Shown piece after piece: positions 1-64,000 of a DNA stretch of 64,000 nt. Each line of letters begins with the position of its first letter. The first letter of the stretch is position 1. Made by a program: the position numbers and the translations under genes. The stretch is from Terriglobia bacterium (GTDB taxonomy: Bacteria; Acidobacteriota; UBA6911). The notes beneath the pieces were generated by a model. It was not told the origin of the DNA. It saw nothing but the letters and a program-made list of their open reading frames with translations, and ran no database searches. The stretch is from the NCBI GenBank assembly GCA_020072565.1, contig JAIQGI010000035.1:1-64000 (forward strand), written 5' to 3'.

Positions 1-2
1 TT

Positions 3-1496
3 CAGCACGAGCGGCTCTATTGGCGGCCGTTGTTCATCGGCGGCCTGGCGGCATCCATCGCCTGGACATGCTTCGTCCTGTTCGGCGGCGTTTTCGTGGC
101 CCTGCGCTGGCAGATCCTCAGCTATTCCCTCACACTCTTCGCCTCTTGCATGGTATGTCATGGGGAGCTGGTGCGGCTCCGGCCGCGAGCGCGCCATCTC
201 ACCTCGTTCTACCTGATGGTCGCGGGTGGCGGCACTCTGGGAGGGCTCCTGGTCACCGTGGCAGCGCCCCACCTGTTCAAGGGATTCTGGGAGTATCACT
301 TCGGGCTGCTCGCTACGGTCCTGCTGGCGCTGATCGTCCTCTTCCGCGATCGCAAGAGCCCCCTGTATCAGGGGCGCCCGCTTATCATATGGGCCATATG
401 GGCCGTGATCTGCGTCTCATGGGCGGTTCTGGGATTCATGCTCGACCACCAGATCTGGCGGTCGTGGAGATTCCAACTCGGGCTGCTCGCCGTTGCGCTG
501 GCGACCCTGGGCGTTCTCCTGCACGAACGCAACGGGCGGCACTACCAGGGCCGTCCGGCGCGGGTGTGGGCGGTGTGGGCCGCGCTGTGCGTCTCATGGC
601 TCGCCCTTGGGCTTGTGCTCCGCATCCACATCCGGCAGTCGCTGGAGAGCAGCGTGGAGACGAGGCGCAACTTTTTCGGCGTTCTGCGTGTGCTGGAGCT
701 GAACAAGGTCGATCCCGCAGAACACCGCCTCACCTTGATGCATGGCCGGATCGAGCACGGCTTCCAGTATCAAGAGGTGGGAAAGCGTTACTGGCCCACT
801 TCCTATTACGGCGCCGACAGCGGCATCGGTCTGGCGCTACGCCTCCATCCGCGCCGGCTTGAGCGGCAAGATCTGCGCATCGGCGTAGTAGGTCTCGGCA
901 CGGGCACACTGGCTGCCTACGGTCAGCCGGGGGACTATATCCGCTTTTATGAGATCAACCCGGAGGTGCTGCAGCTTTCGGACAAGTACTTCACCTACCG
1001 CAGAGACAGCCTGGCCCGCATCGAAGTGGTGCTCGGGGACGCGCGCGTCACGATGGAAAGGGAGCGCCAGCGGGGAGAACCTCAGCGGTTCGACGTGCTG
1101 GCAGTCGATGCCTTCAGCAGCGATGCCATTCCGGTGCACCTGCTAACGCGCGAATGCTTCCAGACCTACCGGTACCATCTGAAAGAGGATGGCATCCTGG
1201 CCATACATATAAGCAACCGATATTTCGATCTCAGCCCGGTGGTGCGCAACCTGATCAGGCCTGGGCCGCAACAAGACATGCAGGCCCTCTATATCGACGG
1301 CCTGGGCAACGCAAGCCGGGGGACGGACGCCACCGACTGGGTCCTGCTGACCGCCAACCAGCAATTCCTTGCGAATCCCGACTTCCAGAAGGAAGTCTCG
1401 CCCTGGAAAGATCCGGCCCCCCCCCAGCAATTATGGACCGACGATTACAGCAACCTTTTCAGTCTCCTGCGCGAAAGAAAAAGCAGCAGCCAATAG
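3..1496 (+). CDS. Membrane-fused spermidine synthase-like protein (5' end cut off by the window)
   Basis: The frame is open to the window edge, so the N-terminus lies outside; the TTG at 30 is only the first start-like codon inside and is unlikely to be the real start. The visible protein begins with four or five hydrophobic membrane segments (about residues 1-200). It ends in a soluble Rossmann-type domain with the glycine-rich GVVGLGTGTLAAYG motif, an acidic residue after the next strand (FYEINPEVL) and an LGDAR motif, as in polyamine aminopropyltransferases. Family knowledge: such membrane-spermidine-synthase fusions are common and mostly uncharacterised, and many do not make spermidine. 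The gene converges with the B3/4 gene, with a 32-base gap. The family call is firm; the substrate is unknown. Confidence 0.8.
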   Translation, partial: QHERLYWRPLFIGGLAASIAWTCFVLFGGVFVALRWQILSYSLTLFASCMVCHGELVRLRPRARHLTSFYLMVAGGGTLGGLLVTVAAPHLFKGFWEYHFGLLATVLLALIVLFRDRKSPLYQGRPLIIWAIWAVICVSWAVLGFMLDHQIWRSWRFQLGLLAVALATLGVLLHERNGRHYQGRPARVWAVWAALCVSWLALGLVLRIHIRQSLESSVETRRNFFGVLRVLELNKVDPAEHRLTLMHGRIEHGFQYQEVGKRYWPTSYYGADSGIGLALRLHPRRLERQDLRIGVVGLGTGTLAAYGQPGDYIRFYEINPEVLQLSDKYFTYRRDSLARIEVVLGDARVTMERERQRGEPQRFDVLAVDAFSSDAIPVHLLTRECFQTYRYHLKEDGILAIHISNRYFDLSPVVRNLIRPGPQQDMQALYIDGLGNASRGTDATDWVLLTANQQFLANPDFQKEVSPWKDPAPPQQLWTDDYSNLFSLLRERKSSSQ

Positions 1497-1528
1497 CGCG
1501 GCAGGAATTTCGTGCCGCATCGCACTCC

Positions 1529-2248
1529 TCAAGCGATTGCCACCGAGTGATTTTCGCTGTCCACCCATCCCTCCGAGACAGCGGCCCCGGTCAGGTTGCG
1601 CAGTGCAGTCGCCAGTTCTGCCCGAGCCTCCAGAATCCGCGTCTCGTTGGCGCCGCGGAAGCCGTCGATCGGGAAGAAGAGGTTTGTGCTGTCGGCGGTC
1701 GCTTTAGAGTATTCACCCTGGCGCCAGATCCATCTCCTGGTCCGCACTTCAGTCCCATCGGCATAGACCACCTCACCGGGGTCTACGGGCTCCGAAACCG
1801 TGGTGCCAAACGGAGTGAAGATGTCTCCCAGTCTGGCCAGCCTCACGTCGATGGAGCCAGTGCAGCGATCAAGGTCATGCACCCCAAGGGGCACAGCATG
1901 CCGAAGCCCAACCGCGTTGGCAAGATCAACAACCGGATTGATCGAAGGCACCGTGCCCCCCTTCGCGATACGACCCGCCATCGCCTCGATCGAGCTCGGA
2001 AACCGGTTGGGGTTGATCCCCAGACGCTGGAACGCCTCACGATAGGGCAGCAGGTCAGGGTGCGACTTCACGCCGGCTGCACCAAATCTGGCTCGGGCCA
2101 GTCCAATCGCGTCGGCCAGGCGTTTGACAATGGCTTCCGCCTCGGGAGAATCCGGCGCCGGCTGCTTCACACCCCTGGCGACGACCACCCCGAAGCAAGC
2201 GGCCGGCAGCCTGGTGAAAATCTCACCATCAACTCTGAAAAACGTCAT
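1529..2248 (-). CDS. Stand-alone B3/B4 tRNA-binding (editing-like) domain protein
   Basis: A 239-residue protein without a signal peptide. Its centre resembles the B3/B4 domain of the phenylalanyl-tRNA synthetase beta chain: NPNRFPSSIEAM, then PSINPVVDLANAVGLRHAVPLG, then a GEVVYAD strand and TRRWIWRQ. In the synthetase this domain hydrolyses mischarged Tyr-tRNA(Phe). Free-standing versions are widespread, and their role as trans-editing factors or otherwise is mostly untested. The N-terminal 60 residues look like the usual lead helix. The ATG at 2248 is preceded by a purine-rich stretch (AGAGGAGAG on the minus strand). The gene is monocistronic and divergent from the small unknown gene at 2447. 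The family assignment is good; the substrate is inferred. Confidence 0.75.
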   Translation of the reverse strand: MTFFRVDGEIFTRLPAACFGVVVARGVKQPAPDSPEAEAIVKRLADAIGLARARFGAAGVKSHPDLLPYREAFQRLGINPNRFPSSIEAMAGRIAKGGTVPSINPVVDLANAVGLRHAVPLGVHDLDRCTGSIDVRLARLGDIFTPFGTTVSEPVDPGEVVYADGTEVRTRRWIWRQGEYSKATADSTNLFFPIDGFRGANETRILEARAELATALRNLTGAAVSEGWVDSENHSVAIA

Positions 2249-2446
2249 GCTCTCTCCTCTGACTGCACCTCAGACACTGCGGGCTAAAGGAACTCGGAAC
2301 GACACGGTGCGGCATATCCGCATCGAAAAAATCCGGACGCAGAGCAGGCTGAGATCACGGCTCCTCTGATCCACTTTATACGATAATCGCCTTGGCGGCC
2401 GATAAGAACAGATGTTAATTCGGCCGTTCGTACCGACGGTGACTGC

Positions 2447-2941
2447 ATGAAATATATAAAGGATCTGCTGCTGACCGATACCTTCCTCATCAAGGGGCAC
2501 CTTAACACGGGGGGCCAAAGGCTGTCGACTTACCTGAACAGCACTCCGAGAAGTTTCCTGGAAGTGGAGAAGGCAATCCTCGTCAACCATGTTCAGCGCG
2601 AGGATGCTGAGACTGCCCGGATTCTGGTGCGCGTCGACGAAATCATGCTCGCTCATGAAATGGAAACCACCGGCGACGAGAGCTTGAGACTCCTGGCGGA
2701 GCCCGAAAAGGACTTGCTGGCGATAGCCGCCCATACCGGGGGCATGACCCCGTTAAAGCTCTCGGGAAAGGTGAGCAGGCGGGCCATCGAACGCGACACC
2801 CCCACGTGCCACGACTTTGTCATAGTGATCGAACCCAAGCTCCGAGGGCTGACCGACAAGGCGGCTCAAATTTGTGCCGTTTTCGATGGTCTGCCCTTTG
2901 TGATCGCAAACCGGAACCGCCTGGCGATCATCTTCAGGTGA
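2447..2941 (+). CDS. Small cytoplasmic protein of unknown function
   Basis: This 164-residue protein has no signal peptide or membrane segment. The N-terminal 80 residues (FLIKGHLNTGGQRLSTYLN, then a repeat of strands ending VRVDEIMLAHEM) resemble a short beta-rich domain that I associate loosely with DUF6812. The C-terminus (EPKLRGLTDKA, then LPFVIANRNRLAIIF) looks like a conserved closing segment. I do not recognise a function. It stands alone between the divergent B3/4 gene and the convergent glycosyltransferase gene. Coding character is good, and the balanced composition of the translation supports a real gene. No catalytic motif is visible. Confidence 0.55.
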   Translation: MKYIKDLLLTDTFLIKGHLNTGGQRLSTYLNSTPRSFLEVEKAILVNHVQREDAETARILVRVDEIMLAHEMETTGDESLRLLAEPEKDLLAIAAHTGGMTPLKLSGKVSRRAIERDTPTCHDFVIVIEPKLRGLTDKAAQICAVFDGLPFVIANRNRLAIIFR

Positions 2942-3125
2942 CCTTCGCTCGAGCCCAGTCATCGATCTGCTCCTTGCCGATCCCCGATGATCTTGCTGGG
3001 GCTGCAACCGTCCGCCGCCCAACGGAGCGAGCCGCGTGCGGGCCAAGGCGATCAAACACGAATTGAAGATCGCCGCCTGCGATGGGCGAAGCGCGGCCCG
3101 AAGCGTCAGCATGGGGGGTGCAGGG

Positions 3126-4157
3126 TTAATCTCGGGACGTCAACTCGCGGAGATCAATCTGAAAATGGCGGAGCAAATCAATGACCTCTTTAGTGGAAAG
3201 CCGTCTCGTGCGTTGAACATGGGCACGTCGGCGCAGCACCTCCGGCAGCAGTTTCGCGGCGCTGAGATAGGACCAGCCTAGATTGAGCGGCAGGCTGCTC
3301 CAGCCATTCTTGCTCACGAATCGAGCTGCCGCCCCATGTCGGTGCAACGCTGCATAGGCGTGCCAGCCAAAACGACGTAGAGTCCAGTAAGGATTCACGA
3401 GAAGGAGGCGCAAAGGAAAGTTCTTGATCGCCAATAACAGTCGATTGCGCTCGACCAACATCACCTTCAGGCGGGAATACGCGCCCGCGGTTGCCGAATG
3501 GCGGTGATAGACCAGCGCTGTCGGCACATACCACGCTTTCCAGCCCAACAGACGTGCTCTCATTCCCAGGTCCGCGTCGTCGCCAAAAGCGAAAAAAGTG
3601 TCATCAAAGCCGCCCGTTTCTTCGAAGACTCGTCGGTGATAGAGAGCGGCACAGGCATCAGGCCAGAGTATTTCCTCGTCGCGGTCGTATTGGCCGACAT
3701 CGGGTTCCATGGTGCCGCGGCCGCGGTTCTGTCCATCCCAGTAGATCAGGTGGCCTACCTTGTCGATCACCCCTTGAGGTTCTGCGAACAGTATCTTGCT
3801 GCCCAGCATGCCAATTCGGCGAGACACGTCGCCGTGGCGTATCAATTCTTCGAGCCATGTGGGTACTGCCACGGCATCGTTGTTGAAGGGTGCAATCCAT
3901 TCGCCCCGGGCCTTGGCAAAAGCCAGGTTATTGGCCCGGCAGAACCCCGTGTTTTCCGGCAGATACATGGCCTGGGCATTCGGAAGCCGTCCTGCCCAGG
4001 CGCGAATTCGCTCAGTGGAACCATCCTTGGAGGCGTTGTCTACAAGGATAAATTCGCGGTTCTCCCAGGTCTGTTTCTCCAGCGAGGCGAGGCAGTCATC
4101 GAGAAACTTCAAACCGTTCCAATTCACAACAATGATGCTGGCTAACGGCCCATCCAT
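3126..4157 (-). CDS. Family 2 glycosyltransferase (rhamnosyltransferase-like)
   Basis: A 343-residue GT-A protein. It starts directly with the GT2 nucleotide-binding strand (ASIIVVNWNGLKFLDDCLASL), followed by VDNASKDGS, the metal-binding region around FNNDAVA, and the acceptor-side motif FAFGDDADLGMRARLLGWK with VPTALVYHRHSAT. That last block is typical of WbbL/rhamnosyltransferase-like enzymes that add a sugar to a lipid-linked glycan. The C-terminal 90 residues contain a moderately hydrophobic, amphipathic stretch that could touch the membrane. It is the first gene of a glycan-flavoured cluster (methyltransferase, GT39, aminotransferase). Donor and acceptor cannot be read from the sequence. 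Confidence 0.85.
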   Translation of the reverse strand: MDGPLASIIVVNWNGLKFLDDCLASLEKQTWENREFILVDNASKDGSTERIRAWAGRLPNAQAMYLPENTGFCRANNLAFAKARGEWIAPFNNDAVAVPTWLEELIRHGDVSRRIGMLGSKILFAEPQGVIDKVGHLIYWDGQNRGRGTMEPDVGQYDRDEEILWPDACAALYHRRVFEETGGFDDTFFAFGDDADLGMRARLLGWKAWYVPTALVYHRHSATAGAYSRLKVMLVERNRLLLAIKNFPLRLLLVNPYWTLRRFGWHAYAALHRHGAAARFVSKNGWSSLPLNLGWSYLSAAKLLPEVLRRRAHVQRTRRLSTKEVIDLLRHFQIDLRELTSRD

Positions 4158-4452
4158 GTTATTGGTTCCACCCCCGGACTACCAGGCGGGCATCCATATT
4201 GCGGTTTTCCATAGAGCCCCATACGAAACCGTCATAATATGCTTCAGGAACGCGCCCTGCAATCTTTTGACGCGAAGGCTGAGACTCGCGAATTCGGGTG
4301 ACGCAATGAGAGCGCACCAATACTGCAACGGCTGGCCGGGCTTTGCTCCGCTTCAGCGATTCATTGGATTGGCCGAGAGCACACGGTAGAGGTAGACAAA
4401 TCTCCTCAAGCGCGGGCAGGCTTGAGATCCAGCAGGCCCTGGACGTGGTTCG

Positions 4453-5277
4453 ATGATCGGAAGTCATAGAATTGAGGACCAGAAACGCCGTCAAGTCGAA
4501 TATCACGAAAAAGAACACTATTGTGCCTGCCAGCCCCGGCTGGTCGACAACAGAAACCCATACATCGAATGGCTGAACAATTACCGGCTCCGCAAAGCAA
4601 TCCAGATGATGCGGGTGCCATTGTCCGGGAAGACCGTGCTCTCGGTTTGCGGCGGAGACGGGCAGGAGGCCGATTTCTTCCAGCAATATGGGGCGAGAGT
4701 CACTTTGGTTGATCTGTCGACGGTCGCCTTAACGGCGGCACGAATACGCAACCACGATCTGCAGTGTGCCTGCATGGATACGGAATCGTTGACATTTGCG
4801 GACCGCTCTTTCGATTGGGCCATTGTACGAGACGGGTTACATCACCTTGCCCGGCCGATCAAAGGACTGTACGAGTTAGAGCGCGTGGCGCGCGAGGGCT
4901 TTGTGATCCTTGAAGGCCAGGACTCGCTGCCTGTCCGATTGCTTTGCGCATTTGGGATTGCGGACAACTGGGATCCCGCAGGCGGATACGTGTATCGCTT
5001 CAGCCGCCGCGAACTTCTGAAGGTTTTTTCCAGCATGCAAACCCTCTCCGAGTGGCGCATTCACACGGCCTGGCTGCCATTTGGCAGCGATATTGTAAGA
5101 TGCTTCCCGGCATTCAATCGATTTGCCTATCCGCTGATGAATCAACCGTCCGTCAGTCGAATCATGAATGTCAAGTCCGTGCGATATGCATGCAAGACCC
5201 TCTTTCACACGATCAATTCCATGGCAGGCCATTGGGGAAACTCTCTCATTGTCGTCGCCTGGAAGAAAATTCACTGA
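4453..5277 (+). CDS. Class I SAM-dependent methyltransferase
   Basis: This 274-residue protein has a recognisable Rossmann methyltransferase core. Motif I is VLSVCGGDGQEADFF; the acidic residue that binds the SAM ribose is in VTLVDLS; post-I is CMDTESLTF; motif IV is FDWAIVRDGLHHLARP. The glycine-rich loop is GGDG, not the more usual GxGxG. The C-terminal 100 residues do not match a family I know and probably bind the acceptor. It lies 45 bases upstream of the GT39-type gene on the same strand, so the two are probably co-transcribed. A role in modifying a glycan or lipid is inferred from neighbours only. Confidence 0.8.
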   Translation: MIGSHRIEDQKRRQVEYHEKEHYCACQPRLVDNRNPYIEWLNNYRLRKAIQMMRVPLSGKTVLSVCGGDGQEADFFQQYGARVTLVDLSTVALTAARIRNHDLQCACMDTESLTFADRSFDWAIVRDGLHHLARPIKGLYELERVAREGFVILEGQDSLPVRLLCAFGIADNWDPAGGYVYRFSRRELLKVFSSMQTLSEWRIHTAWLPFGSDIVRCFPAFNRFAYPLMNQPSVSRIMNVKSVRYACKTLFHTINSMAGHWGNSLIVVAWKKIH

Positions 5278-5322
5278 CAAAGTGAGAGGCTTAGCGTCTT
5301 GATCCTTGGAAAAGAGACATCC

Positions 5323-7506
5323 ATGGAACGGATTCCCGTGCGTCAGGTTTCGGCCCTATGGCCGCTTCTTGGGATCTTAACGCTCACCTTCGCCGTAAAT
5401 GTGCCTTTTCTCAATCAAGCCTTCCACATGGACGACGGAATCTACCTGCTGCTCTCACAGAACGTCCGTCAATCACCCTGGTTTCCGGAAGATGAGCCCG
5501 CCTATTTTGAGGGGCTTTGCACCAAGGACCTTGCATCTACCGAACACCCGTGGCCGTTCACCATCTATCTGTTGGCATTGAGCTCATTCATCAGCGGAGA
5601 CGTTTCGGAAATGAGGCTGCATTTTCCATTCCTCGTGTTTCCGCTGGCTATCTCATGTTCCATGTATTTTCTTGGACGCCGCTTCACGGGACATCCGATC
5701 TTTGCAACACTGCTGGTGGTCACCATGCCAGTCTTGTATGTGATGTCACACACCTTGATGACCGATGTGCCCTTGCTGGCTCTTTGGCTGTCCGCGACCG
5801 CAGTCTTCTGCAGCGGCGTCGATAGGAACCGCATGACCCTGGACGTGGCTGGTACGGTCCTCGTTACTATCGCATGCTTTTTATCCTATTCCGGGTTCTG
5901 TCTTATTCCGCTGTTGGGTTTGTATGGCATCCTGAAGAAAGACCGCGGAGGTGTCGTAACGATCCTGATCTGTCCGATCCTGGCATTCTCGATCCGGCTT
6001 GCCGCCGGATATATACATTACCGCCGTTTCATTCCCGGCATGCTGTTGAACTCCTATTTCCTTTTTGAGCGTGTACTTTCTCCTGCGTCGGTATTTCAGA
6101 AGAGCATCTTCACGATCCTGGTTCTAGGCATGGTGGCTGCGGTTCCTTGCCTGGTTCTCGCGATCCATCGGAAAAGACTCCTCCTGATTTGCTGTCTCCT
6201 CGCCGTTCCTATCGCGTTGATCCTCAAGGTACCCGGTTATGATCCCTTCCAGAAGGTCCTGTTCGCAATGCTCTTCTGTCCTGGCATCGCAGCCCTGTGC
6301 CTCGGGATACAGGACCTCTGGAAAGCGCTCCGTTTTCTGCGCACGAAAAACACATCGCACGCCGACGACTTCTTTCTTGGTGCCTGGTTTCTTGGGTTCT
6401 TCGTGTTCTGCAGCGCTGCATATATGAACGGCTCGGCCCGTTATGTGCTTCCGGCGGTCCCGGCGGTGGTCCTGATCCTGCTCCGACACATGGAGCGTGT
6501 TCTGACAAAGAAGGCTGTTTTGTGGTCATGCTGGGGCGGTGTGATCCTTTCCTCAACTTTGGCGATCGCAATGGCAGTCGCGGATTTTCAATTTGCCGCG
6601 ATATACCGCAATTTCACGGCTGAGTTCAAGAAAGTGATGGGTGGTCGAAAAAGCCAAGTATGGTTTACCGGTGAATGGGGACTGCGCGCATATCTCGAGC
6701 GGCTCGGAGGTCAGGAACTTGGGAGATGCGATGCAAGGCCGCTGCCTGGCGACCTGCTGGTTGTCCCTACTTTGGCCACCCCATATGAGACGCTGTACAG
6801 TGACAAGCTGAGATTGCAGTCCACCATCCTTATTGCGCCGTCACGTGTTGCGTTTGATATTCCGGTGGTTCATGCCGAAAGCGAGCTCATCTTTACCGCG
6901 GGCATGCCATTTCACGAGACGAGTGATGGCCTGGAGTATAGTGTCCGATTCGTTTCGCGGCATTTGGACCGGGTTCTCGTCCGGGAGGTTCTGATGCCTG
7001 CGCAGGGGCGGCAATGGAAGATGCAGAGACTGTCCCTGCGTGATGTGGCAGGTGAGAATGGGAGCATCATTTTTTCCGCCGATGTAGGCAGCTCCGGAAA
7101 TGCCGATGCCGACTGGCTTGCGATTGCGCAAGCGCGCATTTCCAACCGGGGGGAGAACAATGAAATCGTCTTGTATGATTTTGCAGGCCACTTGGCCGAC
7201 GCACGCATCGAGCGTGTTCCGGGATTCCAATATCAGACCGACCAAAACAACCCGGTTTTTCCTATGACGGTACGGCTTGCGCAGGTTCCTGCGGTGAAGC
7301 GGCTGGCCCACTATAATTACAGCCCCGATTTTCCCCTCCGCTTGTTGGGTGCGGGACCGGCGGCCGGATTTTGGTCTTCCGGCTGGGGTCTGCTCCCATT
7401 TTCATTCGCGCCACCAGGGTCGGTGCTGGAGTCCATTTCAGTGTATGAGGCCACCCGCGCCGCGGATGGCTTTGGCCAGACAAACCTTTCATGGTACCTT
7501 CAGTAA
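5323..7506 (+). CDS. GT39/ArnT-like membrane glycosyltransferase
   Basis: From the ATG at 5323 (upstream GGAAAAGAG), 727 residues; a TTG at 5299 in frame is the alternative start. The first 430 residues carry about ten hydrophobic segments. After the first segment comes the periplasmic acidic motif FHMDDGIYLL, matching the catalytic Asp region of GT-C enzymes that use polyprenyl-phosphate sugars. A later loop has LMTDVPLLALWLS, also typical of GT39/ArnT-like proteins. The last 280 residues are soluble, probably periplasmic, and unlike ArnT's tail. Family members transfer a sugar from undecaprenyl phosphate to lipid or protein outside the membrane; the acceptor here is unknown. The gene converges with the aminotransferase gene, leaving a gap of only four bases. 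Confidence 0.8.
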   Translation: MERIPVRQVSALWPLLGILTLTFAVNVPFLNQAFHMDDGIYLLLSQNVRQSPWFPEDEPAYFEGLCTKDLASTEHPWPFTIYLLALSSFISGDVSEMRLHFPFLVFPLAISCSMYFLGRRFTGHPIFATLLVVTMPVLYVMSHTLMTDVPLLALWLSATAVFCSGVDRNRMTLDVAGTVLVTIACFLSYSGFCLIPLLGLYGILKKDRGGVVTILICPILAFSIRLAAGYIHYRRFIPGMLLNSYFLFERVLSPASVFQKSIFTILVLGMVAAVPCLVLAIHRKRLLLICCLLAVPIALILKVPGYDPFQKVLFAMLFCPGIAALCLGIQDLWKALRFLRTKNTSHADDFFLGAWFLGFFVFCSAAYMNGSARYVLPAVPAVVLILLRHMERVLTKKAVLWSCWGGVILSSTLAIAMAVADFQFAAIYRNFTAEFKKVMGGRKSQVWFTGEWGLRAYLERLGGQELGRCDARPLPGDLLVVPTLATPYETLYSDKLRLQSTILIAPSRVAFDIPVVHAESELIFTAGMPFHETSDGLEYSVRFVSRHLDRVLVREVLMPAQGRQWKMQRLSLRDVAGENGSIIFSADVGSSGNADADWLAIAQARISNRGENNEIVLYDFAGHLADARIERVPGFQYQTDQNNPVFPMTVRLAQVPAVKRLAHYNYSPDFPLRLLGAGPAAGFWSSGWGLLPFSFAPPGSVLESISVYEATRAADGFGQTNLSWYLQ

Positions 7507-7510
7507 TTCT

Positions 7511-8770
7511 TTACCTCTTCCAAGTCCGGAGAAACGCTTGTATGACTTCGATGTTGCGCCTGATCTCGGTTTCCGGATAGCGCGGATAGGTGGGCAAAAG
7601 AATCAGTTCGCGCGCTACGGCACGAGCATTCGGACAATCACGGTGGAACTCCCTGAATTCCGGCAAGTCGGCACAGTTACGCAAATGTTGGGCGGCAAAG
7701 TCGCGCCGGCGCTGCTGTGCGTAACGTAGCAGCGCATCCCGATGGGAACACTGGATCGGATAGTAGCTGTAAATATGCGACCGTCCGGTGTGTTTCCTTG
7801 GCGTGATCAACCCTTCCATTCCTGCAAGAGCATCATGATACAGAACCGCATGCGCGACCCGCATCGCCATATCATCATCCAGGCTGCCGATGTTGTGTAA
7901 CGCGATCTCCGCCTGCGCATCGGACATGCGATGGAGGTAGCGCGCGGGCATTCGAAGAATCCTTCGTGCCCGGTCTTCCGGATCCAATCGTCGGTTGACT
8001 TGCTTAATATTATGCAGACAACAATAGCGAACTACAGGATGCAGGAACATGGCAAAGACCGGCGGGGAGGTGGCAATGTCGGTCATCAGGCCACGCAGGC
8101 TCAACATCAATAACTGCAGGCTGGACAGGGTCCGCCAGGGGCTGATGCGCTCGCGGATCCTGGCAATAATGGCCGGATTCTGCGAAACCAGCATGCCGCC
8201 CTGCCAGGTGCTCAGGTTTTTATAGAAGCCGAAGCTATAGATTCCTACATCTCCGATGGCGCCCAAGCGGCGCTCGTTCTCCTCTCCACCGAAAGCCTGT
8301 GCAGCATCCTCAATAAGCGGTACGCCACGGCGACGGCTTATTTCCCGAAATATGTAAGCGCCGGCGGTTTCGCCGTGCAAATGGGTGATAAGGATTGCTC
8401 CGGTTCGGTTATCGATCAGCGATTCGGCTTCATCCGGATCTATTGCGCATGAGGATTTCAGAACATCGGCAAACACCGGGATGCCGCCTGCCAGCAGGAC
8501 CATGTTAACCACGTCGATTATGGTCAGGGGCGACATCACCACTCTTTGTCCCGGCTGGATTAGCTCCTTCAGGGCGAGATATAGCCCCGTCCTGGCCATG
8601 GGCACACATACGGCCGCGGCCACATCGAAGCGCCGGCAGATGTCAGATTCCAGCTGAGAAATGCAATTGCCCATGCCAGGCTTAAAGCCAAGTCGACGTA
8701 GCGGCACGCCATAACTGGCCGAACTCGCGTAAAGATGATATCGAGGATAGGGAGACCAGCTATAACCCAT
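7511..8770 (-). CDS. DegT/DnrJ/EryC1-type PLP aminotransferase
   Basis: From the ATG at 8770, 419 residues; an upstream in-frame ATG at 8806 would add 12 residues lying inside the preceding gene. The PLP lysine sits in SFGFYKNLSTWQGGML, matching the lysine-TxxGG block of sugar aminotransferases, and EDAAQAFGGEE supplies the Asp that contacts the pyridine nitrogen. The fold-type I order is intact (VVMSPLTIIDVVN, then LITHLHGETA, then EDAAQ, then lysine). These enzymes usually aminate a keto-sugar nucleotide or a keto-cyclitol. The gene overlaps the upstream flavin oxidoreductase by 11 bases, so an oxidation-then-amination pair is likely. Confidence 0.85.
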   Translation of the reverse strand: MGYSWSPYPRYHLYASSASYGVPLRRLGFKPGMGNCISQLESDICRRFDVAAAVCVPMARTGLYLALKELIQPGQRVVMSPLTIIDVVNMVLLAGGIPVFADVLKSSCAIDPDEAESLIDNRTGAILITHLHGETAGAYIFREISRRRGVPLIEDAAQAFGGEENERRLGAIGDVGIYSFGFYKNLSTWQGGMLVSQNPAIIARIRERISPWRTLSSLQLLMLSLRGLMTDIATSPPVFAMFLHPVVRYCCLHNIKQVNRRLDPEDRARRILRMPARYLHRMSDAQAEIALHNIGSLDDDMAMRVAHAVLYHDALAGMEGLITPRKHTGRSHIYSYYPIQCSHRDALLRYAQQRRRDFAAQHLRNCADLPEFREFHRDCPNARAVARELILLPTYPRYPETEIRRNIEVIQAFLRTWKR

Positions 8771-10367
8771 GAAGCAAGTCAATCTCCGAAGCAACGCGGT
8801 GCGCATTGGCCATAACCGTAAAAGCAGTCGTGCCGGACGGTACAGCAGGCAGGACGCTGGCGTCGATCAGATGCACGCCGGGGAGAGAGGCCAATCTTCC
8901 CAGTCGGTCGGTTTGCAGCATTTCAGGCTGTGACTGCATGGGAAAGCTGCCACCGCTATGGTATCCGCCGCCCGGCAAATCCAGATTCACTTGGAAGGGG
9001 ATCGGGATGGCTCGAAAATACTTTCGATATTGTAAGATCTTGTGGGCTATAGCCTGGCAGGTTTTCCCCGCCTTCGGATTAGGGAGGCCTTCTACAAAGA
9101 GCTTTTGATAACCATTGCCCCGCAGCGTCAGCCTGAGACTTGACGACACGCTGGAATGCAGATATCCGAAGACTAGAAAAAGGCGGGATGCCAACCCTTT
9201 CAGTGCCGGATTCAGTAGGGTGGCTAGCGGCCCCAATTTTTGTCTGAGCAGGGAAAGATACAGGTCATTGTAACCGTAGAATTGGAGATGCACAGGATGT
9301 TCGGAAACATCGGCAGCTTCAACCTCTACCACCAGCTGACATAAGGTGTGTAGTCTTTCGCTGAATACCGACTTGGCAGATCGGTATCGCACAACAGGCA
9401 AGGTAAAGATGTCGCTGTGACTTACATATAACGGCGTGTCGTAAAGGCCGAGCGAGGCAAGAATGATGCGCGTGGTTTCGAGCAGTCCGGCGCCCACCAG
9501 CACGCGACGAGCCGATAAAACCACGGGTGGGCCGCCTGCCAGCGAACGGACTTCCAGCTTAACCAACCCATTTTCGTGGGATAGTTTCTCTGCCACCATC
9601 CCGCGTACATAGCGAACTTTCTCCTCATCGATGAGGCGATTAAGAGTGATGGTTGCGGAGTACCTGCAATCATACGGGCAGCCATAGAGACACAGCCCGC
9701 AGTATCGGCAGCCTTTATCCCCGTTCCGATCGGCAGAACGGATCGCGAGTGAAGCATATTGGAACCGGATTCCCTGACGCGCCAACACTTCGCGGCCCGC
9801 GGCAAGATCTGAATAAAGCGACTGTGCCTGTGAACTTGGGTTGATTCCCTGGCCGTCCGGTTCCCCATCAGGAGGAGATTGTGAGGAGCCGGTAGATGGG
9901 AGATCAAATACGATCCGGCGCACGGCGGCATAGTGCGGAGCGAATTCGCTCCAAGTTATGGGCCAGCCGGTGATTTCACTTTCCGGCAGCGGTTGCACGA
10001 CCGCGCCCCAGACGTTACTAAAACCTCCGGCCGCAAACGACCGATACATGGAGGCCTGCTGCAAATCCAGAGGGACGGCATTCCGGATTTGGTGAAATGA
10101 GAAATCGGAGCCGAAGTAAAGTTTCCTGGGAATTCCGTTAGCGGAGGTCGGGCCCGTAAATTGTAATCGTGAGATCTGTTCTCGTTTCCAGTCTTCAGGC
10201 TCAACGGTGCATAGATATCTCTTCAAAGTCGAGGCCCATGCCTCAGGTCGTAATCCCACGTCGAGGATGGTAGGCTGGACGCCCCGGTCGGCCAGTGCAG
10301 CGGCAGCTGCTATGGAGCTCAAGCCTGATCCGATAATGTAAACCGTCCCGTCTCTACAGATGCCCAT
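8760..10367 (-). CDS. GMC-like FAD-dependent oxidoreductase
   Basis: A 535-residue protein opening with a dinucleotide-binding motif (YIIGSGLSSIAAAAAL, then an acidic strand end TILDVG). In the middle, FSNVWGAVVQPL and a cysteine cluster (CRYCGLCLYGCPYDC, about residues 218-232) match the variant GMC oxidoreductases that carry a ferredoxin-like CxxCGxC block. The C-terminus has the GMC closing signature (HLIDASVLPAVPSGTTAFTVMANA). Its likely job is oxidation of an alcohol to a ketone. It is the first gene of a two-gene minus-strand unit with the DegT aminotransferase. Whether the cysteines hold an iron-sulfur cluster or are structural cannot be decided here. Confidence 0.8.
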   Translation of the reverse strand: MGICRDGTVYIIGSGLSSIAAAAALADRGVQPTILDVGLRPEAWASTLKRYLCTVEPEDWKREQISRLQFTGPTSANGIPRKLYFGSDFSFHQIRNAVPLDLQQASMYRSFAAGGFSNVWGAVVQPLPESEITGWPITWSEFAPHYAAVRRIVFDLPSTGSSQSPPDGEPDGQGINPSSQAQSLYSDLAAGREVLARQGIRFQYASLAIRSADRNGDKGCRYCGLCLYGCPYDCRYSATITLNRLIDEEKVRYVRGMVAEKLSHENGLVKLEVRSLAGGPPVVLSARRVLVGAGLLETTRIILASLGLYDTPLYVSHSDIFTLPVVRYRSAKSVFSERLHTLCQLVVEVEAADVSEHPVHLQFYGYNDLYLSLLRQKLGPLATLLNPALKGLASRLFLVFGYLHSSVSSSLRLTLRGNGYQKLFVEGLPNPKAGKTCQAIAHKILQYRKYFRAIPIPFQVNLDLPGGGYHSGGSFPMQSQPEMLQTDRLGRLASLPGVHLIDASVLPAVPSGTTAFTVMANAHRVASEIDLLHGL

Positions 10368-10753
10368 GTGGTGTCAGACGTGCCAGTTTGTTCCTTATTA
10401 GCCAATGTCGCTTGAATCGTTCGGTACTTGAGAAGCACGCGCTCCAGGCCGGCACTGGTTCAACTCTTTCGAGCGTGGAGGAATTATCGCAGGTACTTCG
10501 CTGTTCGCAAATCAAAAAACCAATAGTGAAGTGGATATGCTTTGGCAATAAAATTCAGCGGTGGGTGGCCTTCAGCACTCGCCACATATAACGCGCCGGC
10601 AATACAGAGGTTTGCGGCCCTCCATCCGATGCCTCACCCGAAATCGTCACCCGTAAGCAGGGGCTCGTAAGCACGTACTGGTTGCAATCGACAATCCATT
10701 TGGCGACAATACGGACTCAATGTTGTGGGGAGCAGATCAGATCGGACGCTGAG
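10368..10753. other. Intergenic region with no supported gene
   Basis: This stretch lies between two divergent genes, so it should hold both promoters. It is visibly richer in A and T than its surroundings. Short open frames here have no recognisable composition or family, and I saw no hairpin, tRNA or repeat that could be supported. Confidence 0.5.
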
Positions 10754-11791
10754 ATGCATTCCATGTCTTCCGACTCGCCATTCGCGTACAGAATCAAATC
10801 ATTGAGTTGTTACCTGCGACGAACTCCCACCTGTCCCGGACCGCCCCTCACGGCTATCATTGCCACCACGCATCGATGCAACATGTCTTGCCGCATGTGC
10901 ATCCGAGCCCAGAAGGCCTTTGATGGGCCTGACATGGAAATGGACCTTTTTAAGAAAATCATTGATGAAGGTGCTGTGCATTTGCGCTATCTCTCATTCG
11001 ATGGCCCAGGGGAAACGATCTTGAACCCGGAAGCCTTCGCGATGTTCGGCTACGCCAAGTCAAAGGGGATCCGGGTGATGTTTTCCACCAACGCCCTTGC
11101 CTTGGATAAAGCGATGGCTTCAGCCATCCTCGATGCCGGCGTCGACATGATTATCTTTTCAGTCGATGGGGCAAACGGGGAGGTCTATCGGGCAGTTCAC
11201 GGCACTCCGGCTTATGCAAAAGCAATTGCCAACATCCATCAGTTTTTGGAGCACAAGCGCAAAAGAACAGCTTCAATCCTCGTGATTATGCAGATGATTC
11301 GCCTGCCGGAAACTCAGGGGCAGGTGAGTGCCTTCTATCAACAATGGCGGGGTGTTCGCGGAATAGATATGGTTCGAGTTAAGCAAGATGTCGTCGGCAG
11401 CGATATATCTTCCCGGATCATTGCAGCGCCGACATCGCGTCGGCGACGCCCCTGCCCCCGCCTCTGGTACGGCCCAATTTTTATTGAAACGAATGGTGAG
11501 GTGTATGCCTCACCAGGTGTAATGTACAAGGCCGAGCCGATAGGAAATGTAGCGAAGGCCAGCCTCAGTCAGATATGGAACGGACCGGCTATGCAGGCAA
11601 TGCGCAGGGCCCACGCCAGAGGCGAAGCCGCGGTGTTTCCCGAATGCAGGGATTGCCGGTATCCGCAACCTCGGCTCCCTCTGGTTGTTGCCGGTTTTTT
11701 CCTCGACCCATTTGCGGCGGGGAAGCTCGTCCCGCTTGTTGAAAGATTAGCATTCTGGCATCGGCTTCCATTGTTTGAAAGATATGGGTGA
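10754..11791 (+). CDS. Radical SAM protein with SPASM-like C-terminus
   Basis: The best start is the ATG at 10754 (345 residues); a second ATG follows three codons later and a TTG lies at 10682. The radical SAM cluster motif is CNMSCRMC (CxxxCxxC), preceded by ATTHR, with the usual GPGETILNPE and VDMIIFSVDGANGEVYRAVHG blocks. Near the C-terminus FIETNGEVYASPGV, IGNV and PECRDCRYPQPR form a shortened SPASM/twitch region with fewer cysteines than the full seven. Such proteins include peptide maturases and glycan- or cofactor-modifying enzymes. No precursor peptide gene is visible, so the substrate is open. It closes the glycan-flavoured cluster. Confidence 0.8.
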   Translation: MHSMSSDSPFAYRIKSLSCYLRRTPTCPGPPLTAIIATTHRCNMSCRMCIRAQKAFDGPDMEMDLFKKIIDEGAVHLRYLSFDGPGETILNPEAFAMFGYAKSKGIRVMFSTNALALDKAMASAILDAGVDMIIFSVDGANGEVYRAVHGTPAYAKAIANIHQFLEHKRKRTASILVIMQMIRLPETQGQVSAFYQQWRGVRGIDMVRVKQDVVGSDISSRIIAAPTSRRRRPCPRLWYGPIFIETNGEVYASPGVMYKAEPIGNVAKASLSQIWNGPAMQAMRRAHARGEAAVFPECRDCRYPQPRLPLVVAGFFLDPFAAGKLVPLVERLAFWHRLPLFERYG

Positions 11792-11921
11792 GGGGGACTC
11801 CTGTTTGAGGTCCAGCCCGCACAAGTTCTCTGCGATTGAATTTATCGGGAGATCCTGAAATGAACCATGCCTGCAAGCGACATATTCGAATCGATTATGA
11901 CCCGGTTCCTGTTCTCCGGAT

Positions 11922-14345
11922 CTACCGGGCTACCAACGGCTGCGGCGCGCCCTGCTGGGAAAGAAAGCTCAGGAGTGCCTCTGTGGATCCGGAGCCCAGA
12001 TTGACTACAACGAATTGTGAGCTGAATCCACCACTATCTGCAAAATGGGGGAAATAGAGCACGCGCGCCACCAGATGCTGCGTCAGGTCATCCACCGGAA
12101 GCGTGGCGAGCAGAAAACGACTGCCTGAATTCGTGGATCGCATCGCCAGCGTCGCTACGGGCACATCTGAGGTGACATCCAATGTGCCGTGGAATCCTGC
12201 CGGCAGATCAGGTATCACTTCCGAGACAAATTGCGACATGCGATTTCCGGCATCGAGAGAGAGTGTCGCCGTTGCACATGCCGCGCCGCTCGCGCCGGCG
12301 GCCCTGAGCTGCAGCGCCGCCTTCACCTTTCCCGGATTGACGATGGCTACCCCGGCATCATGCCCACTGGAGCGATCCACAACAAGGCGGATATGGGTGG
12401 AGGCGGCAGCCGGTGCGACACCGGTTGCAGCCACCAGCAGGTTCGTCTGCTCCAGGGTAAATACCGCACCGGTGATCGGAGCCGGCTGCCCGAGCTGTGC
12501 GTTCAGGATCGCGTAACCGGTCAGGGCATCGCCATATTCGCGCCTGGTAGCGAGAACCTGGGCTCCGTGAGGTGCCAGTCGGTACTGGAAGGTGCTGCCC
12601 GACACTCCATTTACGTTCACCGTCATCGGCGTGCCCCCCGGCAGCAGGAAGTCAACAGTGCCGCCGAGTTCCGAGGCTCCCGGATTTACCAGCAGGATCT
12701 CGGTGGCATATCCGCCCCGTGTCGCTATCTGGGGGAGGTAGAGCGGCGCGGGCGTCGGAACCGCATCCAGATCCGCAAGCGGCATGGAAGTGAGGAGAAA
12801 CTCACCGGCCTGATTCTGGATCGTGCGCAGCGTCACCACAGAGACCGGGACCGACGACGTCAACGTCAGGCTACCCTGGAAATTCGCAGGAATGCCAAAT
12901 GAGGGGAAAAATTCGGTCAGGAATCGCGCCACTTGGCCACCGGCGGGAATCGACAAGGGTTCCGAAGTCTTCACCGCCCCCGCACTGTCGCGGAGTTCCA
13001 ATGACAGGACAGCCGCGCCGGCCGGAGCGGCGATCGCAAGGCCTGTGTTGACCACATCGCTCTTTTCCGCAAAACACCGCGCGCGCTTCACCGTGCCTGT
13101 TCCCGGCACCGCTGCCTCACCTACAACTTGATTGCCGGAGCGGGACGAAAGTATGGCCACACCGGAAACCGGTTCCTGGCCGGGATCGAGCCTGGCATAG
13201 CCCGAGGTTGGACTCGAAGCAGTGCCCTGGCTCGCAAAAAGCCGGCTGGCACCCGGCGCCAGGAGCGCGGACACCTTGGGAAAGCCGAATGTGGCCGCGG
13301 TGGACACAGAACCGCGGCCCTCGGTAGCCTCGCCATAGAACGCCTCCCATCCTTTGCGAACGGATGCCAGCCTTCGGATTTCGTCCGCGGATGCTTCCTT
13401 TCCGCGCGGCACGATGAGCGCAAATGCGTGGCGGAAGTTGGTCTGAGCTTCGCCGAACGCCGGGGAGCGTTCGCCCTCCGCCTCGATGATCTGATCGAGT
13501 GTCAAATCGAAGCGAGTGCCGTCGAAAGTGAGATTTTCCCCGGTGAACTGCCCGGTGCTCTCATCGAAGTATCGCGAGGCAGGCATGGAATCCCTCGCCT
13601 TCCGGACCGAATAGGTGGAGGATAGCTTTGCACCAAATGTAGACTGGAGGTTATATGCGGTAGTAAGCACTCCGGGAGCGGGACCGGTTTCGGTTTGGCT
13701 GCTGTGGCGGATGAATGCCCCGTAGTAGCTCCATGATCCAGAGTAGGGGTCGTCGTAGTCCCCGACATGAAGATTAAAGCCGAATAACCGGTCAATGGCG
13801 CCAAAATCCCGTCTGGAATCGCGGATCGCGTTGTTGATCAGCCCATACGCGGAAAGAAAGGATTCGATGGTACCGGACGCGATTGGTTGGGGATCGGTGA
13901 CGATCATCAAGGGTCCGACATCCTCGGGTGGCCGTAAGCCCATGAGGTACTGATCCAGCCGTGAGTAGCGGCGCGTGTCGTCGGTCACGGTAAAGTGGCC
14001 GCCGCCGTCATCCCGCCACTCATTTCCTGCCTCGACCGACGCCTCTGAGTTGAAAAAATAGTTCCAATGGGCGCTGTCGCGGCCAAGGAGAAGGCTGCTC
14101 AACGAGCCGGACTTGCGAAACCAGGTAAAGGCGAGAAATCGATGCCCCCATTCCTCGCCGATGAGGGTAAGGAGGTTGTGGTTGTAAGTGGCGATATGGG
14201 CAGTCGGATCCTCAGGATATTGTGACAGCGTATTGAGATCGATGAAACTCTGAAGGCGGCCGGCGCTGCCGAAGTCCGCGGAGTAGTCAAGAACCGTCGA
14301 TCCTATCCCTTTGGCATCGTTGCGGACCGGCTGGTTGTATGCCAC
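11922..14345 (-). pseudogene. C-terminal part of an interrupted secreted BNR/NIDO/repeat protein
   Basis: This is the larger downstream half of a gene split by a TAA at 14403-14405. The listed start is an in-frame GTG without a good ribosome-binding site, and 19 sense codons of the same frame lie between it and the TAA. The first 200 residues contain a conserved block with GSAGRLQSF, PEDP and GEEWGHRFLAF (residues 63-73). The last resembles a zinc-protease HExxH site in which the first His is Glu. The remaining 600 residues are beta-rich modules repeating a pattern of aromatic-Pro-H/Q followed by GGY/F and VN. Alone this half lacks a signal or anchor and would stay in the cytoplasm, if it is made at all. 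Confidence 0.7.
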
Positions 14346-14402
14346 GGCCCCGGCAGCAAGATCATCTGCAAACTCGCCTGCGCCGACAGCTATAAGGGCA
14401 TC

Positions 14403-14405
14403 TTA
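14403..14405 (-). other. In-frame TAA stop joining two halves of one gene
   Basis: Reading the minus strand, the upstream frame ends RSHQDD then TAA, then continues DALIAVGAGEFADDLAAG without any shift into the downstream half. The position between DD and D would suit a Tyr codon (TAT or TAC to TAA), one base away. It is either a nonsense mutation, a sequencing or assembly error, or read-through. Confidence 0.75.
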
Positions 14406-15965
14406 GTCATCCTGATGCGACCGATAAAACCGTTGCCCGATGAGTTCAGGATTCATCCCGGATGAGGAAAACATCTGGACGATCGGGGCAGGTGACAGAT
14501 CGGTCCAGGGAGCGCCGCTGAAAGCAACAAAATACCCTTGGTCACACCCCCCGTTGGAGATTCCCGTGATGCCTTCCGTGGCCGACATCTCTTGGTAGTC
14601 GAACTGGATGATGCCGTTCGGAGTTAGGACGATCTGGAAAGTGGAACTACCCCCTTGATAGTAGATCGGGACAGCAAGCCAGGTAATGACCGCCATATCC
14701 GGCTTGAGATTGACGTAGACGGCGCCGCCGGTCGACTCAGGATCAAAATCCGCCCAGAGAGGAGCGATCTTGGGCATGGCCGCAATGAATGCGGCCGACG
14801 AAGGATCAGGGCTTCGGTCCCCTTCGCCAAAACTTATGCTGCCGTTGGAGTTGACGAAGAACTTCGTCCATTGCTTGCCGTAAAAAGGAAAAGAGAAAGG
14901 GAGCGATAGATAACGCGCATCGTCATCATAAAGGGCCAGGTACTCGCCTAATTCCGTGCGCAGGTTCGCGGCGCCAGGATACACGTCGTAGCCACCCCCC
15001 GCCGAAGGCCGGAACTCGAGCAATCTGTTGCCCAGATCAAAAGAACTGTTGATCAAAGTTCCGTCGTCATGCAGAACTGCGATGCCTTCTTGATCGAAAT
15101 CGGGCGGCACCGACAGTTGCGGCGGCAGCAGAACCGCCGGCTTCTCCGCTACCACTGTCGCCCGATCCTCGAGAGAGTCAACAACCGTTACCGTCTTCAA
15201 CTTTGCTCTGAGCAGAACCCGTCCGCCCGAGTCCACCACCATTTCATCATAGTGCGGGCCTGCGCCCGGCTGCTTCAACCGAACCCAGTTCAGCCCGTTG
15301 TCCGAAGAGCGGAAAAGAGTCGTTTTCTGTAGATCCGAATGTACAGGAATCGTGAGCAGCGTGTAGACATGTCGGGCATCGCCGGGATCCACCGCCAGGA
15401 GCGGCAGCTCCGTGCGATGAAATAGAGGCACCGGCAATCCGCACGAGGCGGAAATCCAGGTCTCCCCAGAGTCCTCGGAACGGAAAACGCTTCCAACTTC
15501 TGTGGCGCAGTAGATTTTACGCGGCTCCGACGGGCTCGCTGCCACGGCTGCGATCCGCGCAATCGGTGCCGCGCCAATCGAACGAGGCAGTCCTCGGCTC
15601 GCAGGTTGCCAGGAGGACCCATGGTCCATGCTCCGGAACAGGCCGCGCTCGAGAGTCCCCACGAAAAGGGGCGTGTGCGGGCCGAGGGCCCAGACTCTCT
15701 CCAGAGTGGCATTGCCGTCGGGCAAATGGCGTGGCTGCCAAGTTACACCTGCATTTCGAGATTGGAATAAACCGAGGTTGGTTACACTCCAGAGCGTATC
15801 TTCTTGCCCGGGATCTGCAACTGAAGAAAAAACACGCCCGATGTCGCGGCGCGGGAGATCACGCATGCCCCACGCCCAGACAAGAATCACAACGATCGAG
15901 GCGGCCAGAACGGTTGCTGCCCGCCAGCGGTATCTTGCTTCAGTGGAAAACCCGGCATTCTTCAT
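14403..15965 (-). pseudogene. N-terminal part of an interrupted secreted BNR/NIDO/repeat protein
   Basis: From the ATG at 15965 (GAGGAGC nine bases upstream) there are 520 residues; an ATG at 16010 is possible but has no clear ribosome-binding site. Residues about 15-35 form one hydrophobic segment (ATVLAASIVVILVWAWG), a signal anchor. Next come BNR/sortilin-type propeller repeats with SRNAGVTW, SMDHGSSW, SEDSGETW and SSDNGLNW. A nidogen-like (NIDO) domain follows with FPFYGKQW, FVNSNGSISFG, PLWADFDP and FQIVLTPNGIIQFDYQ. The frame ends in a TAA right after the NIDO domain and continues in frame into the next block, so this is probably the front of a 1,340-residue extracytoplasmic protein. 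Confidence 0.7.
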
Positions 15966-16571
15966 AACAATTCTGCTCCTCATCCATCTTCCCGTTATCC
16001 AGTTTTTCATCGATCACACCCTGCTCGTAGACGCAGCGCGTGGATCACGTCAATTTGAGCTGATGTAGTGGATTGCTACATACAAGAACGTTAAAAAACG
16101 ACAATCTTCTACCAGAAATTTTATGGCAAGCATGGAAGATCTCTTTGCTAAGATTTCCACCATTCATGCGTCTGCCTTCCCGGGGGGAATTTTCTCTATT
16201 GTTTGAATCGAAGGCCGTTATTTCAGAACGCGTGACTTCTGTCCTGATCGCTGATAAGATACTGTTGCTCTTCGTTCGATCAGCGAGGTGCCTGAGTGGA
16301 AGGCAGAATTTCGAGCTGTAGAAGGGCTACCGCAAGCTCTTCCCAATCCCCCAGACGCCAGAAGTATATGCCAAGGCGCTCTCGTCATGTTTCGGGAATC
16401 AATTCATCCCATGCCGAGACCAGATCGACTGAAGTCATGAATGTCGTCGGCCAGTGACGGACTCTCTCTACCCCGTGAGGAATAACCGTCATCCCGATTT
16501 TATGGATTGAATTAAACGCGACCATTTCGGATTAAGAGCATCACGAATCCGGTCGGCAGGAGTACAAACCA
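15966..16571. other. AT-rich divergent intergenic region
   Basis: About 600 bases between two divergent genes for exported proteins. The part from about 16060 to 16270 is clearly richer in A and T than the rest of the window. It should hold both promoters. A short open frame inside it has no family resemblance and I do not call it. No strong hairpin was seen. Confidence 0.5.
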
Positions 16572-18929
16572 ATGATTTCCAATAAGCTACACAGCATCGT
16601 AATCAGCGCAGCTTTTCTCTGCCTTGGTGCCGCCCCGCTGTTCGGGCAGGCAGTGTTCTCGGTTGGATCTACGGCAGCGGCGGTTGCAGACATCGGCGTT
16701 ACCGAATTGACGGGGCAAATCGTTCTGACGGTGAGCTCGGGGACCACCGTTCCGGCGCCACTCACCATTACCTATTCCGCGCAAATCACCAACAACGCCG
16801 CCAGCGAGATCACGATCACGGGCACGGGTGGTCTTGGCGGTGTCGCAGGCGCTCCGATTCTGCTCGCGGCAAGCAATGCCATCATCATCAACGTTCCCAC
16901 CGGCGGCATGGCCGGGGATTATATAAGGATTCAGGGCGTGAGAGTCTCGGTGGCGGGCCAGAATTTTACCGGGGTAACCGCTACCGTTCAAGCCCTCTCA
17001 AGTTCAGGCAATGGAATCGTGGTAGGACAAAATACTGTAGTAGTAGCAGGACAGGTCCTCAAACCCCTCCTAATGGATCTCAGCCAAGCGCCTCCCCTTT
17101 CCTTTACCTTCGGCGCCACGGTTGACGTGTCTTCGTTTATCATCAAGGAGGGTTTTTCCAGTGCTTTTTCGAGTTCGATAGGGCAGTTCGGCCAGACTGT
17201 GCCGACCCGCATCCGGATTACGCCTTTCCCATCCATTCCAGCCGGCATCCAGGTGACTTTCCCCGCCAGCGTATCTTCGACACAGACGGGCGCGATTTTA
17301 GCCACGACTTCCGGCCAAAGCGAAACTGTTCCACGCGCCGATGGATCGACCGAGGTCATTTATGAGTTCTCGGAGGCACCCTCCAGCTCCTTGGAGGTGG
17401 AGTCCTTCACAGTGCCCGTTTCGATGACTATCGACGCGGCGGCAGCAATGGGCATAATTAACTTCCAAGCGACGCTCATTCCCATCGGGCTCGCCACTCC
17501 GAACACCGCTTTCCCATCGACGGATATCCCGCGCTATGTGGAGCGCAAGGTTCCCGATGAAACTGAGTTGAGCATAGGCACCATAGAACTTGCATTCCCA
17601 TTCAGGGCTCAAGCAGCCGCGACCTATACCGGCATCGCGCTCACGAATCCGACCGGATTTCGTGTGAATGCCACCTTCACGGCCTACGGAGCGGATGGTT
17701 CCGTAATCACGGGAGCGGGGATCAACAACCCGGTGGTACTGACACTTCCTCGAAACGGGCAGGTCGCAAAGCTGACCAAGGATATCTTCGGAGCGGGCTT
17801 CAGCGCTTCGACTGCGGGCACCATCCGAGTGCAAGGAAAGAGCCCTCAAGTCGCAGGCTTTTATCTGCTCGGTGACCTGCAGGGGCCGAGGCTCGATGGA
17901 GCTATCGGAGATTTGAACTCCGTGCAGGGATGGGTGTGGCCCGTGGTCTTTCGCCGGATTCCTGCCCCGTTCACCACTTTTGAGATATTCAATCCAGGGA
18001 CTGTTCAGGCCAACGCGGTATTGACATTGTTCGATGCGGGCGGCCGCATTGTCAAGACTGCCTCGCAAAGCATCGCCGTGTCCGGCACAGTGAATCGGGA
18101 ATTCGGAGAGCTGTTCCCGGGTGTCGATCTGAATTCGTTTTCCGGCGGTTACATCAAGGGTCAATCCGATGTTGGCGTTGTCGTGCGCGAGACCTTCGGC
18201 AACTCGCGCGATTCGAATGTAGTGCCGGGCCAGATCCCGATTCAGCGCACTGCCTTCTATCTCCCGCATTTTGCATCAGGCGGCGGCTATACCTCCGAAC
18301 TGAACCTCGTGAACACGGATCCTTCAATGAAGGCAGACATTGCAGTGACCCTGCTTGATAACAACGGATTGCCATTGGGGAGTTCTGTGAACCTCTCCAT
18401 TCTTCCCGGCACACAGTTCATTCAGACGGTCGCGAGTCTTTTTCCTGCTTTGGGGGGCGGGTTGACCACCGGTTCCATACGGTTGGACGTCAAGCCCTCC
18501 ACATTCGGATGGTTCGTCATAACTCCATATATTGCCGGAACCTTGCGATTCAGCGCCGCCGATGGCTCAGGCTCCTCGACCCTCCCGCTCATGATCCCGC
18601 CCGCGTCCGACTTCGTCTATTCCCATGTGGCAGAAAATGCGGGTTTCTATACCGGCGTGGCGATCCTGAATACCGATCCTCTGGCAGCTGCCTCGGTTCA
18701 CCTCGAGGTTTTCAGCGAAAACGGCCTCTCGATCGGGTCATTTACGACAACCTTGCAGCCCGGCCAGCGGCTCGCCAAACTTCTGGACCAGATGGTCCCG
18801 TCCTCGGCAGGCCAGTTGGGCGGTTACATTCGCATCCAGTCGAGCACGCCCGTCACCAGCTTCTCTTTATTTGGGAGCATCGACGGCTTGTCGGTGAGCG
18901 CGATACCGGCGCAAAGGATCGGCAACTGA
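16572..18929 (+). CDS. Large secreted repeat protein of unknown function
   Basis: A 785-residue protein. It opens with a Sec signal peptide (positive MISNKLHS, a hydrophobic core, cleavage near PLFGQA). AGGAG lies nine bases before the ATG. Residues 25-330 are beta-rich and cohesin- or adhesin-like in feel, with many Thr, Ser, Gly and Val. Residues 345-780 are four or five modules of about 100 residues with the pattern aromatic-x-x-H, GGY/F, a hydrophobic strand, VN or LN, then a Gly-rich turn and PGxQ (for example PHFASGGGYTSELNLVN and SHVAENAGFYTGVAILN). The same module occurs in the interrupted gene next door. I infer an extracellular or outer-surface protein; its function is unknown. Confidence 0.75.
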   Translation: MISNKLHSIVISAAFLCLGAAPLFGQAVFSVGSTAAAVADIGVTELTGQIVLTVSSGTTVPAPLTITYSAQITNNAASEITITGTGGLGGVAGAPILLAASNAIIINVPTGGMAGDYIRIQGVRVSVAGQNFTGVTATVQALSSSGNGIVVGQNTVVVAGQVLKPLLMDLSQAPPLSFTFGATVDVSSFIIKEGFSSAFSSSIGQFGQTVPTRIRITPFPSIPAGIQVTFPASVSSTQTGAILATTSGQSETVPRADGSTEVIYEFSEAPSSSLEVESFTVPVSMTIDAAAAMGIINFQATLIPIGLATPNTAFPSTDIPRYVERKVPDETELSIGTIELAFPFRAQAAATYTGIALTNPTGFRVNATFTAYGADGSVITGAGINNPVVLTLPRNGQVAKLTKDIFGAGFSASTAGTIRVQGKSPQVAGFYLLGDLQGPRLDGAIGDLNSVQGWVWPVVFRRIPAPFTTFEIFNPGTVQANAVLTLFDAGGRIVKTASQSIAVSGTVNREFGELFPGVDLNSFSGGYIKGQSDVGVVVRETFGNSRDSNVVPGQIPIQRTAFYLPHFASGGGYTSELNLVNTDPSMKADIAVTLLDNNGLPLGSSVNLSILPGTQFIQTVASLFPALGGGLTTGSIRLDVKPSTFGWFVITPYIAGTLRFSAADGSGSSTLPLMIPPASDFVYSHVAENAGFYTGVAILNTDPLAAASVHLEVFSENGLSIGSFTTTLQPGQRLAKLLDQMVPSSAGQLGGYIRIQSSTPVTSFSLFGSIDGLSVSAIPAQRIGN

Positions 18930-18954
18930 TTGTCGGGTCGTGAAAATGGCCAGT

Positions 18955-18985
18955 GGGACGGCCGGCGGAAAGCCAGGGCCGTCCC
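18955..18985 (+). terminator. GC-rich hairpin after the secreted repeat gene
   Basis: Perfect nine-base arms (GGGACGGCC and GGCCGTCCC) with a 13-base loop begin 25 bases after the stop codon. No T-tract follows, so it is either a weak intrinsic terminator or an mRNA-stabilising 3' hairpin. Confidence 0.5.
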
Positions 18986-19575
18986 ATGAGTCGACTGGAT
19001 TCCGATATGCCCCATTCTGCCGGATTCTGACTACTCGATAATCATCGGGCCGGCTGGCAACGGGTCTTACAGCAGGCTCCATGTCCCGGCAGTGGTGGGC
19101 AGATTGATCCGGGAAAACCCGATCTGCCCAAGCCACTACCGTGTTTCCCACCGTACTGCCTCCCCCAAAGCAGAGTGGTGAGAATGCCATGGCGGGGAAA
19201 TCCCCGACCCTACACCAGGAATTTCACTTACAAGAACGCAACAAAATGGAAATCGCCTACTCGATTTTTTCAGGGATTGCCCGGGCAGACACCGGCGTGG
19301 GACAGAAACCAATGATTTCGCCGCGATACATACCAAACACACGAGGAGGATCCCGTGTCTTTCGTACTACTTACCTACAGATCCTTGCCATTTAGGCGAG
19401 AAAAGCAAAAGACCAACGCAGAGGTCGCAGAGGTCGTGGAGAAAAGTCATGCAGAAGGGATAATCCTCTGCTGCCTCTTCGTTGAGGCTTTAGGTTGCGG
19501 ATATTCGGCACCGTGTGTTTCTTGGCTGATGTTTTGGTTATGGTTCGATCCCCTGGTCCTGCCCGCCAAAAACGG
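18986..19575. other. Intergenic region with remnants of a GCAGAGG-type direct repeat
   Basis: No supported gene. Around 19407-19435 there is a short tandem of the type CGCAGAGGTCGCAGAGGTCG, a pattern often seen as decayed intergenic repeat. A shorter relative (ACGCGGAGGGCGCAAAG) lies near 37122. The rest shows no coding character or strong hairpin. Confidence 0.45.
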
Positions 19576-20637
19576 TCAGAGAGCGGCCATGACCTCTTTA
19601 AGCAGGTATCTGGAGCCCTCCACTCCGTCCCATGGCCCCGCCTCATACTCCAAGGCATAAATGCCCTTGAATTTGGCCTTCTCCAGGATTCGGACGCAGC
19701 GTTGCACATCGTTGGTGCTCCAGCGGTCCCAGTATTTCGCATGAACGGTCGTGTGCGTGTAAGGGGCCAGGGCTTCGAGCGCATGGAACAGCATGTACTC
19801 GTGTTCCCAGTTGCAGAAATCAGGGGAGGCTTCGCAGAAAGGATGATTCACTTCATCTAGAATGATCCGCACATTCATGGGATCCGCGCTCAGCCCCCAG
19901 TGGTTCTCGATGGTGACTTTGACGCCGACCTTGCCGCCGTAGTCCGCCATTTCCTTGTACGATTCGATGGCGTTTTTCAGGAGTTTGACGATCTCGTCGT
20001 TCCTCGGGTAGCCTTGGGTGGCGGAGGCCGAAGGCACGATTCTCGGACCGCCTGTGTTTACACGCATCGTCCTGGCTCCGATCCGGGCGCACCCGTCCAG
20101 CCACACCTTTGCCACGGCGATACCCTGTTTGCGCAGATCGGCATCCAGATCGCAAATGTTGCGAGGTGCGTTGTTGGAGATGTGGTGGCACCTGACGCCC
20201 GTGCTCGCGATCCTGGCGGCAAGCTGGTCCAGCCATTTTTTCCCGGAAGCGGACGACGGATCAAATTCCGCCTTGAGGTACATGGTGTCGTCGCCGACGT
20301 CGCCAAACAGCGAGGACCAGAGATCCATGCAGCGAACGCCCGGGAAAGTGTCTTTTGTGAACTGTGGGAAGTCCAGCATGGTGATCTCGCCGTATTTCTT
20401 CTTGAAGGCCTGGACTTCGGGATTAGCAGGGCGGCCTGTGCTGCGGGTCTTGAACAGGGAGCGCAGCGGATAGGTGTTGGAGGCGATGCGAGCGAGCTTT
20501 TCCTTCTCGCTCAGAGGAAGAGTGGCGGCCATGCGCGCGGAAGCCAGAATCGCGCCTGCGGCCGTCAAACTGCTCCCGGCGACTTTGAGAAAAGCGCGCC
20601 GGTCCGGATTTGCATGATTCCGGTCGATTTCGTTCAT
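19576..20637 (-). CDS. Tat-exported sugar phosphate isomerase/epimerase-like TIM barrel
   Basis: A 353-residue protein with a twin-arginine signal (DRRAFLKVAG, then a hydrophobic stretch to about residue 40). AAGGAG lies seven bases before the ATG. The mature part is a xylose-isomerase-like TIM barrel of the AP-endonuclease-2 superfamily. Candidate metal ligands on successive strands are VTIENHWG (Glu and His), TVHAKYWD (His) and YALEYEAG (Glu). Tat export implies folding with a metal in the cytoplasm before export. Members act on ketoses or keto-sugar derivatives, and several soil-bacterial homologues are of unknown substrate. It is monocistronic and divergent from the M14 peptidase. Confidence 0.8.
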   Translation of the reverse strand: MNEIDRNHANPDRRAFLKVAGSSLTAAGAILASARMAATLPLSEKEKLARIASNTYPLRSLFKTRSTGRPANPEVQAFKKKYGEITMLDFPQFTKDTFPGVRCMDLWSSLFGDVGDDTMYLKAEFDPSSASGKKWLDQLAARIASTGVRCHHISNNAPRNICDLDADLRKQGIAVAKVWLDGCARIGARTMRVNTGGPRIVPSASATQGYPRNDEIVKLLKNAIESYKEMADYGGKVGVKVTIENHWGLSADPMNVRIILDEVNHPFCEASPDFCNWEHEYMLFHALEALAPYTHTTVHAKYWDRWSTNDVQRCVRILEKAKFKGIYALEYEAGPWDGVEGSRYLLKEVMAAL

Positions 20638-21039
20638 AGCTTCTCCTTCTCACGGCATAAGACTACGATAGGCATCGAGCAGCATGCCCGCGTTGGAAGT
20701 CACAGGTCTCACAAGGGAGGACACATTCGCGGGCCCGGCATCTGTGCCTGCCGAATGTATCAGCCCGAAACGACAATCGCAATGCTTTCGGGCCAATGAG
20801 AATTCCGCCAAAGAGACTGAGATAGTGTCGACCTGTGATTTTTGCGGAGATTCAAGTCCGAGGTGATTAAGAATTCTGCGCGGGCAGGCCAGGTAAGACC
20901 GGGAATTTGACCGGCTTCGGAGAACCTCGTGGCTTGCGCTTTTGAGTGTTGTGTCACAGGATTCTCCGCGGTAGGATGACCACTATTCCGCGTGACCGTG
21001 CTTCAGGCCGGGTGACGCGTTTCCTTAGGAGTGATCGTG
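20638..21039. other. Divergent intergenic region, nothing else seen
   Basis: About 400 bases between the Tat-exported barrel protein and the M14 peptidase, transcribed apart. It should carry two promoters. The only clear element is AGGAG at 21027-21031, eight bases before the peptidase ATG. Confidence 0.5.
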
Positions 21040-23775
21040 ATGCGAAAATTGGCGCTGTCATTTGCCGTCTTGTTCCTCGTAAGCCAGGCCGTGGTGCTCT
21101 TGGGCTCGAACGCAGTGCCGACGCCTGAATCGGTATTCGGATTCAAGCCGGGCGCCGACAACAAGCTGGCGACCTATGACCAATCGATCGCCTACTTCAG
21201 GAAGCTTGCGGCGGCGAGCAAATACATCAAGCTCATGGAAGCCGGCAAGACCACGCAGGGCCGCACGGTCTATTTCGCGCTGCTCTCGGATCCGAGGAAC
21301 CTGGCCAGAATCGATCGCTATCGTGAGATTGCGCAGCGCCTGGCGCACCCCATCGGCCTGACCGACGACGAAGCCCGCAAGCTCGCGCGCGAAGGCAAGG
21401 CCTTCGTCCATCTCGACGGCGGCTGTCACGCGAGCGAAGTAGCCGGAGCGCAGCAAATGCCGCTGCTTGCTTACGACCTGATCAGCCGCGCGGACGATCC
21501 GCAAATGAAGGAGATCCTCGACAATGACATCGTCATGCTGTGGCCCACCATGAACCCGGATGGCCAGCAGATGGTGGCCGAGTGGCAGGCGAAGAACTTC
21601 GGCACGCCCTACGAGGGATCGGGCATGCCGCGCCTCTACCAGGAGTACGTCGGCCACGATAACAATCGTGACGCCTACATGATGAATATGATCGAGTCGC
21701 GTCTGATGGAGCATTTCTGGCGTCAGTGGGAGCCGCACATCATTTACGTTTTTCACCAGTCGTCGCCGCCCCCAACGCGCATCTGGCTGCCGCCGTTCTC
21801 CGAGCCCGTCGGGATCAGTGCGCCCTACCTCATGTCACGCGAGGTGAACATGATCGGCATGGCGATCGCCAAAGGTCTCGAAGAGCGGGGGCAGGTCGGG
21901 GCAACGCACATGGGCACATCCTTCGATGCCTGGTATCCCGGCTACGTCGACTATGCCCCCATCTTCAAGAACATCCCCGCCTTCTGGACAGAAACGGCGG
22001 GAAGCGGGGCGACGCCTCGCGAATCCCCGCTCACCGAGGGTGAGCTCCGGCCGCAAAGCCTTTACTCCAGCCCATGGCCGGGGGGGTGGTGGCGCCTGGC
22101 CGACGCAGTCGCTTACGACGAAACCGCCTCGCTGTCGACGCTCGAGTGGGCCGCCAAGTACAAGGATTCGCTGCTTTACAATCGCTATCAGGCCGGCCGC
22201 GATCAAATCGCCAAAGGCAAGAAGAGCGCACCCTATGCCTATGTCGTTCCGACGGACCAGCGCGATCCGGTTGCGGCCGTTGAGATGCTTCGCCGCCTCG
22301 CTTTCAGCGGCGTGCGCGTGTCGCAGCTCACGGCGCCGATCGCATTGGACAACGTGACGTATCCGGCCGGAACATGGGTGATTCCCACCGACCAGGAATT
22401 CGCGGCGATGGCGCGTGAAGTGCTCGATGTCCAGAAATATCCGGATCTGCGCCAGTATCCGGGCGGCCCGCCCGTGAATCCTTATGACGCCGCCGGGTGG
22501 ACGCTGCCGCTGCAGATGGGGGTCAGGATCGCGTACATATCAACGCCGCTCACCGATGATATGCGCACCAAGATGAAGTTGCTGGGCCCGATGCCCGATC
22601 CGGGGGTCAAACCGACGCCGTATAACATGAACGAATCCAGCGATGCGGCGCCATTCGACAGCGTACCCGGAATTGGATTCGACTCGAATCCGTCCGCGGC
22701 GGCCATCGTCCCGCCGCCGGGAAGAATCACCGGCAGCGGTCCGGCACTCGCCGTCGATCCCGGGCAGAACAATTCGTTCCGTGCTCTCAACCGTGCATGG
22801 AAGCAGGGTGCGAGCGTTGAATTCGTGGCGGGCACGCAGGGCGCCGGTGCACGATATGTGATCCGTGGTCTTGCGGAATCCGCACAGGCTGAGTTGGCAG
22901 CTTCGCTGGCGCTCGTCGCCGAGCGCACCGCTGCCGGCGGCACGCCGCTGAAGAAGCCGCGCATCGGCTTGTTCCAACCGTGGACCGCGAGTATGGATGC
23001 AGGGTGGACGCGCTGGCTGCTCGAGCAGTACGGTTTCGAGTTCGTGAACCTGCATCCTGAAGACTTCCACTTGCCCCTTCGCGACAAAGTCGATGTCGTC
23101 ATCCTCGCCGACGATGCGAGGATACCGGTAGAGGGCGGCGGCGGCCGCGGCGGCGGTGCGGGACAAGGCACTCGAGGGGCTGGTGTGGCTCAAGCGGGCG
23201 CGGGAGGCCGGGCTGGAGCCGCAGCGCCGGCAGCAGCCGGGGGTCGTGGCGGTGGTGGCAGAGGGACTCCCCGCCCGGAATACGCTTATGTTCTGACACA
23301 AGACGACCTGGCGGCATTCGAGGCGTTCGTTCGCGGCGGCGGCACAGTCGTCTGTTTCAATAGCGCCTACCGATTTGCCATTCAGCAGTTCAAGCTGCCG
23401 GTCAAGAATGCCGCCGACGGACTGCGATCCCAGGACTTTTTCCTGCGTGGGTCGATCGTCCAGGTGACAGTCGATCCGACGCACCCCGTGATGGCCGGGA
23501 TGCAGGAGCAGGCAGCTGTGTTCGTCGATAACAGCCCGGTCTTCGAAACACTCGAAGGCTTCCAAGGCAAGGTACTGGCGAAGTATCAGCAGACCGGCTC
23601 GCCGCTGCTGTCGGGATATCTGATCGGCGAGAAGTACCTCCAGGGAAAGGCCGCCGCGCTCGACGTCGAGCTCGGTCAGGGACACGTCGTGCTCATCGGC
23701 TTCCGCCCCGAGTGGCGCGATCAGCCGTTCGGGACGTTCAGGGTCATATTCAATTCAGCGATTTACGGGAAATGA
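21040..23775 (+). CDS. Secreted M14 family zinc carboxypeptidase
   Basis: The ATG at 21040 fits AGGAG at 21027-21031; the GTG at 21031 is less likely. The protein has 911 residues and a Sec signal peptide (MRKLALSFAVLFLVSQ). Zinc ligands are His130 and Glu133 in GGCHASEV, and probably His238 in YVFHQSS. NPDGQQ and HDNNRD are the usual substrate-binding loops, and the Glu in FWTETAG (about 317) fits the catalytic base. After the catalytic domain comes a long tail ending in an amidotransferase-like or sandwich domain. It is split by a Gly/Ala/Arg-rich low-complexity linker (about residues 690-750). It removes C-terminal residues from peptides outside the cytoplasm. Specificity is not readable. 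Confidence 0.85.
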   Translation: MRKLALSFAVLFLVSQAVVLLGSNAVPTPESVFGFKPGADNKLATYDQSIAYFRKLAAASKYIKLMEAGKTTQGRTVYFALLSDPRNLARIDRYREIAQRLAHPIGLTDDEARKLAREGKAFVHLDGGCHASEVAGAQQMPLLAYDLISRADDPQMKEILDNDIVMLWPTMNPDGQQMVAEWQAKNFGTPYEGSGMPRLYQEYVGHDNNRDAYMMNMIESRLMEHFWRQWEPHIIYVFHQSSPPPTRIWLPPFSEPVGISAPYLMSREVNMIGMAIAKGLEERGQVGATHMGTSFDAWYPGYVDYAPIFKNIPAFWTETAGSGATPRESPLTEGELRPQSLYSSPWPGGWWRLADAVAYDETASLSTLEWAAKYKDSLLYNRYQAGRDQIAKGKKSAPYAYVVPTDQRDPVAAVEMLRRLAFSGVRVSQLTAPIALDNVTYPAGTWVIPTDQEFAAMAREVLDVQKYPDLRQYPGGPPVNPYDAAGWTLPLQMGVRIAYISTPLTDDMRTKMKLLGPMPDPGVKPTPYNMNESSDAAPFDSVPGIGFDSNPSAAAIVPPPGRITGSGPALAVDPGQNNSFRALNRAWKQGASVEFVAGTQGAGARYVIRGLAESAQAELAASLALVAERTAAGGTPLKKPRIGLFQPWTASMDAGWTRWLLEQYGFEFVNLHPEDFHLPLRDKVDVVILADDARIPVEGGGGRGGGAGQGTRGAGVAQAGAGGRAGAAAPAAAGGRGGGGRGTPRPEYAYVLTQDDLAAFEAFVRGGGTVVCFNSAYRFAIQQFKLPVKNAADGLRSQDFFLRGSIVQVTVDPTHPVMAGMQEQAAVFVDNSPVFETLEGFQGKVLAKYQQTGSPLLSGYLIGEKYLQGKAAALDVELGQGHVVLIGFRPEWRDQPFGTFRVIFNSAIYGK

Positions 23776-23808
23776 GGGGTAACTTTACCTCTAAGACTCC
23801 AAGACTCA

Positions 23809-23860
23809 AAGACTCTAAGAAATGAAATCTCTTATGGTCGTCCTGGAGTTTTAGAGTCTT
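23809..23860 (+). repeat. Imperfect palindrome between peptidase and GTPase genes
   Basis: Ten-base arms AAGACTCTAA (23809-23818) and TTAGAGTCTT (23851-23860) are perfect complements. The flanks continue as an imperfect match (ACTCCAAGAC against GTCCTGGAGT), and the left side repeats AAGACTC three times. It fills almost the whole gap between the two genes and could be a decayed mobile repeat or a bidirectional terminator-like stem. Confidence 0.55.
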
Positions 23861-23876
23861 CGGGTCTTGGCGGTAA

Positions 23877-25925
23877 ATGACTGGACTGAACGACAATCAC
23901 AAGCGCAGAATCCTGACCTCGCTCCAGTATGCGGATAAGCTGCTGGAGGAGAGCCTGCGTGCGCTGGCACCGGGCGCGAATCCCTTGTTTTCAGGGTATG
24001 TCCGGGATCTGTCGCCGGCACAGTCTCGCTGGGTTGAGAGTTATGCCGGGAAAATCCGCGAGCAGATGTCCAGACTTCTGGAAAAATGCGCCATTGAGGC
24101 CCCTTCCCCGGCGACCTTTTCCAGTGGGAAACTTCGGACATGCCTTACTTCTCTGGACCTCACCTTGGAAGACATCCATCCCGAGAAGATGCGTGGCTAT
24201 GGCAAAATGGACTCCGTTGCCGCGCGCGACTTGTCCTGGACCCTCCAGGAGATCCACGAACTGGTGGGCCGGCTCCTCACTTTCCTGTCCGAATCACGCG
24301 GAGTACAGGCGCGTGGGCTTCCTCAGCTTGAAATCAGGCCGGCACTTGTGGGCCTGATAGAGGGAATGGCTCAGATCATCGCGACCCACGGATTGGTTGA
24401 GTTTCTGCCGGCCCTGAATGCAATCATTCGGAAAGCCCAATCTCACCGATACGTGATCGCCGTTTTCGGCAAACGCCACGCAGGCAAATCCTCACTTATC
24501 AACCGGCTCCTGGAGTTTCAGCTGCTGCCCGTGGGGCTGACACCGATAACGGCCGCGCCGATCCACATAATTGCCGGCTCCGAGCCGCAACTGCGGGTCT
24601 CCTTTCTGGACCGGGTCGAAGAACTTCCCGTGGGGCAGCTGGCACAATATGGAACCGAGGAGAAGAACCACGCGAACTCGAAGCGCGTCATCGCTCTTGA
24701 AGCGTCGGTTCCATCCAGGCGGTTGCAGGAAGGAGTCGCCTTCGTCGACGCGACGGGCATCGGCTGCTTCCCGAACAGCGGGACCGAGTTTGCCCCTGCC
24801 TCCCTGCCGAATTCGGACCTCGGGCTGGTACTGATCGATGGTCGAGGTTTGCCGGGCCGCGAGGATCTGGACCTGCTTCGGGCCCTGAAGGCTGCAGGCA
24901 CTCCGTCGGCGGTGATGATCAGCAAGTGCGATCTCCTGGCTCCGGAGGACATCGAACGCGTGCTGACGCGCGCCCGCACCACAATCGTGGAACATCTCGG
25001 GTCCGCACCGGAAGTAATCCCCATCAGCTCGATGGTGGCCTGGGCACCCGCGTTGAGTACCTGGTTCGAGCGCACGATCCCTCCGCTGGTCCAGGCATCC
25101 CGCGCCGCCATGATCGATGCCGTCGAAAGAAGAGCACAATCGCTGCGCGCATCGCTGCTGGCAACGCTGGAAATGCAGGCGAGCCGCACTGCCGCGGCAG
25201 AGGGCCTCTCTCACGGAACTGAACGCATCCTGCGGCGCATGGATGAAAGCGTGGCGACATTTCAGCAACACTGGGAGCATGGGCTCGACAGGGTTTCTGC
25301 CTGGTCGGAGGAGATCCTGGAGCAGGTAGCTTCAATCCTGGCGCATGCATCAGCCGCTGGCGATCCATCGGGCCGTCTGTCGGCAGATCTCGTCGCCGGA
25401 ACCGTGATCCTGGCTGTCGCCTCACGCTGCCATCCTCTTCTGCAGGAGTACCTGGAGCTCACGCACCGGCTCAGCGCCGGGATCGACGAATTGAAAAAGA
25501 GCGACCATGCCGTCGGACTCATCACTCAGGAATTCCCCGGGCTTCCGGCTCTTCCCCCGCCGGAGGTTTCTATGTTGGACGGCGTGACGGTCTCTGCGCC
25601 GGAGCCTCGCGCGCGCACCAGCCAGGCGGCTCAAGCACGGCACTTTCGAAGGGAACTCGAGGAAATGCTCGGAGCTCGCCTGCTGCAGATATTGGAGGAG
25701 CTGCAGCCGAGGCTCACACATTGGTTCCTGATGTCCCTGAATGCCCTCAAGGAAAGCTTGCATCTCCAGACGGACCCGCTCCGCTATCGGAGCCCCTCAA
25801 AAGCATCCGCACCAACCGATGAAAAGCTGATGGAGGACATATCTTTTTTGCGGAGCCAAAACGTCGCGGAGGGACTCCCGGGCGGCGCGCACACTCGAAC
25901 GGACGTCGATCCACGTGGCGGGTAG
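23877..25925 (+). CDS. Dynamin-superfamily-like large GTPase
   Basis: A 682-residue protein with an unusual 190-residue helical N-terminus. The GTPase domain follows: P-loop GKRHAGKS (198-205), switch-1 Thr within PVGLTPITAAP, G3 DATG (291-294) and G4 SKCD (349-352). The P-loop context FGKRHAGKSSLIN and the PVGxxPxT stretch are typical of bacterial dynamin-like and YfjP-type GTPases. After residue 400 it is long and helical with a mildly hydrophobic segment near 500, but no clear transmembrane paddle. Such proteins remodel or protect membranes, in part against stress or phage. They often occur in pairs; here a single copy is seen. GT-C and methyltransferase genes follow on the same strand. 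Confidence 0.75.
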   Translation: MTGLNDNHKRRILTSLQYADKLLEESLRALAPGANPLFSGYVRDLSPAQSRWVESYAGKIREQMSRLLEKCAIEAPSPATFSSGKLRTCLTSLDLTLEDIHPEKMRGYGKMDSVAARDLSWTLQEIHELVGRLLTFLSESRGVQARGLPQLEIRPALVGLIEGMAQIIATHGLVEFLPALNAIIRKAQSHRYVIAVFGKRHAGKSSLINRLLEFQLLPVGLTPITAAPIHIIAGSEPQLRVSFLDRVEELPVGQLAQYGTEEKNHANSKRVIALEASVPSRRLQEGVAFVDATGIGCFPNSGTEFAPASLPNSDLGLVLIDGRGLPGREDLDLLRALKAAGTPSAVMISKCDLLAPEDIERVLTRARTTIVEHLGSAPEVIPISSMVAWAPALSTWFERTIPPLVQASRAAMIDAVERRAQSLRASLLATLEMQASRTAAAEGLSHGTERILRRMDESVATFQQHWEHGLDRVSAWSEEILEQVASILAHASAAGDPSGRLSADLVAGTVILAVASRCHPLLQEYLELTHRLSAGIDELKKSDHAVGLITQEFPGLPALPPPEVSMLDGVTVSAPEPRARTSQAAQARHFRRELEEMLGARLLQILEELQPRLTHWFLMSLNALKESLHLQTDPLRYRSPSKASAPTDEKLMEDISFLRSQNVAEGLPGGAHTRTDVDPRGG

Positions 25926-25977
25926 CAAAGCAAAAGCAGACACGGCCTCCCTCTGCCCCGACGGCAGATGAACGCAA

Positions 25978-27711
25978 ATGAGCACAGCAAGAGACACATG
26001 TTCCTGGCTACTCTGGATCGCGCTGATCCTGCAGGGATTGGTGTTTATCAGCACTACCCCAGTCTGGGAGGGCTTCGACGAACCGTTTCACTACGCCTAC
26101 ATTCAGCACCTGGCCGAAAATGGTGCATTGCCGGTTTACGGCAAGTCGATGCTTTCCAGGGAGGTTACCCGGTCGTTCGAGATCGGGCCCATTTCCAATG
26201 CGCTCAACTCCATCCTGGGCGGCCACTATACGACCTTCGCGGCCCTCTCGCAACTTTCTGATGTCGAGCGGCGTGAGAGAGCCCAGGATCTGCGCGATAT
26301 CAGGGAAAAGGAGCGCATGCTTCCCGATACTCAGCACCCTATCTCCAACTACGAAGCGCACCACGCTCCCCTCTATTACCTGATTGCCGTTCCGGTTTAC
26401 AGAATGTGTTCCTCTCTGGATCTGCCGTCGCGGGTATTCTGCCTGCGACTCTTCTCACTGTTGATCGGGTCTTTGACGCTCGTGGCAGCCCACGCGGCGG
26501 CGCGCCGCGCGCTCCCGGGGCGTGTGGAATCCCGCACGCTCGCATTTGTCATCGCGCTCATGCCCATGTTCATCGCAACAATCGCACGCATCTCCAATGA
26601 TGCGCTCGCCGTGCCGTTGGGCAGCCTTGTGGTTTTTCTGGTCATCGACTACTTCGCACACATCCCGAGCGGCGGACGAGCACTGCAGATAGGGATTGCC
26701 CTGGGTCTTGGTTTGTTGACCAAAGCCTACTTTCTGGCGGTCATGGCCGGGGCTGTTGCCGTTTTTGCAGTTGCCGTCTGCACCTCCGCCGACAGAAAAC
26801 GCCTCCTGCGCCACATCGCGATAATACTGATTCTGGCTGCCGGGATCAGTTCCTGGTGGTACGTACGCAACTACCTGCTTTACGGCAATCTCTCGGGCAT
26901 GCAGGAACTCACTCTGACGGCAAATCTGTCGCTCGCAGATCGTTTCGCGATGGCAAGCAAAGTGCCCTGGCTGGCTGCCTGGCACGGCATGATCAAGCAG
27001 CACATCTGGCTGGGGAACATGAGCCTGATGGAATTCTCGCGAGCCATCTATAATTTTGGATATCTCCTCGTATTCCTCGCAGTTCTTGGATTATTAGGTC
27101 GTGGCGTTTCGGCCATAAGGCGCTTTTGCAGAAGACACGCGCGCGCCTCTTCCATCGCCCTGATCAATGGAGAAGAATTGCGCAGGCAGGACAGGAGCCT
27201 CGCGATCGCCTTCTTGTTTTATTCGTTCTTCCTCATGGCCGCAGCCTATCACATGTGGCAAAACTTCATCCTCGTCAGGGTGCCGGGTGGAACCGGCGGG
27301 TACTACCTATATGCGGCCATCGTCCCCGAACTGCTTTTGTTGGTGTATGGGCTTAAAGCGCTCCCCTGGAAGACCGGAAAGATTGCACAGGCAGCCACGA
27401 TCGGTTACGTCGTGGTGATCAATTTTGTCGCCTATTTCTGCAAAACAATCCCGTATTATGGCGGTTTTTCCATCGCCCGCTTTCATCTGGGCAATCTCTT
27501 CGAGCTTTACTCCCCCGCAACCTTCACGCTCATTTTGAGCCGGCTCGCGCGGCAGCAGGCATCGTGGATCGGATCCAAAACAATCCTTGCACTGCTTCTC
27601 TGCCACCTCGTGTGCATGACTATTGTGACCTGGATCGTTGTTGCCAATCTCGGAGAGAGCAGGACTTCGCCTCAAAACGGCATCCCTGAACCCGGCAGCA
27701 TTCCTGCCTGA
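25978..27711 (+). CDS. GT-C type polytopic membrane protein (DUF2142/GT39-like)
   Basis: A 577-residue protein with about eleven hydrophobic segments. The first periplasmic loop has FDEPFHYAYIQHLAE, an acidic-histidine motif as in GT-C glycosyltransferases using lipid-phosphate sugars. It is followed by a long loop with PISNYEAHHAPLYYL, a signature I associate with DUF2142/GT39-like proteins. The tail is short, unlike the 5.3-kb GT39-like protein, so the two are not close paralogues. It begins 52 bases after the dynamin-like gene. The likely role is adding a sugar to a cell-surface molecule; donor and acceptor are unknown. Confidence 0.75.
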   Translation: MSTARDTCSWLLWIALILQGLVFISTTPVWEGFDEPFHYAYIQHLAENGALPVYGKSMLSREVTRSFEIGPISNALNSILGGHYTTFAALSQLSDVERRERAQDLRDIREKERMLPDTQHPISNYEAHHAPLYYLIAVPVYRMCSSLDLPSRVFCLRLFSLLIGSLTLVAAHAAARRALPGRVESRTLAFVIALMPMFIATIARISNDALAVPLGSLVVFLVIDYFAHIPSGGRALQIGIALGLGLLTKAYFLAVMAGAVAVFAVAVCTSADRKRLLRHIAIILILAAGISSWWYVRNYLLYGNLSGMQELTLTANLSLADRFAMASKVPWLAAWHGMIKQHIWLGNMSLMEFSRAIYNFGYLLVFLAVLGLLGRGVSAIRRFCRRHARASSIALINGEELRRQDRSLAIAFLFYSFFLMAAAYHMWQNFILVRVPGGTGGYYLYAAIVPELLLLVYGLKALPWKTGKIAQAATIGYVVVINFVAYFCKTIPYYGGFSIARFHLGNLFELYSPATFTLILSRLARQQASWIGSKTILALLLCHLVCMTIVTWIVVANLGESRTSPQNGIPEPGSIPA

Positions 27712-28041
27712 GCCCGGTGAGGGGCGCGATAACCCCACTCCGAGCCGCCTTGGGGGGAGTCCATTCTGCGGATTCCGAAAAAAATACTGAACCTATCAGA
27801 CTGGTCAGGTATCTAACCGAGTATATTTGTTTGCTCCGCCAAAAGAGAAGCTGGGAGTACCAATGCCTCTCAGATTCTGTTACGCTCGCATCCGACAACG
27901 AGGGGCGGGCAAACCCTGCACGGGTGGGAAAGAGACCACAGACGGAGTCTTGAGTGATTCGCCGTTGGTGTGGTCCGAAAAAACTCCTCAAGAGAGGTCG
28001 GCCAGAGATTTGAATTCTAGTCCGAGGCAAGGGAGGTCATC
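27712..28041. other. Intergenic region, nothing supported
   Basis: About 330 bases with no convincing reading frame, hairpin or repeat. It is moderately AT-rich near 27775-27840, which may be the promoter region of the following secreted-protein gene. Confidence 0.45.
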
Positions 28042-28776
28042 ATGCTTCGCAGAAGCGCGGCAGTATTTGCAGTGATCCTCGTAATGGCAGCTATCATCAT
28101 GGCCCAGGGGATTTGGGAGAAAAAACCCTATCCCGACTGGTCGAAGGATGAAGTAACCACCGTCCTGGAAAAATCACCTTGGGCATGTGCGTTCAACAAA
28201 TCCCTCGAGAAAATCGGGCACCTGCGCTCCACCGGCGAGACGATTTCAGGCACGGAAATGGCTTACGACAAGCTCAGCTTCCGTTTCAGTCTAGTCACTG
28301 CCAAGCCGGTCCGCATGGCTTTGGCTCGCCGAGCGATTCTCGCCGACCCGGCCAATGCGGGTAAGACCGACTGGGGAAAATATATCGATCAAGAAGACGA
28401 CAAGAACATCATTCTGATAATGACTTTCAGCGCCAGTCCTGCAGGTTCCAACACGGATCTGATCATATCGGATCTCCTCGGCAGCCTCAAAACCGCGGAT
28501 CTTGCGAGCAAAACATATCTGGGCACCGACGGCGGCAAGAAAGTCGGATTGGCGCAATACGATCCGCTCGGTGAGAGTGGTTACGGGTTCAGATTCATTT
28601 TCCCGCGCAACCTCCCGGACGGCAGCCCGCTGGTCGCCCCAAACAACAAGGAAATCCGGTTCGAAACCACCCTCTCCTTGCCGCAGAATAAGGGCATCGA
28701 ACTCCCGAAGACCCTTCTGATCACCGGGAAATGGGATTTGAAGAAGATGGTCTATCAAGGCAAGCTGATCTTCTGA
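28042..28776 (+). CDS. Small secreted protein of unknown function
   Basis: A 244-residue protein with a clear Sec signal peptide (MLRRSAAVFAVILVMAAIIMAQG) and GGGAGG-like ribosome binding just upstream of the ATG. The mature N-terminus PYPDWSKDEVTTVLEKSPWA is a block I have seen in secreted acidobacterial proteins of unknown role. The rest alternates beta strands, with no cysteine pairs or catalytic motif. Its stop overlaps the next ATG by one base (TGATG), so the two genes are translationally coupled. Localisation is probably periplasm or surface. Confidence 0.7.
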   Translation: MLRRSAAVFAVILVMAAIIMAQGIWEKKPYPDWSKDEVTTVLEKSPWACAFNKSLEKIGHLRSTGETISGTEMAYDKLSFRFSLVTAKPVRMALARRAILADPANAGKTDWGKYIDQEDDKNIILIMTFSASPAGSNTDLIISDLLGSLKTADLASKTYLGTDGGKKVGLAQYDPLGESGYGFRFIFPRNLPDGSPLVAPNNKEIRFETTLSLPQNKGIELPKTLLITGKWDLKKMVYQGKLIF

Positions 28777-29732
28777 TGGTCAGACCGGCTCCTAAGGACG
28801 AGTTGAATTGGCTGAGCGGCGATCCCCGTCTGCACGAGTTGATGGAGCGTTATCCCATCCTGTGGGAGGATGCCGGCCGTGAGCTTGTTGCCGCCCTCGA
28901 AGATGGCTGCGCGCAGACACTGAGCGACCTGGCCTCGGCGGCCAGGTCGACCGCGGAATTCTGGAAGGGCAGGATCCGCAGAAGCCGCAATAATCTAAGG
29001 GTGATCGAATCCGCGTTGCCGTACCTGGTCAGAAGCAGGATGACACTCCTCGCTCTGGATAAGTGCTTCCTCGCCGCCGCTACGGGGAAAGCTTCCGGCA
29101 AGGTCCGCTTCAACCTGATCAATGGCTACATAATCCAGAAACTGCTATTCAGCGATCACCTCACGCGCAAGCCTGCTTCGCTGGGCTGGTTCAGATTCTG
29201 GTGGCGCATTGTGGGCCAGAAGCGACTGTTGATGCCCCTGGTACAGCCCAAAGGGATCTATTGTTTCTATTCGCGGAAACTGATCGAGGAGCTGGCGCGG
29301 TTGCTCGGCACCCGGATGTGCCTCGAGATCGGAGCCGGCGACGGAACGCTCTCGCGCTTCCTCGCCGCCAAAGGAGTGCGCATTGCTGCAACCGACGATC
29401 ACAGCTGGAAACATGCCGTCGAATACTCCGAGGCGGTCGAGCGGCTGGATGCCAGGCAGGCACTTGACAAATACGAGCCGCAGACGGTGATTTGCTCGTG
29501 GCCGCCGCCGGCTAACAGTTTCGAGCGCCATGTGTTCGCAACGAAGAGCGTCGAGCTGTACGTGGTCATCGGCAGCCGCTACCGGTTCGCCAGCGGAAAT
29601 TGGGAGGCCTACTCAAACCAATCCAGGTTCGAGTGGAATCACGACCCGACGCTGGCCGGCTATGTGCTTCCACCGGAACTGGAAAGCGCAATCCTCATCT
29701 TCCGCAGGAAGCCGGCACAGGAGGCGCCCTAA
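28776..29732 (+). CDS. SAM-methyltransferase-like protein of unknown function
   Basis: The ATG at 28776 overlaps the upstream stop (TGATG), giving 318 residues; a GTG or ATG further upstream would lie inside the previous gene. The C-terminal half has a methyltransferase motif I, MCLEIGAGDGTLSRFL, with an acidic strand end (IAATDDHSW) and a motif-IV-like ICSWPPPANSF. The N-terminal half is helical and basic and unlike known families. SWPPP resembles the NPPY/DPPY catalytic loop of amino-group methyltransferases but is not identical. Function is not assigned. Coupling with a secreted protein is odd and may be only an expression arrangement. Confidence 0.65.
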   Translation: MVRPAPKDELNWLSGDPRLHELMERYPILWEDAGRELVAALEDGCAQTLSDLASAARSTAEFWKGRIRRSRNNLRVIESALPYLVRSRMTLLALDKCFLAAATGKASGKVRFNLINGYIIQKLLFSDHLTRKPASLGWFRFWWRIVGQKRLLMPLVQPKGIYCFYSRKLIEELARLLGTRMCLEIGAGDGTLSRFLAAKGVRIAATDDHSWKHAVEYSEAVERLDARQALDKYEPQTVICSWPPPANSFERHVFATKSVELYVVIGSRYRFASGNWEAYSNQSRFEWNHDPTLAGYVLPPELESAILIFRRKPAQEAP

Positions 29733-29760
29733 CGATCCATCCTCATCACTCAGTACTCGA

Positions 29761-32178
<2,418 letters not shown>

Positions 32179-32287
32179 TTCCCTGCCCCATTCGTGCCTA
32201 TCGGCAATTCTACCCTCTATGCGTGTTCTTCGAATCATTCGTGCCGGCTTTGCGCTCTCTGCGTTGAGACGAGGTTCGTAGGGATCG

Positions 32288-34648
32288 CTAGATGGTTTCC
32301 TGCGTGGTGCGGGCGATGATCTCTTCCTGGTGGTAGATGTCCAGATCCACGAAGTAATCACTGTAGCCTGCCACGCGCACCAGCAGATCGCGGTAGTTGT
32401 CCGGGTGCTTCTGCGCATCGCGCAGCGTTTCGGCATCGACGACATTAAATTGGATGTGGTGGCCGTCGAGCCGGAAGTAGGTGCGGATGAGCGCGGCCAT
32501 CTTGACCAGGCCCTCCTCACCGGCAAGCACGCTGGGAAGGAACTTCTGGTTCAGCAGGGTCCCGCCTGACTTAAACTGATCCATCTTGCTCAGGGACCGG
32601 ACCACAGCGGTGGGCCCGCGTCGGTCCGCTCCATGCGAAGGCGACGTGCCGTCCGATTCGGGCAAACCCGCAAACCGACCGTTCGCCGATGCGCCCAGCT
32701 TCTTCCCGAAATAGATGTGGCAGGTGGTTGAGAGCATGTCCAGATGGTATGTGGTCCTTTTGGTATTGGGTTTTCCGTCGATGGCATCGAACAGGGAGGC
32801 GTAGACCCGCTGCATTATGGAATCGGCAAAATCGTCGTCGTTGCCGAATGCAGGCGTCCTGTTCACCAGGGTCAGGCGCAGTAGTTCAGCGTCCTTGAAG
32901 TTGTCGTGCAGCGCAGTCAGGAGCCGGTCCATCGTGATCTTCTTGTCCTCAAACACGTGCTTCTTGATGGCGGACAGGCTGTCGGTGATCGTGCCGATCC
33001 CTACGCATTGGATGTAATTCGTGTTGTAGCGCGGCCCGCCATGGTAATAGTCCTTGCCCTTCCGGATGCAGTCGTTGATGACCACAGACAGGAAGGTGGC
33101 CGGAGCCCAGGCGGCGAACATGCGCTCGATGTAGTTGTTGACCTGGATCTTCAGGTCCACAACGTGGTGGAGCTGTCTGGCAAAGGTGTCGTAGAGTTCG
33201 TTGAAATTTTGAAATTCTCTCGGGTCGCCGGTTTTTGGCCCAATCTGCCTGCCGGAGAGTGGATCCACGCCGTTGTTCAGCGCCAGCTCGAGTATCTTCG
33301 GAGTATTGAGATACCCGGTGAGCACGTAGGCTTCTTTGCCGAAGCACCCGGTCTCGATGCAGCCGCTGCAGCCGCCTTCCCGGGCGTCCTCCACGGACTT
33401 GCCCATGCGCACCTGCTCCGTGACCACCTCATCGGCATTGAAAACCGATGGATATCCGTAACCCTTCCGAATCACCCGGCAGGCCGCTTTCAGGAAATGA
33501 TCCGGGGTCTTGCGGCTCAGCTGGATGTTGGCTTGCGGCTGCAACAGGTGCAGCTCGTCGATTACCTCGAGAATAACGTAAGAGACCTCATTCACCCCGT
33601 CGCTTCCGTCCCGCTTCAGGCCGCCGAGGTTGATGTTGGTGAAGTCGTTGTATGTGCCGCTTTCCGCGGCAGTGACGCCGACTTTGGGAGGGGCGGGGTG
33701 GTTGTTGAACTTGATCCACAGGCAGGAGATCAGTTCCTTCGCCTGGTCCCGGGTCAAGGTTCCCTCCTTCAATCCCATCTCGTAGAAAGGCAGCAGATGC
33801 TGATCCAGATGTCCGGGATTCATGGCATCCCAGCCATTCAATTCCGTGATCGTGCCCAGGTGCACGAACCAATACATCTGCAGGGCTTCCCACAGGTCCC
33901 GCGGCGCATGGGCAGGCACCCAGCGGCAGACATCGGCGATCTTGAGCAACTCCCGTCTTCTGGCCCCGTCCGTTTCCTCCCGGGCCATCTTCTCGGCAAG
34001 GTCGGCGTGCCTTTCGGCGAAGATGATGGCGGCATCGCAGGAATAGTCCATTCCTTTCAACTCTTCGGCTTTGTCCGTAGCCTCGGGATCGTTGAGGTAG
34101 TCAAGTTGCGCCAGGCTTTCGGCGATTTCCCGTTTGAAATCGAGCATCCCCTTTTGATAGATCGTTCCGTCGAGAGTCGTGTGCCCGGGCGCGCGCTGTT
34201 CCATGAATTCGGTGAACATGCCCGCTTCGTAATAATCCTTCCACTCCTGCGGAATATTGGCGAACACCTTGGCGCGCATGCTGCGGGTGTGCCAGTATGG
34301 AATCACTTTATTTCGATAGACCTCGATCGTCTCACGGGAAACCCCAAATGACGTCATTTTCCTGGAGTTGAGAATCTCGAGATCTTCTACGGAATGGCAG
34401 TTCAGTTCCGGATAAGTCGATACCGACTTCGGGAACGGGCCCCGCTCGCCCACAATCAATTCGCCGGCACCGATGTATATGGTCTTCTTCTCGCACTGGT
34501 GCTTGAAGTGCAGGCCTCGCATCACGGGAATCGAGTATCTGCCCTCATTCTCGGCATAAAAGTCCGTCAGCAGTTCGGCGCGCTCGTGCGAGATGCACGG
34601 CCTGGTTTCATGGCTGCATTGCCTGAGCTTGCGGATACGTTCGTTCAT
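32288..34648 (-). CDS. hypD: Trans-4-hydroxy-L-proline dehydratase (glycyl radical enzyme)
   Basis: A 786-residue glycyl radical enzyme with GGAGG eight bases before its ATG. The radical Gly761 sits in RVAGYSDYF and the thiyl Cys430 with Glu432 in SGCIETG. Compared with Clostridioides difficile HypD numbering as I recall it, Phe152, His160, Asp278, Ser334, Cys434, Glu436, Tyr450, Thr645 and Gly765 appear here as Phe148, His156, Asp274, Ser330, Cys430, Glu432, Tyr446, Thr641 and Gly761. That is a constant offset of four. HypD removes water from trans-4-hydroxy-L-proline to give 1-pyrroline-5-carboxylate, without oxygen, in the cytoplasm. It overlaps its activase gene by 41 bases. Choline and glycerol dehydratases have a GCVEP active site, unlike this one. 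Not the hydrogenase-maturation protein of the same name. Confidence 0.85.
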
Positions 34649-35558
34649 ATTCGTTGCCTCCGATGGTCACGCACAAACCGTAACTGCTGAGCGTCGCAGC
34701 GATGTCCTGGAGATGGGCGGCGTCAGAAGGGGGAAGTCCGCGCAACTTGTAATTATAGCCGAACCGCTTATATTTGCTGCTTGCGACATCGTGATACGGC
34801 AGGATATCGATGTAGCACACTCGGTGCAGCTTCTGGAGAAAACATGCGGTCCGTTCCACATTGAGCGGGTCATCGTTGACTCCCGGGATGAGAGGAAACC
34901 GGATCCGGATTGCGACAGGCCGGCATGACAGAGCTTTGAGGTTCTCGAGAATCAGCTCGTTGCTCACGCCTGTGAACTTCCTGTGGATCACGGGATCCAT
35001 GTGCTTCAGGTCATACAGGAACAGGTCGGTCCTTTCAGCAACTTCCAGCAGGGTGTCCCTGCCGGCATGCCCTGAGGTATCGACCGCTCGATGGATGTCC
35101 AGCCGCCCGCAGGCATCCAGGAGTTCCAGCAGGAAGGCCGGCTGCATCAGCGGCTCTCCACCCGAAAATGTGACTCCGCCGCCGGATTCATCGTAAAAAG
35201 GCACGTCCTTCTTAATCTCCGTCATCACCTCGGCGACGGTCATGGACCGGCCCACAACTTCGCGCGCATCCGAAGGGCACACCTTGGCGCACTCGAAACA
35301 GAGCTGGCAGGATGCCGGGTCGGTGGTAACCTCATCATCCGTAATGGAAAGGGCGTGGTTCGGGCACTGATCGACGCAGGTGCCGCAGCGAATGCAGCGA
35401 TTCAGCCGCAAAGAGATTTCCGGATGCGGAGAAATGCTCTCCGGATTGTGGCACCACCAGCAGCTCAGCGGGCATCCCTTTAAAAACACGGTGGTTCGGA
35501 TACCCGGACCGTCATGGATCGCATAGCGGCTGATGTTGAAAACAGTCCCGAAAATCAA
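34608..35558 (-). CDS. hypE: Glycyl radical enzyme activase for the HypD-like enzyme
   Basis: The TTG at 35558 follows AAGGA at proper spacing and gives the short leader expected of activases (IFGTVFNISRYAIHDGPGIRT); an ATG 15 codons upstream (35603) is the alternative. The protein has 316 residues. The radical SAM cluster is CPLSCWWC (CxxxCxxC). Two further ferredoxin-type clusters are CIRCGTCVDQCP and CQLCFECAKVCP, a layout shared by activases of HypD, CutC and related enzymes. It makes a 5'-deoxyadenosyl radical that puts the glycyl radical on its partner, presumably the adjacent enzyme. It is the first gene of the activase-HypD-peptidase run. Confidence 0.88.
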   Translation of the reverse strand: MIFGTVFNISRYAIHDGPGIRTTVFLKGCPLSCWWCHNPESISPHPEISLRLNRCIRCGTCVDQCPNHALSITDDEVTTDPASCQLCFECAKVCPSDAREVVGRSMTVAEVMTEIKKDVPFYDESGGGVTFSGGEPLMQPAFLLELLDACGRLDIHRAVDTSGHAGRDTLLEVAERTDLFLYDLKHMDPVIHRKFTGVSNELILENLKALSCRPVAIRIRFPLIPGVNDDPLNVERTACFLQKLHRVCYIDILPYHDVASSKYKRFGYNYKLRGLPPSDAAHLQDIAATLSSYGLCVTIGGNEYERTYPQAQAMQP

Positions 35559-36005
35559 GTGATTCCTTTCGTGGATGAGTAAGCGGCCAACCCACCCGCC
35601 CATATGTTTAGCATATCGAGGGTCCGCAATAAATCCCCTTCAGCCCAAAGCAGGCATAACAACCTGCATCACAAACCGCCGCGCACCTTGGCGGCAACCT
35701 CCAAATCCGGAAACCATGAGCCGTTAATCCGAGTTCCGCATGGCTCAATGGCAAAAATGGATCTCTGGACGCCGAACAACGCGGAGGGACGCCGACAGTC
35801 TTGATTTTGTCGGCGTGCAGGAGCATTTGCCACCCCCCAGGGGTCAGCGCTTGGCGCTGATCGTGATTGCCAGAAACGGGCAAGCACGGCGGCAAAAGCT
35901 CATGCCCGCGTCCATCGGCGGCCAATGCCCTGGTTTTTTTCTGCTTGCCATCCAACTTCTTCATGAATAGTTCAGGCTGAGGACCAGCCGCAGATTTTGC
36001 GGACC
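35559..36005. other. Intergenic region upstream of the hydroxyproline operon
   Basis: About 450 bases between the prolyl isomerase gene and the activase gene. It contains one copy of a palindromic repeat (about 35785-35913, listed separately) and should carry the operon promoter between it and 35558. An open frame across the repeat has no family resemblance. Confidence 0.5.
35785..35913. repeat. Palindromic element, degenerate copy
   Basis: Stem halves GTGCAGGAGCATTTGCC (35815-35831) and GGCAAAAGCTCATGCC (35891-35906) are near-complementary and are followed by CGCGTCC. They match the perfect element at 37243-37351 in 15 of 17 left-arm bases, and share the lead ACGCYGACAG and TTGTCGG/TTGGTCGG. 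The loop here is about 60 bases instead of 13. Confidence 0.6.
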
Positions 36006-37100
36006 TTATCGACTTGGAATTTCATGGATTTCGACTTCGTAGACCAGCGTCATGTTGGGGGAAATGTGGAAGCGTTTCTGGCCCGGCTTTTCCCTGTCGT
36101 AATAGCCGCCGGTACCGTATGCCTGGCCGGGCGGAACGATCACGATGCGCTTTTCCCCCCTCTTCATCTGTGCGATCGCGGCATCCAATCCGCGATTGAC
36201 CACTGCTTTGCCGACCTCGAACTCGAACGGCTCGGGCTGGTCGCCGAAATACGGCTTGCCGCCGTCGGCCGTGCTGACAAAACTCAATCCTTTCAGATAC
36301 CTCCCTGAATAGGAGACTTGCACCCGGGTCCCGGCGGCCGGTATTTCCCCCCGGCCCTCGCGGACCACGACAAACTTCACGCCATTCGCCATTACAGTCG
36401 CTTTCGGCCAGCTGCGGCGGATCATCCTTTCTTCCTCGGCCTTCTTCTTCGCATCCGCCTGTTGGACGCGTGCCCTGGCCGCCGCGACCATTTTCTGAAA
36501 GGAATCGGTCGTCGGCCGAAACCGCTCGGCTGCCGCACCGACACGAACGATTTTGACCGACTGCACCTCGTCGCCTTGAACGACGGCAAATACCACGTCG
36601 AGGCCCTGGACGACATGGCCGAATACCGTGTAGTCACCGTTAAGATAGGACCGGTCACCCAGCATGATGCACCATTGGCTGCCGTTGGTGTGCGGGCCGG
36701 AGTTCGCCATATTCAGCATGCCGGCGCGATTGTGATTGAGGTCGGGAAGGCGGATTTCGTTCGGGAATTGATACCCTGGACCCTGCGTCTTCCCATTGGC
36801 CGGGATGCCGGTTTGAATGACGTGCCCCGGCACCACCCGGTGAAACCTGGTGCCGTTAAAATAGGGTGTGCCCTCGGGGAGTGCAGTGTTCTTGATCGTG
36901 CCTTCCGCCAGGCCGACAAAATTGGCCGCCGTCATCGGCGTTTTCTGGAATTCAAGCTGCAGGACGATCAGCCCCTTGTTGGTGGTCACCTCGGCATACA
37001 GGCCGTTCGGGTATTTGCTGCCCCCACCCTGTGCGAGCAGAAGCAGCGGGAACGCAAGAAACAGGGCCACAGAATAGGCATGAATCTTCAGAAGGATCAT
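36006..37100 (-). CDS. Secreted cyclophilin-FKBP fusion peptidyl-prolyl isomerase
   Basis: A 364-residue protein with AAGGAG before its ATG and a Sec signal peptide (MILLKIHAYSVALFLAFPLLLLAQ). Residues 35-190 are a cyclophilin (TAANFVGLA, FNGTRFHRVVPGHVIQTG, NSGPHTNGSQW, VFGHVVQGLDVV). A short helical linker with RARVQQADAKKKAEEE follows. Residues 250-360 are an FKBP domain (VQVSYSGRYLKG, PFEFEVGKAVVNRGLDAAI, MKRGEKRIVIVPP, YGTGG). Both catalytic cores look intact. It catalyses cis-trans change at Xaa-Pro bonds in the periplasm. Fusions of two isomerase families are rare (dual-family immunophilins). Its position beside proline-peptide genes could be meaningful or chance. Confidence 0.85.
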   Translation of the reverse strand: MILLKIHAYSVALFLAFPLLLLAQGGGSKYPNGLYAEVTTNKGLIVLQLEFQKTPMTAANFVGLAEGTIKNTALPEGTPYFNGTRFHRVVPGHVIQTGIPANGKTQGPGYQFPNEIRLPDLNHNRAGMLNMANSGPHTNGSQWCIMLGDRSYLNGDYTVFGHVVQGLDVVFAVVQGDEVQSVKIVRVGAAAERFRPTTDSFQKMVAAARARVQQADAKKKAEEERMIRRSWPKATVMANGVKFVVVREGRGEIPAAGTRVQVSYSGRYLKGLSFVSTADGGKPYFGDQPEPFEFEVGKAVVNRGLDAAIAQMKRGEKRIVIVPPGQAYGTGGYYDREKPGQKRFHISPNMTLVYEVEIHEIPSR

Positions 37101-37650
37101 TAGATGCTCCTTGATAGAATCTCAACGCGGAGGGCGCAAAGAACACGGAGAAATCCTGGAGTGCATTTCTGCGCGCCCTCTGCAATGTTTCACCTCTTCT
37201 TAGCGCGGATCATTCATGAATATGCGATCAAAAGAAAATTTTGGACGCGGAAAAACGCTGACAGACGCTGACCGTTCGCTCTTGGTCGGAGTGCAGGAGC
37301 TCTTGCCGGGCAAGCAGGACGGCAAGAGCTCCTGCACGTTTATCCGCGTCCAGTTTTGTCGCCTTTCACCGGCGTTTGGTTCTGCTTCACAAATAATTCG
37401 GATTAAGGAAGACCATGGCCGGGAGTCATCGGAACCCAGTAGTTTCGGCGATCGCCGCAAGGATAGGATAAGGGACAGCAATTTGGAAGGACTTCTCCTC
37501 TTCGAACCCTCATTTACTCAAAAAGTGGGGTAAGAACCTTTTTCGTTTATCAGCGGTCTCTTAAGTGCTATAAGCATGCGTAGAAAGCAATTAATAAAGG
37601 GTGTTAAATAAATCTCGCGCCCAGTGCCCCCAGCAGGAAGGAGCAGTAAC
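37101..37650. other. Divergent intergenic region between isomerase and GH127/146 genes
   Basis: About 550 bases. It carries the perfect copy of the palindromic element (listed separately). AT-rich sequence at 37540-37610 probably holds the glycosidase promoter. GGAAGGAG precedes the GTG at 37651. No gene is supported. Confidence 0.55.
37243..37351. repeat. Nested perfect palindrome (MITE- or REP-like)
   Basis: Outer arms GGACGCGGA (37243-37251) and TCCGCGTCC (37343-37351) enclose inner 17-base arms GTGCAGGAGCTCTTGCC (37291-37307) and GGCAAGAGCTCCTGCAC (37321-37337), with a 13-base loop. Both pairs are perfect. A degenerate relative lies at 35785-35913. The form suggests a non-autonomous repeat; no transposase is attached. 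Confidence 0.75.
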
Positions 37651-40035
37651 GTGAGGAAGACGGCCGTTTTTCCAGCGATTCTTGCGTTCGTTGTGCCGCT
37701 CGCTTTTGCCGCCGGCTCGTTTATACCGGGATCGAAGGTGAAAGTACCGGACAAGGTGGCACTCAAGTCCTATCCGTTCGACCTTCAGGATGTGCGCCTC
37801 CTGGACGGCCCTTTCCGCGATGCCATGGTGCGGGACCAGAAGTACTTGCTCGAACTCGACTCGGATCGCCTGCTCCACAATTTCCGGGTCACCGCCGGGC
37901 TGCCTTCCTCGGCTCAGCCGCTGGGGGGGTGGGAAGACCCAAAGGGCGAGCTGCGCGGCCACAGCGTGGGGCACTACCTCTCGGCCTGCGCCATGATGTA
38001 TGCGAGCACGGGAGACGCGCGCTTCAAAGACAAGGCCGCTTACATCGTCGCCGAACTCGCGAAAGTGCAGCAGGCATTGCCTTCGAAGGGCTTCAACCAG
38101 GGCTTTCTGTCGGCTTACCCGGAAGAGTTCTTCGACCGCGTCGACAAGCGCGTCCAGGTCTGGGCTCCTTATTACACGCTGCACAAGATCATGGCCGGCC
38201 TGCTCGACATGTACCTCTACTGTGACAACCAGCAGGCTCTCGACGTCGTGACCAGGATGGCCGATTGGGTCAAGTTCCGAGTCGACCGCCTCACTGATGA
38301 GCAGCAGCAGGCGGCGCTCATGACCGAGCATGGCGGCATGAACGAGGTGCTCGCCAATCTCTACTCCGTAACCGGCAATCCTGATTACCTGAGCACTGCC
38401 CGCAAATTCGACCACAAGGTGTACTTCGATCTGTGGGCCGCCGGGACAGACAATCTGGACTCGCCCCGCCGCCTGCACGGCAATACCCAGTTTCCCAAGG
38501 TCATCGGCGCCGCGCGCGAATACGAGCTGACCGGCGAACAACGCTACTACGACATCGCCAGGTTCTTCTGGGAGCGCGTGGCCCTGCACCGTTCCTTCGT
38601 GATCGGCGGCAATACCGACGGGGAGAGCTTTTTCCCCATCAGCCAGTTCTCGAAATTCATCGGCCCTTCCAGCACCGAAACCTGCAACACCTACAACATG
38701 CTCAAACTGACGCGCCACATGTTCGCGCTGGACCCGTCCGTCGAGAAGATGGATTTTTACGAACGCGGCCTGTTCAACCACATCCTGGCGGCGCAGGACC
38801 CCGAAACCGGGATGATGTGCTACTACGTGCCAATGCGGCCGGGCGCCTTCAAGACCTACTCCACTCCCAACAATTCGTTCTGGTGCTGCGTCGGCACAGG
38901 CATGGAAAATCCGGCAAAATACGGCGACACCATCTATTTCCGTGACGACCAGTCGCTCTACCTCAATCTCTTCATCGCATCGCAGCTTACATGGAAAGAC
39001 AAAGGGCTCGTCGTGCGCCAGGAAACACGGTTCCCCGAGCAGGACACGACCAGGCTGACGTTCGAGTGCCGGAAACCCGTCCGTCTGACCCTGAAGGTCC
39101 GTTACCCGGCGTGGGCGCAATCGGGAATGATGCTCACGATCAACGGCAAAAACGAGCCTGTCACCGCCAAGCCCGGTTCCTATGTCGCAGTCGACCGTGA
39201 ATGGAAGACCGGCGACGCGGTTCAGGTGCGCTTGCCCTTGAGCCTGCGCACGGAAGCAATGCCGGACGATCCGAGCGTCATCGCATTATTGTACGGACCG
39301 ATTGTGCTGGCTGGGGATCTCGGCAAGGAAGGCCTGGATCAGAACACTCGCTATGGCCCCAGTGCCCCGCCGCTCAATCGAGTGCCTTCCGTGGTGGTCC
39401 CGGCGTTCGTCGGCAGTGTGAAGGATGTGCTGGCAAAGGTGAAGCCGGTGGCGGGAAAACCGCTGGACTTCCTAACGAGCGGCGTGGGCCAGCCCAAGGA
39501 TGTGGCTTTGGTCCCGTTCTACAAGGCTTCCGACATACGCTACACAGTCTATTGGAAAGTCTATTCGAACGAGGAGTGGGCCAAAAGGAAGGCCGATGCG
39601 GTCGCCAGGGAATCCCGGCGCGCCGAAATCGAGCGCCGCACCGTGGACGCAGTGATCATCGGCAACGACCAGAACGAACGCGACCATAATCTGCAGCAGC
39701 AAAACTCGAATACGGATTTCTTCGACGGCAAGCGCGTCCGCGATGCCGGCCGAAGCGGGTGGTTCAGCTACGATCTGAAGGTAATCCCGGACAAACCGAT
39801 GCTCCTGGTCTGCAGCTTCGTCGGCAGCGAAGGGCGCCCGCGCAGCTTTGACATTCTGGTGGACGGGGAAAAGATCGCGGCTCAGTCGCTGGAAATCCAT
39901 CCCACCGAGCTGTTCGATTTTGAATACAAATTGCCGGAGCCCCTGACGCGCGGCAAACAGAAGATCACGGTGAAATTCCAGGCACCACCCACTGCATCCG
40001 TGGGGCAGGTGCTGGATGTGCGCATCGCCCAGTAG
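37651..40035 (+). CDS. GH127/GH146 beta-L-arabinofuranosidase
   Basis: The GTG at 37651 has GGAAGGAG seven bases upstream and opens a signal peptide (VRKTAVFPAILAFVVPLAFAAG); 794 residues. The DUF1680 core starts with VRLLDGPFRDAM and RGHSVGHYLSA. The catalytic set is visible: Glu325 in GESFF as likely acid/base, Glu343 and Cys345 in TETCNTYN, and Cys412-Cys413 in SFWCCVGTGMEN. This reproduces the Glu-Thr-Cys and Cys-Cys zinc-thiolate site known from the Bifidobacterium enzyme HypBA1. A C-terminal sandwich domain (about 690-794) resembles that of GH146-like proteins. It removes terminal beta-L-arabinofuranose, from hydroxyproline-linked chains in HypBA1 and from pectic arabinan in GH146. Which applies here is inference. 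Confidence 0.85.
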   Translation: MRKTAVFPAILAFVVPLAFAAGSFIPGSKVKVPDKVALKSYPFDLQDVRLLDGPFRDAMVRDQKYLLELDSDRLLHNFRVTAGLPSSAQPLGGWEDPKGELRGHSVGHYLSACAMMYASTGDARFKDKAAYIVAELAKVQQALPSKGFNQGFLSAYPEEFFDRVDKRVQVWAPYYTLHKIMAGLLDMYLYCDNQQALDVVTRMADWVKFRVDRLTDEQQQAALMTEHGGMNEVLANLYSVTGNPDYLSTARKFDHKVYFDLWAAGTDNLDSPRRLHGNTQFPKVIGAAREYELTGEQRYYDIARFFWERVALHRSFVIGGNTDGESFFPISQFSKFIGPSSTETCNTYNMLKLTRHMFALDPSVEKMDFYERGLFNHILAAQDPETGMMCYYVPMRPGAFKTYSTPNNSFWCCVGTGMENPAKYGDTIYFRDDQSLYLNLFIASQLTWKDKGLVVRQETRFPEQDTTRLTFECRKPVRLTLKVRYPAWAQSGMMLTINGKNEPVTAKPGSYVAVDREWKTGDAVQVRLPLSLRTEAMPDDPSVIALLYGPIVLAGDLGKEGLDQNTRYGPSAPPLNRVPSVVVPAFVGSVKDVLAKVKPVAGKPLDFLTSGVGQPKDVALVPFYKASDIRYTVYWKVYSNEEWAKRKADAVARESRRAEIERRTVDAVIIGNDQNERDHNLQQQNSNTDFFDGKRVRDAGRSGWFSYDLKVIPDKPMLLVCSFVGSEGRPRSFDILVDGEKIAAQSLEIHPTELFDFEYKLPEPLTRGKQKITVKFQAPPTASVGQVLDVRIAQ

Positions 40036-40083
40036 TCAGGAAACGGGGCCGGCGGCAGCCCAAGCAGACTGCGACTGAAGTCA

Positions 40084-40257
40084 CTCAGAGGGCCAGAAAG
40101 GGAGGTCGAGCAGATACTTCTGGTCGCGCAGCATCGCTTCGCGGCACAGCCCGTCGAGCAGGCGCACGTCCTCGAGGGAGAAAGGCGACACCTCGAGCAC
40201 GACCTTGTCGGGAACTTTCACCCTCGGCCCCGGGATGAAGGAACCTGCGGAAAACGC
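40084..40257 (-). pseudogene. Fragment of a second GH127/146 glycosidase N-terminus
   Basis: About 58 codons on the minus strand match the start of the neighbouring glycosidase: AFSAGSFIPGPRVKVPDKV against AFAAGSFIPGSKVKVPDKV, then VRLLDGLCREAMLRDQKYLL against VRLLDGPFRDAMVRDQKYLL. The similarity stops after LLDL and a TGA at 40081-40083 follows. The DNA has diverged widely, so this is an old remnant and not a fresh inverted duplication. The longer frame leading into it, antisense to the DAHP synthase gene, is not coding. Confidence 0.75.
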
Positions 40258-40546
40258 GAGTTGCACCATCACAAAGCGGTAGAAATCAGCACCACTTTGA
40301 AGCGAAAGGACGAGACCCTCGAGATCTGCCATCGGCTCGCAAGGGAAAGGGGAGCCGGCATGTCTTACCACTGGCGCGAGTCTGCGAGTGATCACTCGTA
40401 AATTCGCGCTGACCTGTTGGCGTTGACGGCATCCCACTGCGGTGCTATAAGGGGTGCCGGGATGGTAGCGGCGGCCGGAATGCCCATGCGCGAAGGCCCG
40501 GCCGGAAAGAGCCACTCGGGCATGCCGCAGGGCATGGCGAATTAAG

Positions 40547-41476
40547 ATGACGCGAGAAATCTCAGACACCAGGCTCGTCGGTCGTGAGGGCAAGGCGGAG
40601 AACACCATCGTCGATGTCGGCGGCGTCCTGGTCGGCGGGATGGACATCGTCGTGATGGCTGGCCCGTGTTCCGTGGAGAGCGAGGAACAGCTCCTCGCGA
40701 CAGCCATCGCGGTGAAGCGGGCAGGAGCAAAAATCCTGCGGGGCGGGGCTTTCAAGCCGCGCACTTCTCCCTACAGCTTCCATGGCCTGCATGAGGAAGG
40801 GCTGAAGCTTCTGGCCGAAGTGCGCCGCGCCACCGGCCTACCGGTGGTCACGGAGGCGATGGATACGCGACACCTGGACGCCGTGTGCGCCCATGCGGAC
40901 ATGATCCAGATCGGATCCCGCAACATGCAGAACTACACGCTGCTGGAGGAGGTTGGGAAGCTTCGCCTGCCGGTGCTTTTGAAGCGCGGGTTCAGCGCCA
41001 CGATCGAGGAGTTCCTGCTGGCCGCAGAGTACATTGCCAGCGGAGGCAACGGTCGGATTGTCCTGTGCGAGCGGGGCATCCGCACCTTCGAAACGTCGAC
41101 GCGAAACACACTGGACCTGAGTGCGGTGCCCCTGCTGAAGCGTTGGACCCATTTGCCCGTAATCGTGGACCCGAGCCACGGAACAGGACTGTGGTGGCTG
41201 GTACCGCACATGGCCCGCGCTGCCGTGGCGGCCGGCGCCGACGGCCTGTTGGTTGAAGTACATGTAAATCCTCAAGAGGCGCTGAGCGACGGAGAGCAAT
41301 CGCTCCGTCCTGAGACGTTCGAGCGCATGATGAATGATATACGGCCTGTGGCGCACGCCATCGGCCGGTGTTGGCAGCTGGGGACCGGGGTCGCCTCCAA
41401 AGATGACTTGCCTGGTAAGCCGCAGCCTATGGCGGCGCGACTCGCAAATGCTCGTGAGAAGGATGAACTTGTTTGA
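40547..41476 (+). CDS. aroF: 3-deoxy-7-phosphoheptulonate synthase (DAHP synthase, type I beta)
   Basis: A 309-residue protein of the KDPG-aldolase/DAHP fold. Family signatures are all present: [82 protein letters not shown] and the metal-binding VDPSHGTG. It lacks the N-terminal ACT/ferredoxin-like domain found in feedback-controlled relatives, starting about 30 residues before the core. It condenses phosphoenolpyruvate and erythrose 4-phosphate, the first step to aromatic amino acids, in the cytoplasm. It stands alone; other aro genes are not in the window. The C-terminus [18 protein letters not shown] extends past the barrel. Confidence 0.93.
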
Positions 41477-42044
41477 GAGTCTCGGCACGTTTCCGGTATT
41501 CAGGCCCAAAGGGCCGCCAGTACGTAGGCCCGGCTATGAGGCCGGGATGAGGATTGCGATGAGAGGAGCACCGAAGCAGCGAATCCCGGCCTTACGGCCG
41601 GGCCTATGCACTTCCGGCCCTTCGGGCCTGGAGGGCATGCCCATTGCGAATCGCACTGCACAATGGAAGCCGAGTTCTCCCAAGGGTTCCTTAGAAACCC
41701 TTCCTCATACCACCCTCTTTATCCACCCTCTTTGCGTATGCCAGCTGATTTGCTCCTCCATGCACAGCCCCGGACTTCGAACCGGGCAACCCCAGACGTT
41801 TTCTGACCGGCAAAATGAACTCCTCGGGCAGAAACACTGTCTTTAGCACAACTTACTGACCGCTCAGAATGGTCGCCGATGGTCGAAAAACGCGGCCGGG
41901 TTGGCGCGAGGCACGGTCTAAAGCTTCGTGGTTTGCCTTCAGGGTGAATAACCCTCCATCCTGGCGGTTTTTGTTGACCCTCGCCCCGCCTCGGGGCTAA
42001 GCTCTCCCAAGAGTCAAGCCCACAGTCCTCTGTGCAAGGAGTAC
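41477..42044. other. Intergenic region before the secreted cytochrome cluster
   Basis: About 570 bases: the hairpin cluster at its start, then unremarkable sequence. AAGGAG lies just before the GTG at 42045. No gene is supported. The promoter of the downstream run probably lies in its last 200 bases. Confidence 0.5.
41503..41640. repeat. Cluster of GGCCGGG-type hairpins
   Basis: Four small palindromes in a row: GGCCC/GGGCC (41503-41515), CCCGGC/GCCGGG (41529-41546), CCCGGCC-TTAC-GGCCGGG (41585-41602, perfect) and CCGGCCC/GGGCCTGG (about 41614-41631). The same CCCGGCC-N4-GGCCGGG unit recurs near 45265 and 45382. Confidence 0.7.
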
Positions 42045-43679
42045 GTGTTGAGTTCCGTCAAATTGGAGCTTCTGTCGCTTCTGCTCTTGGCTTTCGCCGC
42101 CTCTCAGAACAAGCCCGCTCCACCGGTGTTCACCGACGTCACGAAGCAAGCCGGAATCTCATTCAAACATTGCCTGGGAGACGACGAGATCAGCTCGATC
42201 GTCGAGGCTACGGGCTCGGGCTGCGCATTTCTGGACTTCGACGGTGATGGTTTGATGGACATCTATGCCGTGAACGGCCGCTATCTCGAGGGCATCAGCG
42301 ACCCGGATTCCCGTTTCAAAAGCGCTCGAACCCCCAGCCGCCTGTACCGGAACAAAGGCGATGGGACCTTCGAAGATGTTACCGAGAAGGCGGGGGTGGG
42401 CGCTTCCGGGTACGGCATGGGAGTTGCGGTCGGCGACTTCGACAACGACGGCCATCCGGACATTTATGTGACGAATTTCGGCAAGAACATCCTCTATCAC
42501 AACAACGGCAACAGCACATTCACCGATGTTACGGAGAAAGCAGGCGTCGCATGCGGTCAGTGGAGCGTGGGCGCCATCTGGATCGATTATGACAAGGATG
42601 GATACCTTGACCTGTTCGTCGGCAACTATCTCGAGTTCGACAGCAAGTACCGGCTTTTCTACGAGGCGGAAGTGTATCCCGGCCCTCTGTCTTACCCCGG
42701 ACAGTTGTCAGTCCTCTACCACAACAATCACGACGGGACCTTCACTGACGTCAGCGCAAAGGCGGGCATAAATAAGAAGGGTCGAGCCATGGGAGTCCTG
42801 TCGGCGGACTATGACGAGGACGGCTGGCCTGACATCTTCGTCGCCAACGATGCCATGCAGAACTACATGTACCACAACAACGGCAACGGCACATTCACAG
42901 AGGTCGGAATCGAGTGTGGCGCAGCATTCGGCCAGCACGGCAATGCGGTCTCATCCATGGGAGGCGATTTCGCCGACTTCGATGGGGACGGCAAGCTCGA
43001 CCTCGTGGTGCCGGCCATGAATTACATCGGGATTTTCCGAAACCTGGGCCGCGGGCTGTTCGAGGAAATTTCCGTCTCGACGGGCGTGGCAAGGGTCAGC
43101 GCCCAGTTCTGGTCCTGGGGCGGTGATTTCATGGACTTTGACAACGATGGCTGGCCGGACCTCCTCATCGCAAACGGAGATGGTCATCGCCTTTCTGAGA
43201 AGCAGGAACAGCTTCTCATGAGAAATGTCGCAGGACCGAACGGACAGCGTGTGTTCGTCGATGTTTCCAGATCTGTCGGCCCCTACTTCGATACCAGGAG
43301 TGTGGCCAGGGGCCTGGCTACCGGCGATTGCGACAACGACGGAGACCTGGATTTCTTCGTTCTGAACATCGACCAGCCGTCCGTCCTCCTCAGAAATGAC
43401 GGAGGCAATAGAAACAACTGGCTTACGCTGCAACTAATCGGCACCAAGAGCAATAGAGATGGCGTGGGCGCCCGGGTGATCGTGCGTTCAGGCGATTTCA
43501 CTCAGGTGGCAGAGAAAATGTCGGCAAGCAGCTACCTTTCCCAGAACGATCCCAGGCTCCACTTCGGGCTCGGCCAGCGCACCATGGTAGATGAGGTAAC
43601 CATCCAGTGGCCCAGCGGAAAAACGCAAAAGCTGAAGGAGGTGAAGGCAAACCAGTTCCTCAAGGTGATTGAACCATGA
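42045..43679 (+). CDS. Secreted FG-GAP/ASPIC-UnbV (CRTAC1-like) protein
   Basis: The start is GTG at 42045 or TTG one codon later, after AAGGAG; 544 residues with a short hydrophobic leader (LELLSLLLLAFAAS). Seven or so FG-GAP/VCBS repeats follow, each with a calcium-loop DxDxDG-type motif (FDFDGDGLMDIYAVN, DFDNDGHPDIYVTN, DYDEDGWPDIFVAN, DFDGDGKLDLVV, DFDNDGWPDLLIAN). These form an integrin-like propeller. The last 80 residues are an ASPIC/UnbV domain (GDFTQVAEKMSASSYLSQNDPRLHFGLG). Such proteins are exported and their function is poorly known. The stop overlaps the next ATG (ATGA), so translation is coupled with the haem protein. Confidence 0.85.
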   Translation: MLSSVKLELLSLLLLAFAASQNKPAPPVFTDVTKQAGISFKHCLGDDEISSIVEATGSGCAFLDFDGDGLMDIYAVNGRYLEGISDPDSRFKSARTPSRLYRNKGDGTFEDVTEKAGVGASGYGMGVAVGDFDNDGHPDIYVTNFGKNILYHNNGNSTFTDVTEKAGVACGQWSVGAIWIDYDKDGYLDLFVGNYLEFDSKYRLFYEAEVYPGPLSYPGQLSVLYHNNHDGTFTDVSAKAGINKKGRAMGVLSADYDEDGWPDIFVANDAMQNYMYHNNGNGTFTEVGIECGAAFGQHGNAVSSMGGDFADFDGDGKLDLVVPAMNYIGIFRNLGRGLFEEISVSTGVARVSAQFWSWGGDFMDFDNDGWPDLLIANGDGHRLSEKQEQLLMRNVAGPNGQRVFVDVSRSVGPYFDTRSVARGLATGDCDNDGDLDFFVLNIDQPSVLLRNDGGNRNNWLTLQLIGTKSNRDGVGARVIVRSGDFTQVAEKMSASSYLSQNDPRLHFGLGQRTMVDEVTIQWPSGKTQKLKEVKANQFLKVIEP

Positions 43680-45181
43680 AGAAGTGGTTTGCCGCCCTTG
43701 CCTTCCTCCTGGTGGCGTTTCAACCTGGAATGCCGGTGACATCCGGCCAGTTGAACTGCCCCATCGTTTTTACCCAGGTGCCCTTCAAAGCAAAATTGCA
43801 CGGCGGCCAGGCCGGACGGTTTCTCCTGAATGGAGCTGCCGACAAAGGAAGCCGCATCGTTCTTCTGGCACGCCATGGTTCTCCTGCCGTTCTCACCCCC
43901 GAATTTGCGGCGGCGGCCGATCCTTCCGTCTCCTTCGATGGAAAACGGATCCTGTTCTCCGGAAAGCGTACGGCACAGGATAAGTGGGACGTCTGGGAGA
44001 TGGATCCCGACGGCAAGAACAAACGACAGATCACCAGTGGGTTTGGAAATTGTCGTGAGCCCGAATACCTCGCACGAAGTTCTATCACGCCCCCGGATTT
44101 CAACGACAAGGTGCGTTGGATTACATTCATATCGGACGCAGCCAGCACTTACCAGGAAGGGAGACCGGAGCTTGCCACATCACTCTATGCCATGAATCTG
44201 GAGCCCGTCGGAGGACGTGGCTTTGTGACCCGGCGGAGTACCTTCAACCTTTCGAGCGACTTTTCACCAGCCGTTCTTCAGGACGGCAGGGTGCTCTTCA
44301 CAAGCCGGCAGAAATACGCAAACAGCCCGGAGAAATTTCCGCTGCTGGCTGCCAACTGGGATGGCACCGGCCTGAACCTCTTTTGCGGGACCGATCAAGG
44401 TGCGTATTTCAAGACGATGGCTTGTGAGATGCCGGACCGGACGCTGGTGTTCGTGGAATCTGCCAATCCGACGGACTCCGGTGGGCGGCTTGCCAGGGTC
44501 TCTTTTCGACGCCCCCTCCACAGCTATGAACCGCTGAGCCGGGGAACAGGACTGTATCTGTATCCGCATCCTTCCCCCGACGGCACACTCGTCGTTTCTT
44601 TTTCTTCGGGAAAGGAAAGCTACGGCATCTATTTGTTTGATTTTGCGAAGGGAATGCCGGGAGAGCAGATCTTCGACGACCCTAAGTGGGAGGACTTGGA
44701 TGCACAGGCGGTCGTGCCGAGACCGGAGCCGCAGGGATTGATCAGCGCCGTCGTTGATTCCCTCACCTGGGGTCATCTGCACTGTCTGAGCGTTTACGAA
44801 TCAGACATGCCCGAGGTCAATGCGATCCGAAAGGGCGATGTGAAGCGCGCCAGATTTGTCGAGGGGGTGCCTGCCTGCGCCACGCAAAGGAGGTCACCAT
44901 CACAGTCCATTCCCGACGCTGGAACGCGCCTCCTCGGGGAAGCGCCCGTCGAGCCGGATGGCTCGTTTTTTGTCGAGGTGCCGGCCGACACTCCCTTTCT
45001 GATCCAGCTTCTGGACGAAAAAGGGAAGGTCTTGGAGACAATGCCCCGATGGGTCTGGGTCCGGCGTGGAACCAGCCGCGGATGCATCGGATGTCACGAG
45101 AACAAAGAGTTGGCGCCCGAGAACCGCGTCTCGGACGCGGTACAAAAAGCCGTGCCGAGGGTTCTCCGGCAAAGGAAGTAG
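43676..45181 (+). CDS. HzsA-like propeller protein with one c-type haem motif
   Basis: A 501-residue protein with a Sec signal (MKKWFAALAFLLVAFQPGMPVTSG). The middle is a TolB-like propeller (SFDGKRILFSGKRTAQDKWDVWEMDPDGKN, with PHPSPDGTLVVSFSSG further on). It resembles the hydrazine synthase alpha-subunit family. At residue 470 a single haem-binding CIGCH appears in RGCIGCHENKELAPEN. Most relatives outside anammox bacteria have no shown reaction, so hydrazine synthesis should not be assumed. It overlaps the upstream ASPIC gene by four bases. It is presumably a periplasmic electron-transfer or oxidoreductase partner of the hexahaem protein. Confidence 0.78.
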   Translation: MKKWFAALAFLLVAFQPGMPVTSGQLNCPIVFTQVPFKAKLHGGQAGRFLLNGAADKGSRIVLLARHGSPAVLTPEFAAAADPSVSFDGKRILFSGKRTAQDKWDVWEMDPDGKNKRQITSGFGNCREPEYLARSSITPPDFNDKVRWITFISDAASTYQEGRPELATSLYAMNLEPVGGRGFVTRRSTFNLSSDFSPAVLQDGRVLFTSRQKYANSPEKFPLLAANWDGTGLNLFCGTDQGAYFKTMACEMPDRTLVFVESANPTDSGGRLARVSFRRPLHSYEPLSRGTGLYLYPHPSPDGTLVVSFSSGKESYGIYLFDFAKGMPGEQIFDDPKWEDLDAQAVVPRPEPQGLISAVVDSLTWGHLHCLSVYESDMPEVNAIRKGDVKRARFVEGVPACATQRRSPSQSIPDAGTRLLGEAPVEPDGSFFVEVPADTPFLIQLLDEKGKVLETMPRWVWVRRGTSRGCIGCHENKELAPENRVSDAVQKAVPRVLRQRK

Positions 45182-45509
45182 AGGCGTTGAAACGCAGAGA
45201 CCTGATAAATGAACACGAATGATTGTGCCGCGCCTTCGTCGTTCGATTATGGGCGAATCCCCAACCCCGGCCTCACGGCCGGGGCTATTGATTGCGGCGC
45301 CTTCGGCGCCGGATTCACCAGGTATCCACCGGACTCCCTTTAGCCCTCGTGTCGAGGCCCGAAGGACCGGCAATGAATAAGCCCGGCCGTGAGGCCGGGA
45401 ATACGAGGGAACCAAAGATCGAGCGCCGAAGGCGCGGCACTTCTGGCGGATCTTCGGGCCCTTCGGAATCAAGGCTTAGAGGTTCACTTAGAGTGCCTGG
45501 TTAATAATC
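45182..45509. other. Intergenic region largely made of GC-rich hairpins
   Basis: About 330 bases holding the second cluster of CCCGGCC-type palindromes (listed separately) and little else. The run of exported-protein genes continues on both sides, so these stems would lie inside or between transcripts. Confidence 0.6.
45265..45440. repeat. Second cluster of CCCGGCC-type hairpins
   Basis: Perfect stems: CCCCGGCC-TCAC-GGCCGGGG (45265-45284), CGGCGCC-TTC-GGCGCCG (45295-45311) and CCCGGCC-GTGA-GGCCGGG (45382-45399), then GCGCCGAAGGCGC near 45423-45435. The first and third face opposite ways, as in paired REP (BIME-like) arrangements. Confidence 0.7.
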
Positions 45510-48017
45510 ATGCATCGTGCTCGTATCCTTTCATTGGGGCTTGCAACGCTGATTGCGCTGGCGTCTTCGGCTCTCCTTCCTGGCGATGCGTTCCAGGCGT
45601 CCCGCGATGGAAGCACGAGGGCGCGGTACGCCGTTCCGGAAGACGACCTCTACAAGTCGCCGATTCAAATGGCTCTTTCGGGAGACGGCCGCCGGCTTTT
45701 CGTTGCTTGCGAGAATAGCGGCGAAGTGCTGGTCATCGACACCGCGGTCCGCAGAGTTGTAAGCAGCATGAGGACGGGGAGAAATCCGTTCGGCGTTGCG
45801 CTCAGCCCCGACGAGAGCCGTCTCTACGTCAGCAACCGCTGGGACGACAATGTAACGGTTTTCAATGTAGGAACGATGGAGGTCATCGGGCTGATCCCTG
45901 TGGGGGATGACCCTCACGGCCTGGTCACGGATGAGACCGGAAGATACTTGTTCGTCGCAAACCTGGGCACCGACGACGTGTCGGTGATCAATACTGCAGA
46001 TTTCAAAGAGATCAAAAGGCTCGAGGCGGGCCGTTCACCCTTCGGAATAGCCTTTTCTCCGGACCACCGGTTCTTGTACGTGTCCAGCCAGCTGTCAGTC
46101 CCCGTCCCATTTCGCACGCCCCCGATTCTCGAACTCACGGTCATCGACGCAAAGCGCCAGGTTGTAGCCGGGAGGCGTCAATTGTTCTCCACCCTCATCG
46201 GACAGGATCTTGCCGTTTCCCCGGATAACCGTTTCGTTGTTGTGGCGCTGGAACTGCCCAAAAACCTTCTTCCGGAAACACAGGTGTACCAGGGCTGGAT
46301 GGTCACTCACGGGTTTGCCGTTGCCGAAGCCGGACCGCAGGGGCGGGTGGCCTATTTCCTTCTGGATGAACCGAACCTCTATTATGCCGATCCCTTCGGC
46401 GTCGCGTTTTCACCGGATGGCCAGAGGCTCTACATCTCATCGAGCGGTGTGAATGCCGTCACCGTGATCGATATGAGGAGAGTGGCCGGACTTTTGCAGG
46501 CTCGTGACGGAAAGATCGGGCTGTCCGACGAAGCCATCGGCCTCAACGCCCGCAACCTGGGCCTCAGCTCTGAATATGTTCTGGCCCGCGTCCCTACCCA
46601 GTGTAATCCCAAGGATATGGTCGCTTCACCCGACGGCCGCTGGATCTATGTCGCCAATAGGCTCTCCGATTCCATCCAGGTCATCGATGCCGGGAACAAC
46701 CAGGTTGCCGGTGCGATTGACCTGGGAGGGCCCAGCATCGAAACGGTGTTGCGCAGGGGTGCCAGGCTCTTCAACTACAGCAGCATCAGCTTTCAAAAAC
46801 AGTTGAGCTGCAACACCTGCCACCCCGAGAATCACCTCGACGGCCTGGTCTACGACATTGTCGCGCCGGGAGACGGAATCGGGCGGAATCTGGTCGAAAA
46901 CAGGACGATGAGAGACATAGCGGACACGGCCCCCTACAAGTGGTCAGGAACCAACCCGACGCTGCAACGCCAGGACGGACCAAGGGCTGCCCAATTGTTC
47001 TTCCGCTCCCACGGTTTTGAGAAGGATGACCTCGAAGCGACGGTCCATTTTATCGAATCACTTTCGTTAATGAACAGCCGGTACGCACCAGCAGACGGGC
47101 GGCTGAACGAGTTCCAAAGGCGGGGCAGAGCAGCATTCGAGCGGGCTTACACGAAAGACGGGCGCTACATCCCTGTGGCCAATCGATGCATAACCTGCCA
47201 TCCGGCTCCTTATTACACCGACTGCATGACTCATGACGTCGGGACTCAAGCGAACACGGACGACAGCGGGGAGTTCGACACGCCTCAACTCGGTGACATC
47301 TACGACACTTCGCCGTTTCTGCACGATGGCCGCTGCTATTCGCTGGAGGAAATCTGGACGGTCTTCAATCCGGGCGACACTCACGGCGTCACCAACGACA
47401 TGGCGAAGGAAAACTTGAACGAGCTGATCGAGTACATCAAAACTTTGTGGGTCGGCGAGCCGGTGCGTGACAAGGAGCTCTTCGCTTCTCTGTTCGTAAA
47501 GTCCACCACGGGGAACTACCGGCTAAGAGTAGAGGACCTGGATTCCCTCACCCGACCCGGCGCGAAATACATAGGCAATGAAGTCTGCGGAACCTGCCAT
47601 GCGCGAGAGTACAAAAAGTGGCTGGGCACCAGACATTCACGAAGCTGGGTGATGCTGGGCATGACTGAGAAAGCCGACCGGGTCAAGTCGCATTTCAACG
47701 TGAAGTCATTGAGTCCCCAGAATAGCGCGATCTGCCTCAAGTGCCATGGGACGGCCGCAGGTGCTCCCCCGGAATTTCGGCTGTCCACGTTCCACGTCGA
47801 GGAAGGAGTTCAGTGCGAATCCTGTCATGGACCGGGGGAACAATACGCGACCGAAGAGGTGATGAAGAACAAACAGCAGGCGATAGCCCTGGGATTGCGA
47901 ATGCCTACAAAAGAAGTTTGTCTGAACTGTCACATGGCCAAACCATCGCACGAATTCATGAACAAGAAGCCGTTCGATTTCGAGGAGTCGTACAAGAAGA
48001 TTGCCCATATGCATTAG
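45510..48017 (+). CDS. Hexahaem cytochrome with N-terminal YVTN-type beta-propeller
   Basis: An 835-residue protein with an N-terminal signal (RILSLGLATLIALASSALLPG). Residues 50-420 are YncE/YVTN-type propeller repeats (GRRLFVACENSGEVLVIDT, SRLYVSNRWDDNVTVFNVG, GRYLFVANLGTDDVSVINT). Six haem motifs follow: CNTCH (434), CITCH (560), CGTCH (693), CLKCH (742), CESCH (769) and CLNCH (804). The 434-620 part looks MauG/di-haem peroxidase-like; the 690-835 part looks like a cytochrome c554-type tetrahaem block. This suggests a periplasmic oxidoreductase that passes electrons along a chain. The substrate is unknown. Confidence 0.85.
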   Translation: MHRARILSLGLATLIALASSALLPGDAFQASRDGSTRARYAVPEDDLYKSPIQMALSGDGRRLFVACENSGEVLVIDTAVRRVVSSMRTGRNPFGVALSPDESRLYVSNRWDDNVTVFNVGTMEVIGLIPVGDDPHGLVTDETGRYLFVANLGTDDVSVINTADFKEIKRLEAGRSPFGIAFSPDHRFLYVSSQLSVPVPFRTPPILELTVIDAKRQVVAGRRQLFSTLIGQDLAVSPDNRFVVVALELPKNLLPETQVYQGWMVTHGFAVAEAGPQGRVAYFLLDEPNLYYADPFGVAFSPDGQRLYISSSGVNAVTVIDMRRVAGLLQARDGKIGLSDEAIGLNARNLGLSSEYVLARVPTQCNPKDMVASPDGRWIYVANRLSDSIQVIDAGNNQVAGAIDLGGPSIETVLRRGARLFNYSSISFQKQLSCNTCHPENHLDGLVYDIVAPGDGIGRNLVENRTMRDIADTAPYKWSGTNPTLQRQDGPRAAQLFFRSHGFEKDDLEATVHFIESLSLMNSRYAPADGRLNEFQRRGRAAFERAYTKDGRYIPVANRCITCHPAPYYTDCMTHDVGTQANTDDSGEFDTPQLGDIYDTSPFLHDGRCYSLEEIWTVFNPGDTHGVTNDMAKENLNELIEYIKTLWVGEPVRDKELFASLFVKSTTGNYRLRVEDLDSLTRPGAKYIGNEVCGTCHAREYKKWLGTRHSRSWVMLGMTEKADRVKSHFNVKSLSPQNSAICLKCHGTAAGAPPEFRLSTFHVEEGVQCESCHGPGEQYATEEVMKNKQQAIALGLRMPTKEVCLNCHMAKPSHEFMNKKPFDFEESYKKIAHMH

Positions 48018-48040
48018 GCAATCCGAGGGATGATGTAGGT

Positions 48041-48187
48041 CAGGCGCCGAAGGCGCCTTTGGAGTGCGGCGGCTGGCCGCCGCTTTGTCAGGTGTCCTGC
48101 GACAAAGGCACGGTTTGCCGGTCCGTACTAGGATTTTGAAAGCGGCGCCATGGCGCCGCACTCCAAAGCGCCCTGCGGGCGCAGCAA
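48041..48187. repeat. Palindromic repeat, long copy
   Basis: A GCGCC-GAA-GGCGC stem is followed by TTTGGAGTGCGGCG (48058-48071), which pairs perfectly with CGCCGCACTCCAAA (48154-48167), and GCGCCCTGCGGGCGC. The same element with a shorter centre lies at 51937-52044 in the same orientation. This copy holds about 40 extra central bases. Confidence 0.8.
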
Positions 48188-48237
48188 TTCCGAGACGCTG
48201 ATTGAAAAAAGCGTCGTCAAGGGTTGGGGGACACGCG

Positions 48238-49383
48238 ATGAAGAAAAACCTCTTGTTAGGTATCCTCCTTTTCGCAGCACTTGCTGCAATGGCCGCCGAG
48301 GAGCCCCTTCCCAGGGTGTACAGGTACTGGGAGTCGTTCCACAAAGCGGACGGTCTGCCGGCAGACAAGGCCTTCTCAATCCTCGTCGACGGAGACCGCA
48401 TCTGGGCCGGCACTGAAAGCGGACTGGCCTGTTACGAGGATGGCAAATGGCGCTACTACGGGGTAAAGGAAGGCCTGGCTTATCCCGCCGTTCTGAGCCT
48501 TGCCCTCGATACTGCCAGTGGGGACATCTGGGCTGGGACGATGAAGGGATTGTCGCGCTTCTCGGCCGGCCGTTTTGAAAACTTCACGCAATTCAATAGC
48601 GGGCTGCCGAACGACGTCGTATTCGGCGTCTGCGTCGAAAACCAGAACGTCTGGACTGCAACCACAGCTGGGACGGCGCGCTTCCGGGTGCGCGAGAAGA
48701 AGTGGGATGTCTATACTCCTGCGAACTCTCCTCAGCACGAGCCCTGGGGATACTTTGTAACCTATGGAGACGGCCGTGTCTACGCGGCTCTGTGGGGCGG
48801 CGGTGTCCTGGAGTTCGACGTCGCCACGCAGGCATGGAGATCATGGCTCGACCCCGACGGAGAAATGGAATACGACGTCTTTCGCGATGACGGGCTCATC
48901 CACAACATCACAACCAGCGTAAGCTATGTCGAGAAAATTCTCTGGATTGGCACCTATTTCGGCATGAGCCGGTATGACGGCAGGGAATGGCGCGGATACA
49001 TGGATCACGACTCCGGGCTAGCCAGCAACTTCATTAACTTTGTCAAAGCGAGAGGCCGTGTCGCCTGGGCGTGCACGGACAAAGGGCTTAGCGCCGTCAA
49101 CGGAGACACGAACCGCTGGGTCACTTATACTCCTGCTGACCCTGCCTGGAGCAGGAACCAGGTCCCGCCGGCCGAGCCGATCGAAGGCACGAAGGGCTGG
49201 GTTGCAAAAGTCTATAACGATAACAAGCTCCTGGAAACGATAAAGCTGGAACATGGCCTCGCCAACAACCACATCTATGGCGTCGATTTTCAAGGGGACG
49301 ATGTGTGGGTTGCCACCTCCAAAGGGGTAAGTCACGGGGCGCTAGTACAGAAAAAGGCAAAGGAGGGAAAGTCCCATGAGTAA
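48238..49383 (+). CDS. Secreted two-component-regulator-propeller-like protein
   Basis: The ATG at 48238 opens a signal peptide (MKKNLLLGILLFAALAAMAAEE), giving 381 residues; the frame extends 12 codons further up. Repeats of the form GDRIWAGTESGLACYEDGKW, GDIWAGTMKGLSRFSAGRFE, NVWTATTAGTARF and ILWIGTYFGMSRYDGREW match the Reg_prop units found in the sensor part of hybrid two-component proteins. Here they occur alone, without kinase or membrane segment. It overlaps the next gene by eight bases and is translationally coupled. A ligand-sensing or partner-binding role beside the binding proteins is an inference. Confidence 0.75.
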   Translation: MKKNLLLGILLFAALAAMAAEEPLPRVYRYWESFHKADGLPADKAFSILVDGDRIWAGTESGLACYEDGKWRYYGVKEGLAYPAVLSLALDTASGDIWAGTMKGLSRFSAGRFENFTQFNSGLPNDVVFGVCVENQNVWTATTAGTARFRVREKKWDVYTPANSPQHEPWGYFVTYGDGRVYAALWGGGVLEFDVATQAWRSWLDPDGEMEYDVFRDDGLIHNITTSVSYVEKILWIGTYFGMSRYDGREWRGYMDHDSGLASNFINFVKARGRVAWACTDKGLSAVNGDTNRWVTYTPADPAWSRNQVPPAEPIEGTKGWVAKVYNDNKLLETIKLEHGLANNHIYGVDFQGDDVWVATSKGVSHGALVQKKAKEGKSHE

Positions 49384-50728
49384 ACTGGGGAAGCTTCGGT
49401 TTCTGGTAGTACTGGGACTGCTCACCTGCGGCCTGCTGTTTGCGCTTGGCCAACAGACACCCCCCGGGAAGCCGCTGGATCAGAAGTCTTCTGACGAAAA
49501 GAAGAAGGGGGAGATAATCTACGGAAACACACCCGAGGATCTCAAGCCCTTCGCGAAGTATGTCAGTGAGCCTTATAAGAACTACTGGGTCCCGAGCGAT
49601 TCTCCCGTCATGTTCTGGGGGCCGGGGCGCGACAAGCCTGAGCCTGAAGTCGACACGGTCAAGATCGGCGTAATTGCCCCGGTCGCTCGAAGCTACGAAA
49701 CCTACATCGGCCAGTCTGTGCTCCGCGGAATGGAGATGGCGCTCGATGATGCCAACGCCAATGGAGGCTATAGAGGCAAACGGTTCGAGGCCGTCTTGAG
49801 AAACGATACCGGGCTCTGGGGTGCATCTGCCAACGAGGTCGTCTCCCTGTCCTATGACGACAAAGTCTGGGCCATCATCGGCACCGTCGACGGTGCGAAC
49901 ACTCACATCGCGATTCGAGTTGCGCTGAGAACGGAAATCCCAATCATGAATGTGGCTGATACGGATGCGACCCTGGTGGAAACCAAAATACCCTGGGTCG
50001 TCCGCGTGATTCCGGACGACAGGCAGATGACCTATACGATCGCATATTACGTCTACAAGCAGCTGGGGCTGAACAGCGTTGCGATTCTCCGGGCCAGCAA
50101 TCGCTACGGGCGCATCGGCGTGACGCAATTCAAAAAGGCTTCCATAAAACTCGGGAAACCTGCACCCATCGAGACCAATTACGAGCCCAACTACGAAAAC
50201 GTAAACCCAGACTTCGAAATCCAGTTGGAGCGTCTCGCAAAAGTGCAGCCGGACGCGGTCGTTCTTTGGGCCGATGCCGAACCGGCCGGCGCGCTCGTGA
50301 AACAGATCCGGGACCGAGGGATGAAATTTCCTATTTTCGCATGCGAGCGCATCGTGCATCCCGATTTCCTCAACGCGGCGGGAAAGGCGGCCGAGGGAGT
50401 CGTGGCCGTGTATCCCTTCGATCCGGAGGCCAAGAACCCGAAGTACGCTGAGTTCAGGAAGCGCTACGAGGAACGGTATCACGAGGCGCCGGATTGCTAC
50501 GCGGTCCACTCGTATGACGGGACCATGATGACCGTCGAGGCGATCCGGAAAGCGGGTCTGAACCGGTACCGCATACGCGATGCCCTTGCGGCGATGAGCC
50601 ATTGGGATGGTGTCTCCGGCCCCATCGACCTGGACCTGGCTTTGAGCAATCGCAGGCCGGTGATTGCTGCTTCTGTCAAAGACGGGAAATTTGTTTTCGG
50701 CATTCCCAAAATGAATCGCACGTTTTAA
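49376..50728 (+). CDS. Periplasmic binding protein, Leu/Ile/Val (Peripla_BP_6) type, first of a pair
   Basis: A 450-residue protein with AAAGGAGGG before its ATG and a signal peptide (LGKLRFLVVLGLLTCGLLFALGQ). After a charged 60-residue spacer the type-I binding-protein fold starts with VKIGVIAPVARSYETYIGQSVLRG, then MALDDANANGGYRGK, VWAIIGTVDGANTH, IMNVADTDA, WVVRVIPDD and YAVHSYDGTMMTVEAI. It is well aligned with the next gene's product, including the unusual lead FWGPGRDKPEP. No permease or ATPase genes are nearby, so it may serve sensing, or deliver to a transporter elsewhere. Confidence 0.83.
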   Translation: MSKLGKLRFLVVLGLLTCGLLFALGQQTPPGKPLDQKSSDEKKKGEIIYGNTPEDLKPFAKYVSEPYKNYWVPSDSPVMFWGPGRDKPEPEVDTVKIGVIAPVARSYETYIGQSVLRGMEMALDDANANGGYRGKRFEAVLRNDTGLWGASANEVVSLSYDDKVWAIIGTVDGANTHIAIRVALRTEIPIMNVADTDATLVETKIPWVVRVIPDDRQMTYTIAYYVYKQLGLNSVAILRASNRYGRIGVTQFKKASIKLGKPAPIETNYEPNYENVNPDFEIQLERLAKVQPDAVVLWADAEPAGALVKQIRDRGMKFPIFACERIVHPDFLNAAGKAAEGVVAVYPFDPEAKNPKYAEFRKRYEERYHEAPDCYAVHSYDGTMMTVEAIRKAGLNRYRIRDALAAMSHWDGVSGPIDLDLALSNRRPVIAASVKDGKFVFGIPKMNRTF

Positions 50729-50781
50729 GAAAATTCGAAATTCGAGATTGTTTTGAATCTCGAATCGTTGAGGACATATCA

Positions 50782-51933
50782 ATGTGGGTGTGGCTATTTC
50801 TGACGGTCTTGCCGCTGATAGTACAGGGGCCGCAGCAACCGCATTTTGACTTCAGCAAAGCCGGATCTGGATTCTATGGTCCCGGACGCGAGTTGCCGGA
50901 CCCGGTGGGCTTGACATCGGTTCGGATCGGCGTCCTGGGACCGGGGAACGATGCCGAAGGCCTGCAGATGCGCACCGGCGTCCGGATGGCTTTGGATGAA
51001 ATGAACCGGAGGGGAGGGTACAAGGGCATCCCTTACGAAATGGTGTTCCGGCCTGATGATGGACCGTGGGGCACGGCTGCAAAGCAGGTTGTGGATCTCG
51101 CCTACGAAGATAAGGTCTGGACGATCATCGGCGGTCTGGACGGCCAGCGCACTCACATCGCCGAACTGGTCGTCTCCAAAGCCTGGGTTCCGGTGGTCAC
51201 GCCGTCCGCCGCGGACATGTCGATCGACTACGCAAACGTGCCGTGGGTTTTCCGTTGCGCACCAGCCGACAGCCGCGAGGCGGAACTGCTGCTCGACTTC
51301 GCCGGGAGACAAGGATACCAGCACGTAGTTGCTTTGACCGAGGCGCAGCGAGATGGACACACAGGTTTCTTGCGACTCCAGGAAGCGGCGGGCCGCAAGA
51401 ATATCCATCTCGATGCTCATTGGCAGTTTCCTACGGGCAATCCGGAAGCAGTGGTCCCGCGCCTTCTCGGCATCGATTCCGACGCGCTGATCATCTGGGG
51501 CAGTCCCGGACCGTCCCTCACTTTGCTCCGCGCCATTCGGGCTGCGGGCATAAAGACTCCCGTACTCGGCCCTGCCTCGCTTGCAAGTGCGGAAATCACC
51601 GCTGATTCCTCGTGGATTGGAGAACTGGTGGTCGCAGCGCCTTACGATCTGAGTCGGCACGATCCGGACTTGCTCGCGTTCAGCGTGCGGTTCAAAGATC
51701 TCACGGGCATGCCCCCCACCCCAATCGCCCTCCTTTCCTACGACGCAGCACTTCTTGTCACCAAAGCCGTTGCGACCGCAGGTTTGAACAGAATGCGCAT
51801 TCGCGATGAACTGGCCCGGATGTCCTATGACGGCATTGTCGGAAAAACCCAATTCAATTCGCTGCGCGGGAGTATCAGAGAACCTGTCATTCTCAGCTTC
51901 AGGAACGGTCGCTGGGAACGCCTGAACAACTGA
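50782..51933 (+). CDS. Periplasmic binding protein, Peripla_BP_6 type, second of a pair
   Basis: The ATG at 50782 (GAGGA upstream) opens a short signal (MWVWLFLTVLPLIVQG), giving 383 residues; the open frame runs further up but overlaps the previous gene. It is a tandem paralogue of the first: FYGPGRELPDP, VRIGVLGPGND, MALDEMNRRGGYKGIP, VWTIIGGLDGQRTHIAELV, WVFRCAPAD and LSYDAALLVTKAV. It lacks the charged spacer and is more diverged in the ligand-binding loops (TPSAAD against NVADTD), so the pair may bind different ligands. It ends the coupled gene set, followed by a palindromic repeat. Confidence 0.83.
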   Translation: MWVWLFLTVLPLIVQGPQQPHFDFSKAGSGFYGPGRELPDPVGLTSVRIGVLGPGNDAEGLQMRTGVRMALDEMNRRGGYKGIPYEMVFRPDDGPWGTAAKQVVDLAYEDKVWTIIGGLDGQRTHIAELVVSKAWVPVVTPSAADMSIDYANVPWVFRCAPADSREAELLLDFAGRQGYQHVVALTEAQRDGHTGFLRLQEAAGRKNIHLDAHWQFPTGNPEAVVPRLLGIDSDALIIWGSPGPSLTLLRAIRAAGIKTPVLGPASLASAEITADSSWIGELVVAAPYDLSRHDPDLLAFSVRFKDLTGMPPTPIALLSYDAALLVTKAVATAGLNRMRIRDELARMSYDGIVGKTQFNSLRGSIREPVILSFRNGRWERLNN

Positions 51934-51936
51934 ATC

Positions 51937-52044
51937 AGGCACCGAAGACGTTTGGAGTGCGGAGGCTTGCCGCCGCTTTGTCGCTCGGCCAGATGAAAGC
52001 GGCGCCGAGGCGCCGCACTCCAAAGCGCCCTTCGGGCGCTGATT
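51937..52044. repeat. Palindromic repeat, short copy
   Basis: TTTGGAGTGCGGAGGCTTGCC, with CCGCCGCTTTGTC just after, pairs with GGCGCCGAGGCGCCGCACTCC and the A-run after it. It ends in GCGCCCTTCGGGCGC (perfect six-base arms). It matches the 48041-48187 element in order and orientation. It begins within five bases of the stop of the second binding-protein gene. Confidence 0.8.
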
Positions 52045-52159
52045 GTGTACACCCCGGCCTACCGCTTGCCCGCTCAAAGTAAAATGTTCTATAAGTAACA
52101 AGCTGCGCTGGATTCGGACGTACGGATTATCAATGTTGAGGAAGCCAAGGAGATCGCCG

Positions 52160-55100
52160 ATGCATGACCTAATTCGGAGGAGCGGCAGGGCAAAACTCGG
52201 TATCTTTTTCGCAGCCTTGGTGCTGGGCCTCGCAGCAGCAACGCTCCCCCTTCAGCCGCAGGTGAAGATCACCCAAACGGCACGAGAAAAGTCCGCGGAA
52301 GCCATCCGGCTGAACAACCTCGGAGTTGCCTACATGAACCAGCGGCGCTCCGAGGCGGCACTGAAGAATTTCCAGCAGGCCTACGCCCTCGATCCCAACC
52401 TGCTCGCAGCCCGCCTGAACGAGGGCATCGCGCTGCTCGACCTCCAGCGGGCCGAGCCAGCCGAGCAGGTGCTCGTTAAGGCGACCGAGCAGGAGCCGAA
52501 TGACCCGCGGGCCTGGTTCAACCTTGGCTTGCTGCGCAGGAAACTTGACGAAACCGAGCAGGCTCTGGCTGCGTTTGGCCGAGTGGCCCAACTCGATCCC
52601 AACGATGCCGACACCCACTATTTCCTGGGGGCGCTCTACCAGAGTGCCAGGAAGCTGGACCTCGCCCTCGCGAGCTACCGGCGGGCACTTGAACTCAACC
52701 CGTTCCACGTCTCGGCGCAATTCGGCCTGGCGAATGCCTACCAGCGCATGGGCGACAGTGAGGAAGCACGCAAGCAACTGGACCGCTTCCAAAAGCTCTC
52801 GCAGGATAGGCTTGGAACGCCAATCGGAACCACCTACGGCGATCAGGGCAAGTATTCGCTCGCCGAGGACGCGCGACTTCCTGTCGGCGCTGCGGCCAGG
52901 CCGATTGCGGTTAAATTCGTTCCTGTGCCGAGCGCCGAATCCGGCCTGCCCTCTGTCGCCGGAAAACCGGGGCAGGGATCGCCCCGTTCGGGGGCCTGCT
53001 TTTTCGACTATGATAATGATGGACGGGCCGACTTGATGTTGCTGAATGGCGGCGCGGATCGCAAAGTCCGCCTCTATCGGAACGTCGGCGGCCGCTTTGC
53101 AGATGCGACCGCCGGAACTCATCTTGACATCCCCGGCCGTGCTTTCAGCTGTGTCGCCGGCGACTATGACAACGACGGCTGGACGGACGTCGTGGTTGCG
53201 CTGGAGTCGGGCCTCCGACTGTTCCACAACGAGGGCAACGGCGCGTTCCGCGATGTAACCGAGACTTCCGGGCTCGGCGCGGGAATTGCTCGACCGTTTG
53301 CTGTGACCTTTGTCGACTATGATCACGACGGCGACCTCGACCTGTATGCCACCGCATTCGCCGGGGGGCCTAGGCTCTGGAGAAACAACGGCAACGGCAC
53401 GTTCACCGACGTTTCCTCTGCCACGATACCTGTGGATGTTGCGGACGCCCAGGTGAGCACTGTGACGGACTTCGATAACGACCGGGCGGTGGACTTGATT
53501 TTGACTCGCGCCCAGGGACCGCCGTCGTTGTTGCGGAATCCTCGCGAGGGAAGATTCCAGGCCACCCCGCTGTTTGGCGGCGCGTCTCAAACAGCCACCC
53601 GAGGCGTCGTGGCCTTCGACTTCGATAAAGACGGCTGGACAGATGTAGCCTTCACGCATGCCGGGTCTCCGGGATTGAGTCTGTGGCGGAACATCGAGGG
53701 CAAACGGCTGGAATCCGTGCCGCTCCCGAAGTTCAATTGGACCGACGGCTGGGGCCTGACGGCGGTTGACTACGACAACGATGGCTGGGTCGACCTGGCT
53801 GCAGTCGGGTCCGCGGGACCAAAAGCGCGAATCATCCTGCTGCGCAACGAAGGGAGCGCCGGATTCCGAGAGGTCACCCATGCACTCGGCCTTGATAGAG
53901 TGAACCTCGACAATCCGGGCTCGCTGATCACCGCAGATTACGACGGCGATGGCGACGCCGACTTGCTCATCACGCAGGATGGCGGTCCGCCGGTGCTGCT
54001 GCGCAACGACGGCGGGAACAAGAATAATTGGCTGAGGCTCTCACTCAAGGCGCTGGCCGACAACAAGAGCGCCATCGGCACCAAAGTGGAGGTCTTCGCC
54101 GGCGCGCTCTACCAGAAATTTGAAGTGCAGTCCTCCTCCGGCTACCTGGGGCAGAACGCGCCGGAGATTCTGGTGGGCCTCGGTGACGTTAAGGAAGCGG
54201 ACATCGTGCGGATGCTTTGGCCGACCGGCGTTCTACAGGATGAAGTGCAGCTGGCCGCGGATCGGCCACACCAGGTCGCAGAAAATGACCGGCGCGGCAG
54301 CTCGTGTCCCATTCTGTTTGCGTGGAACGGTGCGCGCTACGAGTTCATCTCCGACTTGATCGGCCCGGGGATTGTCGGCCACTGGGTGGCCCCCGGCGAG
54401 CGCAACATTCCCGACCCGACCGAATACGTCAAAGTAGCGGGGCACACTCTCCGTGCGCGGCAGGGGCGGCTGAGCCTGCGGCTGCAAGAGCCGATGGAGG
54501 AGGTTGTCTACCTGGATCACGTGCGGCTGATTGCCGTGGACCATCCCTCCGATGTCGAGATCTATCCCAATGAGCGTTTTGCCAGTGCACCGCCGTTTCC
54601 GGACTTTAAGGTCATTGCCAGCCGGGGGGCGCGCCTGCCTGTGGGCGCCTGGGACGACTGGGGGCGCGACCTCCGGAGCGAATTGCGCGCACGCGACCGC
54701 TCGTACGTCACGGGGTTCCATTCGCTCCCCTTCGCGGGATTTGCCGAACTGCACGGGATCGAACTCGAGCTCGGAGCATGGAATCCGGCGCAACCTCTGC
54801 GGCTCCTCATGCACGGTCTGACGGATTACTTCACCGCCACCTCGGTTTATGCTGCGCACCAGGCCGGAATCGTAGCCATTCCGCCCTATCTCGAGGCGCA
54901 GGACGCCGCCGGGCGCTGGAAGCGCGTCGTCGACGACCTGGGCTTCCCGGCCGGCCTGGCACGTACCATGGTGGCGGACTTGACCGGGCGGCTACCCGCC
55001 GGCACAAAGCGTGTGCGGATCATGACTAACCTGAAAATCTACTGGGACCAAATCCTGCTGGATACCACACCCGAAGAGAATCTCACTCGACTGAACGAGG

Positions 55101-55645
55101 TGCCGCTCGCTAAGGCTGCGCTCGGATTCCACGGTTATCCGCGCGAGGTGCGCGGCGCTCTGTCGAGCGATATCAGCTACGTGTACGAAGACGTCAGCCG
55201 CACCGGACCGTACGCGCGGCACGCCGGGAATTACACACGTTACGGCGACGCACGCGAGTTGCTGGGAGCGGCGGATGACCGTTTCGTAATCCTCGCTTCC
55301 GGTGACGAGATACAGACGGAGTTTGACTCCTCAGGCCTGGCCCCCGTGCCGGTGGGCTGGACTCGCGACTACCTGTTTTATGCGGACGGGTTCGAGAAGG
55401 ACATGGATTTTTACGCGGCGCACGGATACACGGTCGAACCGCTCCCCTTCCATGCCATGCCCGGCTATCCTTATATAGGTGCGGAAACCTATCCGCGGGA
55501 AGGACCCTACCTGCAGTACCAGCTCGATGTGAATACAAGGCAGGTCTCAGACCGCAGTACGTCGAGTTTTCGCTTCGACTACCGGCGGGAGCCCGCCGCC
55601 CTCGAGGCGAAGAGACCGGAGCCGTCCAAAGTGATCCGAAAGTAG
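52160..55645 (+). CDS. Giant TPR / FG-GAP / ASPIC-UnbV protein with unknown C-terminal region
   Basis: The ATG at 52160 has AAGGAG seven bases upstream; 1,161 residues with a basic lead and hydrophobic segment (LGIFFAALVLGLAAATL). TPRs span about 45-210 (LNNLGVAYMNQRRSEAALKNF, then AWFNLGLLRRKLDETEQAL). FG-GAP repeats follow (YDNDGRADLMLLNGG, YDNDGWTDVVVAL, YDHDGDLDLYATA, FDKDGWTDVAFT, YDGDGDADLLIT). An ASPIC/UnbV domain lies about 630-710. The remaining 450 residues are mixed and beta-rich (WNGARYEFISDLIG, MTNLKIYWDQILLDTT) and unassigned. It is a same-strand neighbour of the smaller ASPIC protein at 42 kb. An extracytoplasmic scaffold is plausible. Confidence 0.82.
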   Translation: MHDLIRRSGRAKLGIFFAALVLGLAAATLPLQPQVKITQTAREKSAEAIRLNNLGVAYMNQRRSEAALKNFQQAYALDPNLLAARLNEGIALLDLQRAEPAEQVLVKATEQEPNDPRAWFNLGLLRRKLDETEQALAAFGRVAQLDPNDADTHYFLGALYQSARKLDLALASYRRALELNPFHVSAQFGLANAYQRMGDSEEARKQLDRFQKLSQDRLGTPIGTTYGDQGKYSLAEDARLPVGAAARPIAVKFVPVPSAESGLPSVAGKPGQGSPRSGACFFDYDNDGRADLMLLNGGADRKVRLYRNVGGRFADATAGTHLDIPGRAFSCVAGDYDNDGWTDVVVALESGLRLFHNEGNGAFRDVTETSGLGAGIARPFAVTFVDYDHDGDLDLYATAFAGGPRLWRNNGNGTFTDVSSATIPVDVADAQVSTVTDFDNDRAVDLILTRAQGPPSLLRNPREGRFQATPLFGGASQTATRGVVAFDFDKDGWTDVAFTHAGSPGLSLWRNIEGKRLESVPLPKFNWTDGWGLTAVDYDNDGWVDLAAVGSAGPKARIILLRNEGSAGFREVTHALGLDRVNLDNPGSLITADYDGDGDADLLITQDGGPPVLLRNDGGNKNNWLRLSLKALADNKSAIGTKVEVFAGALYQKFEVQSSSGYLGQNAPEILVGLGDVKEADIVRMLWPTGVLQDEVQLAADRPHQVAENDRRGSSCPILFAWNGARYEFISDLIGPGIVGHWVAPGERNIPDPTEYVKVAGHTLRARQGRLSLRLQEPMEEVVYLDHVRLIAVDHPSDVEIYPNERFASAPPFPDFKVIASRGARLPVGAWDDWGRDLRSELRARDRSYVTGFHSLPFAGFAELHGIELELGAWNPAQPLRLLMHGLTDYFTATSVYAAHQAGIVAIPPYLEAQDAAGRWKRVVDDLGFPAGLARTMVADLTGRLPAGTKRVRIMTNLKIYWDQILLDTTPEENLTRLNEVPLAKAALGFHGYPREVRGALSSDISYVYEDVSRTGPYARHAGNYTRYGDARELLGAADDRFVILASGDEIQTEFDSSGLAPVPVGWTRDYLFYADGFEKDMDFYAAHGYTVEPLPFHAMPGYPYIGAETYPREGPYLQYQLDVNTRQVSDRSTSSFRFDYRREPAALEAKRPEPSKVIRK

Positions 55646-55894
55646 GGGAACCGGAGGAATCAGGCCGGACCTATCCACTCCTTCTCGTCAATGTACGAGT
55701 AATCCGTCCGCGTGACTGGTCTTTAGTCAACTACCCACTTGGCCGTTTCTTGCCAACTGAGCTATTTGCCAGCTCTCGATATCGCGACAAATGCTGCGGA
55801 TTCAGCTATCCAGGGCTGCATCGGCCGACTATAATGTCGGCAAATTCAGATGCACTTTACTTTAGTGAGCGTATTGCCAGCGGAGGATTTCTCC

Positions 55895-58800
55895 ATGATC
55901 GGCAAGACAATCTCGCACTACCGGGTCCTCGACAAACTCGGCGAGGGGGGAATGGGAGAAGTCTACCGGGCGCAAGATTCCCGCCTGGACCGCCCTGTGG
56001 CGCTGAAATTTCTCTCTGCAAAGCAGGTCGATGACGCGGCTGCGAAGCGGTTCTTTCGCGAAGCTCGAGCCGCCTCTGCCTTGAACCACCCCAACATCAT
56101 CACCATCTACGACATCGGCGAGGCTGAGGCCGGCCGCTTTATCGCCATGGAGTTGGTAGAGGGATGCACGCTGCGCGTGGTGGCCGACCTATCGCTCGAG
56201 GAGTTGTACCGTATCGCGGCCCAAGTCGCAAAAGCGCTGCGCGCTGCTCATGCGACGGGAATCGTTCACCGCGATATCAAGCCGGAAAACATCATGGTGC
56301 GCGAAGACGGCTACGTGAAGGTGCTCGATTTCGGGTTGGCCCGGATGGCTCCGGTCGGAATTGATGAGAGCGAAACGGCCACAACCCGAGTTACTGCCGC
56401 GGGAACAATTCTTGGCACGCTGCGCTACATGTCGCCAGAACAAGCGCGCGGAGAATCCGTGTCCGCGCCCTCCGACATATTCTCCCTGGGCATCGTTCTC
56501 TACGAACTGGCCACCGGCCGCCATCCGTTCGCGGCGGCCTCACCGATTGGAGTGCTGCAAGCCATTATGGCCGAGGTGCCCATCCCACCGTCGCGCCTGC
56601 GGCCGGAAATCCCGGCAACCCTGGAACGTCTCATTCTCCAGATGCTGGAGAAGGACGCTCGTCTTCGGCCCACGGCGGCCGCGGTCCAAACAGCGCTCAC
56701 CGAACCCCACGCCATAGCACTGCCCGCCACGGCTGCTGCCCCGCCGCGGCACACTGTGGGGCGGGAAAAGGAAATCCAGCAACTGCATTCCGCGTATGAC
56801 TCAGCACTCGCCGGCCGTGGGCTGATGGCCTGCGTGGCTGGTGAGGCGGGCATCGGCAAGACTACGCTGGTGGAGGACTTCCTGGCAGACCTGACCGCCC
56901 GGGGCAAAGCGTGTGCAATCGGGCGTGGGCGCTGCTCGGAGCGTCTTGCCGGCAGCGAAGCCTATCTGCCGATCCTGGAGGCCCTCGAAAGCCTGCTGCA
57001 CGGCGAGGGCGGTGAAACGGCCTCGCGAATCATGAAACTGGTGGCGCCCACCTGGTACGTACAGGTTGCCCCCCTGGCCCCGGATGACTCTTCCTTCGCG
57101 CGCGCCATGGCCGAGGCCAAAACCGCCTCGCAGGAACGCATGAAGCGGGAGCTGGTGGCTTTGCTGCAAGAAATGTTCCGGGCGCGGCCGCTCGTCCTCT
57201 TCCTGGATGATCTGCACTGGGCCGACGTGTCTACCGTCGACATGCTGGCTTACCTAGGAACCAAGCTTGAATCGATGCGTTTGCTGATGATCGGCGCCTA
57301 CCGGCCCTCCGACCTGCTCTTGGGCAAGCATCCGTTTGTGCCGGTCAAGCTCGAACTGCAGGGGCGAAACCTGGCGCGGGAAATCGCGGTCGAGTTCCTC
57401 ACCCGCGAGGACCTTGCCGCATATTTGGCGCTGGAGTTTCCCGAGCACGGTTTCCCGCCTGACTTGCCCGATCTGCTCCACAGGCGCACGGAAGGCAATG
57501 CCCTTTTCATGGCGGACCTGGTGCGGTACCTGAAGGACCACTGCGTCATCACGCTGCAGGAAGGGCGGTGGATGCTGGCGCAGTCGCTGGAGGAGATCGA
57601 GCGGGAGCTGCCCGAGTCGGTACGCAGCATGATCGAGAAAAAGATCAACCGGCTCAGCGACGGTGATCGGCGCCTGTTGGGTGCGGCCAGCGTCCAGGGG
57701 CATGAATTTGACTCCGCCGTCGTAGCCAAAGCACTGGGCGCCGGGCAAGCGGACTTCGAGGAACGCCTGGAAGAACTCGACCGACTGCATGGCCTGGTGC
57801 GTCTTGAGGGCGACCGCGAGTTGCCGGATTCCACCTTGACCCTCCGCTACTGCTTCGTTCACGCCCTTTACCAGAACGCTCTGTATGGGTCGCTAACGGC
57901 CACGCGCAAGGCCGCGTTAAGCGCCGCGGTGGCAGAGGCCCTCCTTGGTTTTTGCGGGGATCGGACCGCGGAGGTGGCCTCGGAACTGGCGCTATTGTTC
58001 GAAGCGGCCCGCAACTTTGCGCGCGCCTCGGACTTCTTCCTGATGGCCGCCGGCAACGCCCGTCGCGTCTATGCCAATCAGGAAGCGCTCGCCCTGGCGC
58101 AGCGGGCATTGCGCAATGCAGAGAAGCTGAAAGGCGCGGCGCGGCACGCCGGCGTGGCCGCTGCCGCCCTGGTTCTGGCGGAAATCCACCAGACTCTCAC
58201 GCGACTTGAAGAGGCAATCGCCAGTTTTGCCTTAGCCGAGGAGGCCGCACGAAACGGTGGAGACCAACAAACCCAAATCGTGGCCATTGTGGGGCAGGCC
58301 TATGCGCTGTTGTTGTTCAAGCGACTGGAACAGGCCGAGCAACACGCCGCTCGCGCCATGGAAATGGCTCGTCTGGTCGGCTCTGATGTGGCCGTCGCCT
58401 CGGCCGAAGCGCTCCTGGCGGGCATCTGGGGAGGGGCACTGGGGAATAAGCCGGTGGAAGCCGAGCTGTACTTGGATCGCGCGGTCCCCGTACTGCAAAG
58501 AAGCGGGCCGCTGCCCATTGCTCTCAATGCCTGTGCAACTCGGTGCTGGATGCACGAATGGCGGTTGGAACACGCGGAGCTCGAAGAGCTGCTGGAATGG
58601 ACGCGCCCAAGAGTGGATGAGATCGGCGGCTCCTTCTACCTTTTTTTCTATCGTTACATAGGCGCCCTGGATCTCGGAAACCAGGGACGCATCTCGCAAG
58701 GCCTGTTTGCCCTGCGAGAACTCCACCGGCTCACGGAACTGAACGGAGACAGATTCTGGCTCCCTCGGGTGCCGAACGCCCTGGGATGGCTTCACCGCGA

Positions 58801-59419
58801 GCTGTTTGACATGGAAACTGCTCTGAAGTGGGACGGGGACGGGGCCCGCATATCCCGTGAGATAGGCTGCGACGAAGCCGAGGCCAACTCGCACGTCAAC
58901 CTGGGGCACGACTACCTGACAGTGGGGGAGCTGGCCCGCGCGTACGAGCACCTGGAGGAAGCTGCGAAGATCTTCGACCGCGACGTATGGCAACGCTGGC
59001 GGTACAACCTCCGCCTCGAAGCGGAGCGAGCAAGCTATTGGATCGCCCGTGGCGATTTAAAGCAGGCGGCCGCCCACGCCGCTGCTTCGCTGGAACAGTC
59101 CAAGGCGACGCTTTCCCGCAAGCACTGGGCCTGGGGCCACAAACTGCTTGGAGATATCGCGCTGTTCGAAGACCGCGCGACAGATGCCCGGTACGAGTAC
59201 GAGCAGGCGCTTTCCATTCTCGAGCGCCATTCCTGCCCACTCATCGAGTGGAAGATCCTGCTGGCCGCGTCGGACGCTGCTTGCCGTCTGCGCGAGACTT
59301 CATCGGCAGATAGCTTCCGCGCGCGAGCCCGCCATGTGGTTCGGTCGTTGGCTGAGTCCATCACCGAGCCATCCTTGCGCCAACGCTTTCAGGCTTCGAA
59401 ACCAATTCGCGACATCTGA
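55895..59419 (+). CDS. Ser/Thr protein kinase fused to AAA-type ATPase and TPR region
   Basis: The ATG at 55895 has GGAGG nine bases upstream; 1,174 residues. The N-terminal kinase is complete: GEGGMGEVYRA (16-26), Lys38 in VALKF, HRDIKPEN (125-132), DFGLA (145-149) and SPEQARGE. An ATPase follows with Walker A GEAGIGKTT (316-324) and Walker B VLFLDDLHWAD (434-444), as in the MalT/AfsR-like STAND group. From about 650 the protein is helical with TPR-like pairs. No transmembrane segment separates kinase and ATPase, so it is cytoplasmic. Such proteins integrate signals and phosphorylate regulators. It stands alone. Confidence 0.88.
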   Translation: MIGKTISHYRVLDKLGEGGMGEVYRAQDSRLDRPVALKFLSAKQVDDAAAKRFFREARAASALNHPNIITIYDIGEAEAGRFIAMELVEGCTLRVVADLSLEELYRIAAQVAKALRAAHATGIVHRDIKPENIMVREDGYVKVLDFGLARMAPVGIDESETATTRVTAAGTILGTLRYMSPEQARGESVSAPSDIFSLGIVLYELATGRHPFAAASPIGVLQAIMAEVPIPPSRLRPEIPATLERLILQMLEKDARLRPTAAAVQTALTEPHAIALPATAAAPPRHTVGREKEIQQLHSAYDSALAGRGLMACVAGEAGIGKTTLVEDFLADLTARGKACAIGRGRCSERLAGSEAYLPILEALESLLHGEGGETASRIMKLVAPTWYVQVAPLAPDDSSFARAMAEAKTASQERMKRELVALLQEMFRARPLVLFLDDLHWADVSTVDMLAYLGTKLESMRLLMIGAYRPSDLLLGKHPFVPVKLELQGRNLAREIAVEFLTREDLAAYLALEFPEHGFPPDLPDLLHRRTEGNALFMADLVRYLKDHCVITLQEGRWMLAQSLEEIERELPESVRSMIEKKINRLSDGDRRLLGAASVQGHEFDSAVVAKALGAGQADFEERLEELDRLHGLVRLEGDRELPDSTLTLRYCFVHALYQNALYGSLTATRKAALSAAVAEALLGFCGDRTAEVASELALLFEAARNFARASDFFLMAAGNARRVYANQEALALAQRALRNAEKLKGAARHAGVAAAALVLAEIHQTLTRLEEAIASFALAEEAARNGGDQQTQIVAIVGQAYALLLFKRLEQAEQHAARAMEMARLVGSDVAVASAEALLAGIWGGALGNKPVEAELYLDRAVPVLQRSGPLPIALNACATRCWMHEWRLEHAELEELLEWTRPRVDEIGGSFYLFFYRYIGALDLGNQGRISQGLFALRELHRLTELNGDRFWLPRVPNALGWLHRELFDMETALKWDGDGARISREIGCDEAEANSHVNLGHDYLTVGELARAYEHLEEAAKIFDRDVWQRWRYNLRLEAERASYWIARGDLKQAAAHAAASLEQSKATLSRKHWAWGHKLLGDIALFEDRATDARYEYEQALSILERHSCPLIEWKILLAASDAACRLRETSSADSFRARARHVVRSLAESITEPSLRQRFQASKPIRDI

Positions 59420-59793
59420 ACTGCCGACGCAGGGAAGTTCTTAAAACGCCTTATGCCATCCGCGGAGAGGCTTGCCGCCGTAAACTCTCGGTTGAAGAGT
59501 GGTTCCGAGCCAAGTCGCGATCTGGGAAGTTGCACGGCCATTGTTTTCGGTCACGCGGACGGTTATGTGGGGATCGGACAAGTGATTCTTTGAGCCTTCC
59601 CGCCGATTCAATTCTAGGCTCGCCAGACTCTCACCTTCTGTGCCACTGTATGAGAGACTCGCTAACCAACCGGTACCGGCTTGAGCCTTTCCTGCTTCTG
59701 AATTTTTTTGGTTTCCGCATCGTCAAATTGACGTAAGCTAGATTTGCGCACTCTTTGTGTTTGATGACAACATAAGCACTCATCCTTGAGAAG
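59420..59793. other. Intergenic region, nothing supported
   Basis: About 370 bases after the kinase gene. I saw no reading frame with coding character, no strong hairpin and no repeat shared with the others. AT-rich sequence at 59690-59790 probably holds the promoter of the next gene. Confidence 0.5.
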
Positions 59794-61620
59794 ATGATGC
59801 GGGGCAGAATGATCAGGTCCATCCTCATCCTGGTGATTGGTCGAAATGGTATGCACTCCGGATTCCTGTGGTTGGTGCGTCGGCTGGCGGTCCTTGGGTT
59901 CGTGTTATTCATTTGCGAAACAAGTGCTTTCTCCTTTCAACAGGGGGCTGGCGCCAAGGAGATGGAGGCGACCCTCCAATCGTACTGGCCGCGCAGCCAA
60001 TACACGCTGAGAACTTATTCCAATCTCGTCGAAGTGGGTGTCGTGGCGCGAGACAGTCGGGGACGCGCCATAGGCGGTCTCAGTAAAGATGATTTCGAGA
60101 TTCAAGACGCAGGCAAAAGACAGGAGATCACGGCTTTTTCCGTGGAGACTTTCACGTCGGTTTCAGTGCAGCTGCAACCGTCGACCGCAAAGCCATCGGG
60201 TACCGCACCTGGGAATGCAGAATTGATGCACCTCCCATTACGATATGTGGCTCTGCTCTTCGACGATTTCAGCGTGCCTCATAACGAGCAGGTCCAGGTG
60301 AAAGCAGCGGCAAGGCGTTTCATCAAGGAGGGTTTGGCAAAGGGTGATCGCGTCGGGTTGTTTACCACATCCGGAAAGCAAATTGTGCCTTTTACTGAAG
60401 ATGTGGCGAAACTCGTGGCGGCTGTTGACAAATACAACGCATTCCCACGCATTCCGGACGGCGGCATCTGCCCCAAACTGACACCTTATGACGCTTATGT
60501 AATCGCCAACAGGATTGATTATGAGACTTTTGCTGTAAAGGGAGCCGAGCTGGCGGGATGCTCCGGGAGCCGAGGGCTAAAACCTGCCATACTTCCGGGT
60601 AAAGTCGGACCGTGGCCTTTCCCGGGAACGAGCCCGTTGATGATGCAGGCCGAAGGTATGTGGGCCCAGATCCGCGACACCTCAGCGCGTGCATTGAAAA
60701 CCATAGGCAACCTTGTGGACTACATGGCGCAGTTGCCCGGAAGGAGAATGGTTCTGCTGGCGTCCTCAGGCTTCCTGGTCGGAACGCTCGAAGCGGAGCA
60801 CCAGAAAGTCATAGACCATGCCCTTCATGCCGACGTCGTCATTAACGCGCTCGACGCCAAAGGCCTCTACGCAGAGGATCCGCCGGAGGTAACTCGCGGC
60901 GCCGACGAGCGTTCGATCAGACACATGGTGGAGTTAGGGACCAAGGGGAAGGACCTCAGCAATGACATCATGGCAATTCTGTCCTCAAGCACCGGCGGCC
61001 TGTTCTTCCAGAACAATAACGATCTCGACCTCGGCTTTCGTAAGCTTGGCATGATCCCGGAGGTTTCCTATCTCCTCGGCTTCTCACCACAAGAAGCTCC
61101 CAATGGAAAATATCACCGTCTCAAAGTGCGCACGAAGTCTCGAAATGATTATCTGATCCAAGCGCGGCAGGGCTACTGGGCGGTCATGAAGAATCAGCAG
61201 GCGCCCCCTGTTCAGGAACGAAGGGTCGACCGCGAAGTCATGGGATCGGAGGTACTGAGGGAGCTGGCAGGCGTCATCAGCTCGGAACCTTCCAAGACGG
61301 ACGCCGGAGATCCGGCGCTTGAGGTCGTACTCAACGTCGATGCCCGCAAGTTTCACTTCGTCGAAATGGACGGTGTGCGCACTCAGAGGCTGGTTTTCAT
61401 CGCGACCCTATTTGACGACAGCGGCAATTTTGTGACCGGCACGGAGCTCGAAATCAAATTTGCCCTGAAAGAGTCCACTTTCAACCGCATGACTGAAACC
61501 GGCCTTGAAATGTCCGTTACCCTGCAGGCACCTCCCGGGACCTATCGACTGCGCGCCGTGGCTCAGGACGCCATCGACGGCAAAATCGTGGCTTCAACCC
61601 TGCCCGCCGAGATCCGCTAG
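59794..61620 (+). CDS. VWFA-related secreted protein of the acidobacterial type
   Basis: A 608-residue frame. The start is uncertain between 59794 (GAGAAG just upstream) and the ATG at 59851, which gives a compact signal peptide (LVRRLAVLGFVLFICETSAFS). The mature N-terminus has VEVGVVARDSRGRAIGGLSKDDFEIQDAGKRQEITAFSVE, the defining block of the VWFA-related domain family named for Acidobacteria. The VWA-like fold follows (YVALLFDDFSVPHNEQVQVK, then GLFTTSG, then LLASSGFLVG). The first metal-site motif is D-D-F-S and not the classical DxSxS, so metal binding may be altered. The C-terminal 150 residues are beta-rich. The function of this family is unknown. Confidence 0.85.
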   Translation: MMRGRMIRSILILVIGRNGMHSGFLWLVRRLAVLGFVLFICETSAFSFQQGAGAKEMEATLQSYWPRSQYTLRTYSNLVEVGVVARDSRGRAIGGLSKDDFEIQDAGKRQEITAFSVETFTSVSVQLQPSTAKPSGTAPGNAELMHLPLRYVALLFDDFSVPHNEQVQVKAAARRFIKEGLAKGDRVGLFTTSGKQIVPFTEDVAKLVAAVDKYNAFPRIPDGGICPKLTPYDAYVIANRIDYETFAVKGAELAGCSGSRGLKPAILPGKVGPWPFPGTSPLMMQAEGMWAQIRDTSARALKTIGNLVDYMAQLPGRRMVLLASSGFLVGTLEAEHQKVIDHALHADVVINALDAKGLYAEDPPEVTRGADERSIRHMVELGTKGKDLSNDIMAILSSSTGGLFFQNNNDLDLGFRKLGMIPEVSYLLGFSPQEAPNGKYHRLKVRTKSRNDYLIQARQGYWAVMKNQQAPPVQERRVDREVMGSEVLRELAGVISSEPSKTDAGDPALEVVLNVDARKFHFVEMDGVRTQRLVFIATLFDDSGNFVTGTELEIKFALKESTFNRMTETGLEMSVTLQAPPGTYRLRAVAQDAIDGKIVASTLPAEIR

Positions 61621-61631
61621 GCCGGTAGTGA

Positions 61632-61651
61632 CACGGGCATCCCGCCCCGTG
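61632..61651. repeat. REP-like hairpin upstream of the transposase
   Basis: CACGGG (61632-61637) pairs with CCCGTG (61646-61651) over an eight-base loop. The same CACGGG...CCCGTG stem occurs right after the transposase gene, the usual arrangement around REP-associated tyrosine transposases. Confidence 0.6.
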
Positions 61652-61695
61652 ATACTATTTTCGCTCAAACGCTTTTGCCACGGGATTTTTCGTTC

Positions 61696-62311
61696 ATGGA
61701 TGAATCTTCCCAAGTCATCAACAAGCGGCACGGCGCTTACCTGCCGCATTGGACCAAGGAAGGTGGCACGTATGCGGTGAACTTTCGGCTGTCAGGGTCA
61801 TTACCTGCGTCCGGGCTGGCGTTTCGAGCGAGAAAATATCGTCAAAACAGCCCACCAGATGGAGCGCCCGCTTTCGTCCCAGGAAAGAAGGCGTCTCGCA
61901 CATCTTTTTTCGGAAAAGGTCGACCATTACCTCGATGCCGGATACGGTGCGTGTCATCTTAAAATCCCAGAGGTTGCGCAACTGGTAAGCACGGCCCTGA
62001 GTCATTTCAACAACGTCCGCTACATCCTCGCCTGCTGGTGCATCATGCCGAACCACGTACATGTCCTTGTAAAGCCGCTGGGTGATAATCCCCCTTCGAA
62101 GATCCTGCACAGTTGGAAATCGTTTACGGCTCTTGATGCAAATAGACTGCTTGAGCACACGGGTGCTTTCTGGGAGGCGGAGTATTTCGACCACCTGATT
62201 CAAGATGAGAATGAACTCGAGCAGCAGATCACGTACATCATGGAAAATCCACTGAAGGCGGGATTGGCAGACTGGAAATGGGTGTGGGTGAATTCGGAAT
62301 TTCGCCTCTGA
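61696..62311 (+). pseudogene. REP-associated tyrosine transposase (RAYT), frameshifted
   Basis: The front is in one frame (from ATG 61696: MDESSQVINKRHGAYLPHW, then TYAVNFRLSGSLP). The remainder is in the next frame, readable from about 61802 (GWRFERENIVKTAHQMERPLS) and containing the Y1 HUH motif MPNHVHVLV, HSWKSFTA, GAFWEAEYFDHLIQDE and ITYIMENPLKAGL. The family joins these two parts directly, so one small indel near 61800-61815 has broken the gene. The catalytic part from ATG 61859 (150 residues) is complete and might be made alone, without the conserved N-terminus. RAYTs are single-strand nucleases of the IS200 type that move REP palindromes. Confidence 0.8.
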
Positions 62312-62316
62312 GCGGT

Positions 62317-62335
62317 CACGGGCTGGAAGCCCGTG
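62317..62335. repeat. REP-like hairpin downstream of the transposase
   Basis: Perfect seven-base arms CACGGGC (62317-62323) and GCCCGTG (62329-62335) with a five-base loop, beginning five bases after the transposase stop. It matches the stem at 61632-61651. Confidence 0.7.
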
Positions 62336-62354
62336 CCACGTCATCGCGGAATGG

Positions 62355-64000
62355 CTATTCGCGGGGATGCCGCGCCAGGTACTCCAGCGCCGATCGCGCT
62401 GTCTGGTTTTTCGGATCGATGCGCAGTACTTCCTTGAACTGCAGGATTGCCTCGCCGTGCCGGCCCGCTTCCGCCAGAGCCTTGCCGTAATTGAGACGGG
62501 CGACCGCAGAGTTCGGGCGGAGCCGCACGGTTTCTGAAAACTGCGAGAGCGCCTCCTCGTTGTGCCCCTGGCTGGCCAGCGCCAGCGCCAGGTTGCTGTG
62601 GGCCTCGGCGTATTCCGGGCTCAGCTGCAACGCCTGCCGGTAGTGTGTGATTGCATCCCCGACCGTCCCCTGGGAGGCGAGCGCCAACCCGAGGGCATTT
62701 TGGGCTTCCGCGTTGTCCGGCCTGAGGCGGACGGCCTCGGAAAACTGCGAGAAGGCTTCCGCGGCCTGCCCCTGGCTTCGCAGGGAGAGGCCCAGGTTGA
62801 AATGGGCCTCCGCAAAGTCAGGTTTTAGGCGCATGGCTTTGCTGAAGTGTTGTATGCCTTCGGCGGTCTTCCCTCCGCCGGCGAGCGCGATGCCGAGAGA
62901 GTTATGAACCTCCGGGGAATCAGGGTTGAGGCGCAGCGCCTCCAGGTAATGAGGGATCGCCTCTTCATTTTTTCCCAGCCTCGTAAGGGCGAATCCGAGT
63001 TCCGCCTGGTTATCAGCCCTTCCGGGATCGAGACGCACCGCCTCTGAGAGCGACGCGACGGCCTCGTCGAACTTGCCTTGGTCCGAGAGCGCCAGCCATA
63101 GATTGCTGTGCGCTTCCGGAGAGGCCGGTTTGATCCGGACGGCTTCGGTAAAGTGGGCGACCGCTTCGTCCAGTCTCCCCTGTTGGCGCAGAACTTGCCC
63201 GAGGCCCATGTGCGCGCTGTAATTGTCCATGCCGAGGGTCAGTTCCACGGCGTGTTCCCACAGCGCGATGCCGTTCGCCCAGAAGCGAACCTGGGCGCGA
63301 GCCGCAATCGCACACAGGAGCACTACGACGCCGGCGGCAACCGGCAGCACGCGCCGTACGCTCCGACCGGCAAGCAAGTCGGGCACGCCCCATGCAATCA
63401 AGATGAAAATCCCCACGAGCGGAATGTAGGTGTAGCGGTCCGCCATCGATTGGATCCCGACCTGGATCAAGCCGATGACTGGGAACAGAGTCCCCAGGTA
63501 CCAGAACCATCCGACGAGGAGATACGGTCGCTGCCCCGCCGCCCGGACGACCGCAACCGAAATGCAGATCAGCGTCAGAACCGCGCCCGCGATCCAAAGC
63601 GCGGGAATGTCCTGTGGAAAGGGATACAGCACGGTGAGGTGCACGGGCCAGATCATTTTACCGAGGTAAACGAGATAGGACACCAGCGCGTTTGCGGCGC
63701 GCAGGGCGAACGGAATCTGATCAAGCGTGCTGACGGCGCCCGCCCGCTGCTGAACGAGAAAAGTAAGAACAGACGATGCGGCGCTGAGCGCAAACAGCGG
63801 AATTTTCTCGGGCACAAGCCGGGCGAGAGCGGAGAACCAATTCCGTGGCAATCCGCAGCGCGGCCGGTTCCGAGTACCGGATTCGGTCGCCACACGCCGC
63901 AGCGGCCAGACGTCGAGCAGCAGGAGCAGAAGAGGAAGTGTGACGAGCATCGGCTTGGCCATCAGCCCAAGTGCGAAGCAGATGAGCATGCGCAGGTAGC
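62355..64000 (-). CDS. TPR protein with N-terminal membrane domain (cut by the window)
   Basis: The frame is open to the window end; codons before the first visible ATG (63989) read YLR, so the N-terminus is outside. Visible are about five or six hydrophobic segments (LICFALGLMAKPMLVTLPLLLLLLD, written only as family signature GLMAKPMLVTLP). Eight TPRs of 34 residues follow (AHSNLWLALSDQGKFDEAV, HFNLGLSLRSQGQAAEAF, QNALGLALASQG, and others). The combination matches bacterial proteins related to TMTC and O-GlcNAc-transferase-like TPR membrane proteins. A role in glycosylation or envelope assembly is possible but not shown by any catalytic motif here. Confidence 0.82.
   Translation of the reverse strand, partial: YLRMLICFALGLMAKPMLVTLPLLLLLLDVWPLRRVATESGTRNRPRCGLPRNWFSALARLVPEKIPLFALSAASSVLTFLVQQRAGAVSTLDQIPFALRAANALVSYLVYLGKMIWPVHLTVLYPFPQDIPALWIAGAVLTLICISVAVVRAAGQRPYLLVGWFWYLGTLFPVIGLIQVGIQSMADRYTYIPLVGIFILIAWGVPDLLAGRSVRRVLPVAAGVVVLLCAIAARAQVRFWANGIALWEHAVELTLGMDNYSAHMGLGQVLRQQGRLDEAVAHFTEAVRIKPASPEAHSNLWLALSDQGKFDEAVASLSEAVRLDPGRADNQAELGFALTRLGKNEEAIPHYLEALRLNPDSPEVHNSLGIALAGGGKTAEGIQHFSKAMRLKPDFAEAHFNLGLSLRSQGQAAEAFSQFSEAVRLRPDNAEAQNALGLALASQGTVGDAITHYRQALQLSPEYAEAHSNLALALASQGHNEEALSQFSETVRLRPNSAVARLNYGKALAEAGRHGEAILQFKEVLRIDPKNQTARSALEYLARHPRE

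Follow-up and report, generated by a model that had tools for sequence, protein, structure and literature searches.

A conserved exported gene module of the hydrazine synthase family with a possible link to a chorismate-derived aromatic

Introduction

A run of seven genes (A–G) in a Terriglobia bacterium is one conserved exported module. Its product appears to be an exported redox complex that belongs to the hydrazine synthase (HZS) family but is no hydrazine synthase and should not make hydrazine. The locus is a new variant of the HZS-homologue clusters described by Hagglund et al. in December 2025, who defined clades I–IV, reported their function as unknown and judged them not to be anammox genes (PMC12758564). 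Specifically, a MauG/cytochrome c peroxidase (CCP)-like haem of this complex would act on a small molecule, most likely a chorismate-derived aromatic, a reading to which we assign a probability of roughly 45%. The co-encoding of a DAHP synthase (DAHPS) and chorismatase-like RidA-fold (Rid) proteins with such clusters is a new finding and the first clue to the job of the complex. Also newly reported are D as a core member, G as a frequent one, and a C-terminal cytochrome c554 variant of the HZS-homologue clusters.

Results

Organization of the locus

The window is the 64,000-nt stretch at positions 1 to 64,000 of contig JAIQGI010000035.1 (assembly GCA_020072565.1). Its relevant features are as follows.

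40547..41476, + strand: DAHP synthase, cluster-type copy, shikimate pathway entry (TIGR01361); outside the originally proposed bounds
42045..43679, + strand: A, exported FG-GAP and ASPIC protein, CRTAC1-like (Pfam FG-GAP_3, UnbV_ASPIC)
43676..45181, + strand: B, hydrazine-synthase-alpha-like protein with one c-haem (PF18582, 5c2v_A)
45083..45097, + strand: haem motif CIGCH of B, aa 470-474 (residue mapping)
45266..45399, no strand: inverted-repeat element in the B/C gap, 41-nt arms, 85% complementary
45510..48017, + strand: C, beta-gamma-like fusion with C-terminal tetrahaem c554, six CXXCH motifs (NF052342, 5c2v)
45657..46685, + strand: beta-like seven-bladed propeller of C, aa 50-392 (5c2v_B, 1.3e-42; Foldseek TM 0.90 on HZS beta, normalised by target length)
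46743..47447, + strand: gamma-like di-haem MauG/CCP-type part of C, aa 412-646 (5c2v_C, 4e-20)
47547..48014, + strand: cytochrome c554-like tetrahaem domain of C, aa 680-835 (PF13435, 3.4e-16)
48040..48182, no strand: imperfect inverted-repeat element in the C/D gap
48238..49383, + strand: D, exported Reg_prop propeller without a kinase (PF07494)
49376..50728, + strand: E, LivJ-type substrate-binding protein (PF13458, 1.2e-45)
50782..51933, + strand: F, second LivJ-type substrate-binding protein (PF13458, 1.7e-31)
51951..52042, no strand: inverted-repeat element in the F/G gap, parts of it matching the C/D element at 93-94% identity
52160..55645, + strand: G, exported TPR, FG-GAP and ASPIC protein with a large C-terminal region (Pfam)

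All seven forward-strand genes of the original prediction were found with the domain make-up given there (Pfam), as were its three overlapping or tight junctions: A and B overlap by 4 nt, D and E by 8 nt, and E and F are spaced by 53 nt. The starts of D, F and G were corrected to 48238, 50782 and 52160, respectively. The gaps between B and C (328 nt), C and D (220 nt), and F and G (226 nt) are wider, and each contains imperfect inverted repeats. The proposed extent, 42045-55645, holds for the seven genes and not for the bounds, since the set reaches upstream to the DAHP synthase. The N-termini of all seven products resemble signal peptides, as judged by eye from the sequence, and the proteins look exported.

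A genome-wide family of the intergenic repeats was considered and rejected; the C/D and F/G elements are the only two close copies in the genome.

Conservation of the gene set

In a survey of 297 genomes of the same phylum, a strong homologue of C was found in 14. A wider scan of 84,980 species genomes revealed at least 418 relatives, the best 80 of which were taken on, and gene content was mapped over 95 related loci. D lay directly 3' of C, or of C plus c554, in 89 of the 95 loci. A was present in 82, B in 79 and E in 78, while 64 loci encoded two binding proteins. G was found in 28, following F in many Bacteroidota and lying near the cluster elsewhere. At the level of gene content, A, D, E and F were thus shown to be conserved partners of B and C, and G a frequent one.

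The set occurs in Acidobacteriota, Planctomycetota, Bacteroidota and Verrucomicrobiota, and furthermore in Latescibacterota, Omnitrophota and Myxococcota. Across these phyla, at least seven in all, the genes run A-B-C-D-E-F or in a variant of that order, which marks a single conserved module. The window type reads A-B-(C-c554)-D-E-F. Planctomycetota and many Acidobacteriota have B-A-(c554-c554-C)-D-E-F, a second acidobacterial type has (DAHPS)-B-A-C-D-Rid-E-F, and Bacteroidota have A-B-C-D-Rid-E-DAHPS-F-G-A. In this check of gene order, which had been set beforehand, the genes were not scattered in relatives and were kept together across phyla.

The original prediction also saw one extracytoplasmic redox and sensing machine. 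The conserved gene set bears out a single exported redox machine, the multi-haem chain its redox character and the two binding proteins ligand binding; a sensing role was not borne out, D being without a kinase in the window. When 79 ORFs from the flanks or from within the clusters were tallied by Pfam family, neither a permease nor a dedicated partner recurred, no family having more than four members. The list of absent partners drawn up earlier (quinone oxidoreductase, permease, kinase) was incomplete, as cytosolic DAHP synthase and chorismatase-like genes join the module in many genomes.

Protein B resembles the alpha subunit of hydrazine synthase

Pfam searches identified a PD40 propeller and the HZS_alpha domain PF18582 (8.8e-22), together with a single CXXCH, in B. 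PF18582 occurs once in the genome to which the window belongs. The top NCBIfam match of B was hydrazine synthase alpha, and its match among solved structures was HZS alpha (PDB 5c2v_A, 2.7e-43). Similarly, the structure predicted with AF2 (pLDDT 88.8) matched 5c2v_D in Foldseek with a TMq of 0.82.

B ends 27 residues past its sole CXXCH and thus has no alpha-II haem domain. No tyrosine follows CIGCH, so that the equivalent of alpha-Tyr591 is absent, and the zinc ligand alpha-Cys303 is lost, the aligned residue being Asp240. Loss of Tyr591 and Cys303 has likewise been published for the alpha proteins of clades I–III (PMC12758564).

Protein C combines beta-, gamma- and c554-like parts

The best NCBIfam match of C was the beta-gamma fusion NF052342, and Pfam detected a YVTN propeller, a MauG/CCP-type part and a c554 domain. 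Residues were mapped by a structure-database alignment and 96 homologues. The haems of the gamma-like part lie at aa 434 and aa 560. Both CXXCH motifs of this part and Trp478 show no variation in 95-96 homologues, nor do H564 and H625, which preserve the gamma-II bis-His pair (gamma-His229/His332). The position of gamma-Cys165 is taken by Asp489; among the homologues, 58 have Cys and 33 have Asp at this site. The proton donor gamma-Asp168 is lost, its place being aligned with Ala493 beside a gap. Trp478 occupies the position of gamma-His144 by the correspondence stated in PMC12758564, the pairwise alignment made here being gapped at His144.

The structure of the c554 part was predicted with low confidence (pLDDT about 30). 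It is a C-terminal fusion in the window and in loci L017 and L031 and a separate downstream gene in L032, L033 and L034; the C proteins of these five loci and of the window form a supported tree clade. In other clades there are two N-terminal copies. Its occurrence as a fusion at either end or as a free neighbour argues that c554 is the functional (electron) partner of the gamma-like part.

Comparison with hydrazine synthase and published clusters

The alpha, beta and gamma subunits of hydrazine synthase (HzsA, HzsB, HzsC; 5c2v) all have homologues within B and C. Both systems have two gamma haems with a bis-His gamma-II, and they share a family-specific stretch in the sixth propeller blade (KNLLPE... 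versus KNWLPV...). In contrast, hydrazine synthase has alpha-Tyr591, Cys303, the alpha-II haem, gamma-Cys165, gamma-His144 and gamma-Asp168, all of which are missing from B and C, and the window adds a c554 domain and the partner genes A, D, E, F and G. The scores of B (188.7 of 800 bits) and C (194.9 of 1250 bits) missed the NCBIfam equivalog cut-offs. Additionally, the HAO/HDH family PF13447 is absent from the window genome, which is 98% complete. As key alpha and gamma residues and the alpha-II haem are lost and the HAO family is lacking, the encoded complex should not make hydrazine. Hydrazine synthase activity was rejected on these grounds, in agreement with Hagglund et al. (PMC12758564).

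The description of the run as having no known pathway needs a qualifier: B and C together are homologous to a complete hydrazine synthase, and such clusters have been published (PMC12758564). The window has the gene order of clade III, that is FG-GAP, alpha, fused beta-gamma and two ABC substrate-binding proteins, and clade III alpha, like B, lacks the second haem and the last ~100 residues. The clade III beta-gamma protein carries one extra haem, whereas C carries four, all C-terminal; the Bacteroidota members do have one extra haem motif. Clade I has two N-terminal c554 domains, whereas the window has one, at the C-terminus; clade I furthermore places the FG-GAP gene between alpha and beta-gamma and has Cys at gamma-165, and the window does neither. 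The text of PMC12758564, as consulted, makes no mention of Reg_prop, TPR-ASPIC, DAHP synthase or a chorismatase-like gene. It does not name Acidobacteriota either, although Paludibaculum is placed in clade I.

Binding proteins E and F

The sequence of E is strongly conserved in an alignment of homologues. Among solved structures, the closest sequences to E and F are those of amino-acid binders, with no preference for the 4ey3 group, whose members we take to hold aromatic ligands. Assignment of the ligand from the nearest solved structures was abandoned, as amino-acid and aromatic-acid binders both match and the comparison does not discriminate between them. Paludibaculum, mentioned above for clade I, is a member of the Acidobacteriota.

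A propeller and a LivJ-type binding protein also occur together in the set for PQQ-dependent alcohol catabolism (TIGR03863/TIGR03866). This PQQ_ABC-type assignment was rejected: C reached 146.8 of 287.3 bits for TIGR03866, about half the cut-off, and the cluster genes include no PQQ dehydrogenase.

Association with DAHP synthase and chorismatase-like proteins

The window DAHPS scored 387 bits against TIGR01361 (cut-off 267.75) and lies 568 nt upstream of A. It is one of four DAHPS genes in the genome and is 78% identical to a paralogue on contig C52, which adjoins a tandem chorismatase-like gene. In a phylogenetic tree these two copies grouped with the cluster-linked DAHPS of L021, a member of another class (support 99/94), and the two remaining copies of the window genome fell apart from this cluster-type group. 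In three checked Bacteroidota genomes having a cluster DAHPS, it was the sole copy above the TIGR01361 cut-off.

DAHPS was found in 26 of the 95 loci, a RidA-fold protein in 42, both in 20 and either in 48, many contigs ending early. Both recur in several phyla and at varying positions in the cluster. From gene density 0.61 DAHPS genes would be expected versus the 26 observed (Poisson 4e-33), a figure that is only indicative because the loci are related and not independent.

The top matches of the tandem Rid profile were the chorismatases 5ag3 (2.3e-20) and 4bps (FkbO, 2.5e-16), ahead of any RidA. We take 5ag3 and 5a3k to be Hyg5, the entries bearing an older name. The Hyg5-type residues (PMC7170507), which map onto 5ag3 as Gly173, Gly240, Cys327 and Glu334, do not vary in either aligned Rid set, and all three Hyg5 motifs are present in 24 of 26 further Rid members. 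The cluster-linked tandem Rid protein thus resembles the FkbO/Hyg5 chorismatases in matching both domains and in keeping the catalytic/CH-II residues of Hyg5; it differs in that many cluster Rid members are single-domain and in that the gene of the window genome lies on another contig (C52). Against the NCBIfam chorismatase family TIGR04444 the best Rid score was 57.8 of 325 bits, far below the cut-off. The cluster-linked RidA-fold proteins are predicted to be chorismatase-like, with a hydroxybenzoate-like product.

The window cluster itself has no chorismatase-like gene, DAHPS is absent next to A in the 86%-identical relative L031, and no aromatic exporter came to light. In our literature search, no paper connected DAHP synthase or chorismatase with clusters of the CRTAC1/HZS-like kind.

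Discussion

Co-encoding of DAHPS and the chorismatase-like Rid ties the complex to an aromatic compound derived from chorismate, which may be a hydroxybenzoate. In the mechanism that we propose, the four c554 haems would exchange electrons with a donor or acceptor in the periplasm. The electrons would continue via the bis-His gamma-II-type haem (H564/H625) and the inter-haem Trp (W478) until they reach the open gamma-I-type haem (H438), where a small molecule would be oxidised or reduced in the fashion of MauG or cytochrome c peroxidase; this molecule may then move towards the alpha-type haem of B as a second site. Binding of the molecule or of its product would fall to E and/or F, the assembly may be scaffolded by A, D and G, and the cluster-type DAHP synthase and the chorismatase-like Rid enzyme would supply the chorismate-derived aromatic.

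Several observations touch on the aromatic part of this mechanism. The window DAHPS belongs to the cluster-type group, and contig C52 pairs its paralogue with a chorismatase-like gene; both count in favour. The lack of a chorismatase-like gene in the window cluster and of DAHPS beside A in L031 count against it, as do the occurrence of DAHPS or Rid in only 48 of 95 loci, Rid scores below TIGR04444 and the proximity of E and F to amino-acid binders. The general claim that a widespread exported metalloenzyme of the HZS superfamily acts on, or is wired by, a dedicated aromatic from its own DAHPS and chorismatase is tentative.

The gamma-like part shares its di-haem fold with MauG, bacterial cytochrome c peroxidase and MbnH, including two CXXCH motifs and an inter-haem Trp, here the conserved Trp at the gamma-His144 position. 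It differs from them in its bis-His second haem with the invariant His625, in its fusion to a propeller and c554, and in its conserved alpha-like partner. The second haem has Tyr as its sixth ligand in MauG and Met in CCP. This kinship, together with c554 domains as classical electron donors or acceptors, would also suit a detoxifying or respiratory reductase, in which c554 feeds electrons to a gamma-like haem that reduces H2O2, NO or hydroxylamine, with DAHPS and Rid being incidental; about half of the loci indeed have no visible DAHPS or Rid. However, the conserved company of two binding proteins, a Reg_prop protein and an alpha-like subunit is more than the reduction of peroxide or NO requires, and DAHPS and Rid recur in several phyla at differing cluster positions, which makes such a reductase rather unlikely. 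Less likely still is a protein-modifying or cofactor-making machine, whose MauG/MbnH-like part would oxidise residues in one of its partners (A, G, E or F) while the aromatic serves as ligand: several large exported partners are conserved alongside and the gamma-like part matches the MauG (2.1e-07) and MbnH (4e-07) profiles, but the scores are far under the family cut-offs and the sixth ligand is H625 rather than the Tyr of MauG.

The wide B/C, C/D and F/G gaps with their inverted repeats, and the presence of G in only 28 of 95 loci, could mean that A, B and C form the machine and that D–G and DAHPS are chance neighbours in this genome. With D following C or c554 in 89 of 95 loci, E present in 78, G after F in many Bacteroidota and a window DAHPS of the cluster type, this is very improbable. 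Finally, a working hydrazine synthase outside anammox, forming hydroxylamine from NO at the gamma-like haem and joining it with ammonium at the alpha-like haem, is hardly credible. Homologues of all three subunits are encoded by adjacent genes, the gamma-II bis-His ligands are retained, Scalindua likewise has a beta-gamma fusion, and similar clusters in Phycisphaerae were once put forward as those of new anammox bacteria, along with the suggestion of a wider family with other substrates (PMC10732223). Yet alpha-Tyr591, Cys303 and the alpha-II haem are missing, gamma-His144 is Trp in all homologues, Cys165 has become Asp489 and Asp168 is not kept; the NCBIfam scores (189 of 800 and 195 of 1250 bits) fall short, and the 98% complete genome has no HAO/HDH family.

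The preferred reading thus remains an exported HZS-family redox complex acting on a small molecule. Where hydrazine synthase, the signature enzyme of anammox, came from is a question of long standing, and its non-anammox homologues have so far had no assigned function. Matches to 'HzsA' in soil metagenomes, for example PF18582 proteins, are no evidence of anammox. The link to DAHP synthase and the chorismatase-like proteins offers a directly testable substrate class. If it is true, the module would represent an unrecognised redox pathway of bacteria from soils and sediments, and hydrazine synthase would have been recruited from a haem complex of this aromatic-handling kind.

Regions flanking the cluster

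The following features of the window lie between or around the seven cluster genes (A–G).

32288-35603, minus strand: glycyl radical enzyme (PFL-like plus Gly_radical) with a radical SAM activase
40081-40764, minus strand: ORF whose product includes part of the N-terminal region of a large exported protein, as a diverged partial copy
45266-45399, 48040-48182 and 51951-52042: inverted-repeat elements between cluster genes
55850-59419, plus strand: immediately after G, a Ser/Thr kinase that also contains AAA and TPR regions
61859-62311, plus strand: candidate REP-associated (IS200-like) transposase, recognized by eye (motif PNHVHVLV)

At the related locus L031, an 86%-identical relative, a matching enzyme-activase pair is located directly upstream of A. 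Because the pair adjoins A there, the 35.6-42.0 kb stretch of the window is either a gain in the window lineage or a loss in the L031 lineage. Judged from its translation, the ORF at 40081-40764 is apparently a duplication remnant, the source of the partial copy being the large exported protein at 37624-40035.

No counterpart of the kinase was found in the other cluster loci examined for it. In the Bacteroidota clusters L047, L074, L083, and L103, a second A-like gene comes after G. A small ORF at the end of L103 resembles an asparagine-synthetase-type protein, and its relatives are present in six other Bacteroidota loci.

The C/D and F/G inverted-repeat elements (named by their flanking genes) are near copies of each other, and a search of the genome revealed no further close copies elsewhere. 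The ORF at 61859-62311, which looks like a REP-associated transposase in sequence, is possibly related to the palindromic elements.

Rid/DAHPS pair outside the cluster

The genes for the RidA-fold, chorismatase-like protein (Rid) and DAHP synthase (DAHPS), which recur at cluster loci, were also found outside the hydrazine-synthase-like cluster, at one locus of genome G033.

L118, 9036-12720: Rid gene, DAHP synthase, and exported PD40 plus TPR protein with one CXXCH, head to tail

This head-to-tail arrangement with an exported one-CXXCH protein suggests that the Rid/DAHPS pair also serves exported haem proteins other than those of the hydrazine-synthase-like cluster.
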